A program made the position numbers and the translations under genes. Positions 1-64,000 of a stretch of DNA of 64,000 bases are shown here, in pieces. Positions within the stretch are counted from its first letter, which is position 1. Each line of letters opens with the position of its first letter. Source of the stretch: Arthrobacter sp. zg-Y844 (GTDB lineage: Bacteria; Actinomycetota; Actinomycetes; Actinomycetales; Micrococcaceae); the NCBI RefSeq assembly GCF_024385465.1, contig NZ_JANFLS010000002.1:744001-808000 (forward strand), in the 5' to 3' direction. The notes beneath the pieces were generated by a model. It was given only the letters and a program-made list of their open reading frames with translations. It did no database searches and was not told the origin of the DNA.

Positions 1-159
1 CTGCCGCTGGACGGACCGCCGCGCGGCCTTACCGACCAGGTGCTCGACGACGAATTCCCGCTCTCCATGTTCTACGAAGCCCTGTCCAAGAAGATGGCCC
101 CGGTAATCGAATCCACGGCCGGGATCACCGGCTACCGCACGGGAGGCACCTCCGAATGA
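1..159 (+). CDS. C-terminal fragment, probable DUF6421 family protein
   Basis: The window opens inside an open frame read from base 1 and closed by TGA at 157-159. The 52 visible residues are a hydrophilic C-terminus including DDEFPLSMFYEALSKKM and ending ITGYRTGGTSE. The ending and the SDR plus threonine aldolase that follow resemble the actinobacterial DUF6421 neighbourhood, but this is recalled family context and not a motif proof. The stop overlaps the next start (ATGA), so the two genes are probably translationally coupled. The 5' part lies outside the window and no function can be given. Confidence 0.55.
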   Translation: MPLDGPPRGLTDQVLDDEFPLSMFYEALSKKMAPVIESTAGITGYRTGGTSE

Positions 160-920
160 GCGCTGAATCCGGCACGGCAGCCCCGGCCCCGTTGAAGGGC
201 CGGACCGTCCTGGTGGCCGGCGCCGGAAGCCCCTCGGGCACTGCCGTCTGTGAAGCCCTGGAGGCGGCGGGTGCCAAGGTGGTCGCGGTAGGCCGCGATG
301 CGGCACGGCTCGAGAACACGCTGTTCCGGCTGTACGAGGCCGACCTGCGCACCTGCGACCTCAGCGACGCCGGCGAAGTGGCGGCCCTGGCGGCCGACAT
401 GCAGGAAATCTACGGCGGGATCGACGGACTGATCCACCTCGTGGGCGGCTGGCGGGCCGGTACCGGCATCGGCTCCCAGAGCGAGCAGGACTGGGACTTC
501 CTGGAAACGAACATCCTGCGCACCCTGCGCAATGTCAGCCGCAGCTTCTACGACCAGCTCGAGGCCTCCCCGGGCGGGCGGCTGGCGATCGTCTCCTCCA
601 CGGCCGTGGAGTCCCCCACGGCCGCCGGCGCGGGATATGCGGCTGCCAAAGCCGCGGCCGAAGCCTGGGTCCGGGCCATCGCCGCGGGTTTCCGCGGCGC
701 CCAGTCCGGACGGAAGGAAGACCCGGAACCCCAGCGCGCCGCCGCCGTCGTCTTCGTGGTCAAGGCATTGGTGGACTCCGCTGAGCGCGCCGCAGCCCCG
801 GACCGCAGGTTCCCCGGCTACACCGACGTCGCGGACCTGGCCGCCGCCGTCGTCCGGCTCTTCCAGCAGGATGCCGCAGAGGTCAACGGGCAGCGGATTC
901 GCCTCGTACCGGCGACGTGA
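156..920 (+). CDS. SDR family NAD(P)-dependent oxidoreductase
   Basis: A 254-residue short-chain dehydrogenase/reductase, the usual length for a classical SDR. The cofactor-binding glycine motif is GAGSPSG at residues 22-28, after a hydrophobic first strand. The catalytic Ser lies in IVSST near 147, and the YxxxK pair is YAAAK near 161-165. The usual NNAG is replaced by HLVGGW, common in divergent SDRs. Loop 180-195 (QSGRKEDPEPQR) is charged and looks like an insertion before the substrate lid. The start overlaps the upstream stop by four bases and threonine aldolase follows after 35 bases, so all three may be one transcript. Substrate unknown. Confidence 0.88.
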   Translation: MSAESGTAAPAPLKGRTVLVAGAGSPSGTAVCEALEAAGAKVVAVGRDAARLENTLFRLYEADLRTCDLSDAGEVAALAADMQEIYGGIDGLIHLVGGWRAGTGIGSQSEQDWDFLETNILRTLRNVSRSFYDQLEASPGGRLAIVSSTAVESPTAAGAGYAAAKAAAEAWVRAIAAGFRGAQSGRKEDPEPQRAAAVVFVVKALVDSAERAAAPDRRFPGYTDVADLAAAVVRLFQQDAAEVNGQRIRLVPAT

Positions 921-955
921 CCTGAACTACATCAAGGTAAGAGATACTAGGAACC

Positions 956-2038
956 GTGACTGACATACTCCCCCTGCACGACACCGCAATTAAGGCTTTT
1001 GCTTCCGACAACTACTCCGGTGTCCATCCGGAAATCCTCGCCGCACTGACCGCCGCGAACCAGGGCCACCAGGTGGCCTACGGCGAAGATGTGTACACCG
1101 CGAAGCTGCGCGAGGTTTTGACCGACCAGTTCGGCAACCACATCCGCGCGTTCCCGGTCTTCAACGGCACCGGCGCGAACGTCATCGCCCTCCAGTCCCT
1201 GCTGCCCCGCTGGGGTGCGGTCATCTGCCCGACGACGGCGCACATCAACGTGGACGAGAACGGCGCACCGGAGCGGATCGGCGGCATGAAGCTGCTGGGC
1301 ATCCCGACCGACGACGGCAAGCTCACGCCCGAGCTGATCGACCGTGAGGCGTGGGGCTGGGGCGACGAGCACCGCGCGCAGCCGCTGGCCGTTTCCATCA
1401 CCCAGTCCACCGAGCTCGGCACGCTGTACACGGTGGAGGAGATCGCCGCGATAGCGGACCACATCCACGCACGCGGAATGAAGCTGCACATGGACGGCGC
1501 CCGGCTGGGCAACGCCGCCGCAGCGCTGGGCGTTTCCTTCAAGGAAATGACCGCCGACGCCGGCGTGGACATCCTTTCCCTGGGCGGCACCAAGAACGGG
1601 ATGATGTACGGCGAATGCATCATCACCTTTGACCCCGAGGCCTCCCCCGGACTGGATTACCTGCGCAAGATGAACATGCAGCTGGCCTCCAAGATGCGCT
1701 TCATCTCCGCCCAGTTCGTCGCCCTGTACGGTACGGACCTGTGGCACCGCTCGGCCTCGCACGCGAACGCCATGGCGAGTCGCCTCCGCGCCGCCGTCGA
1801 GCAGATCGACGGGGTGGAAATCACCCAGCCCAGCCAGGTCAACGCTGTCTTCGCCAAGCTGCCTGCCGGTGTCGCCGACCGCCTGCGGGGCAACTTCCGG
1901 TTCTACGACTGGGACCAGTCCACCGGTGAAGTGCGCTGGATGTGCACCTTCGATACCTCCGAGGATGATGTTGATGCCTTCGCTGCGGCCATCGCCCGCG
2001 AAGTCGCTGCGGATCCGGCACCGCTGGCCGCCCGCTGA
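956..2038 (+). CDS. ltaE: Low-specificity L-threonine aldolase
   Basis: A 360-residue PLP enzyme of the beta-eliminating lyase/threonine aldolase family, expected to split L-threonine or L-allo-threonine into glycine and acetaldehyde in the cytosol. The N-terminus (FASDNYSGVHPEIL) is typical, LHMDGARLGNAA carries the cofactor-binding Asp, and the Schiff-base lysine is K213 in LGGTKNG. The start is GTG at 956; no ATG lies nearby in frame. It follows the SDR by 35 bases and is closed by a strong inverted repeat at 2045-2089. Length and motifs are complete. Substrate stereospecificity cannot be read from the sequence. Confidence 0.93.
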   Translation: MTDILPLHDTAIKAFASDNYSGVHPEILAALTAANQGHQVAYGEDVYTAKLREVLTDQFGNHIRAFPVFNGTGANVIALQSLLPRWGAVICPTTAHINVDENGAPERIGGMKLLGIPTDDGKLTPELIDREAWGWGDEHRAQPLAVSITQSTELGTLYTVEEIAAIADHIHARGMKLHMDGARLGNAAAALGVSFKEMTADAGVDILSLGGTKNGMMYGECIITFDPEASPGLDYLRKMNMQLASKMRFISAQFVALYGTDLWHRSASHANAMASRLRAAVEQIDGVEITQPSQVNAVFAKLPAGVADRLRGNFRFYDWDQSTGEVRWMCTFDTSEDDVDAFAAAIAREVAADPAPLAAR

Positions 2039-2044
2039 GCCGCG

Positions 2045-2089
2045 GTTACCTGCCGTCCGGCCGCTTCCGCGGCATGGACGGCAGGTAAC
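2045..2089. terminator. Inverted repeat, probable terminator of ltaE operon
   Basis: Perfect 14-bp arms at 2045-2058 (GTTACCTGCCGTCC) and 2076-2089 (GGACGGCAGGTAAC) enclose a 17-base GC-rich loop, seven bases after the ltaE stop. No T-run follows, only AACG, so it is a strong hairpin without a classical U-tract, as is common in actinobacteria. Confidence 0.7.
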
Positions 2090-2151
2090 GAAACGGCCAC
2101 AGCGGCGAGCCTGCCCCGCCCCCGGCCCTGCACAGCCCGTAGTCTGCGGAG

Positions 2152-2784
2152 GTGAGTGCAATAGGTGACCTGTCCCAGGTACCCCCGGATTTCCTGACCG
2201 CGCTCGGTGCCCTGCGCCGGGCGGCCTGCCGGGCGGAGCTGAAGCTGGAAGAAATCCCGGCACCCACGCGGCTGGCCCCGTATGCCGTTTCCCTCGGCGC
2301 CGAGGTTCTGGCCCCCGGCCCCGTCGGTCCGGGCAGCCTGCACGGACCCGCCGCACCGCCGGTCCCCGACCAGCTTGAGCTGGCCACCGGACGCTTCATC
2401 CTGCTCCACGATCCCGCCGGCTCCCCCGTCTGGAACGGCACCTTCCGCATCGTCACCTATATCCGCGCGGAGCTGGAACCGGACATGGGCAATGACCAGC
2501 TGCTCGGCTCCGTCGCCTGGACCTGGCTGGTGGAAGCGCTGGAGCAGCACGACGCCCGATATTCCATGGCCGGCGGAACGGCCACCCGGGTGCTGTCGGA
2601 GAGCTACGGCACCCTCGAGCGCCGGGACGATTCGATCGACATTGAACTCCGCGCCTCCTGGACCCCGGCCGACGCCGATGTGCAGTCCCATCTGGAAGCC
2701 TGGTCGGACATGGTGTGCACCTTCGCCGGCCTGCCCCCGCTGCCCGACGGCGTCACGCCCCTTCCCGGCCGACGCCGGAGCTGA
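2152..2784 (+). CDS. DUF3000 domain-containing protein
   Basis: A 210-residue soluble protein recognised as the actinobacterial DUF3000 family from its N-terminal helix (PPDFLTALGALRRAACRAEL), the proline-rich APYAVSLGAEV segment, and its place directly before an HRDC ribonuclease D, a conserved pairing. No catalytic motif, signal peptide or membrane segment is visible. The start is GTG at 2152 (agGTGAGTGCAATAGG). It lies 62 bases after the hairpin that closes the previous operon and 83 bases before RNase D. The conserved linkage suggests a role connected with RNA metabolism, but this is only guilt by association. Confidence 0.85.
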   Translation: MSAIGDLSQVPPDFLTALGALRRAACRAELKLEEIPAPTRLAPYAVSLGAEVLAPGPVGPGSLHGPAAPPVPDQLELATGRFILLHDPAGSPVWNGTFRIVTYIRAELEPDMGNDQLLGSVAWTWLVEALEQHDARYSMAGGTATRVLSESYGTLERRDDSIDIELRASWTPADADVQSHLEAWSDMVCTFAGLPPLPDGVTPLPGRRRS

Positions 2785-2867
2785 GCGCTGCACCTGCCGG
2801 AGGCGCGGACCCGCGGGCTGTCCCCGCTGCCCGCAGCCGCCGGCTTCCTCGGTAGAATGGAATCCTT

Positions 2868-4190
2868 ATGACCGCGCACATACCCGGCACGACCGAAAAC
2901 CAGTCCAGCACCACATCCGATTCAGCCGCGGAGCAGCCGGAGCCACAGCCGATTCCGGTGCTGGAAATGCCGCGGGACGGCGTGCCGCTGGTCATTGATT
3001 CCCAGCGCGGCCTCGAACGGGCCGCAGCGGCCCTGGCCGCGGGCACCGGCCCCGCCGGTGTCGATGCCGAACGCGCCTCGGGATTCCGCTACGGCCAGCG
3101 CGCGTTCCTGGTCCAGATCCGCCGTGAAGGCGCCGGTACCTGGCTGATCGATCCGGAAGCCTTCGATGACCTGCGCATCATCAACGACGCCCTGAGCGGC
3201 GTCGAGTGGATCCTGCATGCGGCGACCCAGGACCTGCCCTGCCTTTCGGCACTGGGCATGTGGCCCGACAAGCTTTTCGACACCGAACTGGCCGCGCGCC
3301 TCGCCGGACTGCCCCGCGTGGGCCTGGCGGCCGTCATCGAAGCCCTGCTCGGCTTCTCGCTGGCCAAGGAACATTCGGCTGCGGACTGGTCTACCCGCCC
3401 GTTGCCCGAACCGTGGCTGCGTTACGCCGCGCTCGACGTCGAGGTCCTCGCCGAGCTGCGCGTGGAACTGATCCGCGTCCTGGCGGAAGCCGGCAAGCTG
3501 GAACTGGCCGAGGAGGAATTCGAAGCCATCCGTACCGCTCCGCCGGCGCCTCCGCGGGTGGATCCCTGGCGCCGCACCTCCGGCATGCACCAGCTCCGGG
3601 ACCGCCGCCAGCTGGCCGCCGTCCGCGAACTCTGGACCGAACGCGAGCACCTGGCCGAGCTGCGGGACACCGCACCCGGCCGGCTGATTCCGGATTCGGC
3701 CATTGTCGCCGCCGCCCGGGCCATGCCGACGACCGTGCCGCAGCTGCTCAAGACCCCCGGCTTCCACGGCCGCGCGGCACAGAAGGAAGCTCCGCGCTGG
3801 CTCCGCTGCATCTCCGCGGCGCGCTCTACTGCGGACCTGCCCCCGCTGCATATCCCGACCCATGCACCGCCGCCTCCCCGCGTCTGGGCCAAGAACGATC
3901 CGGCAGCCGCTGCCCGCCTGCAGACCGCCAAACCGCGGCTCACCGCGCTGGCGGAGAAGCTGAACCTGCCGCTGGAGAACCTGCTCACGCCGGACCATCT
4001 GCGGCGCCTGGCCTGGCGTCCGCCCGCCGAAATCAACCTGGAGACCGTGGGCGCCGCACTGCGCGACCTCGGTGCCCGGGAGTGGCAGATCGAGCAGACC
4101 GCCGCTGTCCTCACCGTGGCCTTCCTCGATCCGGACCCGCTGGAGGAAAAGCCGGCTGAGGACAAATCCGCCGGCCACCGCGGCCGCTAG
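2868..4190 (+). CDS. rnd: HRDC domain-containing ribonuclease D
   Basis: A 440-residue 3'-5' exoribonuclease of the DEDDy type. Exo I is GVDAERASGFRYGQ, with the catalytic Asp/Glu near 64-66. Exo II is around the Asp of FDTELAARL near 142. Exo III is RYAALDVEVL, with the Tyr and Asp near 186-190. An HRDC domain follows at about 245-325 (QLAAVRELWTEREHLAE), then a second HRDC-like helical block at about 350-425. The N-terminal 40 residues are Ser/Pro/Glu-rich and probably disordered. The family trims structured RNA precursors. It converges on the membrane-protein gene at 4209 with only 18 bases between them. Start ATG at 2868. Confidence 0.93.
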   Translation: MTAHIPGTTENQSSTTSDSAAEQPEPQPIPVLEMPRDGVPLVIDSQRGLERAAAALAAGTGPAGVDAERASGFRYGQRAFLVQIRREGAGTWLIDPEAFDDLRIINDALSGVEWILHAATQDLPCLSALGMWPDKLFDTELAARLAGLPRVGLAAVIEALLGFSLAKEHSAADWSTRPLPEPWLRYAALDVEVLAELRVELIRVLAEAGKLELAEEEFEAIRTAPPAPPRVDPWRRTSGMHQLRDRRQLAAVRELWTEREHLAELRDTAPGRLIPDSAIVAAARAMPTTVPQLLKTPGFHGRAAQKEAPRWLRCISAARSTADLPPLHIPTHAPPPPRVWAKNDPAAAARLQTAKPRLTALAEKLNLPLENLLTPDHLRRLAWRPPAEINLETVGAALRDLGAREWQIEQTAAVLTVAFLDPDPLEEKPAEDKSAGHRGR

Positions 4191-4208
4191 CGGGTAGAGC
4201 CTGGTTCC

Positions 4209-6182
4209 CTACTGCTTCCAGGTGGTAATCCGGTGGGCATGCTCCGGCAGCCACTCCTGAAGGGGAGCCACCAGTTCCGGGTCCACAACCACGTCAAGGT
4301 CCATGGAGGACTCCAGGATCGGCTTGATGGCATCGGGTACCCGGTTCGGGCCCTTGTACAAGGGCTTCAGCATGGAAATCGCCGGCTGAACGCCTTCTGA
4401 CCAGATACCCTGCAGCGTCAGCGACCACTGCGCCATCAGCAGCGGATCAGTGCCGACGTCGTGCCCCACATAGATAAACGGCTGCCTGCCTGGAACGGCC
4501 ATGGCCTCGAGCTTCTCGATTGACTTAGGGAGACGCCCGGACAGTGACTCGTCCTGGTTGACGGCAACCTCCGAGCCAAACGCCGAGGCCTTCAGTCCCT
4601 TTTCGTCCAGGCCCGTGTACGGGGCACCGAAGAAATGTGTGGCGCAGAGAGTCGCGACGACCGATGCCGCGGTGACCATGCGCCGGTCAGAGACTACGCG
4701 GATTCGCGGGAGCAGAAGTTCAGCGGCACCAATGACTGCGCAGGCCACCGCAACCAGTTCCACTGCCAGCATCGACTTGTGGAAGTAATACGTGATCTCG
4801 TCGGCGCTTGCGAGCTGGAACACCGCCAAGGCAATGAGCAGCACGGCGGCATAGAGCGGTGTGGCAAGAAGCCAGCCCGAATGCTCAGCCCTCTGGATGG
4901 TGCGGGACCGGGTCCCGCGTGACGCTGCCAGGGCCCAGACCACCACGACATTCGCCATAACGAAAATAAGGGTATGGCCGGGATCCGCTTCACTCATCCC
5001 GCCGTCAGTGTTCAGCACTTCGCCTGCAGACAGTTTCCGAAGCTGCCAGGCGGCAGCCAGTACGCCTGCGAAGCCAATGGCGATAATCAGGACCTGGCCT
5101 GTGAGTTCCGGCCAGCGCCAATCGCGGCGATGCGACAGCAGATACGCGGCATAGACGATAACCGCCGGGAGGCAAAGGACGAGCAGCAGGATCCAGCCAT
5201 GTGCCACTCCAACAACGGCAAGCACCAGAGCCGCTGACGAGACAAGAGGATGCAGGAGTGTCCGCAGGTGCACCAGCGCTATAACGGCAATGCAGAGGGC
5301 CACAGCAAGTCCGAAGTTCGGGAACGCGTTGAACACCGGGATGGCCCCCGGGCCCACAACCCAGGCAGTGCAGGCCAATGCCGTCAACGGTGCCGTCACT
5401 GCAAGACGGCGCCGGAACACCGGCAGGGCAGTCAGCGCCGAAACCACCAAAACCGTCCCGAGGATGGAACTGACCCCCACAAGCTTGAGGAACAGGGTAG
5501 CTTCCCCGGCGGCGTCCATGGCTTCGCTGCCCATGGAAATCTCCGCAAGGGACGCCAGCAGGGCGTGATAGCCCTGCGGATACGACGAGGCGGTCCACGA
5601 GCTGCCGTCGAATGCCGGTGGAAGCACCGCGATCACCGAGCCGTGGTTCCGGATCATGTTGAACATGTTGAAGTGCGGCACAAAATCCCAGGACCGCGTC
5701 AGGAGGAACAGGGTGGACTCGAGACTTCTCGAGAAGAGGTAATTATGGACAATCCAGGTTGACGCAGCGCCGGCAAGGAGCGGAAGAACGTCCATCGAAC
5801 GGAACTCCGGCAGCAGCCTCCGCAGGGACAAGCCCCTGGCAGCCACAGCACCGGCCGAACCACACAGGACCCCCGCTGCCAGCGCCAACAGGATAGTGCC
5901 CCGGTCCGTAAACAGCAGGTCGGCTCTGACCCACCACAGGAACGGGGAAATGCCGGCAAGTCCAATGATGCCAAGCAGGATCCGAAGCGAAAAAGACCTG
6001 GCGACGGGCGTAAGCATGATCATCCCGGCCAACAGGACCAAACTGCCCCACCCGACCAGTCCTCCGGCTGCCCGGACCGCCACGACTGTCCCAAACCCGG
6101 CAGCGGAGCAAAGCAGGGAGACCAACACCCACGTGAATGTGGCACTGCGGGTGCGGCGCGCGGCCCGATGGGAGGACGACAA
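4209..6182 (-). CDS. Polytopic membrane protein, GT-C-like, function unknown
   Basis: About 657 residues with roughly 14 hydrophobic segments up to residue 520, then a soluble C-terminal part of about 130 residues. Between the fourth and fifth hydrophobic blocks the extracytoplasmic loop has RSWDFVPHFNMF (Asp166, His170) and YPQGYHAL (201-206). This is the kind of acidic and YPxGxH loop seen in GT-C glycosyltransferases that use polyprenyl-linked sugars. This is a fold-level inference only. The one plausible start is TTG at 6182; no clear Shine-Dalgarno precedes it, and the frame is closed upstream by TAG with no ATG or GTG between. Two sampled 60-base lines have 58 and 63% GC against 80% in neighbouring RNase D, suggesting foreign origin. 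Confidence 0.75.
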   Translation of the reverse strand: MSSSHRAARRTRSATFTWVLVSLLCSAAGFGTVVAVRAAGGLVGWGSLVLLAGMIMLTPVARSFSLRILLGIIGLAGISPFLWWVRADLLFTDRGTILLALAAGVLCGSAGAVAARGLSLRRLLPEFRSMDVLPLLAGAASTWIVHNYLFSRSLESTLFLLTRSWDFVPHFNMFNMIRNHGSVIAVLPPAFDGSSWTASSYPQGYHALLASLAEISMGSEAMDAAGEATLFLKLVGVSSILGTVLVVSALTALPVFRRRLAVTAPLTALACTAWVVGPGAIPVFNAFPNFGLAVALCIAVIALVHLRTLLHPLVSSAALVLAVVGVAHGWILLLVLCLPAVIVYAAYLLSHRRDWRWPELTGQVLIIAIGFAGVLAAAWQLRKLSAGEVLNTDGGMSEADPGHTLIFVMANVVVVWALAASRGTRSRTIQRAEHSGWLLATPLYAAVLLIALAVFQLASADEITYYFHKSMLAVELVAVACAVIGAAELLLPRIRVVSDRRMVTAASVVATLCATHFFGAPYTGLDEKGLKASAFGSEVAVNQDESLSGRLPKSIEKLEAMAVPGRQPFIYVGHDVGTDPLLMAQWSLTLQGIWSEGVQPAISMLKPLYKGPNRVPDAIKPILESSMDLDVVVDPELVAPLQEWLPEHAHRITTWKQ

Positions 6183-6331
6183 ATGACGCGGGAGCGCAGT
6201 GCTCTGTTCGTCGGTGGCTGTTGTTCTGATCTCGTCCCCCGTTAACTATCCCGAAAAATCCCGGCGTCTTACAATACCAGCAGTGTGCCATCGGCCTGCC
6301 CCCTCCGTGATGCACGGAACGCCGCCCGCTC

Positions 6332-6811
6332 CTAGCCAGTGGCTGCTGACCCTCCCAGATCCAGTTCAAGCACCCATGCCTCCGCGGTTTCCCCGCGTGG
6401 ATCGATCACGAATCCCAGCCCCTGGTAGGCCCGCAGGGCGACGGCGTTCCCCTTGGCGACCCTCAACCCCGCGCTTCGGGCGCCCTCGGCGCGGGCCCGT
6501 CCCAGGACCAACCGCATCAGCCGTTTCGAAAGCCCCTGCCCCCGGAACATCGGGTCCACGATGACCCGGGCAATATGCGCGTGCCCGTTCTGCACGGTCA
6601 GCTCGGCATGCCCCAGCGGCGCACGCCCGGCACACATTACCCAAGAGCTAAGTCCCGGCACGGCTGCCGGTTCCGCGAACTGTGCACCGGTTGGCGGCCA
6701 CGACAGCCGGGGTCCGGCAAACATCAAAAGCGCGGCATCGTCGGGAATCCAACTGATGACGGTGTCCAGGTCCCGGGAAGTACGTGGGCGCAGGGATAGC
6801 GGTTCGGGCAT
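6332..6811 (-). CDS. GNAT family N-acetyltransferase
   Basis: A 159-residue acetyltransferase of the Gcn5-related fold. Motif A, which binds the acetyl-CoA pyrophosphate, is VDPMFRGQGLSKRLM (R-x-x-G-x-G/S pattern) near 95-110. The C-terminal beta-bulge region has GLRVAKGNAVALRAYQGLGF, the usual N-x-x-A-x-x-x-Y-x-x-x-G-F block. I place the start at ATG 6811 (MPEPLSLRPRT), which begins the family's first strand. A GTG at 6853 would add 14 untypical residues. It is divergent from the SRPBCC gene, with 64 bases between starts. Substrate not predictable. Confidence 0.88.
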   Translation of the reverse strand: MPEPLSLRPRTSRDLDTVISWIPDDAALLMFAGPRLSWPPTGAQFAEPAAVPGLSSWVMCAGRAPLGHAELTVQNGHAHIARVIVDPMFRGQGLSKRLMRLVLGRARAEGARSAGLRVAKGNAVALRAYQGLGFVIDPRGETAEAWVLELDLGGSAATG

Positions 6812-6875
6812 GTATGGATTATCGTCACCCGCGACGGCACCCGGTAGTGCCACCCCTCAGGAAAGCGGATCCACT

Positions 6876-7319
6876 ATGGACGAGACAGCTTCGACGATCT
6901 ACCGCACGCACATCGCAGCCACTCCCGGCCGGGTCTGGGCAGAGCTGACTGCTGCCGGCACCCCGAAGGCCTGGATGTGGGACTCGGTCCTGACCGGATC
7001 GATCGCGGAGGGTAGTTCCTATGCCTTCCGCTACGACGGCGAGGACCTGATCACCGGAACGGTCCTGACGGTGGAGGCTCCCGTACGCCTGGCCCTGACC
7101 TTCAACCCGGAATGGGATGGAACGGTGGCCGCCGAACCTCCCGGTGTCCTCGAATACACCCTGGAACAAGCCGGAGGCGGGTGTGATCTCACCGTCCGCA
7201 TCACCGGACTGCACGGTGCCTCCGCCATCTCCGTGGACCATGACACACCGGGCATCTACGCGGGACTGAAGACACTGTTGGAAGCAATACCCGTGGCCGG
7301 ACAGGCGGAACCTGTCTAG
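6876..7319 (+). CDS. SRPBCC domain-containing protein (AHSA1-like)
   Basis: A 147-residue START/Bet v1-like protein. The first strand TIYRTHIAATPGRVWAELT, the middle DGEDLITGTVLTVEAPVRLALTF and the later TVRITGLHGAS are typical of the AHSA1 (activator of Hsp90 homologue) branch, which forms a hydrophobic ligand cavity. The start is ATG 6876, with GGAAAG about ten bases upstream; the open frame extends further upstream but without family similarity. It is cytosolic with no membrane segment. The next gene, a GNAT, follows after 38 bases in the same direction. The ligand is unknown. Confidence 0.85.
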   Translation: MDETASTIYRTHIAATPGRVWAELTAAGTPKAWMWDSVLTGSIAEGSSYAFRYDGEDLITGTVLTVEAPVRLALTFNPEWDGTVAAEPPGVLEYTLEQAGGGCDLTVRITGLHGASAISVDHDTPGIYAGLKTLLEAIPVAGQAEPV

Positions 7320-7357
7320 GGGTTGGGCAGCCCTGTCCCAGGGCGCAATAATTGCGG

Positions 7358-7903
7358 ATGCCACTTCTCGCGCAGACCCCGGACACACTCCAAGTGGGGA
7401 GGTTCACCCTCCACATCCTGACGGCGGCGGACTGGCGCCTTGAGCAGGCCCTGTCCAGGGACGGCGACGTCATCCGCTGGACCCTCTTCCCGCCGGACCT
7501 CAGCGAGGATCGGGCCCGCTACCGGATGAGCCGAGCAGCGGAAGCCCGCGGCGAGAGCCTCCTGGCCCGGTACTCGCTGCGGGAGGGCAAGGAGGTGCTG
7601 GGCACAGCGGGAATCTCATCCACGGTGGACGGCACGCCTGAGCTTATGTATGCACTGTTGCCCTCCGGCCGCGGCCGGGGCGCCGCCACTGCCGCCACGC
7701 GCGGACTCAGCGACTGGGCCCTGGCCAGCGGCATTCCCAAGGTCGCCCTGCGCACCATCTACGGAAACAGCCTGAGTGAGGCTGTTGCGCGCAGGGCCGG
7801 ATTCCATCCGGTGCGGACCGAGCAGCAACGCCAACGCGGTGCACTCGTCAAGATGTACTACTGGACCCGGGCCGGTTCGGACGGCACTCGGCTGACGGAC
7901 TAG
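7358..7903 (+). CDS. GNAT family N-acetyltransferase, RimJ-like
   Basis: 181 residues in the RimJ/RimL-type GNAT group. The N-terminus (GRFTLHILTAADWRLEQAL) is the usual first strand and helix. The acetyl-CoA loop is LLPSGRGRGAATAATRGL, and the C-terminal LRTIYGNSLSEAVARRAGF is the conserved N-x-x-S block. I chose ATG 7358 over the TTG at 7352, which would add only two residues. The stop overlaps the 3' end of the convergent DinB gene by four bases. The acceptor may be a protein N-terminus or a small amine and cannot be told from sequence. Confidence 0.87.
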   Translation: MPLLAQTPDTLQVGRFTLHILTAADWRLEQALSRDGDVIRWTLFPPDLSEDRARYRMSRAAEARGESLLARYSLREGKEVLGTAGISSTVDGTPELMYALLPSGRGRGAATAATRGLSDWALASGIPKVALRTIYGNSLSEAVARRAGFHPVRTEQQRQRGALVKMYYWTRAGSDGTRLTD

Positions 7904-8400
7904 TCGCCGGTGGAGCCGTCCAGCAGCTCGCGCAGAATGTCCAAATGGCCGCAGTGCCGGCCGGTTTCTTCAATCATGTGCACCAGCACCCAACGCACGC
8001 TCTGTTCCCCATTGCCGCCCCGGCAGCGGTCCTCCAGGCCATACCGCGCCAACACTTCCCGCGACCGGCGGCAGGCAGCGTCATAGTCGGCAAGCAGCCG
8101 GTCCAGGCTGTCTGACTCGGAGACGCGGAACTCGCCGTCCGGGTCCTCGTCGGACCACCGTGTCCGCACCCCCTGCTGCCCGTCTATCCGGCCCTGGAAC
8201 CAGAACTGCTCGACGTCGGTCAAGTGCTGAACGAGTCCCGAGACCGTTGTCAGGGAGGGCAGTAGCTGTTTGGCGCCGTCGGAATCGCTGAGTCCTGCCG
8301 CCTTCAGGTGCACTGTGGCCCGGAAGTAGTCCAGGAAACCGATCAGGGTCTCACGTTCGCCTGCTGTCTCGGGCGGGTCCACCCGGATGTCATTTTCCAT
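7900..8400 (-). CDS. DinB family protein (DUF664)
   Basis: A 166-residue four-helix-bundle protein of the DinB/DUF664 superfamily. The likely metal ligands are the His of LVQHLTDVEQFWF near 66 and the two histidines of IEETGRHCGHLDILREL near 151-155, the usual H...HxxxH pattern. Related actinobacterial proteins include mycothiol-dependent transferases and detoxification enzymes, so a thiol-transfer role is plausible but unproven. Start ATG 8400. It converges on the GNAT upstream with a four-base overlap of stops. Confidence 0.87.
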   Translation of the reverse strand: MENDIRVDPPETAGERETLIGFLDYFRATVHLKAAGLSDSDGAKQLLPSLTTVSGLVQHLTDVEQFWFQGRIDGQQGVRTRWSDEDPDGEFRVSESDSLDRLLADYDAACRRSREVLARYGLEDRCRGGNGEQSVRWVLVHMIEETGRHCGHLDILRELLDGSTGD

Positions 8401-8518
8401 GGCCCCAATCTAAGTGTTCTTCCCCTTATCGGCCGTATTTACATAGGGTGCCGAACAGGTTAGGGTGGTAATCCCTTGGTTTAGACGCGGGCCCGGGTTC
8501 CTCTGTTTAGGATTCTCA

Positions 8519-8761
8519 ATGACCCAACGTCCCATTGTTTCCATTGACCTGTTCCCGGCCTTTTCCGCAATGACGGACAGCACGCTTGAATCCCTGTGCG
8601 ATCAGGCGTTTATCCAACTTGAAGACGGCCCCCTCGTTGAAGGGCTTCTTGCCTTCTACCTCTCCCTCCAAGCGGAGATTCGAGATCGTGAGGCCCAAAC
8701 CGTTCCGAGGACGATGCTCCCGGCGGAGCAGCAGAGCGGCTGGCAGCCCGTTTCGGCCTAG
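8519..8761 (+). CDS. Small hypothetical protein
   Basis: 80 residues, acidic and mostly helical, with DLFPAFSAMTDSTLESLCDQ and a leucine-rich LVEGLLAFYLSLQAEI. I do not recognise a family. The start is ATG 8519, with TTTAGGA about eight bases before it. The surrounding base use is slightly less GC-rich than its neighbours. It is followed by a long perfect hairpin (8809-8867) that would end its transcript, which supports the idea that it is expressed. No signal peptide or transmembrane segment is seen. Confidence 0.6.
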   Translation: MTQRPIVSIDLFPAFSAMTDSTLESLCDQAFIQLEDGPLVEGLLAFYLSLQAEIRDREAQTVPRTMLPAEQQSGWQPVSA

Positions 8762-8808
8762 ACCGGGCCCGGCCCCCAAGCATTTTTCCGGCTGGCAAAG
8801 CAGCCTTA

Positions 8809-8867
8809 AACCAAGCCGTCCCGGCACCCAGCGCGTTGTACGCGCCGGGTGCCGGGACGGCTTGGTT
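8809..8867. terminator. Bidirectional intrinsic terminator
   Basis: Perfect 21-bp arms at 8809-8829 and 8847-8867 (beginning AACCAAGCCGTCCCGG). A further GCGCG/CGCGC pair lies inside around a TTGTA loop. It lies between the convergent small gene (ends 8761) and the GlsB-like gene (ends 8879), and can serve both strands. Confidence 0.88.
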
Positions 8868-8878
8868 AATGGTGCGGT

Positions 8879-9148
8879 CTAGCGGCGTACCTGGTTGCCC
8901 TTGCCGCGGCCGGCAACGGCCTCGGCGACGCCGATCAGCAGGACGGCGGCAACAACGGAGACGATGAAGCCAAGGATGTTGAGCTCCCAGATGTCTCCGG
9001 TGCCCAGCAGGCTGGCGATGACTCCGCCGATGACGGAGCCGACAAGGCCGAGAAGGAGGGTCGCAACGATTCCCAGGTTCTGCCGGCCCGGCTTGATCAG
9101 CCGCGCGAGGGCTCCGATGACAAGCCCTGCAATGATGAATCCGATCAT
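8879..9148 (-). CDS. GlsB/YeaQ/YmgE family stress-response membrane protein
   Basis: An 89-residue protein with three hydrophobic helices, rich in glycine: MIGFIIAGLVIGALARLI, LGIVATLLLGLVGSVIGGVIA and NILGFIVSVVAAVLLIGVAEA. This matches the transglycosylase-associated/GlsB family, small inner-membrane proteins often induced by general stress. The short tail is basic (GRGKGNQVRR). The start is ATG 9148, with GAAGGGACC upstream. It is a monocistronic unit ended by the hairpin at 8809-8867. The molecular role of the family is not settled. Confidence 0.92.
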   Translation of the reverse strand: MIGFIIAGLVIGALARLIKPGRQNLGIVATLLLGLVGSVIGGVIASLLGTGDIWELNILGFIVSVVAAVLLIGVAEAVAGRGKGNQVRR

Positions 9149-9324
9149 GGTTCTGGTCCCTTCGTAGCGGTGCAGGCAACGGGAGCACGAGGCGCCCGCG
9201 CGTTCTGCAGTTAAGCTTAGACAAAACCCGCTGGATTTCCTAAGCGTGCTGTCTAATTCGGCTTGGACAGGCCGGGATAACCGGACGATTGGGTCCGGCC
9301 AGCCCGGCAGTGTCAGCTGCCCGG

Positions 9325-11118
9325 CTATCCGAAGACAGGCACCCCGTTGCGAACCAGGCGCCAGTTGTCCTCGGCGAAATCAGCCGGATCCACGGTCCCC
9401 TGGGCCACCACATAGTCGATGAGCAGCTGCCGGATTTCCGTCTGCTGGTTCACCAGCACCGGAGCCGTGGAAATGTGCGGGAAATTCCCGCCGCCGGACT
9501 GCCGGTAGTTGTTGGTCGCCACGGCAAACCGCTGGGCCGGATCCACCGGAGCCCCGTTGAAGCTCAGGTTGACGATGCGCTCCCCCACCGGGCGGCTGAT
9601 GTCGATGTCGTAGTCGACGCCGGACATCATGTCGTAGTTATAGTCGGGAGTGCCGCCTGCGTTGGTCAGGGTGGCGGGATCCACCGGTACGCCGGGGGCG
9701 GTCTGGGTGAAGTACTTCGCCGAGTACTCCAGGTAATCCTTGACCTGTGCGCCGGTCATTTCCACGCCGAACAGGGTGTTCGGGAAGACGTACAAACCGG
9801 CGAGGTCCCGGATGGTGACCGGACCGGCGGGGATTTCCGCGGTGCGGCTGAAGGGTGCCACCAGCGAGAGCACCGGCAGGTCCGCGTTGGGGCCGCCGTC
9901 GAGCGCCCGGTCCACCGCCTGGGCCTGGACGGAATTCACGAAGTCCATCACGGCGGTGTCGCGGTACCGGGACTCCTCCGCGGGCATTGACTCGGTGGCG
10001 TTGCCGACGGGCGTGTTGACGTAGTCGATCACGCGCTGGTGCTGTTCGGCCACCAGTTTGGAGACCACGGGGTCCGCCTCGACGGTGTTGGCGTTCAGCA
10101 GGGATGCCGACGCCGAGGTCACGTCCCACTGCCCCCGCACCTTGGTCAGTTCGAAGTCCATAACGGACAGGCGCATGCCCCAGTTCAGCGGCTCGGTCAG
10201 CAGTACCTTCTCGCCGGTGGTCTTGTTGGCGACGAACCGTTCAGGGATTTCCTGATGGGCATGGCCCACCAGGATGGCGTCGATGCCGGGCACGGTTTCA
10301 GCCAGCTGGGTGGAAGCGTTTTCCAGCGGCAGGTCGTCGCCGTAGGAGGAGGTGCCGGAGGTTCCCGAGTGGGAGCTGACCACCACCACGTCGGCGCCGC
10401 GTGCCTTCATTTCGGGAACGTATTTCTGTGCCTGCTCCACGATGCCGGGAAATTCGAGCTTCCCGTCAACGTTGTTCTTGTCCCAAATGGCCACCCCCGG
10501 ATTCGTGAGTCCCAGGATCCCGACCTTCACGGGTTTGTTGCCCTTCGTCTTGACCGTCTTGATGATGTACGGGGTGAAGGCAGGTTTGTCCGTTGCTGCG
10601 TCCACGGCGTTGGCCCCGAGCAGCGGGAAGTCCAACTGGCCTTCAAACTCGCGGAGCAATTCGAGGCCGTAATTGAATTCATGGTTGCCCAGTGCGGCGG
10701 CGTCGTAGTCCATGGAATTCATTGCCGCAGCCATGGGATGGATTTCCCCGGTCTCCGTGATCGGCTCCGTGTTGGCGAAATAGTCGGTCAGGGAAGTGCC
10801 TTGGATGGTGTCGCCGGCATCTATAAGCATGGTGGATTCCACGCCGCGGTCGGCGCGGACGGAGTCCACCAGTGTGGAGACCTTTGCCAATCCGACGTCG
10901 TTGTGTGCTGCGTCGTCGTATTCGCCGTCCTTGAAGTAATCCCAGTTCTCGACATAGCCATGCATGTCGGAGGTCCCCATGACCGTGACACTGGTCTTCT
11001 GGTCCTTGCCGGCATGCTCGGGCGGCGCGGCTGCTGCGGGTGTCATCGACACGAGTGTAACTGCCACGGCCGCGGTGACTGCGGTGGCAGTGCCCCGGCG
11101 GCGGACGGATGAATGCAT
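9325..11118 (-). CDS. Secreted bifunctional metallophosphatase/5'-nucleotidase
   Basis: 597 residues from ATG 11118. A signal peptide (basic RRRGTATAVTAAVAVTLVS, cleavage after AAAAP) is followed by a calcineurin-type metallophosphatase domain at about 45-320. Its metal motifs are SDMHGY, DAGDTIQG, GNHEFNYG, VVSSHSG and GHAHQE. A 5'-nucleotidase C-terminal domain follows at about 370-560. The family releases phosphate from extracellular nucleotides or 2',3'-cyclic nucleotides. There is no LPxTG anchor, so it should be released or wall-associated. GAGGAG lies 12 bases before this ATG; a TTG three bases further upstream has slightly better spacing. It is divergent from the M6 protease and shares a 200-base promoter region. 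Confidence 0.92.
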   Translation of the reverse strand: MHSSVRRRGTATAVTAAVAVTLVSMTPAAAAPPEHAGKDQKTSVTVMGTSDMHGYVENWDYFKDGEYDDAAHNDVGLAKVSTLVDSVRADRGVESTMLIDAGDTIQGTSLTDYFANTEPITETGEIHPMAAAMNSMDYDAAALGNHEFNYGLELLREFEGQLDFPLLGANAVDAATDKPAFTPYIIKTVKTKGNKPVKVGILGLTNPGVAIWDKNNVDGKLEFPGIVEQAQKYVPEMKARGADVVVVSSHSGTSGTSSYGDDLPLENASTQLAETVPGIDAILVGHAHQEIPERFVANKTTGEKVLLTEPLNWGMRLSVMDFELTKVRGQWDVTSASASLLNANTVEADPVVSKLVAEQHQRVIDYVNTPVGNATESMPAEESRYRDTAVMDFVNSVQAQAVDRALDGGPNADLPVLSLVAPFSRTAEIPAGPVTIRDLAGLYVFPNTLFGVEMTGAQVKDYLEYSAKYFTQTAPGVPVDPATLTNAGGTPDYNYDMMSGVDYDIDISRPVGERIVNLSFNGAPVDPAQRFAVATNNYRQSGGGNFPHISTAPVLVNQQTEIRQLLIDYVVAQGTVDPADFAEDNWRLVRNGVPVFG

Positions 11119-11319
11119 CAATCTAAACAACTCCTCATAGTGCGTGTGAATGTCCCCTTAGGCACCCTTACAGGTAAAAGTTCCATTCCGGAAGACCTCG
11201 GCGTTCTTTTGCTTCCACTTTTCTCCAAATAAAAAAACTCCAGTCTGTCCGGCCTGAAAGGCGACATCCAAAACGTAACGTAATCCCACCTCACTCACAC
11301 GCTGCACTAAGGGGAAGCC
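11119..11319. promoter_or_regulatory. Shared divergent promoter region with mirrored leaders
   Basis: About 200 bases between two divergently transcribed secreted-enzyme genes. They are AT-rich for this genome in the middle (a run of seven A near 11230). Each gene has nearly the same leader in its own direction: TCACACGCACTATGAGGAG before the nucleotidase (minus strand of 11131-11149) and TCACACGCTGCACTAAGGGG before the protease (11295-11314). I cannot fix -10 or -35 boxes with confidence. Confidence 0.5.
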
Positions 11320-13140
11320 TTGAAAAACGAAAACAGGCGCCGGAGTTTCCGGTGCGCATTGGTATTGGCCATCGGCAGTGCCGTTGCCCTCTCCCCGGTG
11401 GCGGCCGTGGCCGCCCCGGCCAAACCTGCGCTGGCACCCAGCGGGTTCTCCGGTGCGCCGGGACCGGACGGGAACGCCGCCAAATCAGACGACCGTTCCG
11501 ATCCGGCGGCCGACGAACGCCGTCAATTGAACCAGCAGGCTATTGAAAAGGTCCTCCGCTCAGAAGCGCCCGTGCAGACGCGCGGCGGTTCAAAGGCCGT
11601 GCAGGTGGCGCCCGGGCAGTGGGCGGAGTACGGACTGGAGGACAGCGACCAGATCCTGTCCTTCCTCATCGACTTCGGCACCCAGGTGGATCCGCGCTTC
11701 CCGACTGCGCCCGCCGGGCCGCAGCACAACCAGATTCCGGAACCGAACCGCGCGGTGGACAACTCGACGTACTGGGAGCCGGACTTCGACCGGCAGCACT
11801 ATCTAGATATGTTCTTCGATCCCCAGGGGGAATCGTTGAAAACGCTCTATGAGGAGATGTCCAGCGGCCGCTACACGGTCGACGGCGATGTCAGCGACTG
11901 GGTTACGGTCCCCTACAACTCCGCCAGCTACGGGGAGACCGAGAGCCAGCAGGACATGACCCGCTTCGTGCAGGACGCCGCCGACGCCTGGTACGAGGCG
12001 CAGATTGCTGCCGGCAAGACTGCCGCGGATATCGACGCCTACCTGGCCGGGTTCGACCAGTGGGACCGCTACGACTACAACAACAACGGCAACTTCGATG
12101 AGCCCGACGGCTACATCGACCACTTCCAGGCCATCCATGCAGGCGAGGGCGAAGAGGCCGGCGCTCCGACGTCGACCATCTGGTCGCACCGCTGGTCAGT
12201 GGGCCAGGCCGGCGCCGGCACGCAGGGACCCGCGACCAACCCGTTCGGTGGTATCCGGATCGGTGATTCCAAGGTCTGGATCCGCGACTACACCACGGAA
12301 CCGGAAAACGGCGGGCTCGGCGTGTTTGCACACGAGTACGCCCATGACCTCGGACTTCCGGATCTCTACGACACCAGCGGCGGCGAAAACAGCACCGGGT
12401 TCTGGACGCTCATGAGCTCCGGTTCCTGGCTGGGCCACGGCAACGGAACAATCGGCACCACACCGAACCATATGGGGGCCTGGGAAAAGCTGCAGCTCGG
12501 CTGGCTGGACTACGACACCGCGGCCGCCGGCACAAAGTCCACCCACAAGCTCGGCCCGGCCTTCCACGCAACCAAGAAACAGCAGGCCCTGGTGGTCACG
12601 CTGCCGCGGGATGCCGCCGGAAACGGCCGTTACTACATTGCCGAAAACCGGCAGTACATGGGTTACGACGACACCCTGCGGACCGGCCCGTACAACTTCG
12701 GCTGGGCGGTCAGCGCCCCGGACCGGGTAGAGCACTACCCGTACCAGGACGGCTTGCTGGTCACGTACTGGAACGCCGGACAGCGGAACAACAACACCCA
12801 GCAGCACCCGGGTGCGGGTCTGATCCTTCCGGTTGATGCGCATCCGCAGACCCTGCGGTGGTCCGACGGCACCATCGCCCGCAACCGCATCCAGAGCTTC
12901 GACGCCACCTTCGGCAAGGAAGCCACCGACCCGATCCTCCTGCACCGGGAAACGGCCACCGGAATGACGACTCTGCAGGCACCGTCCCGTCCCGGCGTTC
13001 AGGTATTCGATGACACCAACCCGAACGCCTACTACGATCCGGCGAACCCGCAGGCGAGCGTGGTGGTGGCCGGGACGGGCACGAAGATTACCGTCGTGAA
13101 CAGTAATCCGAAGGGCATGATGACGGTGCGGGTGAACTAG
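11320..13140 (+). CDS. Secreted M6 family (immune inhibitor A-type) metalloprotease
   Basis: 606 residues from TTG 11320, chosen because AAGGGGA sits just upstream and a standard signal peptide follows (basic KNENRRRSFRC, hydrophobic core, cleavage near VAAPA). A propeptide at about 30-120 precedes the M6 peptidase domain. The zinc motif is HEYAHD at 338-343, followed by LGLPDLYD, and WTLMSSGSW is the downstream family block. The domain continues to about 560 and ends with a short beta-rich tail. Immune inhibitor A proteases are secreted zinc enzymes that degrade host or environmental proteins; here a nutrient-scavenging role is more likely. No sortase anchor or PKD repeats are seen. Confidence 0.92.
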   Translation: MKNENRRRSFRCALVLAIGSAVALSPVAAVAAPAKPALAPSGFSGAPGPDGNAAKSDDRSDPAADERRQLNQQAIEKVLRSEAPVQTRGGSKAVQVAPGQWAEYGLEDSDQILSFLIDFGTQVDPRFPTAPAGPQHNQIPEPNRAVDNSTYWEPDFDRQHYLDMFFDPQGESLKTLYEEMSSGRYTVDGDVSDWVTVPYNSASYGETESQQDMTRFVQDAADAWYEAQIAAGKTAADIDAYLAGFDQWDRYDYNNNGNFDEPDGYIDHFQAIHAGEGEEAGAPTSTIWSHRWSVGQAGAGTQGPATNPFGGIRIGDSKVWIRDYTTEPENGGLGVFAHEYAHDLGLPDLYDTSGGENSTGFWTLMSSGSWLGHGNGTIGTTPNHMGAWEKLQLGWLDYDTAAAGTKSTHKLGPAFHATKKQQALVVTLPRDAAGNGRYYIAENRQYMGYDDTLRTGPYNFGWAVSAPDRVEHYPYQDGLLVTYWNAGQRNNNTQQHPGAGLILPVDAHPQTLRWSDGTIARNRIQSFDATFGKEATDPILLHRETATGMTTLQAPSRPGVQVFDDTNPNAYYDPANPQASVVVAGTGTKITVVNSNPKGMMTVRVN

Positions 13141-13177
13141 GCCGCCCCTGGCTGGTTCCAGCGGTTGGCCCGCCTAC

Positions 13178-13255
13178 GGGCCTGGCTCCGGCGGCAACGA
13201 AATTCCAGAGCTCGCAGAGCTCGCTTGGAATATTAAAGCCGCCTCCGCCAGACCC
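13178..13255 (+). repeat. Structured intergenic repeat, copy A
   Basis: This copy has a conserved core at 13190-13243: GGCGGC, then AACGA, a variable stem ATTCCA/TGGAAT (13202-13207 and 13226-13231), a conserved apical GAGCTCGCAGAGCTCGC, ATTAAA and GCCGCC. Outside the core, GGGCCTGGC (13178-13186) pairs with GCCAGACCC (13247-13255) with one mismatch. It lies downstream of the M6 protease. Copies B and C are at 24951-25039 and 25838-25915. Confidence 0.85.
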
Positions 13256-13286
13256 TACGGCTAACCCGCAGCGTCACCGCACAATC

Positions 13287-13328
13287 GAAAAGGCAGGGCC
13301 TCGGTATCGTCCGAGGCCCTGCCTTTTC
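13287..13328. terminator. Bidirectional intrinsic terminator
   Basis: Perfect 18-bp arms, 13287-13304 and 13311-13328 (GAAAAGGCAGGGCCTCGG and its complement), around a six-base loop TATCGT. A-run and T-run flanks give a U-tract in both directions. It separates the M6 protease (plus) from the GNAT pair (minus). Confidence 0.92.
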
Positions 13329-13352
13329 CTTGTTGCGGTCGTCCCTAGATCG

Positions 13353-13877
13353 CTATGCCCCAGTTGGTGGGGAGTCTTCCCAGTATTCTTCGCCGTCCTC
13401 GTCAAAACGGCCGGTCGGGGTGAGGCCCAGGTGGCGGGCGACCGAGGCTGAGGCAGTGTTTTCCGGATGGATAGACGCCGTGATCCGGACCGGTGGTTGT
13501 TGGTGCCGCAGCCAGGTGACCATGGCTCGGGCAGCCTCGGTGGCAGCACCCCGACCCTGGAACGCCTCACCCACCACCCACGCAACGTCCGACGTCGCCC
13601 CGTCCGTCTCCACCGTGGCCTGGACAAACCCGATGCTTCTGCCCTGTTCACGGATAATCCAGTTGAGCCACGCCTCACGGCCGTCCGGCGATGATCCAAT
13701 CGATTGGGCGGCATACCGCTTCTCCAGCTCCTCAGCTGTCGGTGCCTGACCGCCGATGTACTGGTAGATGGCTGTGCCGGCCAAAACGCTCACCATGTCG
13801 GCCGCGTGGTGCACACCCAACGGTTCCAGTGTGAAGCGGTCGGTGGGGATCAGTGCGGCCCGCAGGATGTCCGGCAT
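13353..13877 (-). CDS. GNAT family N-acetyltransferase (RimJ/RimL-like)
   Basis: 174 residues with the RimJ-type N-terminus LIPTDRFTLEPLGVHHAADM, the acetyl-CoA loop WVVGEAFQGRGAATEAARAMV near 115-135, and the closing IHPENTASASVARHLGLTPTGRF block. Its own start is ATG 13877. The upstream GNAT ends only nine bases before it, so the two are almost certainly co-transcribed. They are about as similar to each other as two members of the same superfamily and do not look like a recent tandem duplication. The acceptor is unknown. Confidence 0.88.
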   Translation of the reverse strand: MPDILRAALIPTDRFTLEPLGVHHAADMVSVLAGTAIYQYIGGQAPTAEELEKRYAAQSIGSSPDGREAWLNWIIREQGRSIGFVQATVETDGATSDVAWVVGEAFQGRGAATEAARAMVTWLRHQQPPVRITASIHPENTASASVARHLGLTPTGRFDEDGEEYWEDSPPTGA

Positions 13878-13886
13878 CGCTTCCTC

Positions 13887-14435
13887 CTAAAGGATCCGCT
13901 GGAAGAGCAGATGGTCCTGCCACTCTCCGGCAATTCGCAGGTAGTCCGGTGCCATGCCGATCCGCTCGAACCCTGAGCGGTCCAGGACTCTCTGCGACGC
14001 GGCGTTCTCAAGCAGGGTTGCCGCCTGGATCCGGTGCAGCCCCAGCTGGCTTCGACCCAATTCGACGACTGCCGCCACCGCTGCAGTGCCGATCCCCCGT
14101 CCGGCGTAATCGCCGTCCACCCAGTAGCCGAGGTTGGCCGATTGGAAGGGACCTCCGACGATCCCGGTGAGGGTAATGGTCCCGATGATCCGCTCGTGAT
14201 GAACCAGGACCCAGGGCACCTCCGTACCCGCGGCATGCTGGACCAGCTTTGATCGGATGACCGAGCGTTGGCCGGCAGGAGTGAAGAACGAATCCTCCCG
14301 GAGCGGTTCCCAAGGCGCCAAGTAGGTCCGGTTCCGGTGGTAGGCCGCAGCGAGTGCATCGGCGTCGGACAAGTCCGCGACTCGAAGCCGGACACCGTGC
14401 AGCAGCTGTGTGGCGGGGAAAGGTTCGCTAAGCAC
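13887..14435 (-). CDS. GNAT family N-acetyltransferase (RimJ-like)
   Basis: 182 residues. VRLRVADLSDADALAAAYHRN opens the fold, YWVDGDYAGRGIGTAAVAAVV near 105-125 is the acetyl-CoA loop, and AATLLENAASQRVLDRSGFERIG is the conserved C-terminal block. The combination LAPWEPLREDSFFTPAGQ is typical of ribosomal-protein-serine acetyltransferase relatives (RimL). It is the first gene of a two-GNAT operon. Start ATG 14435. Whether it modifies a ribosomal protein or a small metabolite cannot be read from the sequence. Confidence 0.88.
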   Translation of the reverse strand: MLSEPFPATQLLHGVRLRVADLSDADALAAAYHRNRTYLAPWEPLREDSFFTPAGQRSVIRSKLVQHAAGTEVPWVLVHHERIIGTITLTGIVGGPFQSANLGYWVDGDYAGRGIGTAAVAAVVELGRSQLGLHRIQAATLLENAASQRVLDRSGFERIGMAPDYLRIAGEWQDHLLFQRIL

Positions 14436-14578
14436 ACTTCAGGGTAGCTGCCGTGTTCCCGGTCACTGTGTAAAGCGCCTACGCCGCGCGTCGCCACCGG
14501 AGCGCCAGTGCAGGGCCCGCGCAATGCCCGCCGTCTCCCACGCGGCCAACTCGCAGGTTGGTGTGGAAAGCTGGCCCC

Positions 14579-15034
14579 ATGAATAGGACGGAACGGATTC
14601 CAGCGTGGCTGCGCCGCACCGGCATTGAGGTGGCCGGATGGTCCCTGGTGATCCTGGGCCTGGCCGCTCTGGTGCTCCCCGGCCCGGGGCTGCTTATGGT
14701 GGTGGCCGGGCTGGCCGTCCTGTCCCTGCGCTATGCGTGGGCCCACCGCTGGCTGCATCCAGTGAAAGCACGCGCTTTCCGTGCGGCCGCTCAGGGGGTG
14801 CAGACCACGCCGCGGATTGTCGCGACTGTCTGCGGCGGCCTGGCGGTCATGGCCGCCGGCGTGATCTGGGGGCTTTGGCGGCAGGTGCCGCATTGGTGGC
14901 CGCTGCAGGATTCCTGGTGGCTGCCCGGCGGGTGGGTCACCGGTGGAACGCTCATTGGGTCGGGCGTCATCGGCCTGGCCCTGATTGTTTACAGCTATGT
15001 GCGCTTCCGCCGTCCGGGGTCAACCCGTCACTAG
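14579..15034 (+). CDS. PGPGW/TIGR02611 family transmembrane protein
   Basis: 151 residues with two N-terminal hydrophobic stretches separated by the family hallmark LVLPGPGLLMVVAGLAVLS (PGPGW-type motif), then an amphipathic part (WLHPVKARAF). Two further membrane segments follow at about 80-100 and 120-145. The start is ATG 14579, with GGAAAG about nine bases upstream. The family has no known biochemical activity; members are small actinobacterial membrane proteins. It ends convergently with the MFS gene at 15061. Confidence 0.85.
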   Translation: MNRTERIPAWLRRTGIEVAGWSLVILGLAALVLPGPGLLMVVAGLAVLSLRYAWAHRWLHPVKARAFRAAAQGVQTTPRIVATVCGGLAVMAAGVIWGLWRQVPHWWPLQDSWWLPGGWVTGGTLIGSGVIGLALIVYSYVRFRRPGSTRH

Positions 15035-15060
15035 GTCCTCGACGCCGGGGGCCGGCCCGT

Positions 15061-16308
15061 CTAGCGGAACCCGGCCAGCGACTTGGTAAAGGCGACCGGC
15101 AGCGCGGCCAGCCCGGCCAGCACTGCCCACAGCCAGAGCACCGGCAGGGTGCCCGCTGCCGCTGCCGCCAGCCCGGCCAGCAGCGCTGCCACGGGCATCA
15201 CGCCGAGGGTCAGCGTCCGTTGCGCGGCACCTACCGTGGCCAGTTCGTTCCGCGGCACCGTCCGGGGCAGCACTTCCGCACCGGCGACGCCGGACAGAGC
15301 CACCAGGCAGCCCCAGGCCAGGGTGGAACCCGCTAGCCACGCCAGCGCCGGACCGGGGAGGGCGGAACAGAACACCGCCAGCAGGACGGCGGGCACCGAC
15401 AGCAGGGCGGCACCGGTCCTGACCGCTTTCAGCCCCAGCCGGCCTGTGAGGTACGGCGCGGCCGCAGCACCGGAAACGGCTCCGAGAGCGGACAGCACCC
15501 CCAGGGCCGCAAAGGCCGGCGGCGCAACAGCCAGGTCTCGCAGCACGTAGACCGGCAGGACGGTGTTGCCGACCATGGCACCGGCATTCGTCAGGCAGGC
15601 GGACAGGGTCAAGGCCCTCAGCGCCGGGGTGCGCCGGAGCGTGGCGAATCCACGGCGGGCCCGCCCACGTGCAGGGCGCCCGGGAGCCGGTGCAGCCGCA
15701 GGCAGCCGGATCCCGAGTTGAACCAGCCAGGACGAGGCATAGGCCGCAGCACCGGTCAGGAGCAGCACCGGCATGCCCAGCAGACCCAGAACAGTGCCGG
15801 CCGCGGCAGCGCCGCCCGCAGTAGTCGCCTGGTTGATCATGGCCAGCCGTGAGTAGGCCCGCTTCATTCCCTGCGGACCGGACACCACCGGGACAACGGT
15901 GGAATGGGCGGTGGTGAAAAGGAGGTCCGCGATGCCGATCAGCACGGCAGCAGCGAACAGCCCGCTTCCGGAGAGCCACCCCTGCCAGGCGCCGGCGGCG
16001 AGGAACAGCAGGACTCCGCAACGCAGCAGGGAAGCTGCCCCCATCGCAAGCAGCGGTTTGCCGCTGCGGTCCACGGCCACTCCGGCGCTCATACCCAGCA
16101 GCAGGAAGGCTGCAATTCCGGTGGCGTTGAGAATACCCACGAATACCGGCCCGAGACCCAGCACCGCAACCGCAAGAATGGGCAGGGCCGTGCGGGTCAG
16201 GGCGTCGCCGAAACCTTCCGCCGCACCCGTGGAGGCGAGGAAGCGGAAAGGGCGTCCGCTCCGCCCCCCGTCGGCCGTCACCGGATCCGGAAGTTGATCA
16301 GTAGCCAC
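15061..16308 (-). CDS. MFS transporter
   Basis: 415 residues with about twelve membrane segments in two halves. AGVAVDRSGKPLLAMGAASLLR between segments two and three is the motif-A loop of major facilitator proteins. The hydrophobic core and lack of a large soluble domain suggest an efflux carrier of the enterobactin-exporter/macrolide-efflux type, substrate unknown. I chose GTG 16308: AGGGGGAG lies six bases upstream, whereas the longer ATG at 16323 would place the start codon inside an operator palindrome and turn the Shine-Dalgarno into coding sequence. It is divergent from the zinc-finger/HTH gene and likely repressed through the two dyads at 16322-16367. Confidence 0.87.
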   Translation of the reverse strand: MATDQLPDPVTADGGRSGRPFRFLASTGAAEGFGDALTRTALPILAVAVLGLGPVFVGILNATGIAAFLLLGMSAGVAVDRSGKPLLAMGAASLLRCGVLLFLAAGAWQGWLSGSGLFAAAVLIGIADLLFTTAHSTVVPVVSGPQGMKRAYSRLAMINQATTAGGAAAAGTVLGLLGMPVLLLTGAAAYASSWLVQLGIRLPAAAPAPGRPARGRARRGFATLRRTPALRALTLSACLTNAGAMVGNTVLPVYVLRDLAVAPPAFAALGVLSALGAVSGAAAAPYLTGRLGLKAVRTGAALLSVPAVLLAVFCSALPGPALAWLAGSTLAWGCLVALSGVAGAEVLPRTVPRNELATVGAAQRTLTLGVMPVAALLAGLAAAAAGTLPVLWLWAVLAGLAALPVAFTKSLAGFR

Positions 16309-16321
16309 GCGACTCCCCCTC

Positions 16322-16346
16322 ATGTGTCAGGTAATGCCTGACACAT
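16322..16346. promoter_or_regulatory. Operator-like palindrome 1 upstream of MFS gene
   Basis: Perfect dyad with ten-base arms ATGTGTCAGG and CCTGACACAT around TAATG. Its right part, CCTGACA preceded by a five-base spacer, is repeated in box 2; centres are 24 bases apart. It sits immediately upstream of the MFS Shine-Dalgarno, where a bound repressor would block transcription. Confidence 0.75.
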
Positions 16347-16348
16347 AC

Positions 16349-16367
16349 TTTCAGGGGTTGCCTGACA
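16349..16367. promoter_or_regulatory. Operator-like palindrome 2
   Basis: TTTCAGG-GGTTG-CCTGACA, an imperfect copy of box 1 (TGTCAGG-N5-CCTGACA, one arm base different). The five-base inner pairs TCAGG/CCTGA are exact. It lies between the MFS start and the start of the zinc-finger protein gene, so it could affect both. Confidence 0.65.
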
Positions 16368-16410
16368 GCACAAGGGGTAGGTTCGATGGACCGCTGGCTA
16401 GACTGGGGCC

Positions 16411-16806
16411 ATGCCTTCTGAGCTGAGCGGTACGGACCGCGATCACCCGGGAAACGAGCCCTTTATGTGTTCGTTCTGTCTTCGGCCGCGGGAGGAAACC
16501 GGAGTATTGGCAGCGGCCCCCACCGCAGCCATCTGCCGGGACTGTGCGGAAGGTGCCCGGAAACTGCTGGATACACCCCGTCCGGCGGACCCCGATCCGC
16601 TGCCGGCCACGCCCTGGGACGCGCTGAGCAACGACGAGTTGCTGGAACGGCTCCCCCGCGTTGCGGAAGCACGGGACCAGGTGGAGGAGCAGCTACGTCG
16701 CTGGGTGGGAGCGGCCCGCGCCAGGAGCATCAGCTGGGCCGCCATCGGCTCGTCGCTGGGGATGTCCCGCCAATCCGCATGGGAGCGTTTCCGGACCGCG
16801 CCCTAG
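16411..16806 (+). CDS. ClpX-type C4 zinc-finger and HTH protein
   Basis: 131 residues. A ClpX-like C4 zinc finger occupies about 20-50: CSFCLRP near 22-25 and CRDCAEGARKLL near 46-49. A charged linker, a helical segment LLERLPRVAEARDQVEEQLRRW (about 80-100) and a C-terminal helix-turn-helix SWAAIGSSLGMSRQSAWERF follow. There is no AAA+ domain, so it is not ClpX. It might bind DNA or act as an adaptor. Start ATG 16411. It is adjacent to the double operator but there is no evidence that it binds it. It ends one base before the convergent UvrA paralogue's stop. Confidence 0.8.
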   Translation: MPSELSGTDRDHPGNEPFMCSFCLRPREETGVLAAAPTAAICRDCAEGARKLLDTPRPADPDPLPATPWDALSNDELLERLPRVAEARDQVEEQLRRWVGAARARSISWAAIGSSLGMSRQSAWERFRTAP

Positions 16807-16807
16807 G

Positions 16808-19339
16808 CTACGGGAGCAGCTTGAGCGCCGCAGACAGGTAGGGTGCCGTCCGGCTGGCGTCGCACGCGGCGACGTCGTCGGCGGTGCCGGCGCAGATGAT
16901 CCGGCCGCCTTCCTCGCCGCCGGAGGGGCCCATGTCGATGACCCAGTCCGCGGACGCCACCACATTCATGGAGTGCTCAACCACCACCACGGTGTTGCCG
17001 TTATCCACCAGCCGGTTCAGCTGGCGCAGCAGCAGCTGCACGTCCTGCGGGTGCAGGCCGGTGGTCGGCTCGTCGAGCAGGAACAGCGTATGGCCGCGGC
17101 GGGCGCGCTGCAGTTCGGTGGCGAGCTTGATCCGCTGTGCTTCGCCGCCGGAGAGCTCGGTGGCGGGCTGGCCCAGGCGCAGGTAGCCCAGCCCGACGTC
17201 GAGCAGCGTCCGCAGGCTCCGGGCTGCCGCCGGAACGTCAGCCAGGAACTCGGCGGCGGTTTCCACCCGCATCGCCAGGACATCGGCAATGCTCTTGCCC
17301 CGGTAGGTGACCTGCAGGGTTTCCTCGTTGTAACGGGCGCCGTGGCAGACCGGGCAGGGGCCGTAGGTTCCGGGCAGGAACAGCAGTTCGACGGCGAGGA
17401 AGCCTTCGCCCTGGCAGGTCTCGCACCGTCCGCCGGCCACATTGAAGGAAAAGCGTCCGGCGTTGTAGCCGCGGGCGCGGGCTTCCTCGGTGCCCGCGTA
17501 CAGCTTCCGCACCGCGTCGAAGAGTCCGGTGTAGGTGGCCAGGTTGGAGCGCGGGGTGCGGCCGATGGGCCGCTGGTCCACCCGGACCAGCCGGTCCAGG
17601 TGTTCCAGTCCGGCAATGCTGCGCACGTGGGCCCCCGGATCATGTTCTTCGGGAGCCTCCGGGTCTTCGGGTTCAGTCGGCACGCCGTTCACCTGGCGGC
17701 CCACCGTTTCGGCCAGGACCTGGCTGACGAGGGTGGATTTGCCGGAGCCGGAGACGCCGGTCACCGCGGTGAAGACCCCGAGCGGGATCTCCGCGTCCAG
17801 TCCGCGCAGGTTGTGCCGGGTGATTCCCTTCAGGCTCAGCCACTGGTCCGGCGTGCGGCGGGCCGGCTTTGCTGTTTCGGCCTCCCCGAAGAGGAACGGA
17901 CGGGTGGCGCTCTCCTCAACCTCGGCCAGGCCCTCGACCGGTCCGCTGTAGAGCACGGTTCCGCCGCCGTCGCCGGCCTGGGGACCTACGTCCACAATCC
18001 ATTCGGCGCTGCGCACCACATCCATGTTGTGCTCAACGACGAACACGGAGTTGCCGGCGTCCTTGAGTTCCTGCAGCACGGTCAGCAGCGGCTCGGCGTC
18101 GGCCGGGTGCAGTCCCGCGGAGGGCTCGTCCAGGACATAGATAACCCCGAAGAGGCCCGAGCGCAGCTGGGTGGCGATCCGCAGACGCTGCATTTCCCCG
18201 GGTGAAAGGGTGGGGGTGGCACGGGAGAGGCTGAGATAGCCGAGGCCCAGGCCGATCAGCACCTCCAGCCGGCCCAGCAGGTCCCGCGTGATGGTTACCG
18301 CAACTTCAGTGTCTTCATTGGAGGCCGCCGCACGGGAGGCGGTGCCCGCAGATTTCAGTTCCGCCGTCGGCCGGATGATTTCGGCCAGCTCCGCCAGCGT
18401 GGCGCCGTTCAACTCGGCAATGTTCCGGCCGGCGAACGTGACGGCGAGCGCCTCGGGACGCAGGCCCGCTCCGCCGCAGACGGGGCAGGGACCGGACACC
18501 ATGTAGGCCAGGACGCGTTCGCGCATCTGGGCGCTGCCGGAATCCGCGAGGGTGTGCATCACGTAGCTCTTGGCGCTCCAGAACCGCCCCTTGTACGGTT
18601 TGGCTACGCGGTCGCGCTGCGGGGTGATCATGACTACCGGCTGTTCTTCCGTGAACAGGATCCAGTCACGGTCCTTCTTCGGCAGCTTCTTCCAGGGCAC
18701 GTCGACGTCGTAGCCGAGCTGGATGAGGATGTCACGCAGGTTCTTGCCCTGCCAGGCTCCGGGCCAGGCGGCAATCGCGCCGTCCCGGATGCTGAGGCTG
18801 GGATCCGGGACCAGGGACTCTTCGGTGACGGTATGCGCAATGCCCAGTCCGGAGCACTCCCGGCAGGCGCCGGCGGCTGTGTTCGGCGAGAAGGCGTCAG
18901 AGTCGAGGCTGCCCGGTTCGGCATTTGCCGGATAGGTGCCACCGCGCGAATACAGCATCCGCATCGAGTTGGAGAGCGTGGTGAGGGTGCCGACGGTGGA
19001 GCGCGAGCTGGGGGCTCCGCGGCGCTGCTGCAGGGCGACGGCGGGCGGCAGCCCGGCGATTTCCTCCACCTTCGGGTTGTGCCCCTGCGAGAGCAGGCGG
19101 CGCGCATAGGGGGCCACCGACTCGAAGTAGCGCCGCTGCGCCTCGGCGTAGATGGTGCCGAAGGCCAGGGACGATTTACCCGAACCCGAAACCCCGGTGA
19201 AGGCGACAATCGCGTCGCGAGGGATGTCGACGTCGACGTTGCGCAGGTTGTTCTCCTGCGCTCCGCGCACGCGCACCATGCCGCTGGCGTGCAGATTAGG
19301 GGCAGATTCCGGGGAAGTTTTCGCGCTAGTCATCATCAA
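16808..19339 (-). CDS. Class II UvrA paralogue (ABC ATPase)
   Basis: 843 residues, about 100 shorter than canonical UvrA, as in class II UvrA proteins. It has two ABC ATPase halves. The first has Walker A GVSGSGKSSLAFG near 50 and signature LSPGEMQRLRIA near 385. The second has GVSGSGKSTLV near 545 and LSGGEAQRIKLA near 735. Zinc-type cysteine pairs are CRECSGLG and CPVCGGAG, then CETCQGEG and CPVCHGA. Members are linked to DNA damage tolerance or resistance to DNA-intercalating drugs, but the DNA-binding insertion of housekeeping UvrA appears reduced. No uvrB is nearby, so this is not the main uvrA locus. Start ATG 19339; MTSAK two codons later is also possible. Confidence 0.9.
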   Translation of the reverse strand: MMMTSAKTSPESAPNLHASGMVRVRGAQENNLRNVDVDIPRDAIVAFTGVSGSGKSSLAFGTIYAEAQRRYFESVAPYARRLLSQGHNPKVEEIAGLPPAVALQQRRGAPSSRSTVGTLTTLSNSMRMLYSRGGTYPANAEPGSLDSDAFSPNTAAGACRECSGLGIAHTVTEESLVPDPSLSIRDGAIAAWPGAWQGKNLRDILIQLGYDVDVPWKKLPKKDRDWILFTEEQPVVMITPQRDRVAKPYKGRFWSAKSYVMHTLADSGSAQMRERVLAYMVSGPCPVCGGAGLRPEALAVTFAGRNIAELNGATLAELAEIIRPTAELKSAGTASRAAASNEDTEVAVTITRDLLGRLEVLIGLGLGYLSLSRATPTLSPGEMQRLRIATQLRSGLFGVIYVLDEPSAGLHPADAEPLLTVLQELKDAGNSVFVVEHNMDVVRSAEWIVDVGPQAGDGGGTVLYSGPVEGLAEVEESATRPFLFGEAETAKPARRTPDQWLSLKGITRHNLRGLDAEIPLGVFTAVTGVSGSGKSTLVSQVLAETVGRQVNGVPTEPEDPEAPEEHDPGAHVRSIAGLEHLDRLVRVDQRPIGRTPRSNLATYTGLFDAVRKLYAGTEEARARGYNAGRFSFNVAGGRCETCQGEGFLAVELLFLPGTYGPCPVCHGARYNEETLQVTYRGKSIADVLAMRVETAAEFLADVPAAARSLRTLLDVGLGYLRLGQPATELSGGEAQRIKLATELQRARRGHTLFLLDEPTTGLHPQDVQLLLRQLNRLVDNGNTVVVVEHSMNVVASADWVIDMGPSGGEEGGRIICAGTADDVAACDASRTAPYLSAALKLLP

Positions 19340-19421
19340 CAGGTTACCGAGCCCGTGCTCCCGGGACTAAATCATCAGCATGCTTTCCGCCTAGAGCGTG
19401 AGCTGCCGGACTGGCACGTTC

Positions 19422-20366
19422 TTACCCCTTGGCATCATGGGCGTGCCGCAGCGCCGTCCCGTACCGCCGCAGCAGGGCATCGCCTGCCTGCCGGGCAGCC
19501 GGCGAGACAGTGTCCAGGGTCAGGAAGCCGTGCACCAAACCGGGGTGGGGCACATAGTCGACGTCGGTTCCACGGCGCATCAGGGTTTCAGCCAGCAGCT
19601 GCCCCTCGTCCCGCAGCGGATCATGCTCTGCCGTAGCGAGCAGGGTCCGCACGGACATCAGCCGCCGTCCGCCGGCAGCGGCAACAGCCAACGGGCTGTA
19701 CTCGGCAAACATCTCCGGGGACGCCGCCGGCACCCACTGTGAAATGAAGAACGTCAGGTCCCGCACCGACAGACCCCATCCCTCACCCTTTTCGCCGGCA
19801 CTGGGCAGGGCCAGGGCCAGGTCGGCGTTGGGATAGGCCAGCAGGAGCAACTGAGGCTGCAACGCGGTACCGGCCAGCCTGTCTGCGGCCAGGAAAGCGA
19901 TCAGGCCGCCGGCACTGTCACCGGCCAGCCCGACGCCGGGACGGACGGACCCCAGTTCCCCCGGACCCTCCGCAACCCAGGCCAGGGCACACACAATGTC
20001 ATCCACTGCCGCCGGCGCGGCATGCTCGGGGGCGAGCCGGTAGTCCACCGCCAGGACCGCGGTGTTGGCCAACAGTGCGAGGCGGCGGCAGAGCCTGTCG
20101 TGCGACTCGAGCCCGCCGAACACGAACCCGCCGCCGTGCACAAACACCGTCAGCGGCTGAATTCCGGCACCAGAGCGGTACAACCGGGCCCGCAGCGCAG
20201 GCCTTCCGGGGATGGTGATGTCGGTGACGCTGGCAAGCTCCGGACCGGGAGGCCGGGCTCGGTCCTTCCTCAACAAACAGATGGTTTCGAGTGAGGGCTC
20301 CACGCTTTCGCCGGTACGTATCTCCTCCAGCCAGGCAGCCAACGCTGGATCGGCTATGGACTCCAT
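19422..20366 (-). CDS. Alpha/beta hydrolase, HSL-type esterase
   Basis: 314 residues of the hormone-sensitive-lipase group. The oxyanion motif is VFVHGGGFVFGG near 100. The nucleophile is the Ser of AGDSAGG near 172. The acid/His pair is probably the Asp of EHDPLRDEG near 265 and the His of HPGLVHGF near 295. The start is ATG 20366 (MESIADPALAAW); the open frame continues to 20558, but that part would overlap the promoter of the divergent gene at 20530 and has no family similarity. These enzymes hydrolyse short acyl or aryl esters. No signal peptide, so cytosolic. Confidence 0.9.
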   Translation of the reverse strand: MESIADPALAAWLEEIRTGESVEPSLETICLLRKDRARPPGPELASVTDITIPGRPALRARLYRSGAGIQPLTVFVHGGGFVFGGLESHDRLCRRLALLANTAVLAVDYRLAPEHAAPAAVDDIVCALAWVAEGPGELGSVRPGVGLAGDSAGGLIAFLAADRLAGTALQPQLLLLAYPNADLALALPSAGEKGEGWGLSVRDLTFFISQWVPAASPEMFAEYSPLAVAAAGGRRLMSVRTLLATAEHDPLRDEGQLLAETLMRRGTDVDYVPHPGLVHGFLTLDTVSPAARQAGDALLRRYGTALRHAHDAKG

Positions 20367-20529
20367 GCGCCCAAACCTACCAGCGCCGTTTGCGGGACAC
20401 CTTCCACCCGGCGGGCGCCGGGAGGAAAATGAGGACACCAGCGGACTCCACGATTGCTCTTCGATGTGCACATGGCCACGTACGGCGGGCCCGCCACGCA
20501 CCCCGGGGGAATTATCAAAGGAGATTGAC

Positions 20530-20910
20530 ATGAGCTTCTGGGAATCCATGTGGCGCATCGTTGTGGCGTTCTTTTTCGTGGCCTATCTAATCCTGCTGTT
20601 CCAGATCCTGTCGGATCTGTTCCGTGACCGGGAACTCGGCGGTTTCGCCAAGGCGGCCTGGATTTTCTTTCTGTTCGTCGCCCCCTTTATTACGGCGCTG
20701 GTGTACATCATCGCCCGGGGCGGAGGCATGGCTGCGCGAAGTGAGGCCCGGGTCCGGGAGGAGGCGGAGGCAACGGACAGCTATGTACGGCGGATCGCCG
20801 GAACGGCTTCTCCCGCCCAGCAGATTGAGTCCGCGCGCAGCCTCCTTGCCGACGGGAGCATCACAGAGTCCGAGTTTGACCGGCTGAAGTCCATGGCGCT
20901 GTCCGCCTAA
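20530..20910 (+). CDS. SHOCT domain-containing membrane protein
   Basis: 126 residues. Two transmembrane helices (about 8-28 and 40-62) of the phospholipase D-nuclease N-terminal (PLDc_N) type are followed by a short cytoplasmic linker. A C-terminal SHOCT motif lies near 95-125 (IESARSLLADGSITESEFDR). The start is ATG 20530 with a perfect AAAGGAG seven bases upstream. SHOCT modules are thought to mediate oligomerisation. It is probably co-transcribed with the holin-like gene 11 bases downstream. No enzymatic residues are visible. Confidence 0.85.
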   Translation: MSFWESMWRIVVAFFFVAYLILLFQILSDLFRDRELGGFAKAAWIFFLFVAPFITALVYIIARGGGMAARSEARVREEAEATDSYVRRIAGTASPAQQIESARSLLADGSITESEFDRLKSMALSA

Positions 20911-20921
20911 CCCCCGGCCGC

Positions 20922-21320
20922 ATGAAAAACCTGCTGATCACGTGCCTGCTGCAGATACTTGCGGCAAGCGCAGCCCTTCTGCTGAGTATGTGGTGGGTGC
21001 CCGGATTCCGCGTCCAGTGGCCCGGATTCGTCGCCACGGTACTGGTTGTGGTGCTCGCCCAGGCACTTATGACGCCGCTGACCAACTGGGCGGCAAAACG
21101 CTACGCACCCGCGTTCCTCGGCGGGACGGGGCTCGTCGCTGCCCTGTTGGCGTTGGTGATAGCCAGTACCATCCCCGCTGGAGTCAGCAACACCGGGATT
21201 GGCAACTGGATCCTTTCGGCACTCATCCTCTGGGTCGCATCGGCGGCCGGAACAGCGGTTGCCCAGGTTTTGGCCTCACGTCGCGGGGGCTCCCCGGACC
21301 AGGCTGCCGGACGCGCATAG
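20922..21320 (+). CDS. Phage holin family (DUF/4_2-like) membrane protein
   Basis: 132 residues with four hydrophobic segments. MKNLLITCLLQILAASAALL and WVPGFRVQWPGFVATVLVVV give the alternating pattern of the phage_holin_4_2/YvlD family, in which a WxxPG-type motif follows the first helix. The middle has ALMTPLTNWAAKRYAP. Such proteins are chromosomal membrane proteins in most bacteria and not phage lysis factors. No lysin is nearby. It follows the SHOCT gene by 11 bases and is probably its partner. The start is ATG 20922. Confidence 0.75.
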   Translation: MKNLLITCLLQILAASAALLLSMWWVPGFRVQWPGFVATVLVVVLAQALMTPLTNWAAKRYAPAFLGGTGLVAALLALVIASTIPAGVSNTGIGNWILSALILWVASAAGTAVAQVLASRRGGSPDQAAGRA

Positions 21321-21485
21321 CCCTGCTCCCCGCCTAACCTGCTCCGTTGCTGCCCGGTGCGCCGGAATCCCGGCACGGACCACGGGTTTGTCGAACGCCG
21401 GTATGTGGGTAGGGTCGATTCGGAAGCGGCGTGATCCACGCCATAGCGGTCAGTCCACGGCTGTCCGCCGGCGTCCTTGCGGCCT

Positions 21486-21505
21486 ATGTTACTCACGAGT
21501 AACAT
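21486..21505. promoter_or_regulatory. Palindromic operator upstream of fadA
   Basis: A perfect dyad, ATGTTACTC-AC-GAGTAACAT, ending 46 bases before the fadA GTG start. The TTACTC...GAGTAA form is typical of TetR-family operators controlling actinobacterial fatty-acid degradation genes; the regulator itself is not in the window. Confidence 0.75.
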
Positions 21506-21551
21506 CGACTCGGACGTTGTTCCGTTTCATATCTCAAAGAGGAGTAAGTAC

Positions 21552-22793
21552 GTGAGCCCACAAAGCCGATCACGGCAGATCAGGGACGTAGTTTTCGTTG
21601 ACGGAGTGCGGACCCCGTTCGGCAAAGCAGGCGAAAAAGGCATCTACGCCGGCATGCGGGCTGATGACCTGGTGGTCAAGTGCATCCGCGAACTGATGCG
21701 CCGCAACCCCTCCCTTCCTCCGGAACGCATTGACGAGGTTGCCATTGCAGCCACCACCCAGTCCGGCGACCAGGGCATGACCATCGGGCGCACCGCCGCG
21801 CTGCTGGCCGGCCTGCCGCGCACCGTCCCGGGCTTCGCCATTGACCGCATGTGCGCCGGTGCCATGACGGCCGTGACCACCACTGCGTCCGGCATCGGCT
21901 TCGGCGCCTACGACGTCGTCATCGCCGGCGGTGTGGAGCATATGGGCAACCACCCGATGGGCAAGGACGCCGATCCGAACCCCCGCTTCATGACCGAGCG
22001 GCTGGTGGACCCGGCCGCCCTGAACATGGGCAACACCGCGGAAAACCTGCATGACCGCTTCCCGCACATCACCAAGGACCGCACCGACGCGTACGCCGCC
22101 GCCAGCCAGGAGAAGCTGGCCAAGGCCTACGCCGGTAACGCCATCCAGCCGGATCTGGTCCCCGTCGCCACGAAGAAGCCCGGCTCCGGCTGGACGCTGA
22201 ACACCGTGGACGAACCGCCGCGCCCGGGCACCACCGTTGAAGACCTCGCCCAGCTGCGGACCCCGTTCCGTGCCCACGGCCGGGTCACCGCCGGCAACGC
22301 CGCCGGCCTGAACGACGGCGCCACCACCGCCCTGCTGGCCTCCGCCGAAGCGGCCGAGGAACTGGGTTTGGGCGTCAAGATGCGCCTGGTCGGCTACGCC
22401 TTCGCCGGCGTCGAGCCCGAGGTCATGGGCTACGGCCCGGTCCCCGCCACCGAAAAGGTGCTGGAGCAGACCGGACTGTCCATCGAGGACATCGGCCTGT
22501 TTGAGATCAACGAGGCCTTCGCCATCCAGGTGCTGGCTTTCCTGGACCACTTCGGCATCGCCGACGACGATCCCCGCGTGAACCGCTACGGCGGCGCCAT
22601 CGCCGTCGGCCACCCGCTGGCCTCCTCGGGCGTCCGCCTGATGAACCAGCTGGCACGCCAGTTCGAGGAAGACCCGAGCGTGCGTTACGGCATGACGACC
22701 ATGTGCATCGGCCTGGGCATGGGCGCCACCGTGATCTGGGAAAACCCGAACCACCCCGACTACAACACCGATTCCACGGAGGCCACGAAGTAA
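21552..22793 (+). CDS. fadA: Acetyl-CoA C-acyltransferase (thiolase)
   Basis: 413 residues of the thiolase I family, the last step of beta-oxidation (3-ketoacyl-CoA + CoA to acetyl-CoA + shortened acyl-CoA). The N-terminus is VFVDGVRTPFGKAG, the nucleophilic Cys is in RMCAGAMTAV near 100, the catalytic His in YGGAIAVGHPLASSG near 360, and the second Cys in TTMCIGLGMG near 390. The start is GTG 21552, with GGAG eight bases upstream; the frame extends upstream to 21477 through the operator region, so it is not used. TAA overlaps the next ATG (TAATG), coupling it to fadB. Fully complete. Confidence 0.95.
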   Translation: MSPQSRSRQIRDVVFVDGVRTPFGKAGEKGIYAGMRADDLVVKCIRELMRRNPSLPPERIDEVAIAATTQSGDQGMTIGRTAALLAGLPRTVPGFAIDRMCAGAMTAVTTTASGIGFGAYDVVIAGGVEHMGNHPMGKDADPNPRFMTERLVDPAALNMGNTAENLHDRFPHITKDRTDAYAAASQEKLAKAYAGNAIQPDLVPVATKKPGSGWTLNTVDEPPRPGTTVEDLAQLRTPFRAHGRVTAGNAAGLNDGATTALLASAEAAEELGLGVKMRLVGYAFAGVEPEVMGYGPVPATEKVLEQTGLSIEDIGLFEINEAFAIQVLAFLDHFGIADDDPRVNRYGGAIAVGHPLASSGVRLMNQLARQFEEDPSVRYGMTTMCIGLGMGATVIWENPNHPDYNTDSTEATK

Positions 22794-24928
22794 TGTCTGC
22801 TCCTGACTACCAGCGCCTCGCGGGACTCTTCCCCACCGAGGTCATCACCCACTCGTACGTCTCCGACATCCAGCTGCCGGGCAACCAGGGCACCTTCGCC
22901 CTGATCACCCTGGACAACGACGTCGACCACTCACGTCCCACCACGCTCGGCCCGAACACGCTCCTTGAGCTGGGCGCGAAGCTCGACGAGCTCAAGGCCC
23001 GTGCGGACAAGGGCGAGATTGTCGGCGTCGGCGTCACCGGCAAGCCGTTCTACCTCGTCGCCGGCGCCGACCTTTCCGCCGTGAAGTCCATCTCCGAATA
23101 TGAAGACGGCGCCGCCATGGCCCACCTGGGCCATGACGTCTACGCCAAGCTCGGCAACCTGGGCGTGCCCAGCTTCGCCTTCATCAACGGCGTTGCCCTC
23201 GGCGGCGGCCTGGAGATCGCCCTGCAGTCGGATTACCGCACGGTCTCCACCGGCGCCGGTGCCCTGTCGCTGCCGGAGGCCTTCATCGGCCTGGTTCCGG
23301 GCTGGGGCGGCGTGTACCTGCTGCCGCGCCTGATCGGACCCGAGAACGCCGTGAAGGTGATGATCGAGAACCCGCTCAGCAACAACCGCACCCTCTCCGG
23401 GGCTGCCGCTTACAAGCTGGGCATTGCCGACGCCCTGTTCGAGCCGGCCGACTTCCTGGAGCAGTCCCTCGCCTGGGCCTCCCGCGTCATCAGCGGCGAG
23501 GAGCAGGTTTCCCGGCCCAACGCCGTCGAACCCGCCGAGGCCGGCGAAGCCTGGGACGCCGCCGTCGCCAAGGGACGTGCGTTTGTGGAGGCCAAGACCT
23601 CCAACGCAGCCCCCGCCCCGGCCCTGGTCCTGGACCTGCTTGAAGCCGGCAAGACCTGGACGCGCGAGGAATCCCGCGAGGCCGAGTGCAATGCCTTGGC
23701 CGAGCTCATGCAGACCCCGCAGTTCCGCTCCACGGTCTATGCCTTCCTTGACCTGGTCCAGAAGCGCGGCAAGCGCCCCGCCGGCGCGCCGGACAAGAAG
23801 CTGGCCCGCCCGGTCACCAAGGTGGGCGTGGTCGGCGCCGGCCTGATGGCCAGCCAGCTCGCCCTGCTCTTCGCCCGGCAGCTCAAGGTGCCCGTGGTGA
23901 TGACGGACATCGACCAGGCGCGCGTGGACAAGGGCGTGGGCTACGTGCACGCCGAGGTGGACAAGCTCCTGGCCAAGAAGCGCATCTCCCCCGACGCCGC
24001 CAACCGCACCAAGGGCCTGGTCACCGGTTCCGTCTCGAAGGAAGCGTTCTCCGACGCCGACTTCGTCATCGAGGCCGTCTTCGAGGAACTCTCCGTGAAG
24101 AAGCAGGTGTTCGCCGAGGTGGAGGCCGTGGTCTCCCCCGAATGCATCCTGGCTACCAACACCTCCTCGCTCTCCGTGACGGAAATGGCCGCGGACCTGC
24201 AGCACCCGGAGCGGGTAGTCGGCTTCCACTTCTTCAACCCGGTCGCCGTTATGCCGCTGCTGGAAATCGTGCGGGCTCCCAAGACCGACGACGCCGTGCT
24301 GGCCACCGCCTTTGTCCTGGCCAAGCAGCTGAAGAAGACGGCCGTGCTGGTCAAGGATGCCGCAGCCTTCGTGGTGAACCGCATCCTGGGCCGCATGTTC
24401 GGCGAGATCACCATGGTCTTCGATGAGGGCACCGACGCCGCCACCGCAGACAATGCGCTGCGTCCGATGGGCCTGCCCATGTCTCCGTTCACCCTGCTCG
24501 CCCTCGTGGGCCTGCCGGTGGGACAGCATGTGCAGGAATCACTGCACTCGGCCTTCGGTGAGCGCTTCTGGCTCTCGAAGAACTCGCAGAAGCTCATCGA
24601 CGCCGGCATCAAGTCCCTGTGGCAGAAGGACGAGGACGGCAACGCCTACATCCCCGAGGAAACCCTGGCGATGCTGGACTTCGGCACCACGCCGTCCACC
24701 TCCGAGGAAGTCCTGCGCCGGACGCAGGATGCCCTGGCCGAGGAAATCGGGCTCATGCTCGAAGAGGGCGTTGTGGCAGCTCCCGAAGACATCGACCTGT
24801 GCATGATCCTCGGTGCCGGCTGGCCGATGCACCTGGGCGGCATCACGCCGTACCTGGACCGTGTCGGGGCTTCCGAGCGTGTGAACGGCAAGAAGTTCCA
24901 TGAGGCTGCTGTAGCTGCTCCAGCCTAG
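22793..24928 (+). CDS. fadB: Multifunctional enoyl-CoA hydratase/3-hydroxyacyl-CoA dehydrogenase
   Basis: 711 residues, alpha subunit of the fatty-acid oxidation complex. The crotonase domain (about 25-200) has the oxyanion and substrate-binding block FINGVALGGGLEIALQSDYR and the acid residue in LPEAFIGLVPGWGG. A linker precedes a Rossmann NAD domain near 345 (KVGVVGAGLMASQLALLF), FHFFNPVAVMPLLEIV near 480 and two C-terminal dehydrogenase domains to about 700. It hydrates enoyl-CoA and oxidises the 3-hydroxy product for FadA. The start ATG overlaps the fadA stop; GGAGG lies 11 bases upstream. Structured repeat copy B follows as the only hairpin downstream. Confidence 0.95.
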   Translation: MSAPDYQRLAGLFPTEVITHSYVSDIQLPGNQGTFALITLDNDVDHSRPTTLGPNTLLELGAKLDELKARADKGEIVGVGVTGKPFYLVAGADLSAVKSISEYEDGAAMAHLGHDVYAKLGNLGVPSFAFINGVALGGGLEIALQSDYRTVSTGAGALSLPEAFIGLVPGWGGVYLLPRLIGPENAVKVMIENPLSNNRTLSGAAAYKLGIADALFEPADFLEQSLAWASRVISGEEQVSRPNAVEPAEAGEAWDAAVAKGRAFVEAKTSNAAPAPALVLDLLEAGKTWTREESREAECNALAELMQTPQFRSTVYAFLDLVQKRGKRPAGAPDKKLARPVTKVGVVGAGLMASQLALLFARQLKVPVVMTDIDQARVDKGVGYVHAEVDKLLAKKRISPDAANRTKGLVTGSVSKEAFSDADFVIEAVFEELSVKKQVFAEVEAVVSPECILATNTSSLSVTEMAADLQHPERVVGFHFFNPVAVMPLLEIVRAPKTDDAVLATAFVLAKQLKKTAVLVKDAAAFVVNRILGRMFGEITMVFDEGTDAATADNALRPMGLPMSPFTLLALVGLPVGQHVQESLHSAFGERFWLSKNSQKLIDAGIKSLWQKDEDGNAYIPEETLAMLDFGTTPSTSEEVLRRTQDALAEEIGLMLEEGVVAAPEDIDLCMILGAGWPMHLGGITPYLDRVGASERVNGKKFHEAAVAAPA

Positions 24929-24950
24929 CTAGGCCGTTTGTTTCGCCCGC

Positions 24951-25039
24951 GCCGGGCGGACCGGAACGGCGGCAACGAAAATCCTTTGCTCGCAGAGCTC
25001 GCAAGGATTATTAAAGCCGCCTAACCCGGTCCGTCCGGC
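24951..25039 (+). repeat. Structured intergenic repeat, copy B
   Basis: This is the most complete copy. The outer stem GCCGGGCGGACCGG (24951-24964) pairs with 25026-25039 over 14 positions with one G:T. Inside are GGCGGC/GCCGCC (24968-24973, 25016-25021) and a middle stem AATCCTT/AAGGATT (24980-24986, 25003-25009). The apical TTGCTCGCAGAGCTCGC matches copies A and C. It lies 22 bases after the fadB stop. Confidence 0.88.
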
Positions 25040-25112
25040 GCTTTCGCGTTCCTGTCCCGGTACATTTCATTCGGGTCTGGTCAGCGGGCAGCGGCCGCGC
25101 TAGCCTCCCTGC

Positions 25113-25349
25113 ATGAGTCAGGGCCCAGCATGGTCGCAGACGCGTACAAAGCGAATGGTCGTGTTCATGCTCAGTGCTTGCGTCTCGTTGTGGCTGGTTC
25201 TTCTCCTACCGTTCGACGAGCCGTGGAATTGGCTATTGATAGGTCTTTTCCTGGTACTGGGCGCTGCTTTCATTAGGCTGCTGGCAAGCTTCGTCCTACA
25301 TCAGCGTGAGGGTTACCGGCAGGAACGCCGGGAAGAGACGGGCGGCTAG
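25113..25349 (+). CDS. Small two-helix membrane protein
   Basis: 78 residues with two transmembrane helices (about 15-32, FMLSACVSLWLVLLLPF, and 38-58, WLLIGLFLVLGAAFIRLL), then a charged tail HQREGYRQERREETGG. I recognise no family. The start is ATG 25113. It is bounded by repeat copy B upstream and the DUF4287 gene 47 bases downstream, between two inverted copies of the structured repeat. Base use is less GC-rich than its neighbours. Confidence in the coding call comes from the clear two-helix design and the ATG start, not from homology. Confidence 0.6.
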   Translation: MSQGPAWSQTRTKRMVVFMLSACVSLWLVLLLPFDEPWNWLLIGLFLVLGAAFIRLLASFVLHQREGYRQERREETGG

Positions 25350-25396
25350 CGACCCCGGGAATCCGCAAAGTCAGTTCAGGATTTAGGAGAACAACC

Positions 25397-25687
25397 ATGT
25401 CTTTCCAGGCTTATCTAGACGCAGTTGAAGAAAAAACAGGATTGACGCCCCGCCAGCTCATGGATATCGCCGCAGCCAAGGGGTTCAGCGGCGGCAACGT
25501 CAAGGCCGGCGAAATCCTCGAATGGCTCAAGGCCGATTACGGAATCGGACGCGGTCACGGGATGGCGCTCGTCCATGTCATCAAAAACGGCCCCCAAATA
25601 GATCAGAAACACGTCGGAACCACAGGAACACACCGGGACGACTCCGACACCCTTTGGCTCGACGGCAGGGCCACCAAACCGGCATGA
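25397..25687 (+). CDS. DUF4287 domain-containing protein
   Basis: 96 residues of the DUF4287 family: an N-terminal helical domain (MSFQAYLDAVEEKTGLTPRQL, then ILEWLKADYGIGRGHGMALVHVI), followed by a short tail (HVGTTGTHRDDSD). The motif GRGHGMALVHVI is the family hallmark. Function unknown; members often occur as small cytosolic proteins with DUF5655. The start is ATG 25397 with TTAGGAG about 10 bases before. It is followed by a 45-base tandem array (25716-25850) and the reverse-oriented repeat copy C. Confidence 0.85.
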   Translation: MSFQAYLDAVEEKTGLTPRQLMDIAAAKGFSGGNVKAGEILEWLKADYGIGRGHGMALVHVIKNGPQIDQKHVGTTGTHRDDSDTLWLDGRATKPA

Positions 25688-25715
25688 ACCTCCCGAACCA
25701 CGCAGGCCAGGAGTC

Positions 25716-25850
25716 GGCGGCGGGTCTGGATGCTCCGAAGGAGCCGCAGGGTCCGGGTTAGGCGGCGGGTCTGGATGCTCCGAAGGAGCCGCAGGGTCCG
25801 GGTTAGGCGGCGGGTTTGGATGCTCCGAAGGAGCCGCAGGGTCCGGGTTA
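25716..25850. repeat. 45-bp tandem repeat, three units
   Basis: Units at 25716-25760, 25761-25805 and 25806-25850. They are identical except for one C to T change in unit three (GGGTCTGG to GGGTTTGG) and two possibly related bases at the edges. Each unit holds a small dyad GCTCC-N3-GGAGC. The last unit runs into repeat copy C, whose outer stem uses its 3' end. The unit length is a multiple of three but the array is intergenic. Confidence 0.9.
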
Positions 25851-25915
25851 GGCGGCTTTAATAATTTCTGCGAGCTCTGCGAGCAGGAATTTTCGTTGCC
25901 GCCGTTCCGGACCCT
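25838..25915 (-). repeat. Structured intergenic repeat, copy C (reverse)
   Basis: Read on the minus strand it has the same core as copies A and B: GGCGGC, AACGA, middle stem AATTCCTG/CAGAAATT (one imperfect pair), apical CTCGCAGAGCTCG, ATTAAA and GCCGCC (core 25851-25903). The outer stem is AGGGTCCGG (25838-25846) paired with CCGGACCCT (25907-25915), exact over nine. It lies between the DUF4287 gene and the convergent aldo/keto reductase gene. Confidence 0.85.
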
Positions 25916-25943
25916 CCGGACCACCCAAGGTGACGGGAGGAAC

Positions 25944-26921
25944 CTAGAACAAAGCGACCTTCGGTGTCCGCGGGAAGATCCGGTCCAGTTCCTCAAGGTC
26001 CTTCTCGGACGGGACCCAGGAAACGGCGTCGGCATTCTGCTGCACCTGCTCCACCTTGGTGGCACCGGCAATCACGGAGGCCACGGACGGCTGTGCGGCA
26101 AGCCAGGAGAAGGCCACCTGGACTTCGGTAAGGCCGCGCTCGGCAGCGAACCGGCCAAACTCGCCAAGCTGCTCGAAGTCAGCGTTCTCGAGCAGGTTAG
26201 TCCGGGAATGCGTCAGCCGGCTGCCCTCGGGAGCCTTGCCGCTGCTGTACTTGCCCGTGAGCAGGCCGTTGGCCAGCGGGAAGTAGGGCAGCACGCCCAG
26301 TCCGTAGGCTTCGGCGGCCGGAGTGACCTCCAGCTCGGCCCGGCGGTCCAGCAGGTTGTAATGGTTCTGCGAGGAGATAAACGGAGTGAAGCCGCCCATC
26401 CGGGCCACAAACTCCGCTTCGGCAATCTGCCAGCCCGCCCGGTTGGAGTGTCCGATGTACCGGACCTTGCCGCTGGTCACCAGATCATCCAGGGCCGCGA
26501 GGGTCTCCTCGATGGGCGTCAGCGGATCCGGGGTGTGGAACTGGTAGAGGTCAATCCAGTCCGTGTTCAGGCGGCGCAGGGAAGCCTCCGCAGCCTTGAC
26601 GATGTAGCGGCGGGATCCCCGGGCACCGAAGTCTGCGCCGTTGACGCCCTTCATGTCCATGCCGAATTTGGTGGCTACCACCACGTCGTCGCGGCGGTTG
26701 CCCAGCGCCTTGCCCAGCATTTCCTCGCTGAGCCCCGGGGTGCGCCCGTAGGCGTCCGCAACGTCAAACAGCGTAATGCCGGCGTCGACCGCGGCGTTGA
26801 CGACGGCGTCGGTGCCCTCCTGCGATTCGGTGGGCGTCCCCGGACGGCCCAGGTTGTTGCAGCCCAGTCCAACCGTGGAGACGGTCAGGCCGGAATTTCC
26901 GAGTCTGTTGTAAGAAGTCAT
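25944..26921 (-). CDS. Aldo/keto reductase
   Basis: 325 residues of the AKR superfamily, YghZ/AKR-like branch. The N-terminus MTSYNRLGNSGLTVSTVGLG is typical. The catalytic tetrad is Asp and Tyr in FDVADAYGRTPGLSEEMLG (about 50-66), Lys in VVATKFGMD near 80 and His in LYQFHTPDP near 125. The NADPH site has IAGATKVEQVQQN near 290-303. It reduces aldehydes or ketones with NADPH; substrate unknown. The start is ATG 26921; an open frame extends to 27116, through the inverted repeat, and is not used. Repeat C lies 28 bases past its stop. Confidence 0.93.
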   Translation of the reverse strand: MTSYNRLGNSGLTVSTVGLGCNNLGRPGTPTESQEGTDAVVNAAVDAGITLFDVADAYGRTPGLSEEMLGKALGNRRDDVVVATKFGMDMKGVNGADFGARGSRRYIVKAAEASLRRLNTDWIDLYQFHTPDPLTPIEETLAALDDLVTSGKVRYIGHSNRAGWQIAEAEFVARMGGFTPFISSQNHYNLLDRRAELEVTPAAEAYGLGVLPYFPLANGLLTGKYSSGKAPEGSRLTHSRTNLLENADFEQLGEFGRFAAERGLTEVQVAFSWLAAQPSVASVIAGATKVEQVQQNADAVSWVPSEKDLEELDRIFPRTPKVALF

Positions 26922-26995
26922 GCAAGCTACGGTACTCCCGTGTAGTGCTCTCCTTGTGCGTCCCCTGGATCCCTGCGGTTTGCGCAGAATCCCTC

Positions 26996-27043
26996 GGTTT
27001 GTCCGGATTCCTGCTCGGCGCGGCGCGGGAATCCGGACAAACC
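26996..27043. repeat. Strong inverted repeat upstream of the aldo/keto reductase
   Basis: Perfect 16-base arms, 26996-27011 (GGTTTGTCCGGATTCC) and 27028-27043, around a 16-base GC-rich loop. A looser outer pair ATCCCTGC (26979-26986) and GCAGGGAT (27062-27069) surrounds it. It lies between the stop of the 27142 gene and the start of the aldo/keto reductase, so it may terminate the former. It has no U-tract. Confidence 0.75.
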
Positions 27044-27141
27044 ACAGGGAATCGGACAGAAGGCAGGGATTCGGGCTGCCGCTGCGCAGCGGAGGCTTTT
27101 CCCAAACCGGCAGCAAAGTCCCGGACCGGCAGCAGAACGCG

Positions 27142-27456
27142 CTAGCCCAGGAAGGTGTCCAGGCTGTTGTTGGGACCCGGGGCCTTGTCCGTTTCCAGGA
27201 TGTACTGGATGGGAATGGCTCCGGTGGGAAGCAGTCCGGTGTAGACCTGCTCGCTGCGCCGGCGCTCGGCCTCGATGCCCTCTTCCTGGACGGCGGCGGA
27301 GAACGCCTGCACTGCCAGCGGCTCGGTCCCCTGCTGCTCGCTCCAGATAATGTACATGCCGTACAGGTCCGCTACGGGTGTTGTTTCGTCATCCAGATCG
27401 CCCACCGTGCATTCAGCGAGAAAGCGTGGGATGTCCGAGGGCATGTGGTGTTCCAT
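27142..27456 (-). CDS. Small protein resembling a phage-primase C-terminal winged helix
   Basis: 104 residues. FLAECTVGDLDDETTPVADLY, then GMYIIWSEQQGTEPLAVQAF and SAAVQEEGIEAERRRSEQVY resemble the C-terminal winged-helix domain of P4/D5-type phage primases (pattern F-x-x-E-C...LYxxYxxW...P-L-x-x-x-x-F...L-x-x-x-G). It has no primase or helicase domain. I chose ATG 27456; MPSDIP at 27441 is the other option. It lies between the NmrA-like gene (50 bases upstream) and the strong dyad. It could be a regulatory orphan or a degraded mobile-element gene. Function not known. Confidence 0.6.
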   Translation of the reverse strand: MEHHMPSDIPRFLAECTVGDLDDETTPVADLYGMYIIWSEQQGTEPLAVQAFSAAVQEEGIEAERRRSEQVYTGLLPTGAIPIQYILETDKAPGPNNSLDTFLG

Positions 27457-27506
27457 ACATTCGAGCCTATCCCCTGAAGGCCCCGCCGGGCACTCCCCTG
27501 CGGAGA

Positions 27507-28364
27507 TCAACTACTGGTTTGCTGCAGGTAATCCTCGAGCCCCAGCGGGGCAATACCGGTGAGCTGTTCGATGTCCGGGGTGGCCGGTGCCAGCTGGCCC
27601 TCGGCAATGGCCCGGTAGCTGCTGGTCCACGCCTCGGCCTGCCATCGGGCGGCGCCCGCCTTCATTCGGGAAGCCATGGCCTCGTCCTCGGTTTCCGCCT
27701 GGTAGCTCACGGGTCTTCCGGTGACCCGGGCCAGGATGCCGGCAACATCCTCCATGGTCAGCTCATCAGGACCGGTCAGGGTGTAGGTGCGGTTCCGGTG
27801 CTGCTCCGGCGACAGCAGGATCTTCACGGCGGTGCGGGCAATGTCCCTCCGCGCCACCGGGGCGAAACGCCCCTCTCCCGCCGGGCCGCGGATGACGCCG
27901 TCGGGCTGGACAAAGGTGGGAAGTACGTCCTGGTAGAGGCAGTCGCGCAGGAACGAGTGCTCCAGGCCCTGCCGGGACGCGATGTACTCCTCGGTGGCTG
28001 CGTGGTCTCGGGCCAGCGTGAAGACGGCGTCGGGCGCCGCACCCATGAAGGACGTGTAGACGATGTGCTCCACACCGGCGTCGACGGCCGCGTCCACAAA
28101 GTTGCAGTGGTCCTCCACCCGGTGCGGGCTCTCAGCGGCTGACACCATAAACAGGGTCTGCACCCCGCGCAGGGCACTGACCGCCTGCGGCCTATCCAGG
28201 TAGGAGGCCGCGAAGACGGGGGTATCCGGCAGCTCGGGCAGGCGGGCGGTGCGCCGCGCGAGCAGCCGCTGCCGGACCCCGGCCTCTGCGAGCAATCGGG
28301 CAACCGCGCCGCCCAAGGCACCGGTGGCTCCCGTAACGGCAAGGGCAGGAACATTATCCGCCAT
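27507..28364 (-). CDS. NmrA-like NAD(P)H-binding protein (QorB-type)
   Basis: 285 residues of the atypical SDR group. The cofactor loop is VTGATGALGGAVARLLAEAG at the N-terminus, followed by a basic RLLARR near 36 that favours NADP(H). VYTSFMGA near 105, DYxxxK-type residues replaced by DHAATEEYI near 123, and FLRDCLYQDVLP near 140 match NAD(P)H:quinone oxidoreductase 2 (QorB) and NmrA relatives. It may be a redox sensor or quinone reductase. Start ATG 28364. It is 47 bases from the dxs stop; both are transcribed leftward. Confidence 0.85.
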   Translation of the reverse strand: MADNVPALAVTGATGALGGAVARLLAEAGVRQRLLARRTARLPELPDTPVFAASYLDRPQAVSALRGVQTLFMVSAAESPHRVEDHCNFVDAAVDAGVEHIVYTSFMGAAPDAVFTLARDHAATEEYIASRQGLEHSFLRDCLYQDVLPTFVQPDGVIRGPAGEGRFAPVARRDIARTAVKILLSPEQHRNRTYTLTGPDELTMEDVAGILARVTGRPVSYQAETEDEAMASRMKAGAARWQAEAWTSSYRAIAEGQLAPATPDIEQLTGIAPLGLEDYLQQTSS

Positions 28365-28411
28365 GGCTTACACCCCTTCAGAGTGGTCCGGCCTCGCCGG
28401 ACCCTGCGCGG

Positions 28412-30385
28412 CTACTGGATCTTCGGTACCTGCCCCGTCGGCATTTCGGAGCCCGGCAGCGGCCGGGCAAACGGCACCTTCGTGCCGAGGACCTGGGCGA
28501 CGACGTCGTTGGCGATCTGCCGGGCGGTCAGCCCCACGCGCTCCAGCACCTCGCTGCGGCTGCCGTGGTCGAGGAACTCGGCCGGCAGTCCAACCTCGTT
28601 CAACGCGGTATCCACGCCAGCGGCCCGCATTTCCTGCCGGATCCGCGAGCCCACGCCGCCGGCCCGGACGCCGTCTTCGATCACGATGACAATCCGGTGG
28701 TCGGCGGCAATGCGGATGATGGACTGCGGCACGGGCAGCACCCAGCGCGGATCCACGACGGTGGAACTGATGCCCTGCGCGCCGAGCCTGTCGGCGACGT
28801 CGAGGGCCATGCCCGCCATGGCACCCACGCTGACGATCAAAACGTCGTTGGAGCTGTCCTCGGTGGGGCGCCGGGCCAGGATGTCCACGCCGTCGGCGGT
28901 CCGTTCCACGGCGTCGATGTCGCTTCCCACGGTGCCCTTGGAGAATCGGACTACGCTAGGGGCGTCGGAGATGGCCACGGCTTCGCGCAGCTCCTCCTTC
29001 AGCCGGGTGGCATCGCGCGGCGCGGCCAGGTGCAGCCCGGGGACGATCTGCAGCATGGACATGTCCCACATGCCGTGGTGGCTGGCCCCGTCCGGACCGG
29101 TAACGCCGGCCCGGTCCAGGACGATGGTCACGCCGGCCTTGTGCAGGGCGACGTCCATCAGCAACTGGTCGAAGGCACGGTTCAGGAAGGTGGCGTACAG
29201 CGCCACCACCGGGTGCAGACCGCCGAAGGCCATGCCGGCGGCAGACGTGAGGGCGTGCTGCTCGGCGATGCCGACGTCGAACACCCGGTCCGGATGCCGC
29301 TCGGCAAAACGGTGCAGGCCCACCGGGATGAGCATGGCACCGGTGATCCCCACGATGTCCGCGCGTTCGTCGGCGATTTCGGCGATCTCGGTGGCGAATA
29401 CGGACGTCCAGGATTCCTTGCCGCCCGGTTCCACGGGGGCGCCTGTTTCCGGGTCGATGATCCCGACGGCGTGGAACTGGTCCGCTTCGTGGGCGCGCGC
29501 CGGAGCGTAGCCGCGTCCCTTCTCGGTCATGGCGTGCACAATGACCGGGCCGGCGTAGTTCTTCGCTTTGTGGAGGGCGCGTTCGACGGCGTCGAGGTCG
29601 TGGCCGTCGATCGGTCCCACGTATTTCATGCCCAGGTCCTCGAAGAGGCCCTGCGGGGACCACCAGTCCTTGATCCCCTTCTTCGCGGCGTGCAGGCTGC
29701 GGTAGGCGAAACGGCCCGCAGGACCGCCCTGCTGCAGGCGCTTCCGCCACCAGTCCAGGGTGTTCTCGTAGGCGTGGTGGGTGCGGACGGCGTCGATGGT
29801 CGGACGCAGGGACGCCAGGTAGTCGGCAAGGCCGCCGATGGTCGGGGCGTAGGAGCGGCCGTTGTCGTTGACCACAATCACCACGCGGCGGCGCTGGTCC
29901 GCGGCAATGTTGTTGAGGGCTTCCCAGGCCATGCCGCCGGTCAGGGCGCCGTCGCCCACCATGACCACGGTGTAGCGGTCGCCTTCGCCGCTGAGCTGCC
30001 GGGCACGGGAGATGCCGTCCGCCCAGGACAGGGAGGATGAGGCGTGGGAGCTTTCCACGATGTCGTGGACCGATTCGGCCCGCGACGGATAGCCGGACAT
30101 GCCGCCCTGCTGGCGCAGCGTAGCGAAGTCCTGGCGTCCGGTGAGGATCTTGTGCACGTAAGACTGGTGCCCGGTGTCAAAGACAATGCTGTCCCGCGGC
30201 GAATCGAAGACCCGGTGGATGCCCATGGTCAGTTCCACCACGCCCAGGTTCGGCCCGAGGTGCCCGCCGGTCTGCGCGACGTTAGTGATCAGGAATGAAC
30301 GGATCTCCTCAGCAAGCCGCTTCAGCTGTGTCAGCGAAAGCCTGCTGAGGTCCCGAGGATCCCGGATTGTTTCCAGAAGTCCCAA
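28412..30385 (-). CDS. dxs: 1-Deoxy-D-xylulose-5-phosphate synthase
   Basis: 657 residues, full length. First step of the MEP isoprenoid pathway: pyruvate + glyceraldehyde-3-phosphate to DXP, with thiamine diphosphate. The N-terminal TPP domain has [18 protein letters not shown] near 150 and the [13 protein letters not shown] block near 80. The middle domain has [15 protein letters not shown] near 385 and the transketolase C-terminal domain begins near 530. The start is TTG 30385 (L-G-L-L-E-T-I), because AGGGAGG lies eight bases upstream; ATG at 30424 would begin before the ribosome-binding site. Downstream is the NmrA-like gene. It shares an intergenic region with acnA, which is also on the minus strand. 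Confidence 0.95.
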
Positions 30386-30483
30386 CAGGGGTGCCTCCCT
30401 TGAGTCGTATCGGCGGCACTGCACACCGTCGCAATGGATTAACTCTAACGCGCGGCGTGCGCTCCGCGGTTCCTACCCAACGC

Positions 30484-30542
30484 TTCAGGGCCCCGTTTCC
30501 CTCCACCGCCCTTTGGACGGATCGGGGAAACGGGGCCCTGAA
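30484..30542. terminator. Hairpin terminator of acnA
   Basis: Perfect 18-base arms, 30484-30501 (TTCAGGGCCCCGTTTCCC) and 30525-30542, with a 23-base loop, 17 bases past the acnA stop and about 100 bases before the dxs start. There is no U-run after it in the acnA direction. Confidence 0.8.
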
Positions 30543-30558
30543 CGTGGTGCGTTTACTG

Positions 30559-33384
<2,826 letters not shown>

Positions 33385-33440
33385 AACAGGACTCCTCTCG
33401 CCACCTTGTTATCTTTGTCCAGGTCACAACTGCCCGCCAG

Positions 33441-33454
33441 TTAGGTTTCCCTAA
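33441..33454. promoter_or_regulatory. Short dyad upstream of acnA
   Basis: TTAGG-TTTC-CCTAA, five-base arms, 57 bases before the acnA start. It has the half-sites of a DtxR/IdeR iron box, but the spacing (four bases) is shorter than the nine in the 19-base consensus. Candidate site only. Confidence 0.3.
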
Positions 33455-33675
33455 AAAGTCGGGCAAGGGGGGCGGCATGGAAACCGGTGGTTCATTTCCT
33501 GCCGACACAGGCCCCCTGCCTGGGCAACGATTCCTCCGAAAACAGAAATTTCCGGAGAACTCCCCCATAAAGGCGCAGTACTGGACAACTGCTTCCCATC
33601 CTAGCCTTTACAGGGGCGCCCCGAGGAGATATGGGCCACGACGCGTCGTGACCGGCGTCGCCGGCGACGGTCCCG

Positions 33676-34965
33676 CTAGCGCTTGCGCAGGACGGCGAAG
33701 GACTCCATGTGGTGGGTATGCGGGTACAGGTCGAAGACCCGCAGGCTGTCCATTTCCCAGCCGGCGGCACGGAAATAGCCCAGGTCCCTGGAGAACGACG
33801 CCGGGTCGCAGGACACGTAGCCGACCACGCGGGGCGCGGCGGCGTCGATCTGCTGCACCACCGCTTTCCCGGCCCCGACACGGGGCGGGTCCAGGAGCAC
33901 GACGTCGAGGTCCCCGGCTTCGCGGAGCATCTTGTCCACCCGGCCCTGGCTGATCTGCACCTGGGGCGCGGCGAAGAGGTTCTTCCGGGCGTCACGGCTG
34001 GCGCCCGGGGATCCTTCCACCGAGAGCACCCGGCCGGATTCCCCGGCGGCCGCGGCCAGCGGAGCCGTGAACAGCCCGGCACCTGCGTAGAGGTCCGCCA
34101 CGGATTCCCCGGACTGCACCTGGAGCCCTTCGAGGACTGCCGAGGCCAGCGTCTGCGGTGCGGAGCGGTGGATCTGCCAGAAGCCGGCACCGGTGACCCG
34201 GTAGTCGTGGTCCAGCACCGTTTCCTGCACCCAGGTCCGTCCCTTCAGCCGGGTGAGCTCGTGGCTCTCCGGGTCCCAGGCGGCCACGGACACGCCGTCG
34301 GGCAGGTTGCCGGCAATCCGCGCGGGAATCCGCGGGTGGGTTCCCGCCGCCGGGATCAGAAGGACCAGGGGCTGTCCGCCGGCAGCCGGAGCGGCTACCT
34401 CCACACGCTCGATTCCCGTGAAATCCGTCTCCCACAGGCGCAGGGCGTTGATCGCCCCGGAGGCCAGCGGCATTTCTTCGACGGGAATGAGTTCATCCGA
34501 GCGGTGGGCGTGCATGGCCAGCCGGCCGCTGGGCGCCACCGAGAAACTGACCCGGGTACGCCAGCCCAGCCCGTCGGCGCTTTCCTCGAGTGCGGGTTCA
34601 ACCTCCGGGACCAGATCGGTCCCGCCGAGCCGGCGCAGCTGCTCGGCGAAGACCTCCGCCTTCAGCCGGCGCTGGACGGGCAGGTCAATGTGTCCGAACT
34701 CCGCGCCGCCCACGGGCAGCTTTCCCCGTGCCGCGGCGCGCAGGGCGTCTGCGTCCTTCCAGAAATGCTCCCGGCGGCCCTCTGCCGCCTCGAGGACCTC
34801 GACGACGTCGGCCCGCCAGAACTTGGCGTCCTCGCCGGATTCGGTGAGCCGGACCCGGACCCGCTCCCCCGGCAGGGCATGCCGGACAAAGACGACGCGC
34901 CCTTCATGCCGGGCAACGAAGTGGCCGCCGTGGGCCGGGGCGCCGATGGTGAGTTCAATAGACAT
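33676..34965 (-). CDS. TRAM-domain RNA (uracil-C5-)-methyltransferase family protein
   Basis: 429 residues of the RumA/TrmA group, which methylates C5 of uridines in rRNA or tRNA with SAM. A TRAM domain lies at 1-60 (IELTIGAPAHGGHFVARHEG). The SAM domain has VADLYAGAGLFTAPLA near 280, DPPRVGAGK near 355 and the nucleophile Cys in YVSCDPASFSRDL near 385. Notably, the [4Fe-4S] cysteines of RumA (usual CGGCxxQHI) are replaced by VGGAEFGHI near 92, so the cluster is absent. The start is ATG 34965. Which base it modifies cannot be told. Confidence 0.9.
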   Translation of the reverse strand: MSIELTIGAPAHGGHFVARHEGRVVFVRHALPGERVRVRLTESGEDAKFWRADVVEVLEAAEGRREHFWKDADALRAAARGKLPVGGAEFGHIDLPVQRRLKAEVFAEQLRRLGGTDLVPEVEPALEESADGLGWRTRVSFSVAPSGRLAMHAHRSDELIPVEEMPLASGAINALRLWETDFTGIERVEVAAPAAGGQPLVLLIPAAGTHPRIPARIAGNLPDGVSVAAWDPESHELTRLKGRTWVQETVLDHDYRVTGAGFWQIHRSAPQTLASAVLEGLQVQSGESVADLYAGAGLFTAPLAAAAGESGRVLSVEGSPGASRDARKNLFAAPQVQISQGRVDKMLREAGDLDVVLLDPPRVGAGKAVVQQIDAAAPRVVGYVSCDPASFSRDLGYFRAAGWEMDSLRVFDLYPHTHHMESFAVLRKR

Positions 34966-35151
34966 GGGGTGGTTGTACTTCCTTCATGGAACCTAAAACT
35001 CCATCTCACCACGGGAGCCGAGCCCGGTGCTATTTGGGGCGCCGTCGGGACTAAGCTGGCGTTGATTGTTTTTAATGCGCGGACGGCTGCGCGGCCGCTT
35101 CCTGCGGCGGGCAGTCCGCGACAGGACCAAACCGAAACCGAGGTAGGGCAG

Positions 35152-35826
35152 TTGGCCCATTACGTGATCATGGGGTGCGGGCGCGTAGGCGTCAGCCTCG
35201 CCCACACCCTGGACAATGCCGGCCATTCGGTCGCCATCATCGACCAGGACGAGCGGGCGTTCCGCCGGCTGCGGCAGACCTTCACCGGACGCAAGGTGAC
35301 CGGCGTCGGCTTTGACCGCGAGACGCTGAAGGCAGCGGGCATCGAAGAGGCCTATGCCTTTGCAGCCGTTTCCAGCGGCGACAACTCAAACATCCTGGCC
35401 ACCCGCGTGGCGCGTGAGACCTTCCACGTAGGGCACGTCGTCGCGCGCATCTATGATCCGGGACGCGCGGAAATCTACCAGCGGCTCGGCATCCCCACGG
35501 TTGCGGCCGTTCGGTGGAGCGCGGACCAGGTCCTGCGCAGGATCCTGCCCGAGCAGAGCATCAACGGCGACTTCAGGGAGTCCTCCGGCCGGCTGATCCT
35601 GGGTGAGCTGTCCCTGCACGAGGGCTGGCTGGGCCGGTCGCTGTCCAGCATCGAGACGGCCGCGGGGGTGCGCATTGCCTATGTCACCCGGTTCGGGGAA
35701 GGGACCCTGCCGCGCCAGGACAGCAGCTACCAGGAGGGTGATGTCCTGCACGCGATGATGTCCGTTGACCGGACCGCGGAAATCAGCAAGATCCTGTCCA
35801 AGGAACCAGCCAAGGAGTCCCTGTGA
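35152..35826 (+). CDS. trkA: TrkA family potassium uptake regulatory protein (first of pair)
   Basis: 224 residues. An RCK_N Rossmann domain with VIMGCGRVGVSLAHTL binds NAD(H), with IIDQDERAF after the second strand. VTGVGFDRETLKAAGI and the acid ADQVLRRIL follow, and a C-terminal TrkA_C domain lies at about 140-215. Such proteins gate a TrkH/Ktr-type K+ channel. The start is TTG 35152 (M-A-H-Y-V-I-M-G), as in related genes, with GAGGTAGGG before it. It overlaps the next TrkA by four bases (GTGA). This equals the actinobacterial CeoB-CeoC arrangement. Confidence 0.93.
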   Translation: MAHYVIMGCGRVGVSLAHTLDNAGHSVAIIDQDERAFRRLRQTFTGRKVTGVGFDRETLKAAGIEEAYAFAAVSSGDNSNILATRVARETFHVGHVVARIYDPGRAEIYQRLGIPTVAAVRWSADQVLRRILPEQSINGDFRESSGRLILGELSLHEGWLGRSLSSIETAAGVRIAYVTRFGEGTLPRQDSSYQEGDVLHAMMSVDRTAEISKILSKEPAKESL

Positions 35827-36656
35827 AAGTTGTTATTGCCGGCGCCGGCAGCGTGGGCTCGTCCATCGCCAAGGAGCTGCTCTCCCATGGCCATGATGTC
35901 CTGCTGATTGACGAGAAGCCCGAGTGCGTGGGCCGCAGCGGCCTGCGCGGAGCGCGGTGGCTGATCGGCGATGCCTGCGAGTTGACCACGTTGAAGGATG
36001 CACAGCTGGAGGAAGCCGACGTCGTCGTGTCCGCCACCGGCGATGACAAAGTCAACCTGGTGGTCTCGCTGCTGGCCAAGAGCGAATTCGGCGTTGCGCG
36101 GACCGTGGGCCGCGTAAACAACCCGAAGAATGACTGGATGTTCGATGATTCCTGGGGAGTGGACGTGGCGGTGAACACGCCCCGCCTCATGACAGCCCTG
36201 GTCGAAGAAGCCGTGGAGATCGGCGACCTGGTCCGCCTGCTGAGCCTGCAGACCGGGGTGTCCTCAATGGTGGAGTTCACCGTTCCCGCCGATTCGCACC
36301 TCACGGGCCGGACCCTGGGATCCATCGACTGGCCGCTGGATGCCACCGTGGTTGCGATCCTGCGCGACGACGCGCCCATCACGCCGAGCAACGACGACGT
36401 CGTGGAGCCGGGAGACGAGCTCTTCTTCATCACCACGATTGCGGCCGAAGACGAACTGCGCGCAGTCCTGTCCCCGGCCGCGGCCGCGGCGGCCGCACAA
36501 GTCCGTCAGGAATCCCTGGACGCCGAGTCGGGCGCTGCGGGGTTCCCCGCGGCGGCGGAGTCCCCCGCAGCCGAACCGGACCCGCTCGCGGATTCAGGGG
36601 CCACGACGGCGGAGGGCCGGGAGACCACCCATGCCAGCCAGAGTCCCAGCGCATAA
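35823..36656 (+). CDS. trkA: TrkA family potassium uptake regulatory protein (second of pair)
   Basis: 277 residues from GTG 35823. The RCK_N domain has VVIAGAGSVGSSIAKELLSHGHDV and LLIDEKPE; the TrkA_C domain is at about 140-215 (VEFTVPADSHLTGRTLG). After residue 222 an Ala-rich run and a Pro/Ser/Glu-rich tail of about 55 residues follow; normal family members end near 220. The last 151 bases lie antisense to the 3' end of the DUF3159 gene. The tail may be real or the result of a lost stop codon. No TrkH channel gene is near. Confidence 0.9.
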   Translation: MKVVIAGAGSVGSSIAKELLSHGHDVLLIDEKPECVGRSGLRGARWLIGDACELTTLKDAQLEEADVVVSATGDDKVNLVVSLLAKSEFGVARTVGRVNNPKNDWMFDDSWGVDVAVNTPRLMTALVEEAVEIGDLVRLLSLQTGVSSMVEFTVPADSHLTGRTLGSIDWPLDATVVAILRDDAPITPSNDDVVEPGDELFFITTIAAEDELRAVLSPAAAAAAAQVRQESLDAESGAAGFPAAAESPAAEPDPLADSGATTAEGRETTHASQSPSA

Positions 36657-37282
36657 AGCGGCACACCCATAGCCAGGCGCATGGTGCCCAGCGCGGCAAC
36701 ATTGTCCGCCAGGAACAGGGGCAGCTGGACGGCCAGCCGGAGGGCGAAGACCGCCACGATGATCCAGCTGGCCCAGGTGTAGGCCTTGAGGCGGACCGGA
36801 GCGGCGCGCCAGTCCAGGTTCTCGCCGCGGATCATCCCGAACAACAGTCCGGCAACCGGCCATTTCACTGCGATGGAGATCAGGAACGCCAGGATGTAGG
36901 CGCCGTTCAGGTAGAACCCGGGGACGAAGTACGTGGCGCCGTCACCGCTGCGCAGTGCTACGAAGGCGCAGATGGCCACACCTGCCACGCCCGTGAGCGA
37001 CTGCATCAACGGGCGCCGCTGGAGAAGGTTGGCCGCTGAAAACACCGCTGCAGCGGCTACGGCCGCACCCAGCGAAACGTTGAGCTCCGCCCCCACGGTG
37101 TAAAGCAGGGTGAAGAGAAGCCCGGGAACAATCGCCTCGGCGAGTCCCCGGACACCGCCGACGGACTTGAGCACATCGATCTGCCCGTCGTCGCGGCGTT
37201 CCACTCCGGCCCGGGCCGCATATTGTCCGGCGAGCTGGTTCAGGTCCGGCTGGCCTTCTTCCGGCTGCTTGGGTGTGTTCAT
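36506..37282 (-). CDS. DUF3159 domain-containing membrane protein
   Basis: 258 residues with five to six transmembrane helices (for example AEAIVPGLLFTLLYTVGAELNVSL, LAFLISIAVKWPVAGLLFGMIRG), the actinobacterial DUF3159 family. The N-terminus (MNTPKQPEEGQPDLNQLAGQ) is disordered, as is the Ser/Ala-rich C-terminal tail after residue 215. The C-terminal 50 residues are read from the strand opposite the end of the second TrkA gene. It lies four bases into the OB-fold gene upstream (ATGA), so they are co-translated. Function unknown. Confidence 0.9.
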   Translation of the reverse strand: MNTPKQPEEGQPDLNQLAGQYAARAGVERRDDGQIDVLKSVGGVRGLAEAIVPGLLFTLLYTVGAELNVSLGAAVAAAAVFSAANLLQRRPLMQSLTGVAGVAICAFVALRSGDGATYFVPGFYLNGAYILAFLISIAVKWPVAGLLFGMIRGENLDWRAAPVRLKAYTWASWIIVAVFALRLAVQLPLFLADNVAALGTMRLAMGVPLYALGLWLAWVVSRPSAVVAPESASGSGSAAGDSAAAGNPAAPDSASRDS

Positions 37283-37620
37283 GCGTCGGCCTCCGGGCGT
37301 CCAATGATTTCGTATCGCGGATTGAAGATGGTGGGGCGGCCGTCAACATTGGACACCATGCCCTCGAACGCCAGACAGGTTCCGGCTTCGATCCCCGGCA
37401 CCCTGCGCTGGCCTACCCAGACCAGGCGCACCTTCGCCCGGGACGCCAGGGGGCTTTCGCGGTAGGCGGCCATCGAGTCTTCGACCACGGCGGTAAACCG
37501 CGGCGGGTCGTTGGCCGGAACCACTGTGATGGCCGAGACATAGCCGCGGCAGTAGGCCCGGCCGCGCTCCGGGAGGGACTTGATGCTCGCGCAGTGCGTG
37601 GAAGCGGTAACGGCTGGCAC
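37279..37620 (-). CDS. OB-fold nucleic acid binding domain-containing protein
   Basis: 113 residues. RAYCRGYVSAITVVPANDPPRFTAVVEDS, then AKVRLVWVGQRRVPGIEAGTCLAFEG and ending NPRYEIIG form the five strands of an OB fold of the kind found between DUF3159 and DUF3710 in many actinobacteria. The start is GTG 37620. The stop overlaps DUF3159's start by four bases. It is three bases after the DUF3710 stop, so DUF3710, OB and DUF3159 form one operon. Function unknown; may bind RNA or single-stranded DNA. Confidence 0.88.
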   Translation of the reverse strand: MPAVTASTHCASIKSLPERGRAYCRGYVSAITVVPANDPPRFTAVVEDSMAAYRESPLASRAKVRLVWVGQRRVPGIEAGTCLAFEGMVSNVDGRPTIFNPRYEIIGRPEADA

Positions 37621-37623
37621 CGG

Positions 37624-38367
37624 TTAGCCGATCGTCGTAATTTCCGGGCCGCGCTCGGGTGCGGCGGGCTTGGCTGCACCCTTGTCGGCACGCGGGAGCG
37701 GGGAAGCATCGCGGGGCAGGCGCAGCTGCAGGAGGTCGCGCGGCGGCAGGGGCTGCTCGCCCCGGACCACCACTACGTTGCGGAAGACTTCCTCCAGGGG
37801 GCCGGCGGCTTCGGGATTCATGGCTGCCGGGCCGCCGAAGACTCCGCGGAGGAACCAGCGGGGACCGTCAACGCCGACAAAGCGGGCCACTCGGTAGCCC
37901 TTGGAGCCGTCCTGTGCCTGCGCAGGCACCCGGGCCAGCAGCTCGGTGCCGAACGTACCGGAGAGTTCATCCACTGTGCCGCCCTGCGACCCCACGGACT
38001 TGCCGATCTGGTCCCGGATGTCGTCCCAAAGGGTCTCCGACCGGGGAGCGGCGAAGGCCTGCAGCTGAAGGCTGGATCCCTCCAGGTCCAGCGTCACGGC
38101 AACCACGCGCTGGGTCTTTTCCTCGACCTCCAGGCGCAGCTGCAGCCCCTGGGAGGCGGCGATCCGGAGCGCTCCGAGATCAACGTAGCCCTCCTCGGAG
38201 GGCCGCTCGCTCAGGTCGTAGGGACCACCGGCTGCGGGAGCCTGCACGGCGTCACTGCCGGCGTCGGCGTTTGCCGGGTCCGTGCCCGTTGCGGCCGCAT
38301 TCTCCGCTGCTGCTTCCGACCCGGCGGTTTCCTCTGCCTTGGTTTTCTTACGGCGCCCAAATGCCAT
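37624..38367 (-). CDS. DUF3710 domain-containing protein
   Basis: 247 residues. A short basic start (MAFGRRKKTKAEE) and acidic linker precede the DUF3710 domain at about 55-215, with YVDLGALRIAASQGLQLRLE, VAVTLDLEGSSLQLQAFAAPR and WFLRGVFGGPAA. The start is ATG 38367 with AAGGA about eight bases upstream; the open frame extends to 38520 but that part overlaps the 3' end of dut. Second gene of the dut-DUF3710-OB-DUF3159 leftward cluster, a conserved actinobacterial order. Molecular function unknown. Confidence 0.9.
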   Translation of the reverse strand: MAFGRRKKTKAEETAGSEAAAENAAATGTDPANADAGSDAVQAPAAGGPYDLSERPSEEGYVDLGALRIAASQGLQLRLEVEEKTQRVVAVTLDLEGSSLQLQAFAAPRSETLWDDIRDQIGKSVGSQGGTVDELSGTFGTELLARVPAQAQDGSKGYRVARFVGVDGPRWFLRGVFGGPAAMNPEAAGPLEEVFRNVVVVRGEQPLPPRDLLQLRLPRDASPLPRADKGAAKPAAPERGPEITTIG

Positions 38368-38434
38368 AACCGAAGTTCCTTCTCTCTTGTCTGCAAGTTC
38401 TAAGTACGGCCGCCGTCCGCGGTCCGGTTGCCGG

Positions 38435-38905
38435 TCAGGCCGGAACTGCGGTAAATCCTCCGGTGGAGCCGAATCCCCCGGCACCCCGGACAGAATCCGG
38501 CAGCTCATCGACGGGAACAAACTCGGCCGTTTCCACGCGCTGGATCACCAGCTGGGCAATCCGGTCGCCGCGCCGCAGCGTCACCGGCTGCGTCGCATCC
38601 GTGTTGATCAGGGTGACGGAGATTTCTCCGCGGTAGCCGGCGTCCACGGTCCCGGGCGCGTTGACGATGCTGATGCCGTGCTTGGTGGCGAGCCCGGACC
38701 GGGGGTGGACAAAAGCTGCGTAGCCGAAAGGCAGGGCCAGTGAAACACCGGTGGGAATGAGCTGCCGTTCCCCCGGCTCAAGGGTGAAATCGATCCGGGA
38801 GCGAAGGTCGGCTCCGGCGTCGCCGGGGTGCGCGTACGACGGCGGTTCCAGCCCGTCGTCGAGCATTTTCAGCTGTACCTTCAGCGTGGTCCCTGCATCT
38901 TGCAC
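38435..38905 (-). CDS. dut: dUTP diphosphatase
   Basis: 156 residues, normal length for a trimeric dUTPase. It hydrolyses dUTP to dUMP + PPi, preventing uracil misincorporation. Motif 1 is [12 protein letters not shown], motif 2 is [11 protein letters not shown], motif 3 is [13 protein letters not shown], motif 4 is RIAQLVIQ and motif 5 is [10 protein letters not shown]. All active-site residues are present. The start is GTG 38905, six bases after GGAG; longer frames upstream have no family similarity. It is 67 bases before DUF3710 and divergent from DUF3093 (206 bases between the starts). Confidence 0.96.
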
Positions 38906-39110
38906 CAGTTTCTCCGGTTTCAATAGATTCCAACAACAGCAGCCGGGACGGCTGCGGGGGCGGTGGAAGCATCCGGGCGGCAGGGCCGTTCGGCCCAGGC
39001 CACCGGGCCAACCACCACACTTTAGCGCGTTTTCCTGAACGGCCGCCGGGCATTTGCCCACCGGCACGGCGCGGGATGAAATGCTCCGCCAAAGGTGAAA
39101 AGCTGGGGGT

Positions 39111-39596
39111 ATGTCATCCCCTTCTGCAAAGAGCCCTTCTTCCAAGAGCTCCGCCGGCACCGTGCTGTACTCCGAACGCCTCACACCTTCCTTCGGGATC
39201 TGGTTCGTCGCCGCCCTCCTCGCCGCGGCCTGCATCCTTGTGTTTGTCCCGATCAGCCTGGCCGCGGGCATTACCGGTGCCGTAGTCGCCGCAGTCATCC
39301 TGGCAGTGCTCCTGGTGATCTCTACACCCCAGATCCGGGTTACCCCGGAAACCCTGCAGGTTGGACGGGCGCAGATCGAGCGGCGCTTCATCGGCAAGGT
39401 CGAGGCGTTCCGGGGCGAAGACGCCACCATGCAGCGCGGTCCGGCGCTGAACGCTACGGCCTACATGTGCATCCGCGGCTGGATCTCCCCCGTGGTCCGC
39501 ATTGAAATCACTGATCCGGCGGACCGCACGCCGTACTGGCTGACCTCCACGCGCCGTCCGGAAAAGCTGGTCGAGGCGCTCACCTCCGGGCGCTGA
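39111..39596 (+). CDS. DUF3093 domain-containing membrane protein
   Basis: 161 residues. A Ser-rich leader and [16 protein letters not shown] precede two transmembrane helices at about 30-72 ([33 protein letters not shown]). A soluble C-terminal part follows with [20 protein letters not shown] and ending in [10 protein letters not shown], the DUF3093 family. The start is ATG 39111. Convergent with the DUF4193 gene with a one-base gap between stops. Function unknown; it is conserved in actinobacteria next to dut. Confidence 0.93.
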
Positions 39597-39597
39597 A

Positions 39598-39897
39598 TCA
39601 GCCCTCGCAGTCCACGCAGTAAAACATGCCGTTCTTTTCCAGGGCTATCTGTGAGCGGTGGCGGACCAGGAAGCATGAGGCGCAGGTGAACTCGTCGGCC
39701 TGCGCCGGAAGGACCCGAACCAGCAGCTCCTCGCCGGAAAGGTCCGCCCCGGGCAACTCAAAGCTGTCAGCCGCCTCTGCCTCGTCCTCGTCCACGACGG
39801 CTGTCTGCACAGGGGTGCGCCGCGTTTTGAGCTCCTCTATCGACTCTTCTCCGGCGTCTTCCCCGGTCTTGTGCGGGGCGTCATAATCTGTCGCCAT
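39598..39897 (-). CDS. DUF4193 domain-containing zinc-binding protein
   Basis: 99 residues, strongly acidic, with an N-terminal MATDYDAPHK typical of DUF4193. The C-terminal half has EFTCASCFLVRHRSQIALE and ends MFYCVDCEG, giving two CxxC pairs likely binding zinc. Members are conserved small actinobacterial proteins and some structural work links homologues to RNA polymerase binding; I cannot show that here. Start ATG 39897. Upstream is a 316-base gap before sepH. Confidence 0.93.
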   Translation of the reverse strand: MATDYDAPHKTGEDAGEESIEELKTRRTPVQTAVVDEDEAEAADSFELPGADLSGEELLVRVLPAQADEFTCASCFLVRHRSQIALEKNGMFYCVDCEG

Positions 39898-40213
39898 AGT
39901 GTCTTATCTCGCCGTCCGTTTGAATGGTGTTCGCTGCTGCCTGAGCCCCGGGGCGGACCGGCTCTTACGGACCCGCGTCGGTGACTCGGAGATATCAACG
40001 CCACGGATACCTGTTTTGTGCCCGTAAAGCAGAGATTTTTACCCACATAGGGCCAAAAAGCGAACCGGCTGCTGCTCCGGACGTACGCTCCCGCGCAGGG
40101 ACGGCAATCCTGCACCCTTTCCAAATGCGCCACACCCGGGCAAAGCTTAGGTTTTCGGCGCCGGGGATGGCATTGTTTCAAGAAGGAATTGCTATCGGGT
40201 GGAGGACTTTTTG
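39898..40213. other. 316-base intergenic region between DUF4193 and sepH
   Basis: This gap must contain divergent promoters for the DUF4193 gene and sepH. It is locally AT-richer (for example GAGATTTTTACCCACATAGG near 40030). I see no hairpin longer than six bases, no RNA gene and no convincing coding frame in it. GGAGG at 40202-40206 is the sepH ribosome-binding site. Confidence 0.5.
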
Positions 40214-41527
40214 ATGCAGGATCTACGGCTGGTGGGTGTCCATGAAGGTGGCGAACATCTGCTGTTAAGCGGCAAGGGCGGGGAAACCTTCCGTCTCCGG
40301 ATTGATGAAGCCCTCCGGGTGGCGGCATCGCGCCCCGTACACCGGTCCGCACCGCAGGCTGCTCCGGCGGCCGGCACCACCATGACTCCGCGGGATATCC
40401 AGGCCCGGATCCGATCCGGCGCCAGCGCCGAAGAGGTTGCCGAACTTTCCGGCCACGACCTGGCGCACATCCGCCGCTACGAAGGCCCCGTGCTCGCCGA
40501 ACGTGAGTACGTTGCGCGGCAGGCGCAGGGCGTTGAAGTTGCCGCGCCCATGTCCGCCACCCACGACGGTTACCGCAGTGCCTTTGGTGAGAATCCGGTA
40601 AACCTCGGCGACATGGTGCTGCACCGGCTGCGTTCCTTCGGCGTGGACCCCGATTCCGTCGAGTGGGATGCCTGGCGCCGCCCGGATGGAACCTGGGAAG
40701 TGGTGGCCCGCTTCGAGCTCACCGAGAAGTCCCGGGTCGCCGTCGGCGAAGAACCGCCGGCCCGCTGGATCTTCAGCCCGCTGCGCAAGAGCGTTACGAA
40801 CACCAACCGCTGGGCCCAGGTCCTGAGCGAACTGGAACCGCTGGACACACCCGTGCCCACCCGCCGCCTGGCCGCCGTCGCGGACCGCGTCTTCGATTTC
40901 GAAGCAGAAGGCGGAGCCTCCTCCGACGACACCGACGACATCCTCGAAGTCCTGCGGTCGCGGCGCGGCCAGCGGCTGGGCAGCGATGAAGACGGCGACG
41001 ATGCCCTGGCAACCCTGCTGTCCAAGGGCAGCGTCCCAGCGGCGCACCCGCGGGAGGGCAGCCCCGATACAGAGGACGAGGACAGCAACGGCAAGCGGCC
41101 GCGTACCGGCCGCCTGACCCTGGCGCCGTCGGTCGACTCCGCGGACAGCGACGATCCGGTAGATCCCGTGGCCCTTCCCGGCAGCGTTACCCAGACCCGG
41201 GAGATCAGCGTCCTGGCGCGGCCCTTCCGCCGGCGGGCCACCCGGGAACCTGCCGCGGACGGTACCGACGAGGAAACGCCCAACCCGCCCGCGGAAGCAG
41301 AGACCGCTGTTCCGGACGAGGCACCGGTGGAATCCCCCGCCCGCAAGAACGCCGGACGCGATTTCCCGTGGGACCGCCTGCCCAGCGGAGGCAAGGGCCA
41401 GCAGCCGTCCGACGCCGATAAGGCAGAGGGCAAGGACGACGGCGCCCAGGAACGGCGCGCCATCAAGCCCAAGCGGTCCTCGGTCCCGTCCTGGGACGAG
41501 ATTGTCTTCGGCACCAAGGGCGACTAG
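40214..41527 (+). CDS. sepH: Septation protein SepH
   Basis: 437 residues from ATG 40214, eight bases after GGAGG; GTG at 40199 would include that site. The N-terminal domain (DUF3071, 1-170) starts MQDLRLVGVHEGGEHLLL and contains a helix-turn-helix IQARIRSGASAEEVAELSG near 60-80. The middle has RWIFSPLRKSVTNTNRWAQ near 190. The C-terminal 230 residues are disordered, acidic, and rich in Asp/Glu/Ser/Pro/Arg. SepH stimulates FtsZ assembly for cell division in actinobacteria. The gene converges on tdk. All diagnostic blocks present. Confidence 0.95.
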   Translation: MQDLRLVGVHEGGEHLLLSGKGGETFRLRIDEALRVAASRPVHRSAPQAAPAAGTTMTPRDIQARIRSGASAEEVAELSGHDLAHIRRYEGPVLAEREYVARQAQGVEVAAPMSATHDGYRSAFGENPVNLGDMVLHRLRSFGVDPDSVEWDAWRRPDGTWEVVARFELTEKSRVAVGEEPPARWIFSPLRKSVTNTNRWAQVLSELEPLDTPVPTRRLAAVADRVFDFEAEGGASSDDTDDILEVLRSRRGQRLGSDEDGDDALATLLSKGSVPAAHPREGSPDTEDEDSNGKRPRTGRLTLAPSVDSADSDDPVDPVALPGSVTQTREISVLARPFRRRATREPAADGTDEETPNPPAEAETAVPDEAPVESPARKNAGRDFPWDRLPSGGKGQQPSDADKAEGKDDGAQERRAIKPKRSSVPSWDEIVFGTKGD

Positions 41528-41610
41528 TCCCCGAGGACGTTCGATTCGCTGACGAGGCCCTTCAGGGCTGCCCTGAGCGATTCCCGGCGCGCCCTACGCG
41601 AAGGTACTGC

Positions 41611-42444
41611 CTAGGGCGTTTCCGCCTTGGACTCCACGCAACACACCGACGCTGATTCCGCTGGGTCTGCGAGGGCCGCTGCCTGCTGTGCGGTTACCCG
41701 GCGCATGTAGTGCCGGCGGCACAGTGTTTCATAACCGATGACGGGGGCCGCTTCCGCCGAAGTTCCCGCCGGGGACCCTGCAGCGCCGGGAGCCAGCAGG
41801 TCATCGGCGTCGAACAACGGTTGATCGTCAAACAAGGGCCGGTCCTCGAACAGCGGCTCATCCGCAAACAGCGGCAGTTCCGCTTCGGCGGCAGGGGCCG
41901 GAGCCGGGGTGCGGGATTCGACGTCGCCAACCACCACCTGGTCGCCCTCCGTCACCATTACCCCGTCCACGGTGCGGGCGTTGTGGGTGGCGCGCCGCCC
42001 GCACCAGCACAGGGCGCGGACCTGGAGGACCTCCATGCGGTCCGCCAACTCAACCAGGCGCTGCGACCCCGGGAACAACCGGGTCCGGAAGTCGGAGGTG
42101 ATGCCGAAGGCGAACACGTCGATGTCCATCTCATCCACGATGGCGGCCAGCTGCTCGACCTGCGCCGCACTGTAGAACTGTGCCTCGTCGCAGATCAGGT
42201 AGTCCACGTTGTGCCCCGTTGCCCTGCAGCGCAGCACCTCGGCCCAGAAGTCCGTGTCGTCACGCACTTCAACCGCCGGCGTCTGCAGTCCAAGGCGGCT
42301 GGAGATCATGGACTCCCCCGCCCGGTCATTGCGGCTGAACAGGATTCCGCCGCGGCCGCGGGCGCTGTGGTTGTAATCCATCTGCAGCGCGAGCGTCGAT
42401 TTGCCGCAGTCCATGGTGCCTGAGAAAAAGACCAGTTCCGCCAT
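41611..42444 (-). CDS. tdk: Thymidine kinase with internal acidic insertion
   Basis: 277 residues from ATG 42444 (GGAGGG nine bases upstream). P-loop GTMDCGKST at 9-17, DEAQF near 93 (Walker B), and the lasso/zinc region with CWCG near 150. The closing part is YETLCRRHYMRR near 243, whose C/H complete the zinc site. Between zinc pairs lies an insertion of about 55 residues with PLFADEPLFEDRPLFDDQPLF, four imperfect copies of PLFxDxP, followed by an Ala/Gly-rich stretch. Normal length is 190-220. It phosphorylates thymidine for the salvage pathway. Two bases downstream of the phosphatase gene's stop. Confidence 0.94.
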   Translation of the reverse strand: MAELVFFSGTMDCGKSTLALQMDYNHSARGRGGILFSRNDRAGESMISSRLGLQTPAVEVRDDTDFWAEVLRCRATGHNVDYLICDEAQFYSAAQVEQLAAIVDEMDIDVFAFGITSDFRTRLFPGSQRLVELADRMEVLQVRALCWCGRRATHNARTVDGVMVTEGDQVVVGDVESRTPAPAPAAEAELPLFADEPLFEDRPLFDDQPLFDADDLLAPGAAGSPAGTSAEAAPVIGYETLCRRHYMRRVTAQQAAALADPAESASVCCVESKAETP

Positions 42445-42446
42445 GG

Positions 42447-43694
42447 CTACTTCCCTCCCTGCGCCGGAGAAGACGCGCGCTTCCGCGTTTCGGGGCGTGC
42501 CAGGACCAGGAGGGGCACTTCGCACTCTGCCTTGGTGAGCGACCCGTGCTGGCCGGTGACCTCCAGCGCCGAGGCAGCAACGCGGCGGGTGTCGAACAGT
42601 GCAATCTGCTCCCGTGCGGCGATCATAAGGTCGCCGATCCGGGGCAGGACGGCGGCATCCACCTCGGGTCCGAAGTAGCCGGCACGCACTGCTTCGTCGC
42701 GGGTGAAAATCCATGCCCGGGTGCCGTAGGCGGCCTGCCAGGCGGCTTTGAGCCGGCTGAGCGCATCATGTCCCGCGTCAGGTTCCAGGTACAAATGGAC
42801 CATGCGCGGCTCGCCTGCCGTGTGCCGGACGCCGTCGATCAGTTCCGGCTGGGTACTGAAATCGAACCGCTGGGAAGCGGGGACATCCACCATGCCGTGG
42901 TCTGCGGTCAACACCACCAGGGTGCCGGCCGGCACCCTGGCCACGAGCCGCTTCAGGGCGCTGTCGAGTTCTTCCAGCTCGTTGCCCCATTCCGGGGAAG
43001 CTGCACCGTACCGGTGCCCCGCCTTGTCCAGCTCATTCCAGTAGAGGTACATCAGCATCCGGTCCGCACCTGCCAGGGCGTCGACGGCGGCCGATACCCG
43101 GGCGTGCACTCCGGAGGCCGGGATGAACGTGCCGCCCCGGAGCGCGGCACGGGTCAGGGCGGAATCGGCAAAGCGGGGCAGGCTGACCGTGGCCACGGGA
43201 ATGTGCTCCGCGGCCGTTTCCAGGATGGTGGGATAGGGCTGCCACTGCAGCGGGTCCACCCCCGGATCCCAGGAGCCGAGCATGTTTACTACCTTGTCCT
43301 GGTTCGGATCCAGGACGTCGTATCCCACGAGTCCGTGCCGGCCGGGAGGCAGTCCGGTGCCCAGGGATGCCAGCGACGCAACAGTAGTGGTGGGGAAGGA
43401 GGCGCTGAGGGTACGCGCGGTAGGCAGGAACCCCTTCAGGAAGGGGGCGTGCCCGCCGCGCTTTTTGAGCAGCGACAGGCCCAGCCCGTCCACCATCACC
43501 ACGCAGACCCGCCGGGCCGCCGGAAGGGACAGCAGGTTCTCATAGCCGGGCACGCCCAGCACGGCTGCGGCGCTGGACAGCACGTCCGCTACGGAACGGG
43601 TTCCGTAAGCCGGTGCTGCGGGCAGGAGGTCAGGAGCAGCGGGGTTTGATGCCACGGTGCTAGCGCTGCGGGTGGGCGCGGTTGAAGCGTCCAC
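42447..43694 (-). CDS. Alkaline phosphatase superfamily protein (nucleotide pyrophosphatase/phosphodiesterase)
   Basis: 415 residues from GTG 43694; a GTG at 43655 begins after the stop of the upstream gene and is an alternative (402 residues). Metal motifs of type I phosphodiesterases: VCVVMVDGLGLS near 66 (first Asp), the nucleophile Thr in SFPTTTVASLASLGTG near 102, YWNELDKAGHRYG near 218 and VVLTADHGMVD near 262 (Asp, His). A final His is in VTGQHGSLTK near 385. Soluble, no signal peptide. Substrate may be nucleotide pyrophosphates or phosphonate esters. It shares an operon with DUF5998 (upstream) and tdk (downstream). Confidence 0.9.
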   Translation of the reverse strand: MDASTAPTRSASTVASNPAAPDLLPAAPAYGTRSVADVLSSAAAVLGVPGYENLLSLPAARRVCVVMVDGLGLSLLKKRGGHAPFLKGFLPTARTLSASFPTTTVASLASLGTGLPPGRHGLVGYDVLDPNQDKVVNMLGSWDPGVDPLQWQPYPTILETAAEHIPVATVSLPRFADSALTRAALRGGTFIPASGVHARVSAAVDALAGADRMLMYLYWNELDKAGHRYGAASPEWGNELEELDSALKRLVARVPAGTLVVLTADHGMVDVPASQRFDFSTQPELIDGVRHTAGEPRMVHLYLEPDAGHDALSRLKAAWQAAYGTRAWIFTRDEAVRAGYFGPEVDAAVLPRIGDLMIAAREQIALFDTRRVAASALEVTGQHGSLTKAECEVPLLVLARPETRKRASSPAQGGK

Positions 43695-44334
43695 CGATGC
43701 CGGGCATGCGCTGGCGCGGGTCGCCGCCGTCGACCGGGCGGGGAACCGCAGTGGTGTCGGTGTTCACCTTGCGCAGGGCGCGGGCGAAGGCCTTGGCGTT
43801 CTGGACCGCCTGGGCGCCGTCGGCTTCCGCACTGACGCGCAGCACAATGTCTTCCTGCGCGATGGTCCCGGTGTAACCGTGGTCCGCGTCGCACTGGGGG
43901 TCCGCACAGCCGGCGGGACCCATGTCCAGGCGCTGGCCGCCGGACCAGGCAATGGCGAGGGTCATTTCCCGTGCCGGGTCCGATGGCTTGTAGTTCTGCG
44001 GCTGGGCATACATATAACCCAGCACTACGGAGCGGATCTGCGTTACCGGTACGGATTCGGTGGAGACCTGCGCCATCATCTGCTCGCCGGCTTCATCCAG
44101 CTGCTGGTCATCGACGTGCGTGATGACGAGCATGTCCTCGGTCAGCACCAGGACCGTGATGTGGCGGTGCACCTCGGTACGCTCAAAATGCGTTTCGAGG
44201 TGGATCAGATGGGACAGCGGTTCACGGCCGTCGAGGGCATCATGGACCACGTCGGCCAAAAGCGTCGGGTAGAAGCCTGCCCGTTCCATGGATGCGTCAA
44301 GGCTGCGGCGTTCAGCGGAAAGTAACGGCGACAT
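43660..44334 (-). CDS. DUF5998 family protein
   Basis: 224 residues recognised as the actinobacterial DUF5998 family (sometimes annotated phosphodiesterase) by LIHLETHFERTEVHRHITVLV, MLVITHVDDQQLDEAG and LGYMYAQPQNYKPSDPARE, with CADPQCDADHGYTG near 145. It has a PH-like beta-rich centre and no known catalytic signature. Start ATG 44334. It overlaps the longest reading of the phosphatase gene by 35 bases. Conserved order with the phosphatase and tdk suggests functional linkage. Confidence 0.9.
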   Translation of the reverse strand: MSPLLSAERRSLDASMERAGFYPTLLADVVHDALDGREPLSHLIHLETHFERTEVHRHITVLVLTEDMLVITHVDDQQLDEAGEQMMAQVSTESVPVTQIRSVVLGYMYAQPQNYKPSDPAREMTLAIAWSGGQRLDMGPAGCADPQCDADHGYTGTIAQEDIVLRVSAEADGAQAVQNAKAFARALRKVNTDTTAVPRPVDGGDPRQRMPGIGGRFNRAHPQR

Positions 44335-44395
44335 GCTTCCAGTTTCCCCCAGACCGCCCCTACATGCCTAAATGGCGCGCGGGCAGGTAAGCAGA

Positions 44396-47113
44396 TCAGT
44401 CCCGCATTGCGCGCCGGGCGCTGTCGGTGCGGCGCTGCGGGTTGCCCAGCCGGATGTCGGCGCTCAGCACGGTCACGCCGTCGGCGGAGACCAGGACCGG
44501 GTTGATGTCGATCAGTGCGATCTGCGGATGCTCGTCCTTCAGGACAGCCAGCCGGGCGATGAGGTCCTCCAGGGCTGCGATGTCGGCTTCGGGCAGTCCC
44601 TGGTAGCCGAAGAGCTTGGCAGCTGAACGGGGTGCCCGCACCAGGTCGGCAATGTCGCGGTCCGTCAGCGGTGGAACGCCGTGCGCCCAGTCATCCAGCA
44701 GGCTGGTGGCATCACCGGCGAGCCCGAAGGAGATCACCGGTCCCAGCAGCGGATCCTCAATGGCCCGGATCCGGCAGCCCTGCCCGCTGTTGGCCATGGA
44801 CTGGACTTCCATTTCGAATTCACCGTAGCGGCGCAGGGCCTGGTGCATTTGCCCGATGTTGGTCCGCAGTGCTTCCGGCGTGGAAATATTCAGCCGCACC
44901 CCGCCGAGGTCCAGGCGGTGGCGCAGGTGCCCTTCACGGGTCTTGACCGCCACCGGCCAGCCAAGCTGTTCAGCTGCGGCCACGGCTTCGTCCGGCGTGG
45001 AAAACCCGACGGCGGGCAGCACGGAAATGCGGTAGAACTCCAGGAGTCTTGCCGTCTGTTCCTGGTCCAGCCGGGTCAGGGCGTCGCCTTCCACCCGGTC
45101 CATCAACGAGTCGAGGTAGGCCGAGGCTCCTTCGGTATCGACACCGGCGGGTTCCACGAAACTGCCGTGGTCCCGCTGCGCCCATTCCGTGTAGCGCACC
45201 ACGGAGGCCAGGGCGGTGACCGCTGCGCCGGGGCTGCTGAAGCAGGGCAATCCGCCGCCGGGCACCTCGGGGTCCGCCGCAAGCAGCCCCTCGACATGCG
45301 CCCGGGGATCCACGATCCCGGTGAAGGCGGCAACCAGGGGCTTGCCGGTCTCCTGCACGCATTCGGCCAGAACGGCGGCTATCGCTTCCGTCCGCAGTCC
45401 CGGCGCCGGGAGGATGGCGACGACGCCGGCATCCACCGTGTCGTCCGACAGCACCTCGGTGACCGTGCGGCGCAGCTGCGGCAGCGCCACGCTCATCCCG
45501 GTGTCCAGGGCCAGTTCCGCCTCGAGGCGGGTGATGTCCAGGTCCAGTCCGGTGCAGGCATCGGCCAGGACCCGGCCCAGAGCCACCGAGTTGCTGAAGA
45601 CAGCCACCCGGCGCCCGCGCGGCAGCGGCTGGCTGACGGCAATCTGGGCCACGTCGATCAGCTGCTCGTTGGTGCTCACGCGGATGACGCCGGACTGGCG
45701 GAGCATCGCGTCCAGGGCGCCCGGAGGGGCCTGCGTGGTCCGCACGGCGTGGCCGGGCGGAAGCTGCAGGCCGGTCACGTCCGACTTGGCGACAATCACG
45801 GGTTTGGTGCGCGCCAGCCTGCGGGCCAGGCGGGAGAACTTACGCGGGTTCCCCACCGACTCCAGGTACATGGCCACCACGCGCGTATCGGCGTCGTCCT
45901 CCCAGTACTGCATGGCGTCATTGCCGGAGACGTCGGCCCGGTTGCCGGCGGAGATGGTGGAGGACAGTCCCAGCGCGCGCCGCTGGGCAGTGGCGTAGAG
46001 CAGGACGCCGATGGCGGCGGACTGGCTGAAGAGCCCCAGTCCCCCGCGCCGGGGCAGCGCCGGTGCCATGGAAGCGTTCAGGGACACGTCCGGCCGGGTG
46101 TTGATCAGGCCCAGCGACGCCGGCCCCACCACGCGCATGCCGTGGGCCCGTGCACGTCGGACCAGGGCCCGCTGCCGGGCCAGCCCCTCCGGGCCCTTCG
46201 GTCCGAAACCGGCGGTCACCACCAGCAGGGCCTTCACCCCGGCGGCAGCGCATTCGTCCGCCACCTCCAGGACCTGTTCGTAGGGCACGGCGATGACGGC
46301 CAGCTGGACCGTTTCCGGCACTTCGGAAATCCGGCTGTAGGAAATCATGCCGGCCAGTTCGAAGGCTTCCGGATTGATGGCGTAGACGGATCCCTTGAAG
46401 CCGCCCTCGATGATGTGCTCCAGCAGCTGGTAGCCCACCGAACCCCATTCGCGGCTGGCTCCGATGACGGCGATGGACGACGGCGAGAGCAGGTCGGCCA
46501 CGCTGCGGGCCTCGGCACGGTGTTCGCGTGCTTCCATGACCGCCAGCGATTTCTCGGTGGGGTCGATGTTGAAGTCCAGTGCGATCACGCCGTCGTCGAA
46601 GTGCCGGCTTACCTCGTACCCGGCGTCGGCGAAGACGCCGATCATTTTGCGGTTCTCGGGAAGGACTTCCGCGGAGAAGCGGCGGATGCCGTTTTCGCGG
46701 GCGGCGGCGGCCAGGTGTTCCAGCAGGATGGACCCCAGCCCGCGGCCCTGGTGGCCGTCGGCTATGTTGAAGGCAACCTCGGCTTCGGTGGGATCGTCGA
46801 GGCGGTCGTAGCGGCCGATGCCGATGATTTCATCACCAATGGTGATGACGAACGCCACGCGGTCCCGGTAGTCCACATTGGTGAAGCGCTCCAGCTCCTT
46901 ATTGGTGAGCTTGGCCTTGTAGGTGAAGAACCGCAGGTAGATGGAACTCTGCGACTGCCGCATGTGGAAGGCCTGCAGCGCGTCCGCATCGGAGGGGGAA
47001 ACGGGGCGCAGATGGCCGGTCCCCCCGTCCCGCAACACGACGTCGGCTTCCCAATATTCGGGGTAATGTCCCTGCTCCACCATAGAATCAGAGTAGTGGG
47101 CAAACTTCCCCAT
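44396..47113 (-). CDS. pat: GNAT acetyltransferase fused to acyl-CoA synthetase-like module (Pat)
   Basis: About 905 residues. An N-terminal GNAT domain (1-175) has VAFNIADGHQGRGLGSILLEHL as acetyl-CoA loop near 110. A CoA-binding Rossmann domain at about 205-320 starts SIAVIGASREWGSVGYQLL. A succinyl-CoA ligase-like middle part follows to about 640, then an ATP-grasp domain (about 665-890) with WPVAVKTREGHLRHRLD. The family includes protein lysine acetyltransferases that silence acetyl-CoA synthetase; the GNAT-first order is the actinobacterial form, opposite to E. coli PatZ. The start is uncertain: ATG 47113, with GGGTGG upstream, is my choice; ATG 47083 is also possible. Divergent from parC, 98 bases apart. 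Confidence 0.9.
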   Translation of the reverse strand: MGKFAHYSDSMVEQGHYPEYWEADVVLRDGGTGHLRPVSPSDADALQAFHMRQSQSSIYLRFFTYKAKLTNKELERFTNVDYRDRVAFVITIGDEIIGIGRYDRLDDPTEAEVAFNIADGHQGRGLGSILLEHLAAAARENGIRRFSAEVLPENRKMIGVFADAGYEVSRHFDDGVIALDFNIDPTEKSLAVMEAREHRAEARSVADLLSPSSIAVIGASREWGSVGYQLLEHIIEGGFKGSVYAINPEAFELAGMISYSRISEVPETVQLAVIAVPYEQVLEVADECAAAGVKALLVVTAGFGPKGPEGLARQRALVRRARAHGMRVVGPASLGLINTRPDVSLNASMAPALPRRGGLGLFSQSAAIGVLLYATAQRRALGLSSTISAGNRADVSGNDAMQYWEDDADTRVVAMYLESVGNPRKFSRLARRLARTKPVIVAKSDVTGLQLPPGHAVRTTQAPPGALDAMLRQSGVIRVSTNEQLIDVAQIAVSQPLPRGRRVAVFSNSVALGRVLADACTGLDLDITRLEAELALDTGMSVALPQLRRTVTEVLSDDTVDAGVVAILPAPGLRTEAIAAVLAECVQETGKPLVAAFTGIVDPRAHVEGLLAADPEVPGGGLPCFSSPGAAVTALASVVRYTEWAQRDHGSFVEPAGVDTEGASAYLDSLMDRVEGDALTRLDQEQTARLLEFYRISVLPAVGFSTPDEAVAAAEQLGWPVAVKTREGHLRHRLDLGGVRLNISTPEALRTNIGQMHQALRRYGEFEMEVQSMANSGQGCRIRAIEDPLLGPVISFGLAGDATSLLDDWAHGVPPLTDRDIADLVRAPRSAAKLFGYQGLPEADIAALEDLIARLAVLKDEHPQIALIDINPVLVSADGVTVLSADIRLGNPQRRTDSARRAMRD

Positions 47114-47211
47114 AGTCATCCACCCGCTCTGTACAGCGTGGCTCCGCACCGCGTGGATTATGTACGGGGCGCAATCCCTGTCCCCTAACACTGCAAGGAT
47201 TCGACAAAAGC

Positions 47212-49710
47212 ATGGCCCGGCGCCAACCCGTCTCCAAATCCGTACCCGGCGAAAAGATCGCCGAGAACATCATCGAGATAGATGTCACCACCGAGATGGA
47301 GGGCTCCTTCCTCGAATACGCCTACTCGGTGATCTATTCGCGTGCCCTCCCCGATGCACGCGACGGCCTGAAGCCTGTCCAGCGGCGCATCCTGTACATG
47401 ATGTCCGACATGGGGCTGCGGCCCGACCGCGGGCATGTGAAGTCCGCCCGGGTGGTGGGCGAGGTGATGGGCAAGCTGCACCCGCACGGTGACACGGCCA
47501 TTTATGACGCCATGGTGCGCATGGCCCAGGACTGGGCGCTGCGCCTGCCGCTGATCGACGGCCACGGCAACTTCGGCTCGCTCGACGACGGTCCGGCCGC
47601 CGCCCGTTACACGGAGGCCCGGCTGGCGGCCCCGGCCCTGACCCTGACGGATCACCTGGACGAAGACGTAGTGGACTTTGTCCCGAACTACGACAACCAG
47701 CTCCAGCAGCCCGAAGTGCTGCCCGCAGCCTTCCCCAACCTGCTGGTCAACGGTGCCACGGGTATTGCCGTGGGCATGGCCACGAACATGGCGCCGCACA
47801 ACCTCGGCGAGGTTATTGCCGCCACCCAGCACCTGATCGCCAACCCGGACGCCGGGCTGGAGGAGCTGATGCGCTTCATCCCCGGACCGGACCTGCCCAC
47901 GGGCGGACGGATCGTTGGGCTGGACGGCATCCGCGATGCCTACGCCAGCGGCCGCGGTTCCTTCAAGACCCGCGCCAAGGTGGAGGTGGAGCAGCTCACC
48001 GCGCGCCGCACCGGCCTGGTGGTCACCGAACTGCCCTACATGGTCGGCCCGGAAAAGGTCATTGAAAAGATCAAGGACGCCGTGACGTCCAAGAAGCTGC
48101 AGGGCATCTCCGACATTGTGGACCTGACGGACCGCAGCCACGGCCTGCGCCTGGTGATCGAGCTGAAGAACGGGTTCAACCCCAACGCGGTGCTGGCCCA
48201 GCTGTACAAGTTCACGCCCATGGAGGATTCCTTCGGGATCAACAACGTCACCCTCGTGGACGGGCAGCCCCGGACCCTGGGCCTGGTTGAGCTGCTGCAG
48301 GTCTACGTTGCACACCGCCTCGGCGTGGTCCGCCGCCGCACCGCCTACCGGCTGAGCCGGAAGAAGGACCGGCTGCACCTGGTCGAGGGCCTGTTGATCG
48401 CCATTGTGGACATTGACGAGGTCATCCAGATCATCCGGTCCTCGGATGAAACGGCCCAGGCCCGGGAACGGCTGATGGCCGTGTACGACCTGACCGAAGT
48501 CCAGGCCAGCCACATCCTCGAGCTGCGCCTGCGGCAGTTGACGAAGTACTCCCGCATCGAGCTCGAGAAGGAGCAGGACGAGCTGCGCAAAGCCATCGAG
48601 GAGCTCGAAGCGATTCTCGGCTCCGAGCAGCGGCTGCGCTCCCTGGTCTCGGATGAACTGGGCGAAGTGGCGGCAAAATACGCGACGCCGCGGCGTACGG
48701 TGCTGCTCGAATCGGAGGCCGCTTCACCCCTGAAAGGTGCGGCAGTGACCGCTGCGGCCGGCGTCGCGGGCAAGGGCGCCAAGGCGATCCTTCCGCTGGA
48801 GATCCCGGACGATCCCTGCTGGGCCATCCTGTCCGCCTCCGGCCAGGTGGCCCGGACCTCGGACCAGGAACCGCTCGCCGAAGGCGGGCAGCGGGTGCGC
48901 CACGACGTGTTCCGCTCGGTGGTCAAGACCACCGCCCGCGGCGAGATCGGGGCGCTGACCTCCTCGGGCCGGATGATCCGGATCTCCGTCCTTGACCTGC
49001 CCGCCCTGCCCCCGACCGCCGGCCTGCCGAACCTTGCCGGCGGCGTGCCGGTCAAGGAATTCATGACCCTGGGCAAGGGCGAGAAGCTGGTGGGACTTGT
49101 TCCGTTGAACGCCGTGGTCGCCATCGGCACCCGTAACGGCGTGGTGAAGCGGGTCAATCCCGATTACCCGCTGAACCGTGATGACTGGGAAGCCATCACG
49201 CTCAAGCCCAAGGACGAGGTCATCGGGGTGTCCGTGGCAGCGGACGAGACGGACGAACTGGTCTTCATCACCCGGTCGGCGCAGCTGCTGCACTTCCCTG
49301 CCTCCGCGGTCCGCGCCCAGGGCCGTACGGCAAGCGGCGTGGCCGGGATTAAGCTGGCCGCCGACGACGCCGCGGTGTTCTTCGGTGCCGTGGCCGCGGA
49401 GGATCCCGACGCCGTCGTCGTCACCGTTTCGACCACCACCGAGGCCTTGCCGGGCACTCCGGGCGGGTCGGTGAAGGTGACACCGTTCGCCGAATACCCG
49501 GCGAAGGGCCGGGCCACTGCCGGCGTCCGGGCGCACCGCTTCCTGAAGGGCGAAGATTCGCTGTCGGTGGCGTGGGCCGGACACGGTCCCGCGAAGGCGT
49601 CCGCAGCCAACGGGGTGGCGCGGGCCCTGCCCACCGAGCATGGCCGGCGGGACGGTTCCGGGGTGCCCCTGGCCAACGCGGTAGACGCCGTAGGACCAAG
49701 CCAGGGCTGA
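47212..49710 (+). CDS. parC: DNA topoisomerase IV subunit A
   Basis: 832 residues. The winged-helix domain has the catalytic Tyr in AARYTEARL near 131, the quinolone region [18 protein letters not shown] near 78-95 and the tower at 200-330. The C-terminal beta-pinwheel at about 500-800 has [15 protein letters not shown] and related repeats (for example [13 protein letters not shown]) but no GyrA box (QRRGGKG), supporting ParC over GyrA. It decatenates daughter chromosomes with ParE, whose gene lies leftward at 62471. The position equal to E. coli GyrA Ser83 is Thr. Start ATG 47212, AAGGA upstream. A bidirectional terminator follows. Confidence 0.95.
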
Positions 49711-49734
49711 CGCCGGCAGGCAGCAACAACGAAA

Positions 49735-49780
49735 AACGGGCCGGTCCGCGGAGCATGCAGCTCCCGCGGACCGGCCCGTT
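49735..49780. terminator. Bidirectional intrinsic terminator between parC and copA
   Basis: Perfect 17-base arms AACGGGCCGGTCCGCGG (49735-49751) and 49764-49780, around a 12-base loop. Flanking A-run (GAAAAA) and TTCTTT give U-tracts in both directions. It ends parC (plus) and copA (minus). Confidence 0.93.
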
Positions 49781-49805
49781 CTTTGCTGTCTGGGCGCCGG
49801 TCTTC

Positions 49806-52142
49806 CTATTTGCCGAAGCTGCGCAGCCGCAGCGAGTTGCCGACCACCAGCACCGAGCTCGCCGCCATCGCCGCCCCGGCGATCATGGGGTTGAGCAGTC
49901 CGAAGGCTGCCACCGGGATGCCGACCGCGTTGTAGAAGAACGCCCAGAACAGGTTGGTCTTAATGGTCGCCAGCGTCCGCCGGGAGAGTTCGACGGCGGT
50001 GGCCACCTGTCCCAGGCTGCTGCCCATCACGGTCAGGTCTGCCGCTTCCATGGCGACGTCGGTGCCGGATCCCATCGCGATCCCCAGATCCGCCTGGGCC
50101 AGTGCCGCGGCGTCGTTCACGCCGTCCCCGGCCATCGCCACGGTGCGTCCCTGTGCCTGGAGCCGTCGGACGGCGTCGACCTTCCCTTCGGGACGGACAT
50201 CGGCAAGCACATCCTCGGCCGGGATTCCCACCTGTTCCGCGACCTGGGCGGCCACCACCGCGTTGTCGCCGGTCAGCAGCACCGGGTGCAGGCCCAGGCT
50301 GCGGAACCGTGCAATCGCCTCCGCGGAGCCTTCCTTGACGGTGTCCTGCAGGCTGATGATTCCCGCCGCCCGGTCATCGACCGCCACCAGGACGGCAGTG
50401 GCGCCGGCGTCCTGCTCTTCCCGCAGCGCGGCGTAGGCAGCATCCGGCAGGTCTACCCCGTTTTCGTCCAGCCAGGCCGGGCGTCCGGCCACGATGCGGT
50501 GTCCGTCCACGGTGCCGCGGACTCCCCCGCCCGGCGCTGAATCGAAGTCGGTGACCGGCACGGTGCCTGGACCGGAACGTGCGGACGCGGCGATGGCCCG
50601 GGCAATCGGGTGCTCCCCGGCATCCTCGACCGAGCCGGCCAGGCGCAGCAGGTCATCCGCGGTGAAATCCGCTGATTCATTGTCCAGCAGCCGGATCCCG
50701 GCCACGGACAGCCGGCCCGAGGTAATGGTGCCGGTCTTGTCCAGCACGATGGTGTCCACTGTCCGGGTGTCCTCCAGCACCTGGGCGCCCTTGATCAGGA
50801 TGCCCAGCTGCGCGCCGCGGCCGGTTCCGGTCAGCAGGCCCACCGGGGTGGCGAGGCCGAGGGCACACGGGCAGGCGATCACCAGCACCGTGACGGCGGC
50901 AGTGAAGGCTGCCTGCAGGTCGCCGGTCAGGAGCATCCACAACACGAAGGTCAGGACCGCGATTCCGAGGACCACCGGCACGAACACGGCACTGATCCGG
51001 TCCGCAAGCCGGGCGATCGGCGCCTTGGACGACTGGGCGTCGCTGACGAGGCGGCCCATCTGCGCCAGGGTGGTCTCGCTGCCTACCCGGGTGGCCCGCA
51101 CCAGCAGGCGGCCGGAGGTGTTGATGGTGGCGCCCGTGACCGGGCTGTTGACATCCACCTCCACGGGCAGCGACTCGCCGGTGATCAGGGAAGCATCCAC
51201 CGCCGAGCGGCCCTCGAGTACCACGCCGTCAGCCGGTATCTTTTCCCCGGGCCGGACAACGAATACGTCGCCGACTTCAAGCCGGTCCGCCGGGATGCGG
51301 ACTTCCGATCCGTCCCGCAGCACTGTCGCGTCCTTGGCGCCCAGGTTCAGCAGTGCCTTCAGCGCATCCGTTGCCTTGGTTTTGGCGTTGGCCTCCAGGT
51401 AGCGGCCCAGCAGCAGGAAGGTGACCACCACCGAGGCGACCTCGAAGTACAGGTGCGGGTCCGATCCCATGCCCGGATCAGACGTGATTCCCGGATCGAC
51501 GGCCAGCTGGCCTACCGAGAACAGGTAGGCCGCCGCGACGCCGATGGAGACCAGGGTGTCCATGGTGGAGGCAAGGTGCCGGGCATTGATGGCCGCGGCC
51601 CGGTGGAAGGGCCACGCGGACCAGGTCACCACGGGCAGGGCGAGCAGCGCCACCACCCAGCCCCAGTTCGGGAATGCCAGTGCGGGAACCATGGAAATGA
51701 GCAGGACCGGAACGCTGAGGACCGCTGCCAGGATCAGCCGGGGACGCAGCTGTGCGGCAGTCCCGCCGTGGGACAGGTGGTCTTCAGCGGACATGTGGTC
51801 GTCGCCGGCCGTGTGGTTGTCACCGTGTTCCACCGGCGTGTTATCCCCGGCGCCCGCTCCCGGTGCCGCGGCGGCGTGCCCCCCGTGGGCGGAAGGCCGG
51901 ACAGGCTGCCGGGTTTTCAGCCGGGCGTTGTAACCGGCGGCATTAACGGCGTCGACAAGCTGCTGGTCTGACACGGCTGCGGGGGCGGTGACCCGCGCAC
52001 TTTCCAGCGGCAGGTTGACTGACGCCTCGACGCCGTCGATCTTTCCGAGCCTGCGCTCCACCCGCGCCACGCAGGAAGCGCAGGTCATGCCCTGGATCTC
52101 AAGTTCGACTGCCCTGGTTGCCGCTTGTTCGCGAGTGTCCAT
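49806..52142 (-). CDS. copA: Copper-translocating P-type ATPase
   Basis: 778 residues. An N-terminal heavy-metal domain with [15 protein letters not shown] near 17-22 precedes a His/Asp-rich linker at about 86-135 (eleven histidines). Eight membrane helices follow, with the metal-transport motif [12 protein letters not shown] near 425. The phosphorylated Asp is in VLDKTGTIT near 475, nucleotide HP motif in EHPIARAIA near 520 and hinge [11 protein letters not shown] near 695. CPC fits Cu(I) export. Start ATG 52142 with GGAGAAGG upstream. Last gene of csoR-copZ-copA; repressed through the CsoR boxes. Confidence 0.96.
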
Positions 52143-52203
52143 GATGGTTCCCTTCTCCTACTTCCTGTGCGCAGTATCCGCTGCGTTGCGCATGGTGCAG
52201 CCG

Positions 52204-52428
52204 CTACGCGTCGGCGTCGACCACCAGGTAACCGGCTTCCGCAACCGCTTCGCCCAGTTCGGCGGTGCTAAGGCTGCGGTTCGCGGTGACAGTAGCGGTT
52301 GAGATGCCGCCCGCGTTCAGGTCCACGGTGACCTTGTCGACGCCGTCGAGTGCCTCCAGTTCCTCGGTCACGGAGGCGACGCAGTGGCCGCAGGTCATGC
52401 CTGAGATGTTCAGTGTGGTGGTTTCCAT
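52204..52428 (-). CDS. copZ: Copper chaperone, heavy-metal-associated domain
   Basis: 74 residues, a single ferredoxin-like metal-binding domain with GMTCGHCVASVTEEL at 10-24 (MxCxxC motif). The CopZ/Atx1 family carries Cu(I) to CopA and, in copper excess, to CsoR. ATG 52428, AAGGAAG about ten bases upstream. It lies 44 bases after csoR and 61 bases before copA on the same strand. Confidence 0.94.
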   Translation of the reverse strand: METTTLNISGMTCGHCVASVTEELEALDGVDKVTVDLNAGGISTATVTANRSLSTAELGEAVAEAGYLVVDADA

Positions 52429-52472
52429 GTGAATCTTCTTCCTTGGATGGGTGAATGGATCGGGTGCCGGTC

Positions 52473-52817
52473 CTAGCGCAGCAGCCGGCCGATGGCGTCG
52501 GCAGCTTCCTGGACCTTGGCGGTCACAATCTCGGGGTTGCCGGTCCGCTCGGATTCCTGCGCTGCGTCTACCAGGCAGTGCGACATGTGGTCCTGGACCA
52601 GCCCCAGGCTGACCGCGTGCAGCGCCTTGTTGATGGCCGCGACCTGGGTGAGGATGTCGATGCAGTATTTGTCCTCCTCGACCATGCGGGCAATTCCCCG
52701 CACCTGTCCCTCAATCCGGCGCAGCCGGCGGAGGTAGGCGTCTTTATCCGACGCGTAACCATGCGGCCCGTCGTGGGTCTCCACGGTGTCCGGAACGTTC
52801 TGCGTGACTGCGTCCAT
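52473..52817 (-). CDS. csoR: Copper-sensing transcriptional repressor CsoR
   Basis: 114 residues of the CsoR/RcnR helical repressor family. The Cu(I) ligands are Cys in DKYCIDILTQ near 51, His in QDHMSHC near 76 and Cys near 80. The DNA-contacting RRLRRIEGQVRGI near 30-42 is the family hallmark. The start is ATG 52817. It represses copA by binding GC-rich dyads when apo, and releases them when loaded with Cu(I). Two such dyads lie just upstream (52852-52892), in the promoter shared with the DtxR gene. Confidence 0.95.
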   Translation of the reverse strand: MDAVTQNVPDTVETHDGPHGYASDKDAYLRRLRRIEGQVRGIARMVEEDKYCIDILTQVAAINKALHAVSLGLVQDHMSHCLVDAAQESERTGNPEIVTAKVQEAADAIGRLLR

Positions 52818-52851
52818 TGCCTCAGCTCCAATCCTTGACTGCCTCCAAGGT

Positions 52852-52868
52852 ATACCCTGCCGGGGTAT
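52852..52868. promoter_or_regulatory. CsoR operator, box 1
   Basis: ATACCC-TGCCG-GGGTAT, a dyad with six-base arms 35 bases upstream of csoR. It matches the TACCCnnnnGGGTA consensus of actinobacterial CsoR operators. Confidence 0.85.
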
Positions 52869-52877
52869 CGATTCAAG

Positions 52878-52892
52878 TACCCCTAGGGGGTA
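52878..52892. promoter_or_regulatory. CsoR operator, box 2
   Basis: TACCCC-TAG-GGGGTA, exact six-base arms, ten bases after box 1 and 43 bases before the GTG of the DtxR gene. A second CsoR site, or one for divergent control. Confidence 0.8.
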
Positions 52893-52935
52893 TTTATTCC
52901 CGGATGGGCGGCGTCCTGCCAGTAAGGTGGATTCC

Positions 52936-53640
52936 GTGGCACACAGTGAACTCTCGACAGCAAGCCAGGATTACCTGAAGGTCATTTGGACCGCGCAGGA
53001 ATGGACGGATGAACCCCTGACGGTGTCCGCGCTGTCCGTCCACATGGGCTTCTCGCCGTCGTCGGTCTCCGAGGCGGTAAAGAAGCTCACCGGCCAGGGC
53101 CTGTTGACGCACGCCCGCTACGGGTCGATTGCGCTGACGGACGCGGGCGAGAAGGCTGCCGTGGGCATGGTCCGCAGGCACCGGCTGATCGAGACGTTCC
53201 TCGTGGAGTACCTGGGCTACCGCTGGGACGAAGTGCACGACGAAGCCGAACACCTCGAGCACGCCGTATCGGACAAGATGGTGGATGCCCTGGCGGCGCG
53301 CCTCGGCAATCCCGTGCGTGACCCGCACGGCGACCCCATCCCGGCCCGCGACGGCAGTTTCCCCGTACTGGACGCACAGCGCCTGAGCCGGTGCGAACCC
53401 GGTACCCGCGGAACGGTGGCCCGCGTCTCCGACAACGAACCCGAACTGCTGCGCTACCTGGCCGGGCTGGGGCTCCATCTGGACACCATGGTGTCCGTGG
53501 TGCAGCGCCAGCCGTATGCCGGCACGCTGACTATTGAAACCGGGGGCCGGACGCTGGACCTGGGCCTGCCCGCAGCGGAAGCCATCTGGATCCTCAAGGT
53601 CCCGGCCACGTCCCCGGAAACGGCCGCGTCGGACCGGTAG
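52936..53640 (+). CDS. Metal-dependent DtxR/MntR family regulator
   Basis: 234 residues from GTG 52936 (AAGGTGG six bases upstream). The winged-helix domain is at 1-75 (SQDYLKVIWTAQEW, MGFSPSSVSEAVKKL). The dimer/metal domain has RHRLIETFLVEYLGYRWDEVHDEAEHLEH near 85-115, and the C-terminal SH3-like FeoA domain is at about 160-225. The metal-site residues (His, Glu, His) fit a Mn(II) or Fe(II) sensor; the LGYRWDEVHDEAEHLEH block is nearer to the manganese sensor MntR than to DtxR. It ends convergently with the GNAT gene. Confidence 0.88.
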   Translation: MAHSELSTASQDYLKVIWTAQEWTDEPLTVSALSVHMGFSPSSVSEAVKKLTGQGLLTHARYGSIALTDAGEKAAVGMVRRHRLIETFLVEYLGYRWDEVHDEAEHLEHAVSDKMVDALAARLGNPVRDPHGDPIPARDGSFPVLDAQRLSRCEPGTRGTVARVSDNEPELLRYLAGLGLHLDTMVSVVQRQPYAGTLTIETGGRTLDLGLPAAEAIWILKVPATSPETAASDR

Positions 53641-53662
53641 CGCGACCTTCCCGCGGCCCCTG

Positions 53663-54655
53663 CTACAGGACCGTCTTGTCGAAGACCACTTCCCGGTGCG
53701 TGGGCTTATAGCCCAGGCTTTCGTAAAGTCCCAAGGCACCGGACGGGTTCTCCGTGTCCACGCCGAGCCCGGCGTTGTCCATGCCGCCCTCCCGGAACCG
53801 GCGCATTGCTTCACGCAGCATCGCCGGAGCAAGTTTCCGTCCCCGCCAGTCCCGCCGCACGCCGAGGAGCATGGTGTAGCCCTCGTTGTAGCCGTGGATG
53901 TCCTTGCTCTCCGGATCGAAGCTCGCCAACTGGTAGGCGGCAACCTCGCCGGAGCCGGTGTCCACCACCGCGAAGCTCCAGTCCGGCCGGAACTGGGGAT
54001 GGTCGATGGTGAATCCCCACCGCTCCTTGTTCCGTGGCTCGCTCCCCCAGTGGTCCTTGAACGCTTCGTTATGCGCCCGGCGCACGGCGTCGGAGATCTC
54101 CGGGTCGAAGGTGCGGAATTCCATCCCCTCCGGCAGTACGGCGTCGGGCAGGCCGCCCGTCAGCGGTCGGCTCATCTCGGTGAAGTAGCGCACCACCTCG
54201 GCGCCCTCGGACTGCAGCAGCGCCACCTGGGAGGCATTGGATTCCTCGGCGTAGGTGCGCAGCACACCGTGTTTCCGGTGCTCCGTGAGCAGCCGCTGGC
54301 GCAGGCGGGTTTCCTGCCAGCGGTAGACCTTCGCACCGATGCCCCGGCGCCGCCACTGCGGGTCGACGCCGCCGAAGCCGGAGCCGGTCTCCGAACCGGG
54401 GTTCACGGCGATCCGGCCGTACGCCCGGGCCGCACCGGTTTTGTCCAGCCCGATCAGCGTGTCCTTTGCGGGATCCCCGGAGGTGGTTTCCAGCGCCTGC
54501 TCCAGGTCCCTGCGGTCCTCCACCCATCCGGGTTTGTCCACCTCCGCCATCCGGCGGATCAGGGCGTACCAGGCGTCGACGTCATCGGCTCCGATGGAGC
54601 GCCAGCGCAGGCCGGTTTCCGGCCCGGGGAACAGGGGTGGGGAGGGCGTCTGCAT
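53663..54655 (-). CDS. Tandem GNAT family N-acetyltransferase (MshD-like architecture)
   Basis: 330 residues with two GNAT domains. The first (20-165) has VDPQWRRRGIGAKVYRWQETR near 100 and NASQVALLQSEGAEVVRYF near 145. The second (175-325) has VRRDWRGRKLAPAMLREAM near 275 and DTENPSGALGLYESLGYKPTHRE at the end. This resembles the mycothiol synthase design but the locus has no mycothiol genes, and the substrate is open. Start ATG 54655. Nine bases separate its start from the cydDC stop, so it is the last gene of the leftward cyd operon or a read-through gene. Confidence 0.85.
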   Translation of the reverse strand: MQTPSPPLFPGPETGLRWRSIGADDVDAWYALIRRMAEVDKPGWVEDRRDLEQALETTSGDPAKDTLIGLDKTGAARAYGRIAVNPGSETGSGFGGVDPQWRRRGIGAKVYRWQETRLRQRLLTEHRKHGVLRTYAEESNASQVALLQSEGAEVVRYFTEMSRPLTGGLPDAVLPEGMEFRTFDPEISDAVRRAHNEAFKDHWGSEPRNKERWGFTIDHPQFRPDWSFAVVDTGSGEVAAYQLASFDPESKDIHGYNEGYTMLLGVRRDWRGRKLAPAMLREAMRRFREGGMDNAGLGVDTENPSGALGLYESLGYKPTHREVVFDKTVL

Positions 54656-54664
54656 CCATCCACC

Positions 54665-57600
54665 CTAGGACATCAGCACCGCTCCCAGCGAGATTTCCCG
54701 CCCGCACCAGGCTGCGTCGGCCGGATTATGGGTTACCACCACCACTGCCTTGCCCTGCAGTCCGGATTTCAGGTCGGCCATCAGCTGCGCCCCCGCCTCC
54801 GCGTCCAGGTGGGCCGTGGGCTCATCCAGGAGCACGACGTCGGCCTCGGCGAGCAGCGCACGGGCCACGGCAAGCCGCTGGCGCTGGCCGCCGGAGAGGA
54901 AATGCCCGCCGGCGCCGATGGCTGTATCCAGGCCCTCGGGCAGTGTGTCGAACAGCGGTCCCAGGCCCACAGCACGGAGCGAGCCGATCATTTCGGCTTC
55001 CGTCGGCGCGAGGGTGCGGTCACGGGCCAGGAGCAGGTTGCCGCGGAGGGTCGAGTCGAACAGGTGCGCCTCCTGCGGGCACCACGCCATCCGCCGGGCT
55101 GCCTGCGGGACCGACTGCGCAGGAACGCCGTTGATCAGATAGGTACCGCTTCGGGGCGGCAGGAAGCCGAGCAGCACGCCGAGCAGCGTGGATTTGCCGC
55201 TGCCGGAGGGACCGGTGACGGCCACCCACTCCCCCGCGGAGACCGTGAGGTCCACGCCGGTCAGCACATCTGCGGCAGCACCGGGATAGCGGTACCGGAT
55301 GTTATCCAGTTCCAGCACCTGGACCTTGCCGAAGCTCTCCCGGGCGGCGGTTTCCCCGGCGGTGTCATCGGGCGCGACGTCTTCCGTGCCCAGATCCGGC
55401 AGCACCTTGTCCCCCAGGGCGCGCCACGCGGAGAACTGCTGGATGGAGCCGTTGACTGCCACAAAAGGCTCAATCAGCGCCAGCTGCACCAGGACCACCA
55501 CCGCGGCCACGGTGGCCGGACCGTCCTGCGACGCGCTGATCATGTAGAGCGCTGCAAGGGAGCAGGCCAGGGCGGTGACGGCATTGGCCAGGCCCTGGGC
55601 CCAGGCACTGCGCCGGACGGCCCGGGCCGCGGCTGCTTCGAACTGCTCCTGGCGGGCCAGCACCGGCCCCGAGCTCGAATTGGCTTCCAGGTCGGAAGCA
55701 GCCGTGAGCAGGCGGGCCATGGAAGACATGGACCGGGCCTGCAGGTTCACGGTGGCTGCACGGGCAGCGGAATCGGCGAACAGGGCCAGCAGCGGCGCAA
55801 TGACCATCCCCACCACGGTCAGCGCCACCTGCACCGCCAGGCCTTCCGGGACCAGCAGCCAGGTCACTACACAGGCAGCGACGGCGGTGAGCAGACCGGT
55901 CAGGGGTGCGAAGACCACCCGGGGCGCGATGTCCCGCAGCTCGTCCACGTCACCCACCAGGCGTTCGAGGGCACCCGAACCCCGCGCCACGCGGCGCCAG
56001 CCTTCGGGGCGCTGCAGCAGCCCGTTCCAGAGCCGGACCCGCAGCGTGTTGGTGGCCCGGAAGACGGCGTCGTGCAGGGAGAGGCGCTCCAGGTACCGCA
56101 GCAATGCCCGGCCGATGCCGAAGAACCGCACCCCGACAATCGCCATGAGCAGGTACAGGATCGGCGGCTGTTCCGCGGCACGCACGATCAGCCAGGCGGA
56201 CAGGGCCGTCAGGGCGACGGCGAACATGGTGGCACCCGTGCCCAGCACCAGCGCCAGGACGAACTGCCTGCTCCACGGCTTCAGCACCATGAGGTTCTTC
56301 CACAGCGGCTCATGGCCCGACGCCGGCTCCGCGGCCGTGTCGGCTGCGGAGCCGCCGGATGCCGGGCCGTCGGCTTTCCCGGGACCGGCGCCGGCAGCAG
56401 CTGCCGGGCCGGAGCCGGCAGGAATCCTTACCGGGGCGCTGCGGGCAGCGGCGGCCAGGGATGCCGCATGCTTGCCCTTGACCCGTTCCCGGGGCAGGCT
56501 TCCCCCCGCCGCCCCTTCAACCGGAATCACCGTGTCGGCGATGGCCGCGGTGGCGGCGTCGTGGGCTACCAGCAGCACGGTGGTCCGCCCCCGCAGCGCG
56601 GCGAGGGCGGCACGGACAGCCGAGGCGCTGCGCGAATCGAGGTGTGCGGTCGGTTCATCCGCCAGCAGGATCCGGACGCCGGGATTCCCGTCGATGCGGG
56701 CCAGTGCCCGCGCCACGGCCACCCGGCGCTGCTCGCCCGGACTCAGGTCCGCGGTGGCGGAATCGAGCAGGTGCCCGGCGTCGATGCGTTCGAGTGCCCG
56801 GCGGGCGGCCGTGCGCCCCGCGTTGTCCGGGCTTTCGGCAGCGCCGGAACCGGTCACCGGTAGACCCGCGTAGAGGGCTATCTCCGCGGCAACGGTGTCC
56901 TCGACCAGGACGGGGTGCTGGGGTATCCACGCCTGCGTTTCGCGGCTGATGCCCTGCACGGTGCCGTCCAGCCGGGTGTCGCCGCCGTTCCGCCGGAGCC
57001 CGGCCAGGACTTCCAGCACGGAGGTTTTTCCCGCCCCGCTGGAACCGGTCAGGGCGGCAACGGCACCTGCCGGGACCGTGAAGCTGAGGTCCTCCACGGC
57101 AGGATGCGGCCGGCCTTCGTAGGCGATAGTCAGGTTCCTGACCACGAGCGCCGACCCGGCGGTTTCCTCAGCGGCGGCTGAAGCGTCCGCCAGCGGCACG
57201 GCCGCGGGTGCGTCCAGCACCGCGTTGGTCCGGTTCAGCGCTTCGAGGCCGTCCTCGCTGGCGTGGTGGGCGGTGCCCAGGTCACGCAGCGGCTGGTAGC
57301 ACTCGGGTGCAAGGATCAGGGCCAGCAGCCCCAATTCCAGCGGCATGCCCCCGTGCACCAGCCGGACACCGATGAATACCGCCACCAGGGCCACCGAGAT
57401 AGTGGCAATGAGTTCCAGCGCCAGCGAGGACATAAACGCCACCCGCAGGGTTGCCAGCGTTGTGGTGCGGTAGCGGTCGGCGACGTCGCGCAGTGCCCGG
57501 GTCTGCGCACGGGCGCGGCCGAGGCCCACCAGCACGGGCAGGCCCTTGGCGAGTTCCAGCATGTTGTCCGAGAGCCGGTTCAGTGCGTCCACCGCGGCGG

Positions 57601-58135
57601 CGGTCTTGTCCTCGGTGTGCAGGCCGATCAGGATCATAAAGACCGGAATGAGCGGGACGGTCAGCACGATCGTGACGGCGCTGATCCAGTCCGCGGCGAG
57701 GATGCGGGCACCCACCAGCAGGGGGACGACGGCGCAGGTCACCAGTGCGGGCAGGTACTTGGAGTAGTAATTGTCCAGCCCGTCCAACCCGCGGGTCAGC
57801 AGGACGCTCAGGGCGCCGCTGCCCATCCCCGGGACGGTGCCGCCGTCGGCCAGTACCCGCTCGGACAGCTGCCGGCGCAGTTCGTCCTTCACCCCCGCGG
57901 CCGCACGCTGGGCCACGGTGTCCTGGCCCCATACGGCCACGGACCTCAGCACCGCGCCGGCGGTGCCGAGCAGGAACACGCGGTTCCACTCCGGGCCGCC
58001 GGCGGCCAGGCCGGCGATGCCGCTGGCTACGGCGTCGGCCAGCAGCACCAGCCCCGCGGCCTTGATGGCTGCGAGCAGCCCGAGGAGGTACAGCGCGCGG
58101 CGGCTGGTGGCACTGACCGGAAGAACCGGCTTCAC
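54665..58135 (-). CDS. cydDC: Fused CydD-CydC thiol ABC exporter for cytochrome bd assembly
   Basis: 1156 residues: a CydD half and a CydC half joined in one chain. The first half has six helices (1-310) and an ATPase with Walker A LTGSSGAGKTSVLEVL near 360 and DLSPGEQRRVAVARAL near 470. An Ala/Pro-rich linker lies at about 560-620. The second half has six helices (630-900) and ATPase with VTGPSGSGKSTLLGVLLG near 985 and FLSGGQRQRLAVARALL near 1080. It exports cysteine/glutathione-type thiols needed for the bd oxidase. The start GTG overlaps cydB's stop by four bases (GTGA). Confidence 0.94.
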   Translation of the reverse strand: MKPVLPVSATSRRALYLLGLLAAIKAAGLVLLADAVASGIAGLAAGGPEWNRVFLLGTAGAVLRSVAVWGQDTVAQRAAAGVKDELRRQLSERVLADGGTVPGMGSGALSVLLTRGLDGLDNYYSKYLPALVTCAVVPLLVGARILAADWISAVTIVLTVPLIPVFMILIGLHTEDKTAAAVDALNRLSDNMLELAKGLPVLVGLGRARAQTRALRDVADRYRTTTLATLRVAFMSSLALELIATISVALVAVFIGVRLVHGGMPLELGLLALILAPECYQPLRDLGTAHHASEDGLEALNRTNAVLDAPAAVPLADASAAAEETAGSALVVRNLTIAYEGRPHPAVEDLSFTVPAGAVAALTGSSGAGKTSVLEVLAGLRRNGGDTRLDGTVQGISRETQAWIPQHPVLVEDTVAAEIALYAGLPVTGSGAAESPDNAGRTAARRALERIDAGHLLDSATADLSPGEQRRVAVARALARIDGNPGVRILLADEPTAHLDSRSASAVRAALAALRGRTTVLLVAHDAATAAIADTVIPVEGAAGGSLPRERVKGKHAASLAAAARSAPVRIPAGSGPAAAAGAGPGKADGPASGGSAADTAAEPASGHEPLWKNLMVLKPWSRQFVLALVLGTGATMFAVALTALSAWLIVRAAEQPPILYLLMAIVGVRFFGIGRALLRYLERLSLHDAVFRATNTLRVRLWNGLLQRPEGWRRVARGSGALERLVGDVDELRDIAPRVVFAPLTGLLTAVAACVVTWLLVPEGLAVQVALTVVGMVIAPLLALFADSAARAATVNLQARSMSSMARLLTAASDLEANSSSGPVLARQEQFEAAAARAVRRSAWAQGLANAVTALACSLAALYMISASQDGPATVAAVVVLVQLALIEPFVAVNGSIQQFSAWRALGDKVLPDLGTEDVAPDDTAGETAARESFGKVQVLELDNIRYRYPGAAADVLTGVDLTVSAGEWVAVTGPSGSGKSTLLGVLLGFLPPRSGTYLINGVPAQSVPQAARRMAWCPQEAHLFDSTLRGNLLLARDRTLAPTEAEMIGSLRAVGLGPLFDTLPEGLDTAIGAGGHFLSGGQRQRLAVARALLAEADVVLLDEPTAHLDAEAGAQLMADLKSGLQGKAVVVVTHNPADAAWCGREISLGAVLMS

Positions 58136-59148
58136 TGCGGTTTGAAACTGTGGGGGGCGGGGATGGACTCGGTGGTGACCCGCTTACGGAACACCCAATA
58201 GGTCCAGCCCTGGTACAGCACCACTACCGGCAGGCCGAACAGGGCCACCCAGCTCATGACCTTAAGGGCGTAGGGGGAAGCGGAGGCGTTTTCCACCGTC
58301 AGGTTCCACGCGGCATCCAGCGTGGAGGGCAGCACCACGGGGTACATGGAGGCGAAGATGGTCGCCGCTCCGGCCACCAGGAAGATCCCGAGGCTGATGA
58401 AGCTCAGGCCGTCACGGCCCCGGCGGGCGTAGAGCCAGGCCAGGAGGGCTCCCACCACGGCAATCACCAACAGGGGCAGGGTCTCCACCTTGGCGTTCAT
58501 GATCTGCACAATGATGGCCCAGGCCGCCAAGGGCAGGATGCCCACGGGCAGCCAGCGCGTCACGATGCGCTTGGCGCGGTCACGGATCTGTCCGTCGGTC
58601 TTGAGCATCAGGAAAACGAGGGCGTGAACCAGGCAGAAGGCCACTACGGCCACTCCGCCCAGCACCGCGTACGGAGTCAGCCAGGCGAATGCCCCGCCCA
58701 CGCGGTCGCCGTTCGCATTCAGCGGCAGGCCTGTGGTGGTCAGTCCGAGCGCGGCGCCGACGCCGAAGGCCGCCGCGAAGGAGCCCAGGGCCAGGCCCCA
58801 GTCCCAGCGGTTGCGCCAGCTGTCACTGTCATGCTTGCCGCGGTACTCGATGGACACGGCCCGGAAGATGAGCCCCAGCAGCACAATGACCAGGGGGATG
58901 TACAGGGCGGAGAACAGCGAGGCGTACCACATCGGGAACGCCGCGAAAGTCATTGCACCGACCGTGATCAGCCAGACTTCGTTGCCGTCCCACACGGGGC
59001 CGATGGTGTTCAGCAGTACCCGGCGGTCTTTCTCATCACGGGCCATCAGCTTCATAAGCATGCCGACCCCGAGGTCGAAGCCCTCCAGGAAAAGGTACCC
59101 GACCCATAGGAAGGCAATCACGATAAACCAGAACAGCGGTAGCGACAT
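58132..59148 (-). CDS. cydB: Cytochrome bd ubiquinol oxidase subunit II
   Basis: 338 residues with eight to nine membrane helices. The N-terminus WFIVIAFLWVGYLFLEGFDLG is diagnostic of CydB, and VGAMTFAAFPMWYASLFSALY and RFxxGK-type charged loops are present. It forms the structural partner of CydA in the high-affinity oxidase that reduces O2 to water with quinol. The start is ATG 59148, about 90 bases after the cydA stop. It overlaps cydDC by four bases, so cydB and cydDC are coupled. Confidence 0.95.
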   Translation of the reverse strand: MSLPLFWFIVIAFLWVGYLFLEGFDLGVGMLMKLMARDEKDRRVLLNTIGPVWDGNEVWLITVGAMTFAAFPMWYASLFSALYIPLVIVLLGLIFRAVSIEYRGKHDSDSWRNRWDWGLALGSFAAAFGVGAALGLTTTGLPLNANGDRVGGAFAWLTPYAVLGGVAVVAFCLVHALVFLMLKTDGQIRDRAKRIVTRWLPVGILPLAAWAIIVQIMNAKVETLPLLVIAVVGALLAWLYARRGRDGLSFISLGIFLVAGAATIFASMYPVVLPSTLDAAWNLTVENASASPYALKVMSWVALFGLPVVVLYQGWTYWVFRKRVTTESIPAPHSFKPQ

Positions 59149-59241
59149 TACTTTCAGAGCTCCAGAAGTGCCGGTGTCCGGCAGATTGCAGGGTGGAGGA
59201 CCCGGAGGGCGGCCGCGTGCACGGCCTCCCCCCGGGGCGCC

Positions 59242-60843
59242 TTAGTAGGCAAAGTCGAGGACATCATGCTTCTTCGTTCCTGGGCTGCCGTCCGGATCGC
59301 CGCCGGCGGAGTCCAGGCCGCCCGTGCCGCCGTCGTCGCCGCCCAGCAGGTCCGGCATCGCTGCCGGGACGCCGCCGCGGACGAACTTGAACAGCAGCCG
59401 CACCTCCACGATCAGCAGGGCCAGGTACACGACGGTGAATGTGATGACGGAGAACAGCAGTTCCGCCATGCTCACACCCGGCGAGACGGCTGCTGCTGTG
59501 AACATGAAGACGCCGTCGGTACCGGTGGGGTTCGGAGCCACCACAAACGGCTGGCGGCCCATTTCGGTGAAGATCCAGCCTGCGGAGTTGGCGCCGAACG
59601 GTGCCAGGATGCCGAAGACGGCCAGGCGCATCAGCCACTTGGATTCGGGGACGGTGCCCTTGCGGACCGCCCACAGGGCGTAGGCCGCGGCGACGGCGGC
59701 AACGCTGCCGAAGCCGATCATGATGCGGAAGCCCCAGTAGGTGACGGCGAAGTTCGGCGTGTAGTCGATTTCCATGCCGGAGTTGGTGCCGTACATTTCG
59801 TTGTCCGGCAGGTGGGTGCCGTAGGCATCGCGGTACTCATCCAGCAGGGTGTTTACGCCCCGGATTTCAGTGTCGAAGTCGCCGTTGGCAAGGAAGGACA
59901 GCATGCCTGGAATTTCGACCAGGGTGTCCACGTCTTCACAGTTCTCCGCACCGGGGTCACCGATGGACAGGACTGAGAAGCCGGTGCCGTCATGGCACGC
60001 TGCCTCCGCAGCCGCCATCTTCATGGGCTGCTGCTCGAACATCAGCTTGCCCTGCAGGTCACCGCTGACGGCGACGCCGGCGAAGGAGATCATGGCGACG
60101 ACGGCGCCGATGCGCAGGGACCGCAGCCACACGGTGTGGTCGGTCTTGTCACGGCCCGTTTCGGGCCGTTCGCCCACCACCACGTTGCCCTTGGCATCCA
60201 CGGTGTCGATGCCGTCGCGGCGCCGCTTCCAGAGGTGGTACCAGGCGATGCCGAGCAGGAATCCGCCGGCAACGGCAAAGGCACCGAAGATTGTGTGCGG
60301 GAACGCGACGAGGAGGGTGTTGTTGGTCAGGACGGCCCAGATGTCGTTCATGACCGGGCGGCCGTCCACCATTTCCACGCCCACGGGGTGCTGCATCCAG
60401 GAGTTGGCGGCGAGGATGAAGTAGGCCGAGAGCATGGAGGCGAGCGTGGTGATCCAGATGCACGCCAGATGGATCTTCGGGGGCAACCTCTTCCAGCCGA
60501 AGATCCACAGTCCCAGGAACACTGATTCCGTGAAGAACGCCAACAGTGATTCCAGTGCCAGCGGGGCGCCGAAGACGTCGCCGACGAAGCGGCTGTACTC
60601 GCTCCAGGCCATCCCGAATTGGAACTCCTGAACCAGGCCGGTGGCCAGGCCCAGGATGAAGTTAATGAGGAACAGCTTGCCCCAGAACTTCGTCATTCGC
60701 AGGTACTGCTCTTTGCCGGTGCGCACCCAGGCTGTCTGCATGGCTGCCACCACAATCCCCAGCCCAATGGTCAGCGGGACCATGAGGAAGTGGTAGACGG
60801 TCGTGATGCCGAACTGCCACCGGGCGATATCCAGTGCTTCCAC
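59242..60843 (-). CDS. cydA: Cytochrome bd ubiquinol oxidase subunit I
   Basis: 533 residues from GTG 60843 (AAGGA eight bases upstream). The haem b595 ligand is His in FGITTVYHFLMVP near 18. The haem b558 ligand is His near 190 in LVAFPHTIFGAFAVAG; its Met ligand and quinol loop lie near 240-380 (short Q-loop type, with KGTVPESKW). The C-terminus (LGGDDGGTGGLDSAGG) is a Gly/Asp-rich tail. It is the first gene of the leftward cydA-cydB-cydDC operon. Three identical BlaI-type dyads lie just upstream. Confidence 0.95.
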   Translation of the reverse strand: MEALDIARWQFGITTVYHFLMVPLTIGLGIVVAAMQTAWVRTGKEQYLRMTKFWGKLFLINFILGLATGLVQEFQFGMAWSEYSRFVGDVFGAPLALESLLAFFTESVFLGLWIFGWKRLPPKIHLACIWITTLASMLSAYFILAANSWMQHPVGVEMVDGRPVMNDIWAVLTNNTLLVAFPHTIFGAFAVAGGFLLGIAWYHLWKRRRDGIDTVDAKGNVVVGERPETGRDKTDHTVWLRSLRIGAVVAMISFAGVAVSGDLQGKLMFEQQPMKMAAAEAACHDGTGFSVLSIGDPGAENCEDVDTLVEIPGMLSFLANGDFDTEIRGVNTLLDEYRDAYGTHLPDNEMYGTNSGMEIDYTPNFAVTYWGFRIMIGFGSVAAVAAAYALWAVRKGTVPESKWLMRLAVFGILAPFGANSAGWIFTEMGRQPFVVAPNPTGTDGVFMFTAAAVSPGVSMAELLFSVITFTVVYLALLIVEVRLLFKFVRGGVPAAMPDLLGGDDGGTGGLDSAGGDPDGSPGTKKHDVLDFAY

Positions 60844-60871
60844 GCTTATGTCCTTCAGCTTGAGGAACGAC

Positions 60872-60888
60872 TTCTACACGACGTAGAA
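60872..60888. promoter_or_regulatory. BlaI-type operator box 1
   Basis: TTCTAC-ACGAC-GTAGAA, exact six-base arms and five-base spacer, 29 bases upstream of cydA's GTG. First of three identical-arm dyads in the cydA-blaI gap. Confidence 0.8.
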
Positions 60889-60896
60889 TTCCTTAC

Positions 60897-60913
60897 TTCT
60901 ACACAGCGTAGAA
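60897..60913. promoter_or_regulatory. BlaI-type operator box 2
   Basis: TTCTAC-ACAGC-GTAGAA, same arms as box 1, starting 25 bases from it. Confidence 0.8.
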
Positions 60914-60928
60914 CAACTTTCGCAAGAT

Positions 60929-60945
60929 TTCTACGTGATGTAGAA
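60929..60945. promoter_or_regulatory. BlaI-type operator box 3
   Basis: TTCTAC-GTGAT-GTAGAA, same arms, starting 32 bases from box 2, about 80 bases before the blaI start; its right edge may overlap the -35 of blaI. Confidence 0.8.
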
Positions 60946-61027
60946 CAAACGATCGAAACGCGGTACATTAGTAAGTCTGGACCCGACACGGGGGTCCGCG
61001 GGGGATCTCGATCGAAAAAGGATGCAC

Positions 61028-61393
61028 ATGGCAACGCTCGGTGAGTTGGAACGCGCAATGATGGATCTGCTCTGGGAATCAAACGAAGCAGCAACCGCCA
61101 ATGAACTTCGCGAGAAACTCGCGCAGCGTGAGGATTCCGCTGACGGCAAGGGTCTCGCTGTCACCACCGTGCTGACCGTGCTCTCACGGCTGGAAAAGAA
61201 GTCGCTGGTCCAGCGTGAACGCGACATCCGCCCCCACCGCTACCGTGCCGTGACCAGCCGCGCCGAACACACGGCCGAACTCATGCATGAAGCCCTCGGC
61301 ACCGCCAATGACCGCGAAGCCGTGCTGGCCCGGTTCGTCGGTTCCGTCTCCGACACCGAGGCTGAAATGCTGCGCAGGCTGCTCGGCGCCTAG
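61028..61393 (+). CDS. blaI: BlaI/MecI/CopY family transcriptional repressor
   Basis: 121 residues. A winged helix at 1-75 (MATLGELERAMMDLLWESNEAAT, VTTVLTVLSRLEKKSLVQRE) and a dimerisation helix near 85-118 (ALARFVGSVSDTEAEMLRRLL) match BlaI. Start ATG 61028, five bases after AAAGGATG; ATG 61022 is too close. It is divergent from cydA, with three TTCTAC-N5-GTAGAA dyads between them. The M56 peptidase 15 bases downstream is the normal partner that cuts the repressor in the bla/mec system. No beta-lactamase is near. Confidence 0.93.
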   Translation: MATLGELERAMMDLLWESNEAATANELREKLAQREDSADGKGLAVTTVLTVLSRLEKKSLVQRERDIRPHRYRAVTSRAEHTAELMHEALGTANDREAVLARFVGSVSDTEAEMLRRLLGA

Positions 61394-61408
61394 GCACCGG
61401 CACCTGCG

Positions 61409-62404
61409 GTGTTCTGGGCCTCCTATGCTTTGGCGGCGCTGGCGATCGTGCTGGCGTGGCCCGTTCCGATTCTTCTCTCGCGGGCAGCCTGGCCGGCCCG
61501 CTCCCCTTTCACCGCCATGGTCCTGTGGCAGGCGATAGCCCTTGCGGGCGGTCTGTCCATGATCGGAGCCATGCTGACCTGGGGCCTGGAGCCGCTCGGG
61601 GACAATCTCCTGGCCGGACTCCACGGCTTATGGCGCATCCTTCTGCAGGGCGCCCCGGCCAGCACCCTCGGACTGGTCCACGTTTTCGCGCTCAGCGCCG
61701 CAATGCTGCTCAGCGCCCACTTGGTGTTCACCCTGCTGCTGACGTACTACCGGATCCTCCGCGGCCGGCATCGGCACCGGGACATGCTCAACCTGCTCAG
61801 TTCCCCTTCCGCCGACACGCCTGCCACCCTGGTCATCCAGCATCCAACCCCGGTGGCCTACTGCCTGCCCGGCGGCGCGCGGTCCGTCACCGTCCTCTCC
61901 GACGGTCTGCTGAACATGCTCTCCGAGGATGAGCTTTCCGCGGTGCTCACCCATGAACGCGCGCATCTGGCCCAGCACCACCACCTGCTGCTGTGGGCCT
62001 TCGCGGCCTGGCGTGCGGCCCTGCCGTGGCTGCCGACATCGATGCTGGCCCAGCACTCGGTGAACGAGCTGATCGAAATGCTCGCCGACGACGAGGCGCT
62101 GCGGAAGGTGGACCGGATGACGCTCGTCCGCGCCGTGGCAATTGTCGGGTCCGGGTCCCCCGCGGTACCCGGGGCACCGAAGTCCCCGGCCGTACAGCAG
62201 GACAGCCTGCGCGGGACGCCCCCGCTGGCTTTGGGTGCCCCCGAGGGGTCAGAGCCGCTGGGTATTGCCGGCAGGCTCAGCCGCTTGCTCACACCGCAGC
62301 CGCCCCTGCCCCGCTGGCAGCAGTGGAGCGTGCTGTGCCTCTCGGCCCTGCTGCTGGCGGTACCGACCACCCTGCTGATCGCCCCGGGGCTGCTGCAGGA
62401 TTAG
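61409..62404 (+). CDS. M56 family (BlaR1-type) membrane metallopeptidase
   Basis: 331 residues from GTG 61409. Four transmembrane helices lie at about 1-20, 35-60, 80-105 and 300-325 (WSVLCLSALLLAVPTTLL). The zinc motif is HERAHLAQHH near 176-185, with the third ligand Glu in NELIEMLADDEA near 217-226. The extracellular penicillin-binding sensor domain of BlaR1 is missing, so the sensing mode is different from beta-lactam sensing. It is translationally near-coupled with blaI (15-base gap). Likely target: BlaI. Confidence 0.92.
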   Translation: MFWASYALAALAIVLAWPVPILLSRAAWPARSPFTAMVLWQAIALAGGLSMIGAMLTWGLEPLGDNLLAGLHGLWRILLQGAPASTLGLVHVFALSAAMLLSAHLVFTLLLTYYRILRGRHRHRDMLNLLSSPSADTPATLVIQHPTPVAYCLPGGARSVTVLSDGLLNMLSEDELSAVLTHERAHLAQHHHLLLWAFAAWRAALPWLPTSMLAQHSVNELIEMLADDEALRKVDRMTLVRAVAIVGSGSPAVPGAPKSPAVQQDSLRGTPPLALGAPEGSEPLGIAGRLSRLLTPQPPLPRWQQWSVLCLSALLLAVPTTLLIAPGLLQD

Positions 62405-62470
62405 GTCGGGCACGCCTCGTGAGATGCGGACCGCGGCCCACCGGCCTGCTTCCCCGGGCACGGGTCCCGG

Positions 62471-64000
62471 CTAGGCGTCGATCCGGTCCCGGTCCAGCAT
62501 GGCCGCGCCGGCGATGATGAAGTCCTTGCGCGGCGCCACGTCGCTGCCCATCAGGAGTTCGAATGCCTGCTCGGCGGCAGCCGCCTCCGAAATCCGGACC
62601 CTCCGCAGGGTGCGGTGCCGGGGATCCATGGTGGTCTCGGCCAGCTGGCCCGCGTCCATCTCGCCCAGGCCCTTGTAGCGCTGGATCGGTTCCTTGTAGC
62701 GCTTGCCTTCCTTTTCCAGGCGGGCAAGGACCTGGTGCAGTTCCTTTTCGCTGTAGGTGTAGACCATCTCATTGCTCTTGGAGCCTGCGTTGATGACCTC
62801 CACCCGGTGCAGCGGCGGAACGGCCGCATAGACGCGTCCGGCGTCCACCAGCGGGCGCATGTAGCGGAAGAACAGCGTGAGCAGCAGGGTCCGGATATGG
62901 GCGCCGTCGACGTCTGCATCGGTCATGAAAATGACCTTGCCGTACCGGGCCGCGTCGAGCTGGAAGCTGCGGCCGGAACCGGCCCCCACCACCTGGATCA
63001 GCGCCGCGCACTCGGCATTGGACAGCATGTCCGCCACCGACGCCTTCTGCACGTTCAGGATCTTGCCGCGGATGGGCAGCAGCGCCTGATAGTCCGAGGA
63101 CCGGGCAAGTTTGGCCGTGCCCAGGGCGCTGTCGCCTTCCACGATGAACAGTTCAGAGCGTTCCTGGTCATCGATCCGGCAGTCCGCCAGCTTGGCGGGC
63201 ATGGTGGAGGTTTCCAGCGCGTTCTTCCGGCGCTGGGTCTCCTTGTGCACCCGGGCGGAGATCCGGGACTTCATCTCCGCCACCACCTTTTCCAGCAGCT
63301 GCGAAGACTGCGCCTTGTCGGCGCGCGCCGTGGAGTTCAACCGGGCGGTGATTTCCTTCTCCACCACCTTGCTCACAATGGCCCTTACGGCGGAGGTGCC
63401 GAGGATTTCCTTGGTCTGGCCCTCGAACTGCGGTTCGGCGAGGCGGACCGTCAGCACAGCCGTGAGCCCGGCGAAAACGTCGTCCTTTTCGATCTTGTCG
63501 TTGCCGGCCTTGAGTTTGCGGGCGTTGGCTTCAATGACCTTGCGGAAGGTCTTGAGCAGGCCCTGCTCGAAGCCGGTCTGGTGCGTTCCGCCCTTGGGTG
63601 TGGCAATGATGTTCACGAACGAGCGGATATTGGTTTCGTAGCCGATCCCCCAGCGCAGGGCGATATCCACCTCCGCCTCGCGTTCAATCTCTGTGATCCG
63701 GCTATGTCCGCTTTCATCGAGTACGGGCACGGATTCCTTGAACTTGCCGGAACCGTGCAGGCGCCAGATATCGGTGACGGCGGCGTCGGCGGCCAGATAG
63801 TCGACGAACTCGGCGATCCCGCCGTCGTGATGGAAGACTTCCTCCACGGGACCGTTCTCGCCCGGGGTTCCGGGCAGGCGCCGTTCATCGCGCAGGGTGA
63901 TGCGCAGCCCGGGGACCAGGAAGGAAGTCTGGCGGGCACGGGCCTGGAGTTCGGTGTAGGAGAACTTGGCGTCCGGCGTGAAGATCTGCCGGTCGGCCCA
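62471..64000 (-). CDS. parE: DNA topoisomerase IV subunit B, C-terminal 509 residues (partial)
   Basis: The frame continues past base 64000, so the N-terminal ATPase head is outside the window. Present are the transducer (RWGIGYETNIRSFVNIIATPKGGTH), QTGFEQGLLKTFRK, the Toprim domain with VEGDSALGTAKLAR near 260 of the visible part, PIRGKILNVQKAS and FMTDADVDGAHIRTLLLT with the metal-binding DxD, and the ERMxP-type end. ParE with ParC decatenates chromosomes. The GyrB insert is absent, fitting ParE. Convergent with the M56 gene. Confidence 0.95.
   Translation of the reverse strand, partial: WADRQIFTPDAKFSYTELQARARQTSFLVPGLRITLRDERRLPGTPGENGPVEEVFHHDGGIAEFVDYLAADAAVTDIWRLHGSGKFKESVPVLDESGHSRITEIEREAEVDIALRWGIGYETNIRSFVNIIATPKGGTHQTGFEQGLLKTFRKVIEANARKLKAGNDKIEKDDVFAGLTAVLTVRLAEPQFEGQTKEILGTSAVRAIVSKVVEKEITARLNSTARADKAQSSQLLEKVVAEMKSRISARVHKETQRRKNALETSTMPAKLADCRIDDQERSELFIVEGDSALGTAKLARSSDYQALLPIRGKILNVQKASVADMLSNAECAALIQVVGAGSGRSFQLDAARYGKVIFMTDADVDGAHIRTLLLTLFFRYMRPLVDAGRVYAAVPPLHRVEVINAGSKSNEMVYTYSEKELHQVLARLEKEGKRYKEPIQRYKGLGEMDAGQLAETTMDPRHRTLRRVRISEAAAAEQAFELLMGSDVAPRKDFIIAGAAMLDRDRIDA

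What the first reader, a model, noticed from the sequence alone, without database searches (positions are those of the whole stretch)
13178..25915. Three-copy intergenic element with two covarying stems and a conserved core
Copies at 13178-13255, 24951-25039 and 25838-25915 (reverse) share GGCGGC-AACGA-stem-(GCTCGCAGAGCTCGC)-stem-ATTAAA-GCCGCC. The middle stem (ATTCCA, AATCCTT, AATTCCTG) and the outer stem (GGGCCTGGC, GCCGGGCGGACCGG, AGGGTCCGG) have different sequences in each copy, but the partner arm changes to match. Paired parts vary and unpaired parts are conserved, which is the pattern of selection on structure, as in structured RNAs or DNA hairpin elements. The copies sit downstream of genes. 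I do not recognise the motif from known families.
Basis: seen in the sequence. Interest (0 to 1): 0.75.

Follow-up and report, generated by a model that had tools for sequence, protein, structure and literature searches.

The report
Terminator-like hairpin family with conserved core
The three look-alike stretches belong to an undescribed family of hairpins that sit just after genes in a family of soil bacteria, keep one small loop nearly unchanged while the stems around it change, and seem able to take over from ordinary stop signals of transcription.

Summary
The three copies share GGCGGC-AACGAA-stem-loop-stem-ATTAAA-GCCGCC inside a variable outer stem. A covariance model finds 19 copies in this genome. 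A strict pattern matches 24 of 25 genomes of the genus (Arthrobacter s.l.); the model matches 23 of 149 family genomes in 8 of 32 genera. On 32 copies from 7 genera, 18 of 19 predicted pairs change on both sides while C and ACGA of the loop are invariant. Rfam has no match at the copies.

Copies follow stop codons in the gene's sense: of 164, 91 have only a sense gene end nearby, 10 only an antisense one. Several genera carry them inside operons (rpoB^rpoC, grpE^dnaJ). At two sites in 19 species, element and plain terminator-like hairpin replace one another (partly by eye).

Best explanation: a hairpin that forms or protects transcript 3' ends and can replace intrinsic terminators; its loop probably binds an unknown factor (inferred). 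T's after the stem are few, wobble counts do not favour RNA, and some cores are inverted, so a spreading DNA hairpin remains a serious rival. No expression data.

The parts
13178..13255 (+). Copy 1: outer arms 13178-13186 / 13247-13255, GGCGGC 13190-13195, AACGAA 13196-13201, inner arms 13202-13207 / 13226-13231, apical GCTCGCAGAGCTCGC 13210-13224, ATTAAA 13232-13237, GCCGCC 13238-13243
   Evidence: CM hit G000:C2:757170-757263 E 5.9e-20
24951..25039 (+). Copy 2: core 24968-25021, apical loop 24988-25002, outer stem of about 16 pairs
   Evidence: best CM hit of the genome, E 2.0e-26
25838..25915 (-). Copy 3: core 25851-25903, apical loop 25870-25884
   Evidence: CM hit G000:C2:769831-769923:- E 2.4e-23
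11320..13140 (+). Gene upstream of copy 1: M6-family metalloprotease; stop codon 49 nt before the GGCGGC of copy 1
   Evidence: TIGR03296, 258.8 bits, cut-off 110.8
22703..24928 (+). Gene upstream of copy 2: FadJ/FadB-like fatty acid oxidation subunit; stop 39 nt before the core
   Evidence: below the curated cut-offs
25944..27116 (-). Gene upstream of copy 3: aldo-keto reductase; stop 40 nt before the core
   Evidence: below the curated cut-offs
25716..25856 (.). 45-bp tandem repeat, 3.1 copies at 98%, whose unit contains the GCCGCC-TAACCCGGACCC side of copy 3: the edge of the element has been amplified
   Evidence: sequence
13287..13328 (.). Ordinary bidirectional terminator (stem of 18 pairs counting its A4/T4 ends) between copy 1 and the convergent side; here element and terminator coexist
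   Evidence: z -10.05

Best explanation
The copies are members of a dispersed 3'-end hairpin family of Micrococcaceae. SHOWN: a rod of a variable outer stem, a 6-bp stem, a conserved internal loop (C-AACGA / TAAA-G), an inner stem of about 5-7 bp and an apical loop that differs between lineages; placed mostly 27-200 nt after stop codons and mostly in the sense of the gene; present at places where related species often carry plain hairpins, and exchanging with them at two compared sites. INFERRED: once transcribed, the hairpin makes or protects the 3' end of the upstream message. It would either stop RNA polymerase with at most a weak U-tract, possibly with a factor bound to the internal loop, or act as the barrier at which 3'-to-5' exonucleases halt after termination further downstream. 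Inside operons it would give partial termination or stabilise the upstream cistron. INFERRED: the internal loop, and the apical loop that recurs with a different inner part in one genus, are binding sites for an unidentified protein.
For: Position and sense: of 164 distinct copies 134 have a sense stop codon within 150 nt on the 5' side (91 only that, 43 on both sides), 10 only an antisense one, 20 neither (which removes wrong-strand frames from the first count). Operon junctions in other genera: rpoB^rpoC, grpE^dnaJ, after gyrB (downstream genes recognised by eye). Exchange in 19 species. At (2-methyl)citrate synthase the 8 species without the element have a plain hairpin: 6 with 14-25 pairs by script, G006 and G017 by eye. 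Of the 11 with it, 2 have a plain hairpin of 14 or more pairs: G007, which resembles the others' terminator, and G012. At fadJ G001 and G014 have a plain hairpin instead, G004 (script) and G011 (eye) have both, G006 keeps the outer stem with the interior deleted. Tree contrasts run opposite in 2-3 of 3 pairs. Extra plain hairpins of 10+ pairs: 12 of 112 element ends, 72 of 294 control ends (stretches of unequal length). Strand-specific flanks: UNCG loops with 2 or more further pairs 40 sense, 3 antisense; 4 or more T in the 8 nt after the outer helix in 22 of 164 copies, 0 of 164 on the opposite strand. Precedent: a U-lacking class of transcript ends with stems in Streptomyces (PMC8780764, passages).
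Against: No regular U-tract: mean 1.8 T in the 8 nt after the outer helix, 142 of 164 copies have fewer than 4 (1.6 with another stem definition). Non-Watson-Crick cells are not skewed to G.U as expected for RNA: inner stem 15 A.C against 2 G.U among 121 interiors (9 against 2 clusters after merging similar interiors), outer stem 76 A.C against 62 G.U. The core is inverted at rpoB^rpoC and grpE^dnaJ in some lineages. At copy 1 an ordinary terminator is also present. T-tailed terminators are as rare by my strict test near control ends as near elements. Of 24 rpoB^rpoC junctions without the element 15 have a plain hairpin of 9 or more pairs, the others only weaker ones by script and L294, L296 and L313 none by eye, so a hairpin is not always needed there. 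Only 3 tree contrasts exist, too few for p below 0.05. No transcript data.
Confidence: 0.5

Rival explanations
1. A small non-autonomous mobile or selfish DNA hairpin, of the REP or MITE kind, folded as single-stranded DNA and spread by an unknown enzyme. It survives after stop codons because it does little harm there, and pairing of its arms is kept by template switching between them rather than by selection.
For: Strict copy number runs from 0 to 19 among 25 genomes of the genus. Subfamilies of the outer stem recur at unrelated genes, and two sites in this genome have identical cores. Both orientations occur at one junction. No G.U bias. An edge has seeded a tandem repeat.
Against: No Y1/RAYT transposase in any of 25 genomes of the genus; other enzymes were not searched. 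No match in phage or plasmid records by DNA similarity of copy 2, nor of the strict pattern in viral contigs. Strong sense bias, 91 to 10. The rpoB^rpoC position is held in several genera. Exchange with plain hairpins.
Confidence: 0.25
2. An RNase III (or similar) processing site that cuts messages between cistrons and after genes, with the internal loop setting the cut.
For: Long double-stranded stem with an internal loop, 23-35 nt after stop codons at rpoB, grpE and gyrB. Outer-stem sequence varies while pairing is kept. Resemblance to phage T7 processing sites is recalled, not tested.
Against: Does not by itself explain exchange with terminator-like hairpins or the conserved internal loop. 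Inverted cores occur.
Confidence: 0.12
3. Ordinary GC-rich terminator hairpins, the shared core being only a relic of common descent.
For: Plain hairpins of 9 or more pairs and unrelated sequence hold the same place in 15 of 24 rpoB^rpoC and 14 of 21 grpE^dnaJ junctions without the element (L300, which that script filed as without, carries an altered element and is left out of the 24). In G006 and L321 the core seems lost while the hairpin stays.
Against: C and ACGA of the internal loop are invariant in 32 copies from 7 genera while every helix around them has changed.
Confidence: 0.1

Closest known systems
Rho-independent (intrinsic) terminators
   Same: GC-rich hairpin a few tens of nt after stop codons, with a weak T enrichment on the right strand; at two sites it takes the place of a terminator-like hairpin
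   Different: No regular U-tract, a conserved internal loop and 15-nt apical loop, about 90 nt long, also inside operons, sometimes next to an ordinary terminator
REP/PU and BIME elements with RAYT transposases
   Same: Dispersed intergenic palindromes, many between convergent genes, some in operons, multicopy
   Different: No Y1 transposase in the genus; longer; mostly in sense orientation; stems differ from copy to copy
Phage T7-type RNase III intercistronic processing signals (recalled)
   Same: Irregular long hairpin with an internal loop between cistrons
   Different: The internal loop here is conserved over genera; no cleavage known
Structured RNA motifs of comparative screens (Rfam; the Weinberg/Breaker lists as far as they are in Rfam)
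   Same: Covarying helices around conserved unpaired bases
   Different: No Rfam match at the copies; lies after genes of many kinds, not in leaders of one regulated gene class

Membership tests
Any Rfam 15 family | Covariance-model score at gathering level | tested here: not met
   0 matches for the window; none at the copies with E up to 5; 0 with E up to 1 in 11 homologous loci
Intrinsic terminator | Stable hairpin shortly after a stop codon | tested here: met
Intrinsic terminator | U-tract directly after the stem | tested here: not met
   mean 1.8 T of 8; 22 of 164 copies have 4 or more. Weakly enriched: 0 of 164 on the opposite strand. fadJ copies of several species are followed by TTTT
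Intrinsic terminator | Stops transcription | not testable with these tools
   no transcript data; only site exchange
REP/BIME with RAYT | Cognate Y1 (PF01797) transposase in the genome | tested here: not met
   0 of 25 genomes of the genus; 1 of 39 searched in all; controls ring in 5 of 14
REP/BIME with RAYT | Multicopy intergenic palindrome | tested here: met
   19 copies in this genome
RNase III processing site | Cleavage by RNase III | not testable with these tools
   only the fold is consistent
Riboswitch or leader RNA | 5' UTR of a common class of regulated genes | tested here: not met
   156 upstream frames fall into 41 clusters (some are wrong-strand frames) of diverse function; copies lie after stop codons

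The most novel reading that the evidence does not exclude
Micrococcaceae have a factor-assisted way of ending transcripts: a dedicated RNA-binding protein reads the AACGA/UAAA internal loop (and the GCUCGC-AGA-GCUCGC loop) of a U-poor hairpin, and lineages swap this module for ordinary intrinsic terminators gene by gene and use it inside rpoBC, grpE-dnaJ and gyrase operons.
Probability: 0.22. Interest if true: 0.85.

Novelty: new variant of a known kind. Interest (0 to 1): 0.62.

Why it matters
How high-GC actinobacteria end their transcripts with few U-tailed terminators is open (PMC10937400 and PMC8780764, passages). A defined hairpin module that exchanges with terminator-like hairpins at single genes gives natural experiments: the same gene with terminator, with both, and with element only. 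If its loop binds a protein, that would be a new termination or 3'-end factor; if it spreads as DNA, it is a hairpin parasite without RAYT.

Tried and rejected
Rfam with strict and relaxed thresholds found nothing at the copies. RAYT/Y1 transposase as mobiliser: absent in the genus. Phage, plasmid or viral origin: no match. A pattern match in a Clostridia contig (L212) has no inner stem and an unremarkable fold (z -1.42): taken as chance. The apical 15-mer outside the family: 54 of 396 genomes of the order have it somewhere, and outside the family the rows show the reversed control about as often (by inspection, not tallied). In 30 listed loci (L396-L425) I see neither the AACGAA/ATTAAA nor the g20 inner part; my arm score does not discriminate (3-7 of 8 there, 6 in the g20 loci). 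My first idea that pairs of copies in low-copy genomes flank a mobile cassette was dropped: in this window they are two facing gene ends, fadJ and the aldo-keto reductase. A strict T-tailed terminator test gave 8-9% both at element ends and at control ends and decides nothing. The first orientation counts were spoiled by wrong-strand frames and were redone. Kink-turn and UAA/GAN readings of the internal loop were considered and not pursued. Papers: the 10 searches listed no paper whose title or abstract start describes this motif, and the motif letters occur in no held paper. Seen only as passages: PMC6429828, PMC12306157, PMC8780764, PMC10937400, PMC2864571.
Full report
WHAT IS THERE. The three copies read by the first stage are present at the stated places. 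In the window the 17-mer that opens the core occurs three times against 0.04 expected. Each copy folds into one long rod with z-scores of -4.5, -6.3 and -4.4.

HOW MANY. A strict two-ended pattern finds 17 copies in this genome and none with the reversed control. A covariance model R1 from 64 copies (alignment A1; model) finds 19 copies with E of 2.1e-17 or better and one weak hit at 0.88. The strict pattern matches 24 of 39 genomes (this one and relatives); all 24 belong to the 25 genomes of the genus searched, and 0 of the 14 genomes of other families match. It matches 5 of 396 genomes of the order: 4 of this genus and 1 of another genus of the same family. R1 matches 23 of 149 genomes of the family in 8 of 32 genera at E 0.001; the genus g20 among the eight has the second form described below. 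No match in phages or plasmids by DNA similarity to copy 2, nor in viral contigs by the pattern.

ANATOMY AND COVARIATION. In the genus the outer helix has double changes at 5 of 7 counted pairs and the inner helix at 4 of 5; the GGCGGC/GCCGCC helix is invariant (64 sequences). Cells changed on both sides: 105 against a shuffle mean of 32.4; sliding the partner by one column drops pairing from 95% to 60% or 50%. On 32 sequences (A2: 26 from six other genera, 2 divergent copies of G007 and 4 of this genome; the two type II copies were left out) RNAalifold predicts 19 pairs, 18 with double changes, now including the GGCGGC helix. A hand-written structure gives 91 double-changed cells against 38.2 in shuffles; but its outer helix pairs in only 57% of cells, and the control slid by +1 reaches 93 cells and a score of 0.324 against 0.351, because the outer register differs by a column between rows; RNAalifold uses the other register. 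Two rows change A-U to U-A inside the internal loop (columns 36/72), so part of the loop is paired. In the loop C, A, C, G, A of C-(A)ACGA are the same in 32 of 32 rows, the remaining A in 28; on the 3' side T-T-A-A-A-G has 30, 31, 27, 32, 30 and 31 of 32. Related sequences are not independent, and arms of a hairpin can also be kept alike by template switching; the counts show kept pairing, not by themselves selection.

MODULES. The apical loop GCTCGCAGAGCTCGC is the usual one in this genus. Other genera use it too, or a hairpin tip (GGCGGCCGCGGACGGCCTT type) or a short loop (CTCGTTCCTC type) on the same internal loop. In one genus (g20: G165, G445, G464) the same apical loop sits on a different inner part (GGGGACTGGATCTCCCGGC...GGTCGACACGTCCCC), after rpoC and malate synthase in two cases identified. 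So inner part and tip occur in different combinations.

WHERE IT SITS. In this genome upstream genes are diverse: fatty acid oxidation, citrate synthase, ProC, heme O synthase, thymidine phosphorylase, alpha-glucan phosphorylase, acyl-CoA ligase and others (citrate synthase, the two phosphorylases, ProC, heme O synthase and the M6 protease pass curated cut-offs, the rest are below or by eye). Over 164 distinct copies 91 have only a sense stop codon within 150 nt on the 5' side, 43 one on both sides, 10 only an antisense one, 20 none (genes predicted by frame statistics; earlier counts suffered from wrong-strand frames). Of the 10 antisense-only cases 7 end in RpoB, 1 in GrpE, 1 in a SerA-like protein, 1 is a doubtful frame. 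In other genera places include rpoB^rpoC, grpE^dnaJ, and after gyrB, amtB and serA (rpoC and dnaJ recognised by eye). This genome has the rpoB^rpoC copy too.

EXCHANGE WITH ORDINARY HAIRPINS. At rpoB^rpoC 6 of 30 loci read have the element (one inverted, one altered); of the other 24, 15 have a plain hairpin of 9 or more pairs by script, and L294, L296 and L313 have none by eye. At grpE^dnaJ, 24 of 30 loci were resolved: 3 with the element, 14 of 21 others with such a hairpin. At the citrate synthase end 11 of 19 species have the element and 8 do not. All 8 without have a plain hairpin: six with 14-25 pairs by script, G006 and G017 by eye, as the script missed or undercounted them; those of G001, G003, G004, G005, G010 and G016 look alike by eye. 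Of the 11 with the element, G007 keeps such a terminator and G012 has an unrelated 22-bp hairpin; the other 9 have none above 10 pairs. At fadJ 15 of 19 have the element, two of them (G008, G018) with altered loops and G003 with a broken outer arm. G001 and G014 have a plain hairpin instead; G004 by script and G011 by eye have both; G006 keeps the outer stem with the interior deleted; G010 has a different interior. So in each of the 38 site-species combinations I see an element or another hairpin. The tree gives only 3 independent contrasts for the citrate synthase site, opposite in 2-3 of them and never the same way; the hairpin labels of G006 and G017 in it were set by eye.

RNA OR DNA. For RNA: the sense bias; CTNCGG motifs in the flanks, 193 sense against 38 antisense with about 57 expected each, with two or more further pairs 40 against 3; and T's after the outer helix, mean 1.8 of 8 against 0.5 on the opposite strand, 22 against 0 of 164 with 4 or more. 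Many flanks are related, so these are not independent counts. Against, or neutral: among 121 distinct interiors the inner stem has 15 A.C and 2 G.U cells, the reverse of what RNA of the sense strand predicts; after merging similar interiors 9 against 2. The outer stem has 76 against 62. The core is inverted at rpoB^rpoC in several species and at grpE^dnaJ in one.

MECHANISM. The best-supported reading is a 3'-end hairpin that can stand in for an intrinsic terminator and is also used between cistrons. The steps from hairpin to function (stopping polymerase, blocking exonucleases, binding a factor) are inferred. In S. avermitilis a class of mapped transcript ends lacks the U-rich motif (PMC8780764, passages), and canonical terminators are scarce in M. 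tuberculosis (PMC10937400, passages), so a U-poor 3' end is not odd in this phylum.

KNOWN OR NEW. No Rfam match at the copies, and my ten paper searches listed none that describes it. I file it as a new variant of a known kind: a terminator-like 3' hairpin with a conserved core and exchangeable tip.

Noticed in passing
window 17849-17899 +: Sub-threshold match to the Rfam M23 RNA (26.6 bits, gathering 41.2, E 0.13).
   Followed up: no
L291/L124 (A. mobilis), L047, L189, L209, L236, L255, L265 at rpoB^rpoC; L232 at grpE^dnaJ; L130 after a SerA-like end: The core lies in the opposite orientation inside the hairpin, at junctions where other species have it in sense; inversion between the palindromic arms would do this.
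   Followed up: partly
L286-L315 (rpoB^rpoC) and L316-L345 (grpE^dnaJ): Many Micrococcaceae genomes have a long GC hairpin at these junctions whose sequence differs strongly between species (15 of 24 and 14 of 21 junctions without the element).
   Followed up: partly
L426-L428, L172, L173 (genus g20): A second hairpin family shares the apical loop GCTCGCAGAGCTCGC but has another conserved inner part.
   Followed up: partly
L430 near 1429 (G332): The same apical loop on a short hairpin (CCCTCAGCCA...TGACTCAGGG) without either inner part.
   Followed up: no
window 25716-25856: 45-bp tandem repeat made of the 3' edge of copy 3, 98% alike.
   Followed up: partly
G016 fadJ (L362), G000 citrate synthase (L376): Short tandem repeats stand directly upstream of the element, as if its edges were prone to slippage.
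   Followed up: no
L321 (grpE^dnaJ of G431) and L363 (fadJ of G006): Apparently collapsed forms: outer stem kept, interior reduced to a short loop closed by GGCGGC-like letters.
   Followed up: partly
window 25397-25687 +: Small gene between copies 2 and 3, resembling a DUF4287 protein (recalled, not searched).
   Followed up: no
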